Positions 1 through 20,302 of a stretch of 20,302 bases of DNA are shown one piece after another (within the stretch, counting starts at the first letter, position 1; every line of letters starts with the position of its first letter). The DNA is taken from positions 1-20,302 of IMG/VR virus record IMGVR_UViG_3300010293_000048. One strand, given 5' to 3'. A program made the translations under genes and the position numbers. The notes under the pieces were generated by a model that made no database searches, was not told the origin of the DNA, and worked only from the letters and a program-made list of their open reading frames with translations. This DNA is from a virus.

Positions 1-104
1 AAGGTTCATATTCAAAGCAAGTGTTGGGGATCGAAGATGAAAAACCTGAAAAAAAACAGGTGGTAAAAAAAGTAAGGAAAGTGAAGACAGATGGGGAAGT
101 CTAA
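1..104 (+). CDS. C-terminal end of an upstream phage gene (5' truncated)
   Basis: An open frame entering the window at base 3 runs for 33 codons to a TAA at 102-104. The visible tail is highly charged and lysine-rich (residues such as EDEKPEKKQVVKKV), typical of a flexible basic C-terminus. It overlaps the ATG of the next gene by 14 bases, and that gene's ribosome binding site (AAGGAAA, about 74-80) lies inside it, so the two are probably translationally coupled. The product cannot be identified from this fragment; a replication or recombination protein would fit the neighbours, but that is only inference. Confidence 0.5.
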   Translation, partial: GSYSKQVLGIEDEKPEKKQVVKKVRKVKTDGEV

Positions 105-687
105 AGAACGGCAATTAGGTTTTGAACTTAATGACGATAAACTTCGTGATGAGTACTTCATTTGGTTGTGTAATATCATTGGTATAGATGTTGAGAAGGA
201 GTCGTATTCTATCCTTGCGAAACGACTACACGGTATCGAATATTTCTGGTTCGTACCTAACGATGATAATCGTGGGGAAGACGGGCTTAAGCTACGTGCT
301 ACTTTTATTGAGGAGCACGACTTAGGCCCGTACGAAAGATTTGTTTTAGATGCGGGCCCATGTAGTGTTTTAGAAATGATGATAGGATTGGCAATAAAAA
401 TGGATGATATCATGGAAGACCCTGATCACGAAAGCACACCTGGAAAATGGTTTTGGGAATTAATTAATAACATTGGCCTTAGCCGGTTTAGTGATTTTCA
501 ATACCATTTCGTTGGCGGGCATATGGCAGTAGCTATGACGATCCATAAAGTACTTGAGCGAGATTACGGACGTAACGGCGAAGGGGGATTCTTCCCTCTA
601 AAGAATACGGACGTAGACCAACGAAAGGTCGAGCTTTGGTATCAATTGAATGCTTATTTGAGTGAAAGATATTGTTACGAATGCTAA
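91..687 (+). CDS. conserved phage protein of unknown function
   Basis: This 198-residue soluble protein has no signal peptide or membrane segment. It is rich in aromatic and acidic residues. Notable stretches are WFVPNDDNRGEDGLKLR (about 53-69), GPCSVLEMMIGLA (about 89-101), WFWELINNIGL (about 120-130) and a C-terminal part with ERDYGRNGEGGFFPLK followed by QRKVELWYQLNAYL. I recall this overall pattern from uncharacterised proteins of other Bacillota siphophages but know no function for it. It is the last gene before the non-coding region at 688-943, ahead of the replisome gene. It has no recognisable catalytic motif. It is more GC-rich than the replication genes that follow, which could indicate a different origin. 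Confidence 0.8.
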   Translation: MGKSKERQLGFELNDDKLRDEYFIWLCNIIGIDVEKESYSILAKRLHGIEYFWFVPNDDNRGEDGLKLRATFIEEHDLGPYERFVLDAGPCSVLEMMIGLAIKMDDIMEDPDHESTPGKWFWELINNIGLSRFSDFQYHFVGGHMAVAMTIHKVLERDYGRNGEGGFFPLKNTDVDQRKVELWYQLNAYLSERYCYEC

Positions 688-689
688 CT

Positions 690-923
690 TGTTACAAAAA
701 AGTGTAACATTGTTACGTTTTCGAAAAAAAAGTGTAACAGCAAAAAACCCTTAAAAAGGTAATAAAACACGTATTTTAGCCCTTTTTTGACACTTATTGC
801 TGTCATTTTAGGGCTTTAATTCGTGGTTGTTACACTTTTACACTTTTTTTCTCTAACTCTATATAAGAAAAAAATAAGATATATAAAAGTTTTAGAAATA
901 CAAAAAAATGTAACAATGTAACA
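690..923. repeat. clustered TGTAACA/TGTTACA repeats (iteron- or operator-like), candidate replication origin
   Basis: The gap 688-943 has no gene but holds six exact copies of the 7-mer: TGTTACA at 690-696 and 828-834, and TGTAACA at 703-709, 733-739, 909-915 and 917-923. A near copy, TGTTACG, is at 711-717. Most copies are preceded on their own strand by an A-run and often a G, giving a longer consensus like AAAAAGTGTAACA. Copies 690 and 703 form an inverted pair six bases apart; 704-716 reads GTAACATTGTTAC, a near-perfect dyad; 909 and 917 are tandem. Between them, 835-908 is very AT-rich, as a DNA-unwinding element would be. Position directly before the helicase-primase-polymerase gene favours an origin; repressor operators are the main alternative. 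Confidence 0.55.
778..815. other. imperfect 15-base inverted repeat inside the candidate origin
   Basis: The arms AGCCCT-TTTT-TGACA (778-792) and TGTCA-TTTT-AGGGCT (801-815) surround an 8-base centre (793-800). The outer 6 and inner 5 positions pair; the middle four are T opposite T. The 3' flank (TTTAATT) is a poor U-tract, so it is a weak candidate terminator for the upstream gene. As DNA it could be a protein-binding dyad within the repeat cluster. Its role is not established. Confidence 0.35.
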
Positions 924-943
924 GATTTGAAAGGAGAAGACTT

Positions 944-3900
944 GTGGATTTTTATCAGATTAAAGAAAGGAGCGTCAAGAATGGCGTAGTAGAAGTATAT
1001 CCTGACTTTAAGGTAGGTAGGTCTAAAGATTTAATGGTTCGTGGCAAGTCCTTCTATGCAATATGGGACGATGAGCGGCAGATATGGTCTACTGATGAAT
1101 ATGATGTTCAAAGACTTGTTGATTCTGATCTTAGTAAATATAAAGAGAAAGTATTATCAAGAACTGATGGACAGGTTGTAGTAAAATATATGGGGGACTT
1201 CTCAACAAAGTCATGGTCGTTATTTAGAAATTTTATGCAAAATATATCTGATAATGCCCACCAACTTGATGAGAATTTAACCTTTTCCAATACTGAAGTT
1301 AAAAAGAAAGATTATGTTAGTAGAAGATTGCCTTATCCATTAGAGAAAGGAAGTATAGATGCTTATGATGAAATTATCGGAACCCTCTATTCGGAAGGAG
1401 AACGTGAAAAACTCGAATGGGCTATCGGTTCTATTGTGGCGGGAGACGCAAAGGATATACAAAAGTTCATTGTATTATATGGTGAAGCAGGAGCAGGAAA
1501 ATCTACGATGCTTAATATCATTCAGAAATTATTCAGCGGATATTATACGACGTTCGAAGCAAAAGCACTCACCTCATCTAATAACGCTTTTTCCACGGAG
1601 GTGTTCAAAAGCAATCCACTGGTCGCAATTCAACATGATGGTGATCTCTCAAAGATTGAAGACAATACAAAGCTTAATTCCATAATATCTCATGAAGAGA
1701 TGACAATGAATGAGAAATATAAACCTAGTTATATGGCTAGAGTAAATTGTTTCTTGTTTATGGCCACAAATAGACCTGTTAAGATTACAGATGCAAAATC
1801 CGGTATTATTAGAAGATTAATAGATGTTCGTCCAACAGGGCAAAGGATTAATTCAAAAAGATATCAAGCATTAATGCAGCAAATAGATTTTGAACTAGGA
1901 GCCATTGCGAGGCATTGTTTAGAAGTTTATCAGCAAAGAGGAAAAAACTATTATGCGGGGTATAGACCTTTAGACATGATTTTGCAAACTGACGTTTTCT
2001 TTAACTTTGTGGAAGCGCATTATGATATTTTTAAAGAACAAAATGGCGTTACTCTATCACATGCTTATGATATTTATAAAAGGTATTGTGATGATGCTTT
2101 AGTTGAATTTAAATTGCCCAAACATAAGTTTAGGGAAGAGCTTAAAAATTATTTTGAAAGTTTTTTTGATGTAACTCGTGTAGAAGGAAAACAAATTAGA
2201 AGTTATTATTTTGGGTTTATAGCTGAAAAATTCACAACAAAAATTGTAGAAAAAAAAGATGATAAACCAATGTCTTTAGTATTAGATCATGATGAGTCTT
2301 TAATAGATGGTTTGTGCGCTGATTGTAAAGCTCAGTATGCTTCGTCTAATGATATACCAGGAAAAAAATGGGATGAAGTAGAAACCACCTTAAAAGATTT
2401 AGATACTAAAGAAACTCATTATGTAAAAGTTCCTGAAAATCATATTGTCATAGATTTTGACATTAAAGATGAAAAAGGTATAAAATCTTTAGAAAAAAAC
2501 TTGGAAGAAGCCAGTAAATGGCCACCTACATATGCAGAGTTTAGTAAAAGTGGAAAAGGAATACACCTACATTATATATATGCAGGGGATGTTACAAAAT
2601 TAAGTAGAATATATTCTGATGGCATAGAAGTAAAAGTGTTTACAGGTAAAAGCTCATTAAGAAGAAAATTTACAAAAAGTAATAATTTTCCTTTAGCTAC
2701 ATTAAAATCAGGTTTACCCTTGAAAGGAGAAAAAATGATTAATGTCGAAGCCGTTAAAAGCGAAATAGCGCTTCGAAATCTTATAAAAAGAAATCTAAAT
2801 AAAGAGTTCCATCCAGGAACAAAACCAAGTATAGACTTTATATATAAGATTCTTGAAGATGCACATAGTTCAGGTTTAGCTTATGATATTTCAGACATGT
2901 GGCAAGAAGTTTTTGTTTTTGCTAATAATAGTACTAATCAAGCCCCATATTGTTTAGATATAGTTAATAAAATGAAATTTAAATCAGAAAAAGAAAACGC
3001 TCCAATTACAAGTTATGAGGAGGAGATTCTTTTGTTTTATGATGTAGAAGTTTTTCCTAATTTATTTGTTGTGGTATATAAACCAGAAGGAAAACCCCCA
3101 GTTAAAATGATTAACCCATCTTCTTCGATGATAGAAAAACTTCTTAAATTTAAGTTAGTAGGATTTAATTGTAGAAGATATGATAATCATATTTTGTATG
3201 CTAAGTATATCGGGTACTCTATTGAGCAATTGTTTAATCTAAGTCAAAAAATTATAAATGGTAGTGCTAATGCTTTATTTAGAGAGGCATATAATTTATC
3301 ATATACTGATATTTATGACTTCTCTTCAAAAAAACAAAGTTTAAAAAAGTTTGAAATTGAATTAGGTATTCATAAACAAGAATTAGGTTTTAAATGGGAC
3401 GAACCTGTACCTGAAAAAGACTGGGATAAAGTAGCTGATTATTGCGTAAACGATGTTATAGCTACCGAAGAAACATTTAAAGCAAGAAAACAAGATTTTG
3501 TTGCCAGACTTATATTATCTGAGCTTAGTGGTCTAACTCCAAACGATACCACCCAACAGCATACTGCTAAAATTATTTTTGGAGATGATCCGAAGCCTCA
3601 AGAAAAATTTGTGTATACAGATTTATCAGAAATGTTTCCTGGGTATACTTTTGATTTTGGAAAAAGCTCATATAGATATGAAGATCCAGGAGAAGGCGGA
3701 TATGTATATGCAGAACCAGGTACAGAGTCGAATGTAGTATTATTAGATGTAGTATCGATGCACCCAACAAGTTTGATACAGTTAGATATGTTTGGGCCAT
3801 ATACACCAAAGTTTAAAGAGCTTTTAGAGGCTAGGGTGGCCATTAAACATAAAGATTTTAAGAAAGCAAAAAAAATGTTAAATGGGGTTTTAGCAAAATA

Positions 3901-4675
3901 TTTAGAGAATGAAGAACAAGCTTCGGATTTAGCTTATGCGTTAAAAATAGTTATTAATATTGTATATGGTTTAACCTCAGCAAGTTTTGAAAACAAATTT
4001 AGAGATCCTCGTAATAAAGATAATATTGTTGCAAAAAGAGGGGCTTTATTTATGATAGATTTAAAACATGCCGTGCAAGGAAAAGGGTTTCAAGTTATGC
4101 ATATTAAAACTGACTCCATAAAAATTGCTGATGCTACTGAGCAGATCATAGAGTATGTAAAAGAATTTGGCAAAAAATATGGGTATGAGTTTGAGCATGA
4201 AGAAACATTTGAAAAATTTTGTTTAGTTAATGATGCAGTATATATTGCTAAAACTTCAAAAGGAGAGTGGACTGCAACTGGTGCACAATTTGCTCATCCT
4301 TACGTATTCAAAACTTTATTTAGTAAAGAGCCAATAGAGTTTAAAGATTTCTGCGAGACAAAAGCTGTAACTACTTCTTTATATTTGGATATGAATGAGG
4401 CATTAGCTGAAGGGGAACACGATTATCATTTTGTGGGTAAAGTAGGTGAGTTCTGTCCAATTAGACCAGGATTTGGTGGTGGCATATTATTAAGAGAAAA
4501 AGAAGGGAAATACTATGCGGCAACAGGTTCAAAAGGATATCGTTGGATGGAAGCAGAAATGGTTAAAAATTTAGGAAAAGAAGAGTATATTGATCGTTCT
4601 TATTTTGCGTCCTTAGTAGATGACGCAGTAGATACAATATCTAAGTATGGAGATTTTGAGGAATTTATTTCGTAA
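944..4675 (+). CDS. replisome polyprotein: SF3 helicase + AEP primase + family B DNA polymerase
   Basis: A single 1243-residue protein starts at GTG 944 (AAGGAGA at 931-937, spacing 6). Three replication activities appear in order. (1) D5-type SF3 helicase, about 150-430: Walker A GEAGAGKST (180-188), acidic Walker B with D232/D234, sensor MATNRP with N276, then arginines in GIIRRLI. (2) Archaeo-eukaryotic primase (prim-pol), about 440-690: DFD (D504, D506), SKSGKGIHLHY (534-544, H541), GIEVKVF (E562), then a helical primase C-terminal-like part. (3) Family B polymerase with proofreading exonuclease, about 697-1243: exo I DVE (D700, E702), exo II GFNCRRYDN (740-748), exo III YCVND (D837), motif A LDVVSMHP (D935), motif B KIVINIVYG (1001-1009), motif C HIKTDS (D1057). 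The first Asp of the usual DTD is Lys here. It would unwind, prime and copy the phage genome. No frameshift is seen. Confidence 0.93.
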   Translation: MDFYQIKERSVKNGVVEVYPDFKVGRSKDLMVRGKSFYAIWDDERQIWSTDEYDVQRLVDSDLSKYKEKVLSRTDGQVVVKYMGDFSTKSWSLFRNFMQNISDNAHQLDENLTFSNTEVKKKDYVSRRLPYPLEKGSIDAYDEIIGTLYSEGEREKLEWAIGSIVAGDAKDIQKFIVLYGEAGAGKSTMLNIIQKLFSGYYTTFEAKALTSSNNAFSTEVFKSNPLVAIQHDGDLSKIEDNTKLNSIISHEEMTMNEKYKPSYMARVNCFLFMATNRPVKITDAKSGIIRRLIDVRPTGQRINSKRYQALMQQIDFELGAIARHCLEVYQQRGKNYYAGYRPLDMILQTDVFFNFVEAHYDIFKEQNGVTLSHAYDIYKRYCDDALVEFKLPKHKFREELKNYFESFFDVTRVEGKQIRSYYFGFIAEKFTTKIVEKKDDKPMSLVLDHDESLIDGLCADCKAQYASSNDIPGKKWDEVETTLKDLDTKETHYVKVPENHIVIDFDIKDEKGIKSLEKNLEEASKWPPTYAEFSKSGKGIHLHYIYAGDVTKLSRIYSDGIEVKVFTGKSSLRRKFTKSNNFPLATLKSGLPLKGEKMINVEAVKSEIALRNLIKRNLNKEFHPGTKPSIDFIYKILEDAHSSGLAYDISDMWQEVFVFANNSTNQAPYCLDIVNKMKFKSEKENAPITSYEEEILLFYDVEVFPNLFVVVYKPEGKPPVKMINPSSSMIEKLLKFKLVGFNCRRYDNHILYAKYIGYSIEQLFNLSQKIINGSANALFREAYNLSYTDIYDFSSKKQSLKKFEIELGIHKQELGFKWDEPVPEKDWDKVADYCVNDVIATEETFKARKQDFVARLILSELSGLTPNDTTQQHTAKIIFGDDPKPQEKFVYTDLSEMFPGYTFDFGKSSYRYEDPGEGGYVYAEPGTESNVVLLDVVSMHPTSLIQLDMFGPYTPKFKELLEARVAIKHKDFKKAKKMLNGVLAKYLENEEQASDLAYALKIVINIVYGLTSASFENKFRDPRNKDNIVAKRGALFMIDLKHAVQGKGFQVMHIKTDSIKIADATEQIIEYVKEFGKKYGYEFEHEETFEKFCLVNDAVYIAKTSKGEWTATGAQFAHPYVFKTLFSKEPIEFKDFCETKAVTTSLYLDMNEALAEGEHDYHFVGKVGEFCPIRPGFGGGILLREKEGKYYAATGSKGYRWMEAEMVKNLGKEEYIDRSYFASLVDDAVDTISKYGDFEEFIS
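2723..2737 (+). promoter_or_regulatory. internal ribosome binding site and in-frame ATG within the replisome gene
   Basis: AAAGGAG at 2723-2729, a 5-base spacer and ATG at 2735-2737 are in frame with the 944 start (residue 598, in KGEKMINVEA). Initiation here would give a 646-residue product with the primase C-terminal-like region plus the complete polymerase, without helicase and primase catalytic core. Lys-Gly-Glu codons can produce such a sequence by chance, so use is inferred, not shown. Confidence 0.35.
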
Positions 4676-4690
4676 TCGAAAGGAGAAAAT

Positions 4691-5188
4691 ATGCCAAAAA
4701 ATTATCTTGATAATATTGTTGCAGAAGGGGCTCGAATTGGTAGAAGAAATTTTGCTGGTTTGCAGGGAAAATACAATGCAGCAGGTAATCGCAATTTTTG
4801 TTATTTTATGGACCATGATTTAGGATTAAAATTAGAAGAAGATGGGTGGAATGTTAGATGGGCTAAACCTGTAGATGAAGAGGAGCCACCTACACCCTTT
4901 ATTCAAGTTTCAGTTTCTTTTGGGTCGTTTCCACCAAGGATCGTAGTAATTTCTTCTAGAGGGAAAACCGATATAGGAGAAGATAAAGTCAACATGCTTG
5001 ATATGGTAGAAATTGCTAATGTAGATTTAGTAATTCGTCCATATTCTTGGGAAGTAAATGGTAAATCAGGAATAAAAGCCTATTTAAAATCGATGTGGGT
5101 AACGCTTAAGGAAGATGAGTTTGAAAGCAAATATTATGATGTACCAGATAGTGCACTTTCCACATTGATGGGCGAAGTAGTTGATTAA
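4691..5188 (+). CDS. probable single-stranded DNA-binding / replication accessory protein
   Basis: A 165-residue acidic protein with AAAGGAG 5 bases before its ATG, 15 bases after the polymerase stop. It opens with RRNFAGLQGKYN and has RNFCYFM and GWNVRWAKP, then a beta-rich middle (IQVSVSFG, PRIVVISSRGK) and VDLVIRPYSWEVNGKSGIKA before an acidic tail. I associate this pattern with small phage proteins, often annotated as ssDNA-binding, that sit beside polymerases and helicases. The alternating hydrophobic strands would suit an OB-like fold, and the acidic C-terminus is usual for SSB-type proteins. The role rests on context and remembered family resemblance. The next gene starts inside its last codons (8-base overlap). 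Confidence 0.6.
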   Translation: MPKNYLDNIVAEGARIGRRNFAGLQGKYNAAGNRNFCYFMDHDLGLKLEEDGWNVRWAKPVDEEEPPTPFIQVSVSFGSFPPRIVVISSRGKTDIGEDKVNMLDMVEIANVDLVIRPYSWEVNGKSGIKAYLKSMWVTLKEDEFESKYYDVPDSALSTLMGEVVD

Positions 5189-6398
5189 ATTATTTGATTA
5201 TCAAAAAGATACATTAGAAAAACTGAGGTCTGGCTCCATCCTTTGTGGTGGAGTCGGCTCAGGAAAATCTTTAACTGCATTAGCTTATTATTTTGTTAAA
5301 ATTTGTGGCGGGCATTTAGAACCATTTTTTAAGATGCAAGAGCCAATTAGTTTATATATAATAACTACTGCTAGAAAAAGAGATACTTTTGAATGGGATA
5401 AAGAATGTGCACATTTTGGTTTATCAAGAAATCAAGAAATGAGTATTGATAATATTTTAGTAGTAATAGATTCTTGGAATAATATAAATAAATATATAGA
5501 AGTAGAAAATTCGTTTTTCATATTTGATGAGCAAAGAGTAGTAGGGTCTGGGGCTTGGGTAAAAGCTTTTTTAAAAATAACAAAAAAAAATAAATGGCTT
5601 TTATTAACTGCCACTCCTGGAGATAATTGGTTAGATTATGTTCCTGTTTTCGTGGCTAATGGTTTTTATAAGAACCGAACTGATTTCATTAGGTCGCATG
5701 TAATTTTTAATAGTTTTGTAAAATATCCAAAGGTAGACCATTTTATTGATACCTGGAAATTGGTAGAGCATAGAAGAAATATATTAGTGCATATGAATTA
5801 TAAAAAAACTACAGTCGCAGTGCATAAAAATATTATGGTGGGGCATGACGAAATGCTATATCAAAAAGTTTCAAAAAAAAGATGGAATGTATTTGAAGAC
5901 AAACCAATTAAAAATGTTACTGAACTATGTTATGTATGGCGTAAAATTGTTAATACTGATGTTACTAGAATTGAAGCTGTAAAAAAGATTTTAGAAGAAA
6001 ATAAAAAAGTTATAGTGTTTTATAATTTCAATTACGAGTTAGAGATATTAAAAAATATTGGAAACGAATTAGAAATTTCAACTTCAGAATGGAATGGGCA
6101 TAAGCATCAAAAAATTCCTTATACAGAATATTGGTTATATTTAGTTCAGTATACATCTGGGGCAGAAGGATGGAATTGTACAGAGACAGATACAATTGTA
6201 TTTTATTCGCAAAACTATTCTTACAAAGTAATGCACCAGGCAGCAGGAAGAATTGATAGATTAAATACTGAATTTAAAACTTTATATTATTATCATTTAT
6301 TGTCAGGAGCAAAAATCGATTTAGCTATTGCATATTGTTTAAAACATAAGAAAGATTTTAACGAAAACATGCTTCTTAATAAAAAGGTATTCGCGTGA
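5181..6398 (+). CDS. SF2 DNA helicase (DEAD/SNF2-like)
   Basis: A 405-residue superfamily 2 helicase/translocase. Its N-terminus LFDYQKDTLEKL resembles the Q-motif-like start of phage SF2 enzymes. Motif I is GGVGSGKS (K29), motif II DEQR (116-119), motif III TATP (143-146), followed by C-terminal motifs with TSGAEGWNCTETD and motif VI QAAGRIDR (353-360). Both RecA-like lobes are therefore present and look intact. The start is TTG at 5181, overlapping the previous stop by 8 bases with only a weak ribosome binding site, so coupling with the upstream gene is likely. It probably remodels replication forks or recombination intermediates together with the two nucleases downstream. Confidence 0.88.
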   Translation: MIKLFDYQKDTLEKLRSGSILCGGVGSGKSLTALAYYFVKICGGHLEPFFKMQEPISLYIITTARKRDTFEWDKECAHFGLSRNQEMSIDNILVVIDSWNNINKYIEVENSFFIFDEQRVVGSGAWVKAFLKITKKNKWLLLTATPGDNWLDYVPVFVANGFYKNRTDFIRSHVIFNSFVKYPKVDHFIDTWKLVEHRRNILVHMNYKKTTVAVHKNIMVGHDEMLYQKVSKKRWNVFEDKPIKNVTELCYVWRKIVNTDVTRIEAVKKILEENKKVIVFYNFNYELEILKNIGNELEISTSEWNGHKHQKIPYTEYWLYLVQYTSGAEGWNCTETDTIVFYSQNYSYKVMHQAAGRIDRLNTEFKTLYYYHLLSGAKIDLAIAYCLKHKKDFNENMLLNKKVFA

Positions 6399-6474
6399 AA
6401 AACATACCTTATAATAGAAGGAGAAGAAGTCGTTAAGACATTTCTTATATTTTTTGTGAAAAGGAGAACCAAAA

Positions 6475-6792
6475 ATGTTAGAAAGTCGTTTTCAAGCAGC
6501 TTTAATTAAAGAATTAAACGAAATTTTTGTTGGGTGTATAATATTAAAAAATGATGCCAATTATATTCAAGGCTTCCCCGATCTTTTAATTTTGTATAAA
6601 AATAAATGGGCAGCTTTAGAATGTAAAAAGTCTTTAGAAGAAGCTTTTCAACCAAATCAAGAGTATTATTTGGAAGCATTAAATGACATGTCGTATGCTT
6701 CAGTAATTTGTCCAGAAAATAAAGAGGAGGTACTGCATGAAGTTCAACAGGCATTCGGAGTTCATAGGCGAGCACGCTTTTCTCGGCGCTAG
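6475..6792 (+). CDS. VRR-NUC domain nuclease
   Basis: A compact 105-residue nuclease of the VRR-NUC branch of the PD-(D/E)XK superfamily. It shows QGFPDLLIL with D36, then ALECKK with E49 and K51, and the downstream glutamine in QPNQEYY (Q62); E3 may be the helix-1 acid. Single-domain VRR-NUC proteins are common in phage replication blocks, usually next to an SF2 helicase, as here, and are thought to cut branched or replication-intermediate DNA. AAGGAG at 6461-6466 precedes the ATG by 8 bases. The 76 bases between it and the helicase hold only a 13-codon reading frame (6395-6436) of doubtful meaning. Its last 56 bases overlap the next nuclease in another frame. Confidence 0.85.
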   Translation: MLESRFQAALIKELNEIFVGCIILKNDANYIQGFPDLLILYKNKWAALECKKSLEEAFQPNQEYYLEALNDMSYASVICPENKEEVLHEVQQAFGVHRRARFSRR

Positions 6793-7291
6793 TAAATATC
6801 ATTGGATAAATTATGATGAAGAAAAAGTAGCCTTATCTTTTTCTAAATATTTGGCGACAGAAAGAGGAACCCGATTACATGGAATAGCGGATCAACTAAT
6901 CAAAGAAGGTATAAAATTACCAAAAACAAAACAAACATTAAATATGTATGTTAATGATGCTATTGGTTTTAAAATGCAGACAGAACAAGTTTTATTTTTT
7001 TCTGAAAATTGTTTTGGGACAGTAGACGCTATAAGTTTTAAAAAAGATTTTCTTAGAATTCATGATTATAAATCAGGATCTTCGCCTACATCTATGAGGC
7101 AGTTAATGATATATGCTGCTTTATTTTGTTTAGAATATAAATATAATCCAAATAATATTGAGATTGAATTAAGAATATATCAAAGTGATGATATTGAGAT
7201 TTTAGATCCGCCTAGAGAAGAATTGTTATATATTATGGATAAAATAGTTGCCTTTGATAAACTAATCGACCAAATTAAAATGGAGGGGTAA
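6737..7291 (+). CDS. PD-(D/E)XK exonuclease, Cas4/RecB-like
   Basis: A 184-residue nuclease. Visible motifs in order: GTRLHGIAD (H48), an acidic residue at E83 (TEQVLF), GTVDAISF with D97, the core HDYKSG with D110 and K112, then QLMIYAALF (Q122, Y126). This H...D...DxK...QxxxY order is that of the Cas4/RecB/lambda-exonuclease-like branch. No four-cysteine iron-sulphur cluster is visible, so it resembles minimal phage exonucleases rather than CRISPR Cas4. AGAGGAGG (6723-6730) gives a strong ribosome binding site inside the VRR-NUC gene, and the start lies 56 bases before that gene ends. It probably resects DNA ends during phage recombination or replication. Confidence 0.82.
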   Translation: MKFNRHSEFIGEHAFLGASKYHWINYDEEKVALSFSKYLATERGTRLHGIADQLIKEGIKLPKTKQTLNMYVNDAIGFKMQTEQVLFFSENCFGTVDAISFKKDFLRIHDYKSGSSPTSMRQLMIYAALFCLEYKYNPNNIEIELRIYQSDDIEILDPPREELLYIMDKIVAFDKLIDQIKMEG

Positions 7292-7293
7292 AT

Positions 7294-9975
7294 ATGAATG
7301 TCTTAAAACATTATGGTATGCCTCGACGTTCGGGGCGATATCCATGGGGTAGTGGCGAAGAACCGTTTCAAAGAGGAGCCTCGTTTTTAAGAGAATATAA
7401 TGATTTAAGAAAAAAAGGAATGTCTGATGTTGAAATAGCTGAAGGTTGGGGTATGAAATCAGGTGAGCTGCGTTCAAGAAAAACGATTGCCCGTTCTGAA
7501 ATGAGAGCTGATTTATATGCAGAAGCAGTTAGATTAAAAAATAAAGGATATTCAGATAGCGAAATAGGAAGGAAAATGGGGAAAAATGAATCCTCTATTA
7601 GAGCATTATTAGACCCAGTTCTTCAAGAGAGATCGCAAAGAGTTTCCTCATTAGCTAATGTTTTAAAAACTAGTGTTGACGAAAAAAAATATATAGATGT
7701 GGGCTTAGGTATTGAAAATCATTTAGGCGAAAGCCGAACAATGTTAAAAGCAGCAGTTCAAAAGTTAAAACAAGACGGTTATACAATCCATTTTGTTAAA
7801 GTGCCACAAGCAGGCACATCACATAATACGCATATGATGGTTTTGGCTCCTCCAGGAACAGATTGGAAAGAAGTTGAGGCCCATAAAGATCAAATTCAAT
7901 TACCTATGAACCATCAAGTTCTCGAGGAGGGTAGATCTTATTATGGTTTAGGCCCTATAAAAAGTATTTCTTCTAAAGAAGTGTATGTTCGCTATAATGA
8001 AGAAGGCGGGGCAGATAAAGATGGGGTTATTGAAATAAGAAGAGGTGTAGAAAATTTAGATCTAGGGCAAGCTAATTATGCCCAAGTTAGAATAGGTGTA
8101 GACGGAACACATTATCTAAAAGGGATGGCGATGTATGCGGATGATATTCCTGAAGGTTATAATGTGATTTATAATACAAATAAAAAACAAGGTACATCTA
8201 AAGAAAAAGTATTTAAAGCAATGACTGAAGACCCAGACAATCCGTTTGGCGCTCAGATTAAAAAAGGTGGGCAAAGAGGTTCTTTAAATATAGTATATGA
8301 AGAAGGTGATTGGGAAAAATGGTCTAAATCTTTGTCTTCTCAAATATTGTCGAAGCAAGGCCGACCATTAGTAACTCAGCAATTGGATTTAGCTTACAAA
8401 ATAAAAAACGAAGAATACGAAAGTATACTAGCCTTAAACAATCCCGTAATAAGAAAAAAACTTCTTACGTCATTTGCGGATGACGCAGATTCAGCTTCTG
8501 TACATTTAAAAGCAGCAGCATTACCAAGACAAGGCTGGCATACTATTCTGCCATTCCCTAAAATGAATCCACAAGAAATATATGCGCCCAATTACAATGA
8601 TGGGGAACAGGTGGTGCTTATTAGATATCCGCATGGTGGAACATTTGAAATCCCCACTTTAACAGTAAATAATAGACAGCCATTAATAAGTAAAATCATA
8701 GGCAGAGCAAGAGATGCAGTTGGTATACACCCAAAGGTGGCAGAAAGATTATCTGGTGCAGATTTTGATGGGGATTCAGTATTAGTTATTCCTACAAATG
8801 GGAAAACTATAAAAACTACCTCGCCTTTGACCGGTTTACAAAATTTTAGCCCAAGAGAATCTTATCCGCCTTATGATGGAATGAAAACTATGGATGGTGG
8901 GATTTGGAATGAAGCTAAAGGTGAAGTAGATTTTAAAGGTAAATCGCCAAGTTCGAGATCCAAAGGATTACAAATGGGTAATATTTCAAATTTAATAACT
9001 GATATGACAATTAGAGGCGCAGTTGATGACGAAATAGCTAGAGCAGTAAGGCATTCAATGGTGGTAATTGATGCTGAAAAACACCACTTAAATTATAAAA
9101 AATCATTTGTAGATAATGGTATTGCTGCTTTGAAAAAAAGATATCAAGGTAGAGAAGATGCAGGAGCATCGACGATCATTTCAAGAGCTTCTTCTGATAA
9201 ACCGGTTCCGCATAGAAGCGAGTATTTTGATATTGATCCTAAAACAGGTAAAAAAATATGGACCTATACAAATGAGATTAGCACTAAAATAACAATTAAT
9301 AAAAAAGGTGAAAAGATTATAAAGACTATGCCTAAGATAACAATGTCTACTAAAATGTTAGAAGTAGAAGACGCAAGAGAATTATCTTCGGGCACTATAG
9401 TTGAAGGTATTTATGCTACATATGCTAATAAACTAAAAGCATTAGCTAATCAAGCAAGAAAAGCAGCTTATCATACTAAGAGCGTGAGAGTTTCAGAAAC
9501 AGCAAGAAAAGCCTATGCCCCTGAAGTTCAGTCTTTAATGGCTAAATTAAATATAGCTTTAAAGAATGCTCCTTTAGAAAGACAGGCCCAATTATTAGCA
9601 GATAAAGTAGTTAGAATGAAAGTGGACGAGAACCCTCATCTAAAGAAAGATTACGCCACCTTAAAAAAGATTAAAGGCCAGGCAATAGCAGAAGCTAGGG
9701 TGCGTAATGGAGCGTCTAAGAATAGAGTAGATTTTACACCTCGTGAATGGGAAGCAGTTCAAGCTGGGGCATTTACGCATAATGTTTTAACTAAATTAAT
9801 AGACAATTCGGATATTGATAAAGTAAAAACGTATGCTACCCCTCGCCCAACAAATGCTCTTTCCCCTGCTAAATTAGCTAAAGCTAAGGCCATGAAGAAA
9901 TCAGGTTATACAGCTGCTGAAATAGCTCAATCAATAGGTGTTTCTGTAACAACAATTAATAAGGTTACGAAATAG
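7294..9975 (+). CDS. RNA-polymerase-like protein (DFDGD double-psi beta-barrel) with helix-turn-helix domains and HYG-type N-terminal tag
   Basis: An 893-residue protein. Residues 4-22 carry LKHYGMPRRSGRYPWGSG, related to the HYG tag of three head-region proteins here. Two helix-turn-helix-like repeats follow (about 31-63 and 75-107, both with KKG/NKG then D-x-EI) and a third closes the protein (about 856-893, GYTAAEIAQSIGVSVTTI). In the middle, LIRYPHGG (442-449) is followed by RLSGADFDGDSVLVIP, with D490, D492 and D494 matching the Mg-binding NADFDGD loop of the RNA polymerase beta' subunit and YonO-like phage polymerases. THYLKGMAMY (272-281, K276) could belong to the partner beta-like barrel. 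It may transcribe phage late genes; a DNA-binding protein that only borrows the fold is the alternative. I recall relatives in many Bacillota phages, mostly annotated only as helix-turn-helix proteins. Strong ribosome binding site (TGGAGGGG). Confidence 0.75.
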   Translation: MNVLKHYGMPRRSGRYPWGSGEEPFQRGASFLREYNDLRKKGMSDVEIAEGWGMKSGELRSRKTIARSEMRADLYAEAVRLKNKGYSDSEIGRKMGKNESSIRALLDPVLQERSQRVSSLANVLKTSVDEKKYIDVGLGIENHLGESRTMLKAAVQKLKQDGYTIHFVKVPQAGTSHNTHMMVLAPPGTDWKEVEAHKDQIQLPMNHQVLEEGRSYYGLGPIKSISSKEVYVRYNEEGGADKDGVIEIRRGVENLDLGQANYAQVRIGVDGTHYLKGMAMYADDIPEGYNVIYNTNKKQGTSKEKVFKAMTEDPDNPFGAQIKKGGQRGSLNIVYEEGDWEKWSKSLSSQILSKQGRPLVTQQLDLAYKIKNEEYESILALNNPVIRKKLLTSFADDADSASVHLKAAALPRQGWHTILPFPKMNPQEIYAPNYNDGEQVVLIRYPHGGTFEIPTLTVNNRQPLISKIIGRARDAVGIHPKVAERLSGADFDGDSVLVIPTNGKTIKTTSPLTGLQNFSPRESYPPYDGMKTMDGGIWNEAKGEVDFKGKSPSSRSKGLQMGNISNLITDMTIRGAVDDEIARAVRHSMVVIDAEKHHLNYKKSFVDNGIAALKKRYQGREDAGASTIISRASSDKPVPHRSEYFDIDPKTGKKIWTYTNEISTKITINKKGEKIIKTMPKITMSTKMLEVEDARELSSGTIVEGIYATYANKLKALANQARKAAYHTKSVRVSETARKAYAPEVQSLMAKLNIALKNAPLERQAQLLADKVVRMKVDENPHLKKDYATLKKIKGQAIAEARVRNGASKNRVDFTPREWEAVQAGAFTHNVLTKLIDNSDIDKVKTYATPRPTNALSPAKLAKAKAMKKSGYTAAEIAQSIGVSVTTINKVTK

Positions 9976-9992
9976 AAAGGAGCCTTAAACAA

Positions 9993-10295
9993 ATGTCTAA
10001 ATCAATGTTAACTACCATAGACAATCCTTTTAACCCATTCACTCAATTTGATGAATGGTATGCCTATGATGTAGGAAAAGGCTACCATACTTGTGCGTAC
10101 CTTGCACGAATTGTTGTAACATCAGAAGAACTTAGTGAAGAAGATGAAAGTATAGCTATTGAAGTAGCTATTGATGAAATTTTAGATTTAAATGATTTAG
10201 GTATTTATAAGAAAGTAACAGAAGAAGATTCAATTAGTAATCAAAAGTTAGATTCTAATACACAAAGTGAAGAGTCAACAGAGTCTGATGCCTAA
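9993..10295 (+). CDS. conserved small acidic phage protein
   Basis: A 100-residue protein preceded by AAAGGAG about 10 bases before its ATG, 17 bases after the polymerase-like gene. The first part, with LTTIDNPFNPFTQFDEWYA and YHTCAYLARI, looks like a small folded domain. The middle is helical and acidic (EELSEEDESIAIEVAIDEIL) and the tail is a low-complexity Ser/Glu/Asp run. I recall this family as a small unknown that often sits just before the small terminase gene in Bacillota siphophages. No catalytic motif is visible and no function can be assigned. It is the last gene before the structured non-coding block at 10296-10528. Confidence 0.75.
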   Translation: MSKSMLTTIDNPFNPFTQFDEWYAYDVGKGYHTCAYLARIVVTSEELSEEDESIAIEVAIDEILDLNDLGIYKKVTEEDSISNQKLDSNTQSEESTESDA

Positions 10296-10300
10296 GTAAA

Positions 10301-10340
10301 CGCATAAGGGGGGGGTCTCGCGTAACATACCCCCCTTGCG
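10301..10340. other. G8/C6 hairpin at the start of the G/C-rich non-coding block
   Basis: A run of eight G (10308-10315) can pair with six C (10330-10335). AAGGGGGG...CCCCCCTT gives 8 base pairs, and a lower CGC/GCG stem continues after a two-base bulge. The loop contains CTCGCG, echoed by ATCGCG at 10342-10347. No U-tract follows directly, so it is not a plain terminator. It may be part of a cos or packaging site, or an RNA structure after the preceding gene. Confidence 0.5.
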
Positions 10341-10345
10341 TATCG

Positions 10346-10379
10346 CGCCCCTCCTAAAAAATTCTCCGGGGGTGTTTTT
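10346..10379 (+). terminator. possible intrinsic terminator
   Basis: CGCCCC (10346-10351) pairs with GGGGTG (10369-10374, one G-U pair), optionally extended by a U-G pair, around a 15-base loop. TTTTT follows at 10375-10379. The G/C stem plus U-tract is terminator-like, but the long loop makes it weaker than a classical one. The last T is also the first base of the long RNA stem described next, so the two elements may influence each other. Confidence 0.4.
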
Positions 10380-10521
10380 CTAGGCATTTTTGGCGGGGGT
10401 ACCAGGGGTTTCTAACAAAACTGGTTTGACACCGGGTTCTCCTTTCAAGAGTCGTGGTTTTTATCACGTCTGAAACTCTTGTTATCTCCACCTAAAGTGC
10501 CTAGATCTCTCTTGAAAGGAG
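10379..10521 (+). ncRNA. candidate structured regulatory RNA leader that can mask the ribosome binding site of the small terminase gene
   Basis: Hand folding shows a long closing stem P1, 10379-10401 with 10483-10505: 21 of 23 positions pair, 3 as G-U. Inside are P2 (CCAG 10402-10405 with CTGG 10421-10424) and P3 (CAAGAGT-CGTG 10446-10456 with CACG 10465-10468 and ACTCTTG 10475-10481). The unpaired joint between P2 and P3 ends in CTCCTTT (10439-10445), exactly complementary to the AAAGGAG ribosome binding site at 10515-10521. The match extends to 13 bases (10439-10451 with 10509-10521) if P3 opens. This is the layout of a translational switch with a pseudoknot. G-U pairs favour RNA over a DNA packaging site, though cos/pac remains possible. 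Confidence 0.55.
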
Positions 10522-10528
10522 TGAAAAA

Positions 10529-10873
10529 GTGTCTAAGTCAAATGATGACGAGAGACAAACTAAGAAGAAAAGACCACCAGGTACTACACCAGAAGCTAGA
10601 GAAAATCAACTGGTAGCATTGGCTATGAAATTAGCAGAGAAACAAATGATGGAAGGTACAGCTTCTTCCCAAGTTATTTCTCATTTTTTAAAATTGGGCT
10701 CTACAAGAGAGAGAATTGAGAAAGAGATTCTGCAGGAGCAAAAAGATTATTTAACTGCCAAAACAGAAGCTATGCGTTCTGCGAAAAGGGTAGAAGAACT
10801 TTATACTAATGCTCTAAACGCTATGAGAAACTATAGTGGCCAAACTATAGATGACGAGGATTATGATGACTAG
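10529..10873 (+). CDS. probable terminase small subunit
   Basis: A 114-residue, mostly helical, highly charged protein starting at GTG 10529, with AAAGGAG at 10515-10521 (spacing 7). After a basic N-terminus (RQTKKKRPPGTTPEAREN) come ENQLVALAMKLAEKQMMEG and ASSQVISHFLKLGSTRERIEKEIL, then a long helix ending near VEELYTNALNAM. The 'GTASSQVITHFLKLGSTRE'-type pattern is one I associate with small terminase-like proteins directly upstream of HNH and large terminase genes, as here. It would bind the packaging site and load the large subunit. No conserved catalytic residue is expected. Its translation may be controlled by the RNA leader upstream, since its ribosome binding site is the masked one. 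Confidence 0.65.
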   Translation: MSKSNDDERQTKKKRPPGTTPEARENQLVALAMKLAEKQMMEGTASSQVISHFLKLGSTRERIEKEILQEQKDYLTAKTEAMRSAKRVEELYTNALNAMRNYSGQTIDDEDYDD

Positions 10874-11279
10874 ATCATATTCAGAATTTAAAAAGTTGAA
10901 AACATTTAAAGAGCGATATGATTATCTTAAATTAAAAGGTGTAGTAGGTGAATCGACTTTTGGGTTTGATCGCTATATTAATCAAGCATTATACAAGTCA
11001 GAGGAATGGCAACGTATTAGAGATGAAGTAATTATACGTGATAAGGGTTGCGATTTGGGCATAAAAGAATATGAACTTCATGATCGAATTATAATTCATC
11101 ATATGAATGCGATTACCAAGAATGATATTTTAGAAAGAAGACCACATGTTTATGATCCTGAATATTTGGTGTGTGTTTCGCATCAAACGCATCAGGCTAT
11201 ACATTATGGAGATGAAGATTTGCTGCCAAAAGCGGTATTAGTAGTAAGAAAAAAAAATGATACCTGCCCGTGGAAATAG
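10866..11279 (+). CDS. HNH endonuclease of the packaging module
   Basis: A 137-residue HNH nuclease. FGFDRYINQALYKSEEWQRIR is followed by RDKGCDLG, the HH pair of the motif (IIIHHMN, H78-H79), DPEYLVCVS, and the distal THQAIHYGDE (H109, H113), ending in the NDTCPWK tail typical of this family. HNH proteins beside terminase genes are known to work with the terminase in cos-type packaging (shown for HK97 gp74). The start at 10866 is chosen because GAGGA (10856-10860) lies 5 bases before it; ATGs at 10851 and 10863 are in frame but worse placed. It overlaps the small terminase gene by 8 bases. Confidence 0.88.
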   Translation: MTRSYSEFKKLKTFKERYDYLKLKGVVGESTFGFDRYINQALYKSEEWQRIRDEVIIRDKGCDLGIKEYELHDRIIIHHMNAITKNDILERRPHVYDPEYLVCVSHQTHQAIHYGDEDLLPKAVLVVRKKNDTCPWK

Positions 11280-11290
11280 GAGGATTAAAC

Positions 11291-11656
11291 ATGGATAGTA
11301 TATTAACAGCAGTTAAACAAATGTTAGGGCTACCAGAAGAATATATCCCTTTTGACGAAACTGTGATGATGCATATTAATTCTACTTTTTTAGAATTACA
11401 TCAATTAGGGGTCGGTCCTAAAGACGGTTTTCAAATAGTAGGAAAAGAAGATCTATGGGAGGATTTTGTTATCGATCCATTGCTAATAGGTTATTTAAAA
11501 ACCTATATGTTCATGAAGGTTAAATTAATATTTGATCCTCCTACAACTTCTTTTTTATTAGATGCAATTGACCGACAAATAAATCAAATACAATGGCGAA
11601 TGACGGCACATGTAGAACCACCATTACCAGTGGTGGAGGAGGTAACAGATGAATGA
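11291..11656 (+). CDS. small connector/adaptor-like phage head protein
   Basis: A 121-residue mostly helical protein. The chosen ATG has AGGAGG at 11278-11283 (spacing 7); an upstream GTG at 11270 is in frame but would lie before that site. The pattern DETVMMHINSTFLELHQLGVG, then a Trp-containing segment, IGYLKTYMFMKVKLIFDPP and ending in QINQIQWRM, resembles small helical phage proteins usually called head-tail connector or adaptor (gp6-like). In most siphophages such adaptors follow the capsid gene; here it comes before the large terminase, so the assignment is tentative. It overlaps the next gene by 8 bases, and GGAGGAGG near its end serves that gene. Confidence 0.5.
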   Translation: MDSILTAVKQMLGLPEEYIPFDETVMMHINSTFLELHQLGVGPKDGFQIVGKEDLWEDFVIDPLLIGYLKTYMFMKVKLIFDPPTTSFLLDAIDRQINQIQWRMTAHVEPPLPVVEEVTDE

Positions 11657-12113
11657 TCAATCATATTTAGCCCACTACGGGGTCTTAGGTATGAAGTGGG
11701 GGGTGCGTAGATTAAAGAACAGACATGAAGTTTTGTCCAAAAGAGGAATGTACTTTACAAAGAATCGGGCGGATAAGGCTAAAGCAGCAAGAGAAAGAAA
11801 AATTGCTAGGATAGAGTCTAAAATAGCAGATCGAGAAAAAAATGCTATTAAGAATCTGTCTGATGATGAATTGCGTAAAAGGATAAATCGTCTTCAAATG
11901 GAGAGACAGTATGCGTCATTGAATCCTTCTGCATTAAAAAAAGGTCAAAGATTTGCGTCTAAGATTTTATTAGGGGCTGCCACTGGAGTATTAACTGGTT
12001 TAGTAGTAAAAGGTATGAATTCGGGTTTAAAAACAGCTGGGGCTAAACTTGCAGCAGCGCCAAGCGATTATATTTTAAAAGCTATAGAAAAAGCTTTGAA
12101 TAAAGCAGGATAA
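11649..12113 (+). CDS. HYG-tagged small phage head-region protein (copy 1)
   Basis: A 154-residue basic protein beginning with the tag SYLAHYGVLGMKWGVRR (5-21). A lysine/arginine-rich coiled-coil-like stretch follows (about 40-90), including DDELRKRINRLQMERQYASL, then a hydrophobic helix (about 105-121, ILLGAATGVLTGLVV) and an alanine-rich C-terminal helix. The tag recurs almost unchanged in the proteins at 13879 and 15259. Proteins with this start are frequent in phage head-gene clusters, and I know no experimentally established role for the tag. The single hydrophobic helix could be membrane-active or buried in a capsid assembly. A GGAGGAGG site stands about 8 bases before the ATG. Confidence 0.7.
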   Translation: MNDQSYLAHYGVLGMKWGVRRLKNRHEVLSKRGMYFTKNRADKAKAARERKIARIESKIADREKNAIKNLSDDELRKRINRLQMERQYASLNPSALKKGQRFASKILLGAATGVLTGLVVKGMNSGLKTAGAKLAAAPSDYILKAIEKALNKAG

Positions 12114-12120
12114 ATTCAAA

Positions 12121-13869
12121 ATGGGATTATCTAATAAAGCTACTCCCAAATACTATGCAAAGTTTAGAGAAGATGTAATCTCTGGTCGGATACCTGTATG
12201 CCGAGAAATATCTATGGAGATGAATCGTATAGATTCTTTGATTGCAAATCCAGGTATTTACTATGATGATAAAGCAGTAGATGGTTGGGTTGAGTTTTGT
12301 GAAAAGGAATTAACATTAACTGATGGATCAGATTTACATTTACTTGAGTCATTTAAATTATGGGGAGAGCAAGTATTTGGTTGGTTTTATTTTGTAGAGA
12401 GAAGTATCTACGAACCAGCCAAAGATAATTCTCATAGTGGGCGTTATGTCCGTAAGATGATTAAAAAGCGGCTGGTCTCTAAACAATACTTAATAGTAGC
12501 TCGAGGAGCAGCGAAGTCAATGTATGGCTCGTGCATCCAAAATTACTTTTTAAATGTAGATACTACAACCACTCACCAGATAACTACTGCTCCTACTATG
12601 AAACAAGCAGAAGAAGTAATGTCTCCAATACGAACAGCTATTACCAGATCTAGAGGGCCTTTGTTTCAGTTCCTAACAGAAGGATCTTTACAGAATACTA
12701 CAGGCTCAAAGATGAATAGAGTTAAATTGGCCTCAACAAAGAAGGGGATTGAAAATTTCCTTACTGGTTCTTACTTAGAAGTCAGACCTATGAGTATCGA
12801 TAAACTTCAAGGATTGCGTCCGAAAATTTCTACAATAGATGAATGGCTTTCTGGAGACATTAGAGAAGATGTTGTGGGGGCAATAGAACAAGGAGCGTCC
12901 AAATTAGACGACTACCTAATTGTGGCAATGAGTTCAGAAGGAACCGTCCGTAATAGTTCGGGGGATACAATCAAAATGGAATTAATGGACATCTTAAAAG
13001 GTGAATACATTAACCCTCATGTGTCAATTTGGTACTACAAATTAGATGATGTTCAAGAAGTTAATGACCCCGCAATGTGGATAAAGGCGAACCCGAATTT
13101 AGGCAAAACTGTTACGTACGAAACCTATCAGTTAGATGTGGAAAGAGCAGAAAAAGCTCCAGCATCTAGGAATGATATTCTTGCAAAACGTTTTGGTATT
13201 CCTATGGAAGGGTACACATATTTCTTTACTTATGAAGAAACAGTTCCTCATAGAAAAAGAAGTTTCTGGGGAATGCCCTGTGCAATGGGGGTTGACCTTT
13301 CGCAAGGAGATGACTTTTGTGCTTTTACCTTTTTATTTCCTTTAAAGAATGGGCTATTCGGCGTAAAGACAAGATGCTATATTACGTCTTTAACTCTTAT
13401 GAAACTTCCAACAGCTATGAGATTCAAGTATGAAGAATTTTTAGAAGAGTCAAGCCTCCAAGTTTTAGAAGGAACAGTGTTAGACATGGATGAAGTGTTT
13501 GATGATTTGGATAAATTTATATTAGATTCTCAGTATGATGTCCGTGCCGTAGGATACGATCCTTATAACGCTAAAGAATTTATAAACAGATGGGAACAAG
13601 AAAATGGTCCATTTGGTATAGAGAAAGTTATTCAGGGAGCAAAAACAGAGTCAGTGCCTTTAGGCGAATTAAAGAATCTTGCTGAGGAAAGAATGCTTAT
13701 ATTTGATCAGTCAATGATGTCATATACTATGGGGAATACGATCACGTTAGAAGATACAAACGGTAATCGGAAGTTATTTAAGAAGAGATACGATCAAAAG
13801 ATTGATAGTGTAGCGGCATTAATGGATGCTTGGGTAGCGTACAAGCTTAATAAAGAAGCGCTAGAGTAA
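12121..13869 (+). CDS. terL: terminase large subunit
   Basis: A 582-residue packaging motor of the HK97/Terminase_1 type, with ATPase and nuclease halves. The ATPase Walker A is ARGAAKS (127-133, K132), a variant with AAK instead of GxGK. Walker B is ISTIDEW (D240, E241), followed by MSSEGT as the coupling motif region. The RNase H-like nuclease half has GVDLSQGDD (D392), VGYDPYN (D480) and KIDSVAALMDAW (D562, D569). The N-terminus with GWVEFCEKEL and LLESFKLWGEQVFGWFYF is the usual adaptor segment. The length is normal for the family and no break is seen. The ribosome binding site is weak (AGGA about 10 bases upstream), and it begins 7 bases after the preceding stop. Confidence 0.94.
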   Translation: MGLSNKATPKYYAKFREDVISGRIPVCREISMEMNRIDSLIANPGIYYDDKAVDGWVEFCEKELTLTDGSDLHLLESFKLWGEQVFGWFYFVERSIYEPAKDNSHSGRYVRKMIKKRLVSKQYLIVARGAAKSMYGSCIQNYFLNVDTTTTHQITTAPTMKQAEEVMSPIRTAITRSRGPLFQFLTEGSLQNTTGSKMNRVKLASTKKGIENFLTGSYLEVRPMSIDKLQGLRPKISTIDEWLSGDIREDVVGAIEQGASKLDDYLIVAMSSEGTVRNSSGDTIKMELMDILKGEYINPHVSIWYYKLDDVQEVNDPAMWIKANPNLGKTVTYETYQLDVERAEKAPASRNDILAKRFGIPMEGYTYFFTYEETVPHRKRSFWGMPCAMGVDLSQGDDFCAFTFLFPLKNGLFGVKTRCYITSLTLMKLPTAMRFKYEEFLEESSLQVLEGTVLDMDEVFDDLDKFILDSQYDVRAVGYDPYNAKEFINRWEQENGPFGIEKVIQGAKTESVPLGELKNLAEERMLIFDQSMMSYTMGNTITLEDTNGNRKLFKKRYDQKIDSVAALMDAWVAYKLNKEALE

Positions 13870-13949
13870 GGAGGCAACATGTACGATGATCAATCATATT
13901 TAGCCCACTATGGCGTTTTAGGTATGAAATGGGGGATTCGAAAAAAAGT
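13868..13949. repeat. 82-bp perfect direct repeat, copy A (RBS plus HYG tag)
   Basis: Bases 13868-13949 are identical to 15248-15329. The unit covers the ribosome binding site (AAGGAGG), the ATG, and codons 1-23 with part of codon 24, that is the whole HYG tag. A third, diverged version at 11649 shares a 25-base identical core. Perfect identity including third codon positions implies recent duplication or gene conversion. Confidence 0.95.
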
Positions 13950-15153
13950 GGATTCTCCTGGGGTAAAAAAAGCTAAAGAAAATGTAAAGAAAACGAAAAA
14001 GGATTTTAAGATAGAATCTAGGAAAGTGAATCTAAAAAGTGCATTTGGTGTAGCATCGAAAGCAGATTTGGAAAAATTAGAGTCGACAGTGAGAGAGCAT
14101 TCCTATGCTAAAGATGATTTGCGAAGTACTAAAATTCTTGAAAAACTTAATAAAATTAAGAAATCAGAAAAGCAATTAACTTTGGAAAAAGAATATCAAA
14201 AAAAAGGAATGTCCCCAGACGAAGCAGCAGTAGCAGCCTATCAAAATATAAGAACTAAAAAAATATTAATGGGGGTAGCTGCCGTGGCAGTAGTAGCGGG
14301 CGGGGCATATGCTACTTATAAGTATAGAGAACACAATATAGATAAAATTTTAAAAAGTGGTACCATGTTGCAAAATGTTTCGAGCGACGGTACTCTTGGC
14401 GTTAGAGATGTTTTTTATACTACAGATAACGGCCTTGACAAAATTAAATACCGGGGGCTTTATGGTTATGTTTTAAAACTAAAAGAGGGTAATGCGTATA
14501 CTAAGAATATTGAAATATTATCGGATATTAAACAGGCATCGCCTAAAGCTGCTGAAAAAATTCTAGGAGAATTATATAAAAGTGATCCTAATTTTGCTAA
14601 GGTTTTAACAAATGCTGTAAACAATACTTTCTTAGAAATGTCCCCCATTTATATGAGAAAGGTGAAAAAAGCTAGACAAAGTATAGGAGCAGGAATAATT
14701 GATAAAAATGTTTATGAAGTATTTAATGCGTCCTTGGTTGATCATGGCCTAGTTCAACAAACGGCAACTGATCGATATTTACAGGAGCTGGCAAGAAAAG
14801 GATACAATGCAATAAAAGATGTTAACGACTCGAAATATTCTGGGTATGGAGCTATAAATCCTATAATAACTTTCGATACGAAAGGAAAAATAGCAGTAAA
14901 ATCAGTACAAGAATTAGTAGGCCCCCAATTAGTTAAGGATGCAGTTAAAGGAAATGCTATGGTTTTTGTGCCTCAATTAGCTGGATATGGAGGAGTTTAT
15001 GCTGGTTATAAGGCAGGAATTAAAAAGTTTGACGATGTAGCGCAATCAAAAATAAGAGATAATTATGTAAAGGACTATCGTAAAAAACATCCTGATACAA
15101 AAATGTCGAACACTGAAATTTACAGAATGATAGAAAGGTCGAAAAACAAATGA
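13879..15153 (+). CDS. HYG-tagged membrane-segment protein with an unidentified C-terminal domain (copy 2)
   Basis: A 424-residue protein with the tag YLAHYGVLGMKWGIRKK (7-23), a long lysine-rich coiled-coil-like region (about 25-125), one clear hydrophobic helix (about 129-147, AVAVVAGGAYATY), then a roughly 200-residue globular domain. That domain includes GTLGVRDVFYTT, KIKYRGLYGYVL, VYEVFNASLVDH, and a C-terminal RKGYNAIKDVND...INPIITFD (about 306-333). The last part resembles the C-terminal strands of ADP-ribosyltransferase-like or related effector folds in phage head proteins, but I cannot place a full catalytic set, so no enzyme activity is claimed. A weaker hydrophobic stretch lies near 361-376. 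It sits between terminase and portal. AAGGAGG stands about 8 bases before the ATG. Confidence 0.7.
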   Translation: MYDDQSYLAHYGVLGMKWGIRKKVDSPGVKKAKENVKKTKKDFKIESRKVNLKSAFGVASKADLEKLESTVREHSYAKDDLRSTKILEKLNKIKKSEKQLTLEKEYQKKGMSPDEAAVAAYQNIRTKKILMGVAAVAVVAGGAYATYKYREHNIDKILKSGTMLQNVSSDGTLGVRDVFYTTDNGLDKIKYRGLYGYVLKLKEGNAYTKNIEILSDIKQASPKAAEKILGELYKSDPNFAKVLTNAVNNTFLEMSPIYMRKVKKARQSIGAGIIDKNVYEVFNASLVDHGLVQQTATDRYLQELARKGYNAIKDVNDSKYSGYGAINPIITFDTKGKIAVKSVQELVGPQLVKDAVKGNAMVFVPQLAGYGGVYAGYKAGIKKFDDVAQSKIRDNYVKDYRKKHPDTKMSNTEIYRMIERSKNK

Positions 15154-15269
15154 AATCAAAAAAGATATTTTTAGTTTTATTATTGGCTTTTCTTTTAAAA
15201 AAAGTAAAAGTAGGCCCTTGTTCTTCTGAATTAGAAGAGATATTAGCAAGGAGGCAACATGTACGATGA
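15150..15269 (+). CDS. small hydrophobic ORF, 39 codons
   Basis: The ATG overlaps the previous stop as ATGA (15150-15153), and the frame ends at TGA 15267-15269 inside the next gene. The peptide starts MKSKKIFLVLLLAFLLKK, a short basic then hydrophobic segment like a signal anchor, followed by one Cys in VGPCSSELEEIL. GAAAGG at 15133-15138 is about 11 bases upstream, and the tight overlaps suggest coupled translation. It fills the only space between two tagged genes. It could be real or a fortuitous frame; no homologue is recognised. Confidence 0.4.
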   Translation: MKSKKIFLVLLLAFLLKKVKVGPCSSELEEILARRQHVR

Positions 15270-15329
15270 TCAATCATATTTAGCCCACTATGGCGTTTTA
15301 GGTATGAAATGGGGGATTCGAAAAAAAGT
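15248..15329. repeat. 82-bp perfect direct repeat, copy B (RBS plus HYG tag)
   Basis: Identical to 13868-13949, offset by exactly 1380 bases. Recombination between the copies would remove the 424-residue gene and the small ORF, and would place the 15259 reading frame under the upstream copy of the ribosome binding site and tag without disturbing the frame. Confidence 0.95.
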
Positions 15330-15942
15330 ATCAGGTTATATTCGGACTAGAAAAGCAAATGAAATTGCTTATCGTAAAAAGCTAAGAAAAATATTAAAAA
15401 ATCCTTCGGTAAAAGGCACTTCGGATGCAAAAAGATTTGAATGGCGTAATCGTCCATATTCAACAATAATTGCAACAACAGCTGCTAAAAAAGCAGCATT
15501 GCCTTTAATGGCAGTAGGGGTATTAACAGTAGCAGGAAGGCCCATAAGTAAAAAACAGATGCTCTCATTAGCTAAAAATATTGCATTTAAAACAGCTTTT
15601 GAGATTGCCACAAAGGACGCATTGGCTAAATCAGCTGCAAATAAATACCAAGATCACGGAACTAGAAAACCCGGAAAGGCTAGAGGGCTAAACGATTTAG
15701 TATCTAAAGAAGATTTAATGGAGGCAGGCTTGCATGCAGCAGTAATGGGAGCAAAAGCAGGTCACCACTATTATAATGTACAAAGAAAGAAAAAATTCGT
15801 TGACGCAGTTCGCAGAGCCGCAGAAGATAAAAGAGTGTTTGATCGTTGGGGTGGTAGATTGTTGCAAGAAAAAGTCGATAATGTAATTTGGCAATCAGAT
15901 GATTTACAATTGGCGGTTATTGACAATATTAGAAGGCCTTAA
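15259..15942 (+). CDS. HYG-tagged head-region protein (copy 3)
   Basis: A 227-residue very basic protein. The first 23 residues, tag included (YLAHYGVLGMKWGIRKK), are identical to those of the 13879 product. The rest is unrelated in sequence: an Arg/Lys-rich segment, a hydrophobic helix (about 82-94, LPLMAVGVLTVAG), a long alanine-rich helical middle (AFKTAFEIATKDALAKSA), and a C-terminal part with FDRWGGRLLQEK. No catalytic motif is seen. Its place just before the portal, 13 bases upstream, suggests a head or portal-associated role, or an internal head protein. It looks like a different body joined to a shared N-terminal cassette. Confidence 0.7.
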   Translation: MYDDQSYLAHYGVLGMKWGIRKKVSGYIRTRKANEIAYRKKLRKILKNPSVKGTSDAKRFEWRNRPYSTIIATTAAKKAALPLMAVGVLTVAGRPISKKQMLSLAKNIAFKTAFEIATKDALAKSAANKYQDHGTRKPGKARGLNDLVSKEDLMEAGLHAAVMGAKAGHHYYNVQRKKKFVDAVRRAAEDKRVFDRWGGRLLQEKVDNVIWQSDDLQLAVIDNIRRP

Positions 15943-15955
15943 AGGAGGATGATAT

Positions 15956-17212
15956 ATGCCTACAACATTTAGAGAGCGTATTCAACATGCCTGGAATGCG
16001 TTTAGAAACAGAGATCCAGCTGGAGGGTGGTTCCCAGAAGCAGGCATGAGTTATTCTACTAGACCAGATAGAGTAAGGTTAACCATTGGCAATGAACGGT
16101 CCATTATATCTTCTATTTATAACCGTATAGCAATTGACGTAGCGGCTATAGACATAGAACATGTTCGTTTAGATCAAAATGGAAGGTACTTAGAAAGTAT
16201 TGACGGTTCTTTAAATGAATGTTTAAAGATAGAAGCCAACATTGATCAATCGGGAAGAGCATTAATACAAGATATTGTGATGTCTATGTTTGACGAAGGC
16301 ACAGTAGCAGTAGTTCCCGTTGACACAACTATTGATCCTACTAAATCGTCATCATACGAGATTAACACATTAAGAACTGCTAAAATTTTGGAATGGTTTC
16401 CAAATAATGTCCGAGTAAAGATTTATAACGATAAAACTGGACAAAAAGAAGAGTTGACTTTACCAAAAAAAATGGTGGCAATTATTGAAAATCCTTTATA
16501 CGCAGTTATGAATGAGCCTAACTCTACTTTGAGAAGGCTAGTACATAAATTAAATTTGCTCGATGCAATTGACGAGCAAAGTAGTTCAGGGAAGTTAGAT
16601 TTAATTATTCAATTGCCGTATGTAATTAAATCGCAAGCAAGACAAGAACAAGCCGAAAAACGTCGGAAAGATATTGAATTTCAGTTATCAGGCTCTAAGT
16701 ATGGAATAGCTTATACAGACGGTACAGAAAAGGTTACGCAGTTGAATCGCCCAGCAGAGAATAATCTTATGGCCCAAATTGAATATTTAACGAGTATGCT
16801 ATATGGCCAGTTAGGTATTACAGAAAGTGTCATGGATGGTACTGCTGATGAGAAAACAATGCTTAATTATTATAACCGAACTGTGGAACCCATATTAACG
16901 GCAATAACTGAGGAGATGAAAAGAAAGTTCTTAACCAAAACTGCAAGAACTCAGCTTCAGTCTATTGTATATTTCCGCGATCCGTTTAAACTTGTTCCAG
17001 TGAACCAGATGGCAGATATTGCCGACAAGTTCACACGTAATGAAATTCTTTCTTCTAATGATGTTCGTGCTATTATTGGGTATAAGCCATCATCAGATCC
17101 ACGGGCGGAAGAACTTCGTAACAAAAATCTTAATCCTAATGAAGGGGCTAGTAACCCTGTAGAAGAAGATTCTTCACAAAAACTAAGCAAAGGAGGTAAT
17201 CATGAGGTATGA
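15956..17212 (+). CDS. portal protein, HK97-like
   Basis: A 418-residue protein with AAAGGAGG about 7 bases upstream of its ATG. SIYNRIAIDVAAIDIEHV (about 53-70) and the alpha/beta middle match phage portals. GQLGITESVMDG followed by DEKTMLNYYNRTVEPIL is the familiar portal pattern before the long channel helix (ITEEMKRKF), and NEILSSNDVRAIIGYKPS is the usual segment near the C-terminus. The tail is disordered and acidic. Twelve copies would form the DNA gate at one capsid vertex, bound by the terminase during packaging. The ribosome binding site of the next gene (AAAGGAGG, about 17189-17196) lies inside its last codons, with an 11-base overlap. Confidence 0.9.
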   Translation: MPTTFRERIQHAWNAFRNRDPAGGWFPEAGMSYSTRPDRVRLTIGNERSIISSIYNRIAIDVAAIDIEHVRLDQNGRYLESIDGSLNECLKIEANIDQSGRALIQDIVMSMFDEGTVAVVPVDTTIDPTKSSSYEINTLRTAKILEWFPNNVRVKIYNDKTGQKEELTLPKKMVAIIENPLYAVMNEPNSTLRRLVHKLNLLDAIDEQSSSGKLDLIIQLPYVIKSQARQEQAEKRRKDIEFQLSGSKYGIAYTDGTEKVTQLNRPAENNLMAQIEYLTSMLYGQLGITESVMDGTADEKTMLNYYNRTVEPILTAITEEMKRKFLTKTARTQLQSIVYFRDPFKLVPVNQMADIADKFTRNEILSSNDVRAIIGYKPSSDPRAEELRNKNLNPNEGASNPVEEDSSQKLSKGGNHEV

Positions 17213-18923
17213 TTTTAGTGGCTATGCCACAAAAAATGATCTTAAATGCTCAGATGGCCGGGTCATTAAAAAAGATGCTTTTAAGCATAACGATGGGAAT
17301 AAAGTACCATTAGTATGGCAGCATTTACACAATGAGCCTACTAATATTTTAGGACACGCTGTTCTTGAAAATAGAGCAGATGGCGTGTATGCTTATTGCA
17401 TCTTAAATGATAATGAAGCCGGAAAGAATGCAAAAGAATTGGTTAAGCATGGGGATATTACAGCATTATCTATTTATGCTAATAAACTCAAGCAGGATCG
17501 TAAAATTGTTTTGCATGGAGAGATTAGAGAAGTTAGCTTAGTTCTAACAGGGGCTAATCCTGGGGCATTGATCGACAATTTGAATTTCGCTCACTCAGAC
17601 GGAACGTATGAGACTGACGAAACAGAAGCAGTTATTTATACCGGGTTAACACTTTCCGTTGAAAAGGAGGAGGTCGAACATTCAATGAATAAAGATAAAG
17701 AAGTAAAACATGAAGATAAGGACGAAACAGTTCAAGACGTATTTGATACGTTGAATGAAAAACAAAAAAATGTAGTATATGCCTTGCTTGCTCAAGCAAT
17801 GGAAGGCAACGATGAGGAAGAGGAAGAGGCTGAACATTCTGATGAAGGAGGAAATAAAATGAAAAAGAATGTATTTGAAGATAATGAGGACAAGTCAACA
17901 GTATTATCACATGCTGATTTTGTTGCTATGGTAGAGGATTCTAAAAAGAATTACAATGGTTCTTTGAAAGCTGCGGCTTTGGCGCACGCTGTGACTTATG
18001 GTATTGAAAATATTGATTTTCTATTTCCGGATGCTAGAAACGTTACTCCTACCCCGGAATGGGTTTCCCGTGAAATGGGCTGGGTGCATAAAGTATTAGC
18101 AGGCACTTCGCATACACCTTTCTCTCGTATTAAGAGTATGTCTGCAGATATTACTCATGAAGAGGCTAGGGCTAGAGGTTATATTAAGGGTACTTTGAAG
18201 AAAGAAGAATTCTTCGCTTTAGCTAAACGTATTACTACTCCCACAACGATTTATAAGAAACAAAAATTAGATCGTGATGATATTATTGATATCACGGATA
18301 TCGATGTTGTTGCTTGGTTGAAGGCTGAAATGCGTATGATGTTAGACGAAGAGCTTGCTCGTTCTGTTTTAGTAGGTGATGGCCGTGATGTGGCTTCCGA
18401 AGACAAGATCAGCGAAACGAATATTCGTCCTATCTTTTCTGATGCGGATTTATATTCTCATCATATTGCGTTAGCTAATAACATTACTACAAAAGATTTA
18501 ATTGATGAAATCGTCAAATCACATCAGTTCTACAAAGGTTCAGGTTCGGTAAGAATGTATACAACAACAGCGACAGTGCTTGATATGTTGTTGTTAAAAG
18601 ATTCTCTTGGCCGTCGTTTATATAATACTAAAGCTGATTTAGCAGCCGCACTTCTTGTTGAAGAAATAGTGGAAGTTCCGGTAATGGCGGGGGTAACAAG
18701 AATTGAGACTATCGATTTAGTTGATACCACGATGTCTTTAGTTGCTATTTTAGTTAATCTTAAAGATTACAAAATGGGCGCAGACAAAGGCGGTGCAGTT
18801 AATATGTTTGATGACTTCGATATTGATTATAACCAATTTAAGTATTTAATTGAAACCCGTTGTTCTGGGGCATTAGTTAAACCTAAATCGGCGATTGTTA
18901 TCGAAAAGCTTCCTTTAGTTTAG
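17202..18923 (+). CDS. prohead protease - scaffold - major capsid protein fusion
   Basis: A single 573-residue frame holds three head functions. Residues 1-120 are an HK97-type (S78) prohead protease: PLVWQHLHNE with H41, GDITALSIYA with S90, and GEIREVSLVLTGANP with E110. Residues about 160-220 are a charged, helical scaffold-like delta region (KHEDKDETVQDVFDTL, then a run of Glu). Residues about 220-573 are an HK97-fold major capsid protein, with EMGWVHKVLAG, ELARSVLVGDG, an E-loop/A-domain pattern and a beta-rich end (SLVAILVNLKDYKMG). The protease would cut out the scaffold to release the mature shell protein. In-frame ATGs with ribosome-binding-like sites at 17685 and 17859 could also make scaffold-capsid and capsid alone. 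Such fusions are known in some siphophages. Confidence 0.9.
   Translation: MRYDFSGYATKNDLKCSDGRVIKKDAFKHNDGNKVPLVWQHLHNEPTNILGHAVLENRADGVYAYCILNDNEAGKNAKELVKHGDITALSIYANKLKQDRKIVLHGEIREVSLVLTGANPGALIDNLNFAHSDGTYETDETEAVIYTGLTLSVEKEEVEHSMNKDKEVKHEDKDETVQDVFDTLNEKQKNVVYALLAQAMEGNDEEEEEAEHSDEGGNKMKKNVFEDNEDKSTVLSHADFVAMVEDSKKNYNGSLKAAALAHAVTYGIENIDFLFPDARNVTPTPEWVSREMGWVHKVLAGTSHTPFSRIKSMSADITHEEARARGYIKGTLKKEEFFALAKRITTPTTIYKKQKLDRDDIIDITDIDVVAWLKAEMRMMLDEELARSVLVGDGRDVASEDKISETNIRPIFSDADLYSHHIALANNITTKDLIDEIVKSHQFYKGSGSVRMYTTTATVLDMLLLKDSLGRRLYNTKADLAAALLVEEIVEVPVMAGVTRIETIDLVDTTMSLVAILVNLKDYKMGADKGGAVNMFDDFDIDYNQFKYLIETRCSGALVKPKSAIVIEKLPLV
17662..17687 (+). promoter_or_regulatory. internal ribosome binding site and in-frame ATG at the protease-scaffold joint
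   Basis: AAAAGGAGGAGG (17662-17673) is followed 11 bases later by ATG at 17685-17687, in frame as residue 162 (SMNKDKEVKH). The position matches the expected start of the scaffold segment. The spacing is slightly long. Initiation here would resemble the nested scaffold start of lambda-type head genes; use is inferred. Confidence 0.4.
17845..17861 (+). promoter_or_regulatory. internal ribosome binding site and in-frame ATG at the scaffold-capsid joint
   Basis: AAGGAGG (17845-17851), a 7-base spacer and ATG at 17859-17861 form a near-ideal start in frame as residue 220 (NKMKKNVFED). Initiation here would give a 354-residue capsid protein free of protease and scaffold, a normal size for an HK97-fold shell protein. 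Confidence 0.5.
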
Positions 18924-18937
18924 CCGGTTAATAAGTA

Positions 18938-19156
18938 ATGAGAGGGAGTAATTCAGAGTATATCAAGTTAGAGTATGATGAAGTATGTGATCGATTAAAA
19001 AAAATCAATAACAAGATAGAACGTTATAATAGCGGTATTACTCCCTTTCCTGTAGATGAATCTCTGTATAGACAACTTTTAGTTAAAGCAGAAATGCTTA
19101 AAAAATATAAAAAGGTGTTAAAAGAGAAAATGAAACTAGCAGATCTTGGTCTGTAA
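18938..19156 (+). CDS. small coiled-coil phage protein
   Basis: A 72-residue protein between the capsid gene and the head-closure gene. It is a helical hairpin on inspection: EYDEVCDRLKKINNKIERYN, a turn with ITPFPVDESLY, then LLVKAEMLKKYKKVLKEKMK. It has no clear ribosome binding site before its ATG, which lies 14 bases after the capsid stop, so it may depend on coupling or be weakly expressed; no better in-frame start is visible. The position fits a minor head or connector protein, but nothing specific can be assigned. Confidence 0.6.
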   Translation: MRGSNSEYIKLEYDEVCDRLKKINNKIERYNSGITPFPVDESLYRQLLVKAEMLKKYKKVLKEKMKLADLGL

Positions 19157-19170
19157 AGGAGTACACTAGG

Positions 19171-19488
19171 ATGGCAAAGTTCTATGGCGTAATAGGATTT
19201 GTTGAAACAGAAGAAACTTCGCCAGGGGTATGGACTGAAAAAATAACGGAGAGAGCCTATTATGGTGATATTCTTCAAAACACAAAACGATGGCAACAAG
19301 GCGCAAATCTTAATGATGATATTGTAGTAAACAATAAAATAAGTATTCTTGCTAACATGTATGCTTTTCAACTTTTAGATCATATTCGGTATGTAAATTG
19401 GATGGGGGTTAATTGGAAGATATCTAATATAGATGTCGAAGGCCCTCGTCTTATTTTAACGATTGGCGGGGTGTATAATGGGCACTAG
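19171..19488 (+). CDS. head closure / head-tail joining protein
   Basis: A 105-residue beta-rich protein, AAAGGAG 9 bases before its ATG. The pattern AKFYGVIGFVETEETSPGVW, TEKITERAYYGDIL, LNDDIVVNNKISILA and HIRYVNWMGVNWKISNIDVEGPRLILTIGGVYNG resembles the small beta-barrel head-closure proteins (phage head-tail joining family, SPP1 gp16-like role) that follow the capsid gene. The barrel strands and the terminal GGVYNG are as I remember for this family. It would seal the portal channel and offer the docking surface for the tail. It overlaps the next gene by 11 bases. Confidence 0.72.
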   Translation: MAKFYGVIGFVETEETSPGVWTEKITERAYYGDILQNTKRWQQGANLNDDIVVNNKISILANMYAFQLLDHIRYVNWMGVNWKISNIDVEGPRLILTIGGVYNGH

Positions 19489-19783
19489 ATTAGAATTGCA
19501 AGATATTTTAGTATCAATTTTAGGTTCGGCAAATGTATATTTTCAGCCGCCGCCAACGATGTCATTGAAATATCCTTGTATTTTGTATCGAAGAGAAAGA
19601 ATTAATACGGAGTTTGCAAATAACTTACCGTATAAACACAAAAAAAGATATTCGGTAACGCTAATAGACAGTAACCCGGATAGCTTAATCATAGACAAAT
19701 TATTAATGTTGCCTGCTTGTATATTTGATAGGCACTATACGTCTAATGGTTTAAATCATGATGTCTATACACTTTATTTCTAA
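19478..19783 (+). CDS. tail completion / terminator protein
   Basis: A 101-residue protein. ATG 19478 is preferred over an in-frame TTG at 19463 because GGGGTG lies just upstream and MGTRLELQDILVSILGS is a natural helical start. VYFQPPPTMSLKYPCILYRRERI is a recognisable feature of small tail-completion proteins (HK97 gp10/SPP1 gp17-like role), followed by KKRYSVTLID and a D-x-L-I helix before a beta-rich end. It lies in the expected order: capsid, head closure, tail completion, major tail protein. It would cap the tail tube and join it to the head. Confidence 0.65.
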   Translation: MGTRLELQDILVSILGSANVYFQPPPTMSLKYPCILYRRERINTEFANNLPYKHKKRYSVTLIDSNPDSLIIDKLLMLPACIFDRHYTSNGLNHDVYTLYF

Positions 19784-19802
19784 AAAAGGAGGAAACTAAA
19801 AA

Positions 19803-20302
19803 ATGACTTTTAAAATCAAATGGGACGAAACTGGAAAACGTTTGTATGAAGCAGGCGTAGATCGTGGCGTTTTGTACCCACAAAGTACTAATGGTACTTA
19901 CCCTTTAGGGGTTGCCTGGAATGGTTTGACTAATGTAACAGAAAGTCCTTCTGGAGCAGAGGCAGAGCCACTATACGCAGACAACACAAAGTATTTGAAT
20001 TTGATGTCGACGGAAGAATTTGGAGCAACAATTGAATGCTATACCTATCCGGACGAATGGGCAGCATGTGATGGTTCAGCAGAACCTACTCCAGGCTTAT
20101 TAGTAGGGCAGCAAAATCGTTCTTCTTTCGGTTTAGCTTATCGTACATTAATCGGTAATGATACCGAAGGGCAAGAATACGGGTATAAGATTCATCTTAT
20201 TTACGGAGCATTAGCTGCTCCTTCTGAGAAGAATTATCAAACTATTAATGATTCGCCAGAAGCTATCACTTTCAGTTATGAAATTTCTACCACTCCGGTA
20301 GC
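19803..20302 (+). CDS. major tail protein (3' truncated by the window end)
   Basis: The frame starts at ATG 19803, with AAGGAGG at 19786-19792, and stays open to the last base, giving 166 complete codons. The start KIKWDETGKRLYEAGVDRGV, then VAWNGLTNVTESPSGAEAEPLYADNTKYL and EEFGATIECYTYPDEW, matches phi13-type major tail proteins. The later GLAYRTLIGNDTEGQEYGYKIHLIYGALA segment fits the same beta-sandwich tail-tube fold. Many copies would polymerise into the tail tube, in keeping with a long-tailed siphovirus. The remaining C-terminus lies outside the window. Confidence 0.88.
   Translation, partial: MTFKIKWDETGKRLYEAGVDRGVLYPQSTNGTYPLGVAWNGLTNVTESPSGAEAEPLYADNTKYLNLMSTEEFGATIECYTYPDEWAACDGSAEPTPGLLVGQQNRSSFGLAYRTLIGNDTEGQEYGYKIHLIYGALAAPSEKNYQTINDSPEAITFSYEISTTPV

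Follow-up and report, generated by a model that had tools for sequence, protein, structure and literature searches.

We analysed a window of 20,302 nt of viral DNA and found that the open reading frame at 7294-9975 on the plus strand, which starts with ATG, encodes a protein of 893 aa that appears from its predicted structure to be a two-barrel RNA polymerase in a single chain, akin to the catalytic core of the cellular enzymes. We somewhat favour the view that this enzyme is carried in the capsid and starts early, not late, transcription. The gene and its predicted parts are listed below.

7294..9975, plus strand: single-chain two-barrel RNA polymerase, 893 aa, PHROG 4291 (ORF, PHROG match, AlphaFold2 model, fold matches)
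7303..7356, plus strand: N-terminal tag LKHYGMPRRSGRYPWGSG, residues 4-21, predicted to be disordered and strongly conserved (alignment, model)
7372..7866, plus strand: N-terminal helix-turn-helix (HTH) and winged-helix-like modules, residues about 27-191 (family profiles, N-terminal model)
7948..8328, plus strand: beta-like (DPBB-B) barrel, approximate limits residues 219-345, including the invariant K276 and K308 (assigned from fold match)
8506..8808, plus strand: beta'-like (DPBB-A) barrel, residues about 405-505, containing R444, P446 and, at 8758-8775, the catalytic ADFDGD (489-494) (motif, fold match, conservation)
9859..9969, plus strand: C-terminal HTH, residues 856-892, sigma-region-4-like in most relatives (family profiles)

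The motif ADFDGDSV with D490, D492 and D494, and the RYPHGG segment (444-449) before it, were both found where the preliminary description had placed them. The three aspartates, R444, P446 and K276 were invariant in all 44 aligned relatives, and the aspartates together with the barrel residues R444 and P446 were also kept in 37/37 members of a more divergent set. Such invariance in both sets means that the conservation of the aspartates, R444 and P446 is not due to chance. An AlphaFold2 model was built from the 44-sequence alignment and compared with solved structures. With Foldseek, all 10 matches below E 0.001 were QDE-1, RDR2 and P74 gp62. In the VIA comparison, rows 1-16 of the 50 entries listed were two-barrel polymerases (Z 11.9-17.4); in this top class the model core, about residues 219-725, was aligned with QDE-1, RDR2, P74 gp62 and P32 gp64 over 336-390 residues, and QDE-1 7y7s reached Z 16.6 at 4.3 A over 377 residues. 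The earlier proposal of a single-chain RNA-polymerase-like protein is supported: QDE-1 is among the best fold matches of the model, which are of the two-barrel class, and the aspartate triad is conserved.

Sequence comparison was less informative than the model. Searched singly, the protein matched no PDB sequence, and most matches from profile searches were HTH proteins or designed helical repeats; phage beta' chains, another suggested check, were reached only weakly (E 1.6-1.7). The 50 VIA entries listed did not include the crAss-like structure 6VR4, an absence that is uninformative either way. PHROG 4291 matched residues 2-892 with 1172.6 bits, a result that tells the family and not the template type.

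DNA-binding-like domains at both ends had also been proposed, and this agrees with our analysis. Family profiles placed an N-terminal HTH at 69-106, and two more modules came from the N-terminal model, an HTH near residues 27-60 and a winged helix close to 108-201, so that the candidates total four modules, not the three HTH segments first counted. Sigma70_r4_2 was found at E<=0.001 in 38/44 members and HTH_23 in 44/44. In orf75, the homologue in Lactococcus phage 1706, Sigma70_r4_2 (108-129) and Sigma70_r4 (976-1001) were above the Pfam cut-offs. For the N-terminal part, Foldseek gave no match below E 0.001, and the VIA rows were only at Z 5.6-7.5, mostly winged-helix/HTH proteins.

The surroundings of the polymerase gene contain an operon, a promoter-like motif and a genome end:

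6391..6418, plus strand: promoter-like motif TCGCGTGAAAAACATACCTTATAATAGA, preceding the nuclease-exonuclease-polymerase operon (gap-free motif alignment)
6475..6792, plus strand: endonuclease gene (PHROG 93), opening the polymerase operon (PHROG match)
6737..7291, plus strand: exonuclease gene (PHROG 3953; PD-(D/E)XK) (family profiles)
9993..10295, plus strand: small partner gene (PHROG 4303), adjoining the polymerase gene downstream (PHROG match)
10305..10375, no strand: genome end of the cos type, with the cut near 10352/10353 (assigned from homologous genome ends in Scap1 and Mudcat)

The PHROG 4303 gene lay directly 3' of the polymerase in 256 of the 261 loci with room for it. On the contig the polymerase stands immediately before the late genes, as had been described; however, the cos-type end at about 10352/10353 lies between them, which would place the two at opposite ends of the linear virion genome. 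In the ReqiPoco6 record a 3' cos overhang is annotated. The capsid-like tag, the cos site and the promoter-like motif are all absent from the preliminary description. No Rfam families or tRNAs were found in the window.

The motif common to these phages, tCGCr-N6-ACA-N5-TATArT, lies on the gene strand, both within early regions and ahead of the nuclease/polymerase operon. A narrower pattern, TTACA-N4-CTATArT, misses the window site, which the wider gap-free alignment finds. We counted 72 sites on the polymerase strand and 2 on the opposite one, where about 1 was expected. Relative to the polymerase gene in 230 loci, 73 sites were upstream, none downstream and none inside. A role as late-gene promoter was rejected on this absence of downstream sites, and the link to the late genes drawn at first is not upheld. 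Tanis, AddiRose and ReqiPoco6, which are outside the set that defined the motif, had 12, 4 and 13 sites respectively, all of them on the gene strand. The copies lie mostly in the gene block right behind the tail/lysis genes. By count of the listing, only 54 viral loci have the motif, and many contigs are short; in cellular genome assemblies the strict motif was upstream (about 10 kb at most) in only 14/76 distinct loci. The polymerase was encoded on 35/50 motif-bearing viral contigs and on 0/28 control contigs, a co-occurrence that does not single out the polymerase because these phages have many other genes in common.

A sigma-70-type reading of the motif was rejected because there is no -35 box. 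In the window, a generic sigma-70 scan gave 73 sites compared with 78.8 in shuffles. It is still conceivable, if rather unlikely, that the host polymerase with a sigma factor reads the motif, that a phage-encoded activator binds CGC and ACA, and that the two-barrel protein does another job. TATAAT is a perfect consensus host -10 box, which host enzyme and activator could read together, and the late genes of the Thermus phage P23-45 are read by the host enzyme. However, the three-part motif recurs across phages of six host genera (Lactococcus, Arthrobacter, Streptomyces, Gordonia, Curtobacterium and Rhodococcus), which calls for a common phage reader, and among the gene families examined there was no second transcription protein common to all genomes. 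TTGACA-like boxes at spacing 16-18 were also rarer near the motif than at random positions (7.7% vs 12.7%).

The suggestion of a virion location comes partly from the N-terminal tag, and four late genes of the window bear on it:

11649..12113, plus strand: late protein bearing a related tag, LAHYGVLGMKWG (DUF7211), and preceding the large terminase gene (family profiles)
13879..15153, plus strand: late protein with a LAHYGVLGMKWG-type tag (family profiles, tag)
15259..15942, plus strand: late protein with a LAHYGVLGMKWG-type tag, preceding the portal gene (family profiles, tag)
17202..18923, plus strand: fusion of prohead protease and major capsid protein, whose linker contains repeated L.H[AGSY] sites (family profiles, site count)

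The tag pattern of the polymerase family is L.HYG..SGRYPWGSG. H.G immediately precedes SGRY.xGSG in 233 of the 237 polymerase segments with SGRY.xGSG, and the strict form was present in 68/80 loci from cellular genome assemblies. In two loci (L148 and L052) the polymerase tag is also found at matching positions on head-module proteins, where it swaps with their HYG..MKWG tag. Pfam PF23847 (DUF7211, with the HYG..MKWG tag) did not match the polymerase, and the tie to the DUF7211 tag is one of position and of this swap on late proteins, not of Pfam membership. Across 21 protease-capsid fusions, L.H[AGSY] occurred 99 times in the linkers against 9.6 expected, compared with 4 against 3.5 expected in the capsid part; from these sequences, the L.H core of the tag probably recurs as a prohead-protease site. 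In phage T4, internal proteins carry an N-terminal capsid-targeting sequence with a three-residue protease site, L-x-E, which directs them into the prohead. The putative site in the polymerase differs in being L-x-H, the conserved tag runs on past it, and cleavage here is only predicted.

The orf75 homologue of phage 1706 was deposited as a 'structural protein' (EU081845). Among the 76 ORFs of that phage the full tag was found in only orf7 and orf75, both labelled structural. The label is also on orf62 and orf71, which lie among the early genes, and orf71 presumably resembles the cytoplasmic Acb2 sponge; the structural list may therefore hold contaminants.

We consider it unlikely that the two-barrel polymerase is made only after infection and transcribes early/middle genes, its tag serving another purpose such as attaching the enzyme to a head protein or a replication protein. 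The position of its gene with replication and recombination genes, outside the structural module, would suit such an enzyme, and so would the motif copy before its own operon. There are precedents in the available parts of the published accounts: P23-45 gp64 is a non-virion enzyme, absent from virions, and YonO is characterised as a prophage enzyme acting on the SPbeta late genes. Against this, head-module proteins carry the tag too, the 1706 homologue was deposited as structural, and most motif copies lie right behind the tail/lysis genes, which suggests that the polymerase is present at entry.

PHROG 4291 and several RefSeq records name the family RNA-dependent RNA polymerase. Many phage records give only HTH protein, as first described, and one gives putative RNA polymerase. 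The closest fold matches, QDE-1 and plant RDR2 (Z 11.9-17.4, 347-390 residues), are eukaryotic RNA-interference enzymes without fused HTH modules or phage tag. PF05183 (RdRP) did not match the window protein at E<=1, reached 22.1 bits with 1706 orf75 (cut-off 23.8), and was found at E<=0.01 in 16/37 divergent members. In spite of these folds and profile matches, an RNA-dependent enzyme is very improbable: the HTH and sigma-region-4-like modules suggest action on double-stranded DNA, and, in the available parts of the reports, the same broad class includes the DNA-dependent YonO and the two-barrel enzymes of Thermus phages synthesise RNA from DNA promoters. A polymerase relic, now solely a DNA-binding or structural protein, would fit the HTH label of many records and an activity that is only predicted, but deserves hardly any weight given the invariant catalytic and barrel residues.

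Other phages have enzymes of this kind. The crAss-like phi14:2 gp66 is likewise a single-chain two-barrel RNA polymerase, with elements common with QDE-1, from phages whose hosts differ from those of our family. We take gp66 to be a much larger chain, located in the virion and acting on early genes. The RNA polymerases of the Thermus phages P23-45, P74-26 and P32 have the same single-chain two-barrel core (8f5m, Z 13.2; 8f72, Z 13.0). In the available parts of the Thermus-phage papers, gp64 or gp62 is the non-virion polymerase, gp96 is the virion enzyme, fused to the tape measure, which reads pre-early genes, and the phages have their own promoter motif. Unlike the window protein, the Thermus-phage enzymes are reported there with neither terminal HTH modules nor an HYG tag; their promoter motifs, called AT-rich and GC-rich in those papers, are set beside the tCGCr motif by description only. 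YonO of the Bacillus prophage SPbeta is, by the partly available account, likewise a single chain of about 100 kDa with two-barrel homology and a DxDxD triad. The kinship with YonO that had been suggested was not detected, as hhalign of the family profile against the single YonO sequence gave a probability of 3.2 outside the core and no core similarity. The family is widespread in phages of Gram-positive bacteria and is carried by 250 deposited phage records, with relatives in gut Firmicutes genomes, and may already be among the 23 families compared in the P23-45 paper. Papers readable without subscription yielded no publication on its promoter or tag, 'GMKWG' gave one unrelated match, and the available main text of the Faecalibacterium phage paper does not contain 'RNA polymerase'.

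The DNA-reading ends, the head-protein-like tag and the matching early-gene promoters suggest that the polymerase may enter the host with the viral DNA. According to the capsid-carried model, the core would consist of two double-psi barrels with an Mg-binding DxDGD loop, as the structure prediction and conservation indicate, and the flanking HTH/winged-helix modules would read the promoter. The tag L.HYG...SGRYPWGSG may direct the enzyme to the capsid and contain a site, L-x-H, for cleavage by the prohead protease; the enzyme would then be packaged into the head and leave it together with the DNA. Once inside a new host, the polymerase would start at tCGCr-N6-ACA-N5-TATArT and transcribe the early genes as well as the nuclease/polymerase operon to which it belongs. 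Another polymerase, perhaps that of the host, probably serves the late genes. Prophage induction would begin without the virion polymerase, which counts against the capsid-carried model.

More tentatively, and with slightly less than even confidence, we propose a self-contained entry-transcription system in many phages with Gram-positive hosts, with fused sigma-region-4-like readers, a general prohead cargo tag (L-x-H, then YG...WG), trimming by the prohead protease, ejection with the genome end that bears the enzyme's own gene, and a dedicated early promoter. The tag would deliver other enzymes too, such as GNAT acetyltransferases, and if so it could predict injected phage proteins. For common laboratory phages there are two predictions: proteins with the tag should be packaged, and early start sites should be marked by the motif. 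An enzyme of about 100 kDa with a predicted promoter would offer a way to study catalysis and promoter recognition joined in one chain. If our reading is true, hundreds of phages use a promoter-specific, perhaps virion-carried minimal polymerase that is hidden by current labels.

The ORF at 7294–9975 encodes a protein of 893 aa in which ADFDGDSV (D490, D492 and D494) is preceded by RYPHGG. This protein is a member of PHROG 4291 over its full length, a family labelled RNA-dependent RNA polymerase. By tblastn, relatives were detected in 250 of 50,697 phage records, chiefly from phages of Arthrobacter, Gordonia, Streptomyces, Lactococcus and Curtobacterium. Relatives were also confirmed in 71 of 74 viral stretches picked by pattern match and in at least 518 of 599 viral stretches by profile search. 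Among genome assemblies of bacteria and archaea, 137 of 250 stretches held a confirmed relative; we kept 80 of these 137 cellular-assembly loci, for the most part from gut Firmicutes. The names in the records differ (HTH DNA-binding protein, RNA-dependent RNA polymerase, hypothetical protein, 'putative RNA polymerase'). A small gene of PHROG 4303 lies directly 3' of the polymerase in 256 of the 261 loci with room for it, and its product may be a cofactor of the polymerase or a protein of the genome end.

Features of the window
~660–945: intergenic, A+T-rich, with TGTAACA / TGTTACA boxes that recur; lies ahead of the primase-polymerase gene and is a possible replication origin
944–4675: helicase/primase-like ATPase (DUF5906, D5-like) and DNA polymerase in a single 1243-aa chain, PHROG 4210
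6391–6418: promoter-like motif
7294–9975, + strand: the polymerase
9993–10295: small PHROG 4303 protein, follows the polymerase
10296–10430: G+C-rich stretch
10440–10522: 12-base inverted repeat

The core alignment comprised 44 sequences from 70 loci plus the window, truncated and near-duplicate ones being left out. Eight residues (D490, D492, D494, K276, K308, K354, R444 and P446) were identical in all 44, and the three aspartates were also kept in 37 of 37 sequences of a more divergent set. The AlphaFold2 model (mean pLDDT 81, pTM 0.71) gave ten Foldseek matches at E < 0.001, which were QDE-1, RDR2 and Thermus-phage P74 gp62. VIA rows 1–16 were of the same class (Z 11.9–17.4), and their alignments chiefly spanned model residues ~219–725. 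The links from sequence alone were weak: PF05183 matched 16 of 37 members at E ≤ 0.01, and phage beta' chains were matched at E 1.6–1.7. The matches of the predicted fold and the invariant residues, the catalytic triad among them, mark the core as belonging to a single-chain two-barrel RNA polymerase. The protein would be expected to carry out DNA-templated RNA synthesis.

HTH_23 was found in 44 of 44 members and Sigma70_r4_2 in 38 of 44 (E ≤ 0.001). The homologue of Lactococcus phage 1706 has sigma-region-4 matches above the Pfam cut-off at both ends (108–129 and 976–1001). The N-terminal part modelled alone reached pLDDT 87, and its structural neighbours were for the most part winged-helix and HTH proteins, each only at Z 5.6–7.5. 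The prediction that both polymerase ends bear DNA-reading modules (HTH/sigma-4-like) is well supported.

A promoter-like motif, tCGCr-N6-ACA-N5-TATArT, is common to this phage group, strand-specific and located in the early region. Its starting point was words enriched in intergenic stretches of 1706 and Mudcat, which align gap-free with one Scap1 site and with the window site. We searched with C[GA]C.{7}ACA.{5}TATA[AG]T in the polymerase loci without the motif-defining records (2.31 Mb) and found 72 distinct sites on the strand that encodes the polymerase and 2 on the opposite strand; chance would give about 1. Among 230 distinct loci, 73 sites were upstream of the polymerase (1.08 Mb), 39 of them 700–1300 bases ahead of it, and none were downstream (0.41 Mb) or inside it (0.57 Mb). 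The second base was G in all 73 despite A being permitted, and the flanks were biased (T before CGC in 86%; purines after TATAAT). On the gene strand, Tanis, AddiRose and ReqiPoco6 had 12, 4 and 13 sites, respectively, with none opposite; the scan began at base 5000 in AddiRose and at 28100 in ReqiPoco6 and covered the late regions of these two only in part. These sites lay in the early block and, in ReqiPoco6, also before nuclease genes; Tanis site 38198 looks like a chance occurrence. Cellular-assembly loci had 16 sites upstream, 1 downstream and 0 on the opposite strand, and just 14 of 76 had an upstream motif.

The reversed pattern served as a control. TCGCRN6ACAN5TATAATRRA matched at least 120 stretches among viral contigs, many with several copies; reversed, it matched 53 stretches of the whole collection, one copy each. 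The polymerase was encoded by 35 of 50 motif contigs (at least 28.9 kb, picked by length among the 80 matches listed) and by none of 28 control contigs (at least 33 kb, from the 53). Twelve of the 15 motif contigs without it have the same DNA polymerase and/or the protease-capsid fusion and may be fragments; three have neither. A ribosome-site-plus-start pattern followed within 300 bases at 363 of 377 distinct sites, counted over all loci including those retrieved by motif. TTGACA-like boxes at spacing 16–18 were rarer at motif sites than at random positions (7.7% vs 12.7%). In actinophages, a conserved leader, TATAATGAGACCCCTAyGAA, comes after many copies (Tanis 28634–38252, ReqiPoco6 40924–50272, record coordinates). 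In 1706, T-rich tracts at 24.3–25.2 kb (e.g., TTCTTCTATTTTTTTT) stand directly 5' of several copies and may be terminators or upstream elements.

The polymerase and head-module proteins have a conserved N-terminal tag in common, L.HYG..SGRYPWGSG in the polymerase. Although residues 1–26 have pLDDT < 50, 9 of the 26 columns do not vary, versus 93 of 893 in the whole polymerase, a combination that is the mark of a linear signal. Among 237 SGRY.xGSG polymerase segments, H.G directly before was missing in 4 alone: one is cut by a contig end, and three retain L-x-H or V-x-H farther upstream. The strict pattern was present in 68 of 80 cellular-assembly loci, the remaining 12 being mostly variants. 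Three late proteins of the window bear the related tag LAHYGVLGMKWG (DUF7211). At matching late positions, the faecal phage L148 and the locus L052 have proteins with the polymerase version (e.g., LAHYGLPRRSGRYKWGSG), which makes the two versions interchangeable. A strict expression for both versions matched 89 distinct segments without DFDGD, among which there are fragments of the polymerase, and had no match in reversed sequences (1.82 million residues). In locus L170, three - strand ORFs carry the polymerase-type tag; two of these proteins have GNAT acetyltransferase domains, and the tagged proteins are possibly packaged enzymes.

Phages of this group encode a prohead protease-capsid protein fusion. 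In 21 fusions, [LIVMF]xH[AGSY] occurred 99 times in the linker (121–340), where residue shuffles gave 9.6, and 4 times in the capsid part, where they gave 3.5. L-x-H lay at most ~14 residues before the LFP landmark (capsid-domain start) in 10 of the 11 fusions having it; the landmark is missing from the other 10. By analogy with T4, L-x-H would be the cleavage site and the tag a capsid-targeting and cleavage signal.

In the original GenBank record of 1706 (EU081845), orf75, the polymerase, is labelled 'structural protein', and most uncharacterised ORFs are 'unknown'; RefSeq names orf75 RNA-dependent RNA polymerase. The mention of '1706_gp75 structural protein' in the ReqiPoco6 record adds no independent evidence. 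The full tag occurs in only 2 of the 76 ORFs of 1706, orf7 and orf75, both labelled structural. However, orf62 and orf71 are also labelled structural though among early genes, so the label possibly reflects contamination. The C-terminus of orf71 (19658–20011 of locus L261, labelled structural protein) is RGVLGT, which resembles Acb2 cyclic-nucleotide sponges; in AddiRose, gp60 carries the annotation 'cyclic nucleotide sequestering protein'.

The stretch 10296–10430 is G+C-rich (52.6% vs 34.8% for the window) and matches the joined genome ends of Scap1 and Mudcat, which puts a cos cut near 10352/10353. A 3' cos overhang is annotated at the end of the ReqiPoco6 record. In the linear records of 1706, Scap1, Mudcat, Tanis, AddiRose and ReqiPoco6, the polymerase gene comes last but one. 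If ejection is as in lambda, the polymerase-bearing end would enter first. The inverted repeat TCCTTTCAAGAG ... CTCTTGAAAGGA lies after the cos site and ahead of the first late gene, with its right arm over the ribosome site of that gene, and it could be a gate on late translation or a packaging site.

In kind, the protein belongs with the single-chain two-barrel polymerases of phages (P23-45, crAss-like phages, YonO). It is a distinct variant by its fused sigma-4-like readers, its tag and the accompanying motif. Our literature searches found no description of these three features. The preliminary description proposed an RNA polymerase, which the predicted two-barrel fold and the invariant triad support; a link to the late genes is not supported. 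We suggest that the polymerase would be packaged, cleaved and delivered, and would read the motif; it more likely serves early rather than late genes.

Follow-up and report, generated by a model that had tools for sequence, protein, structure and literature searches.

What kind of element occupies the gap ahead of the gene at positions 10529..10873 of this phage contig (G000; the whole stretch of 20302 bases is referred to here as the window)? The initial annotation had proposed a structured RNA leader with a closing stem, two inner hairpins and a junction segment able to pair with the Shine-Dalgarno (SD) sequence of the following gene. The predicted fold agrees with this outline. The minimum free energy (MFE) of 10379-10528 is -59.8 kcal/mol, compared with -37.3 +/- 3.7 kcal/mol for dinucleotide shuffles (z = -6.06), and none of 200 shuffles folds as well. 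The closing stem of 21 pairs in 23 positions (12+2+7) was recovered as originally described and is prolonged inward by 10 further pairs in the MFE fold, giving a stem (P1) whose arms, 10379..10412 and 10472..10505 on the + strand, are 76% complementary and are delimited by the MFE fold, arm complementarity and covariation. Both inner hairpins are likewise present in the MFE fold: P2 (10421..10435, +), whose loop reads TGGTGA in many relatives, including nearly all of the window's group, and not in the window itself, and P3 (10450..10471, +), which is conserved in neither sequence nor length. Between them lies an anti-SD octamer, CTCCTTTC (10439..10446, +), which is unpaired in the MFE fold (mean unpaired probability 0.84). 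Its complementarity extends to 10451, such that CTCCTTTCAAGAG (10439-10451) is 100% complementary to CTCTTGAAAGGAG (10509..10521, +), a segment comprising the SD sequence GAAAGGAG (10514-10521) and its flank; no second perfect copy of this 13-mer is present elsewhere in the window. The 13-base pairing had been expected to compete with P3 for positions 10446-10451; the overlap is real but in the MFE fold is confined to 10450-10451, and competition would hence be slight. On the comparative data presented below, the predicted hairpin is beyond chance.

The element lies in the intergenic region 10296-10528, within the gene order RNA-polymerase-like protein (PHROG 4291), PHROG 4303, intergenic region, PHROG 4259, HNH endonuclease, connector-like protein and terminase large subunit (TerL). 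Complete linear relatives have the left terminus CCTTGAAATTTCCCCGCGGGG (GantcherGoblin) or CCTCGAAATTTCCCCGGGGGG (Schwartz33) and the right terminus GCATCGCC..CCT, and the cos motif opens around 60 records and contigs of the collection, some being duplicate entries. Since the same terminal join occurs at 10352|10353 (right end ...GCGCCCCT, left end CCTAAAAAATTCTCCGGGGG; strand-neutral, placed from the termini of complete linear phage records), the window appears to span the cos site, with the two genome ends joined as they would be in a circle or a concatemer. An inverted repeat of a G-run and a C-run (10308..10335, strand-neutral) forms part of the cos region by the right genome end; its pattern, GGGG..GTCTC..CCCC followed by CATCGC, recurs at the right end of GantcherGoblin, partly in Schwartz33, and also in L002 and L005. 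With the cut at this position, 26 bases separate the left genome end from the start of the hairpin, and the packaged genome would have the PHROG 4303 gene (9993..10295, +), assigned by its PHROG match and last at the right genome end, at one terminus and the PHROG 4259 gene at the other. GantcherGoblin has this arrangement too, and its last gene by position also encodes a PHROG-4303-like protein.

Several other features of the window were recorded. The 893-residue RNA-polymerase-like protein (7294-9975) carries a PHROG label of RNA-dependent RNA polymerase and has a catalytic-type motif visible in its sequence, ADFDGD, resembling NADFDGD, together with a C-terminal helix-turn-helix; its GantcherGoblin relative is annotated as a helix-turn-helix protein only. 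Three otherwise unlike proteins (11649-12113, which matches DUF7211, 13879-15153 and 15259-15942) share a near-identical N-terminal peptide (QSYLAHYGVLGMKWGIR/VRK), perhaps a tag for packaging or processing, and the N-terminus of the RNA-polymerase-like protein is the related LKHYGMPRRSGRYPWG. The gap ahead of the replicase gene (696-849) contains inverted and repeated AAAAAAGTGTAACA motifs and is a possible origin or regulatory site. The replicase gene itself (944-4675) encodes a 1243-residue primase/helicase-DNA polymerase fusion (PHROG 4210), apparently related to the four-in-one replicase GP55 of Lactococcus phage 1706 (PMC12205980).

The first gene behind the element (10529..10873, +), which begins with GTG, had been labelled as small terminase, a label for which we found no profile or fold match. 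Its product belongs to PHROG 4259, a group of unknown function, matches no Pfam family above the cut-off, and is modelled by AlphaFold as two helices (pTM 0.38) with no PDB match at E <= 0.001. Its position beside the genes for the HNH endonuclease (PHROG 4321; 10851..11279, +) and TerL (12121..13869, +) still allows a small terminase identity. The further proposal that the leader is a switch timing DNA packaging fared no better: no trigger or ligand emerged for a switch, and a different open reading frame follows the element in Arthrobacter phage Paella, Lactococcus phage P118 and several contigs (for example L006, L087 and L110). The element goes with the leader of the late operon, close to cos, and not with an established small terminase gene.

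A nucleotide search of the phage collection returned no match, and homologues were therefore sought via the PHROG 4259 protein and its alignments, which were used to gather loci from viral contigs, phage records and bacterial genome contigs. The collected loci are mostly from Clostridia, with additional representatives from Bacilli and actinobacterial phages, although the titles of metagenome-assembled genomes are not always reliable as an indication of host. The earliest examples were found by their octamer; a strand-neutral search for long inverted repeats ahead of the gene, in which the octamer was not required, then yielded 85 dereplicated leaders and subsequently 45 further independent ones. 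Approximately 130 dereplicated leaders are thus represented in phages and prophages of the Firmicutes and Actinobacteria. In the 85-leader set the arms measure 26-57 nt and the loops 37-125 nt (5th to 95th percentile), and the stem ends a median of 36 nt before a start codon, close upstream as in SD-sequestering leaders that act in cis. The hairpin at 10379-10505 is a member of an undescribed RNA family, usually sited behind the inferred cos cut and ahead of the gene that opens the packaging region. Six of the contigs (L046, L117, L118, L119, L120 and L121) share GTTTCCCAGTCACGATC as their first 17 bases, a sequence that resembles a sequencing or amplification primer retained in the public contigs.

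Base-pairing in P1 has been retained during extensive sequence divergence. In an alignment of the window's group (A2, 16 sequences), 92.6% of cells pair and two-sided compensatory changes are found at 16 of the 17 P1 pairs; none of 500 shuffles reaches the observed covariation, and sliding by a single base halves the pairing. The actinobacterial group (A3, 7 sequences) gives 97.8% pairing and two-sided changes at 25 of 34 pairs, although the slid control flatters this alignment because its structure was derived from the same sequences. Opposed mismatches reveal the strand: on the + strand of the 85 leaders there are 218 G.U against 69 A.C opposites (p = 4e-19, for sequences that are not independent), or 63 loci against 8 when counted by locus, and the second set of 45 leaders gives 143 against 26 (361 against 95 for both sets combined). 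The actinobacterial members taken alone exhibit no such asymmetry. As G.U far exceeds A.C, the element was placed on the coding (+) strand, and the proposal of a structured RNA on this strand withstood the shuffled and slid controls, which P1 covariation far exceeds. Covariation had also been anticipated for P3 and for the pairing of the octamer with the SD sequence; it is strong in P1, but P3 is not conserved and position-wise compensation between octamer and SD was not seen.

This asymmetry bears on two other readings. A minus-strand RNA carrying an SD sequence and a start codon in its loop, either as a ribosome-binding RNA or to encode a leader peptide, would account for the octamer reading GAAAGGAG on that strand, with a start codon at a workable distance in some members by inspection. 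The start codon is not a general feature, every gene listed for GantcherGoblin is on the + strand, and we rejected such a transcript on the wobble asymmetry, even though the actinobacterial members alone are undecided on this point; we consider it very improbable. The second reading is that of a DNA element beside cos, acting as a packaging site or as a single-strand initiation site for the phage replicase. The + strand bias is most simply read as RNA, but a single DNA strand would likewise favour G.T over A.C, and the distance between the element and the left genome end is usually no more than a few hundred bases. An obligatory cos or packaging element is nevertheless at odds with Microbacterium phage Damascus, in which the element is 2.1 kb from the left end and cos, and with Streptomyces phage Rima, Rhodococcus phage ReqiPoco6 and contig L007, which possess the cos motif and no such element; in Gordonia phages there is at most a different hairpin. 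A replicase priming site does not fit the preference for CCAAC observed for the replicase of phage 1706, a member of the same phage group (PMC12205980). We regard a DNA-level role as improbable; both it and the minus-strand RNA are less likely than either action in trans or a processing or protein-binding site, which are considered below.

The hallmark of the family is the exposed octamer CUCCUUUC, the complement of the SD sequence GAAAGGAG, which is found in 107 of the 130 leaders. It occurs in 70 of the 85 loops, where 0.28 occurrences are expected in shuffled loops, and in 37 of the 45 independent leaders, and its single-strandedness (0.75) exceeds the loop average (0.54, p = 2e-15). The loop is otherwise variable and the flanks are weakly conserved, with U before the octamer and a purine after it. 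Thus the anti-SD segment picked out in the window is genuine, exposed and near-invariant across relatives. Two members (L002 and L003) keep the stem and lack the octamer; in octamer-free leaders the hexamers TCCTTT, CTCCTT, CCTTTC and CCTCCT are the most frequent. The octamer is unlikely to mimic the 3' end of 16S rRNA, which has C at the position preceding the equivalent of the anti-SD octamer, since the octamer is preceded by U in 77% of these leaders and by C in 4%.

It is conceivable that the stem serves as an RNase III site or as a 5' shield of the late mRNA, with a phage or host protein bound to the loop and the likeness to an anti-SD sequence incidental. The long, strongly conserved double-stranded stem would suit this function, as would an octamer that is frequently embedded in a U/C-rich stretch and stays invariant whatever the SD sequence. 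Complementarity to the complete SD consensus would then be a coincidence, and substitutes for the octamer are often still anti-SD-like (CCTCCT, CTCCTT, TCTCCC). A processing, stability or protein-binding element is therefore unlikely in our estimation, but it is the strongest of the competing explanations.

If the octamer pairs with the SD sequence of the gene behind it, the two should fit one another better than chance. Among the SD sequences of the first genes, 69 of 107 can form all 8 pairs with the octamer when G.U is admitted, compared with 24% of those of other genes at the same loci; after stratification by SD strength (16S complementarity) the excess is reduced to 69 observed against 57 expected (p = 2e-4). 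This excess may belong to the gene and not to the element, because the gene keeps its SD sequence where the hairpin is missing or displaced: an 8-bp match precedes the same gene at 20 of 39 loci without an adjacent element (51%), against 69 of 107 (64%; p = 0.18). Loops paired better with their own SD than with swapped ones in the discovery set (101 leaders, p = 0.005), and the control with second-gene SDs gave p = 0.42. The 45 independent leaders exhibited no such advantage (p = 0.37), the pooled 130 gave p = 0.017, and the first test, which used the octamer only, gave p = 0.10; the lone value of 0.005 is to be discounted because the question of pairing in cis was tested several times. In registers fixed beforehand, no position-wise compensation between the octamer and the SD was detected, and the octamer is far more constant than the adjoining SDs. 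Strict coevolution of the two is consequently weak and was not replicated.

Divergent loops accompanied by matching SDs do occur (L117, UACUCUCCUC/GAGGAGAGUA; L072, CUCCCCCU/AGGGGGAG; L046, UCUCCCCU/AGGGGAGA). We do not take this trio as proof of compensation, as the L046 loop pairs still better with the SDs of its relatives. At eight loci with an intervening open reading frame the SD of that frame still pairs over 6-8 bases, and actinobacterial members often possess a AGGAGGTGA-type SD with which pairing extends over only about 4-6 bases. The claim that the leader pairs with its own SD finds backing in the exact 13-base match in the window, in the discovery set and in some divergent pairs, but is weakened by the independent set, the lack of position-wise compensation and the comparison with loci lacking the element. 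We read the loop as a probable generic anti-SD segment for which the nearest SD would be the natural partner.

A generic anti-SD loop might equally act elsewhere. A hairpin excised from the late transcript, or made separately, could pair through its CUCCUUUC loop with the SDs of many mRNAs, and the octamer does fit the general Gram-positive SD, is far more constant than its neighbour, and stands ahead of different genes. The C-rich loops of the staphylococcal RNAs RsaA and RNAIII act in this manner (PMC3961350). Against a trans-acting RNA, the element seldom lies more than some tens of bases from a start codon, and neither a promoter-like site above chance (a sigma-70 promoter included) nor a flanking terminator was found near it. 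We therefore rate action in trans as rather unlikely, and more doubtful still is the specific version in which hairpin RNA released from the late transcript would damp SD-led host or early phage mRNAs while the late operon is expressed.

The reading that we tentatively prefer, as possible and not as probable, is a conserved cis-acting RNA element in the 5'-UTR at the start of the packaging or late region, acting via its anti-SD loop. The element probably controls translation, with the adjacent gene as the putative target. This best explanation starts from a structure, strand, position and exposed near-invariant octamer that are established by the comparisons above, and would add to them pairing in cis, repression, release and perhaps a role in timing. 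The long stem P1 would hold out a large loop and keep CUCCUUUC single-stranded; on the emerging mRNA the loop would engage the strong SD of the first gene downstream, competing with 16S rRNA for ribosome entry, and the SD would be freed if P1 were opened or cut, for instance by the host's RNase III, an enzyme that typically acts on stems of this type. In the window P1 spans 34 positions, and since only 8 nt join it to GAAAGGAG, A-form length suggests that the full stem together with octamer-SD pairing would be strained; the loop would need to fold back along P1, or P1 would have to open in part. There are precedents both for anti-SD capture within one mRNA (PMC6733600) and for C-rich loops that mask SDs with the involvement of RNase III (PMC3961350).

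At the gathering score, Rfam 15 gave no matches in the window or in 10 related loci, and a permissive scan returned only matches to eukaryotic families (E 0.2-0.26). A known Rfam RNA, including the phi29 pRNA family, was accordingly rejected. The packaging RNA of phi29 is a structured RNA whose gene adjoins the packaging genes at the very left end of the genome; our element likewise lies at the left end near such genes, but it lacks an Rfam match and is missing from several relatives. The leader of phage lambda N contains an RNase III hairpin ahead of a ribosome-binding site and resembles the element as a phage leader hairpin possibly relieved by cleavage; it precedes an early gene, however, has no anti-SD octamer that we know of, and is not demonstrably homologous. 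Closer in operation are the RNAIII and RsaA RNAs of Staphylococcus aureus, stably folded Gram-positive RNAs linked to RNase III (PMC3961350), with which the element shares an unpaired C-rich loop complementary to SDs. The staphylococcal RNAs are transcripts of their own that act in trans and have a UCCC motif, whereas the element stands ahead of a phage open reading frame and has a near-invariant 8-nt motif on one long stem. In the aapA3 type I toxin mRNA of Helicobacter pylori an anti-SD situated upstream is able to capture the message's own SD (PMC6733600); the SD-masking hairpins of this short message are local or end-to-end, in contrast to a motif that is constant across phages and carried in a long-stem loop. 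The element would work as known anti-SD RNAs do, and kinship with them is a candidate relationship. No description of such an element was found in the literature searched, a limited search outside which most subscription journals lie.

That a structured RNA has persisted in phages of two bacterial phyla while its sequence was almost completely replaced, usually with the same exposed anti-SD, suggests an important role. Since members are present in phages of culturable hosts (Arthrobacter, Microbacterium and Lactococcus), roles in translation, RNA processing and packaging are directly amenable to experiment. No second octamer-bearing hairpin was found in the rest of the GantcherGoblin genome or of the window. 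The Arthrobacter phages Darby, Caterpillar, Paella and Shiba (L024, L031, L032 and L033) have, in addition to the octamer hairpin, one to several other long hairpins in the stretch from cos to the first genes (left ends, approximately 60-400), and some of their loops share GGTCTCAGAG.
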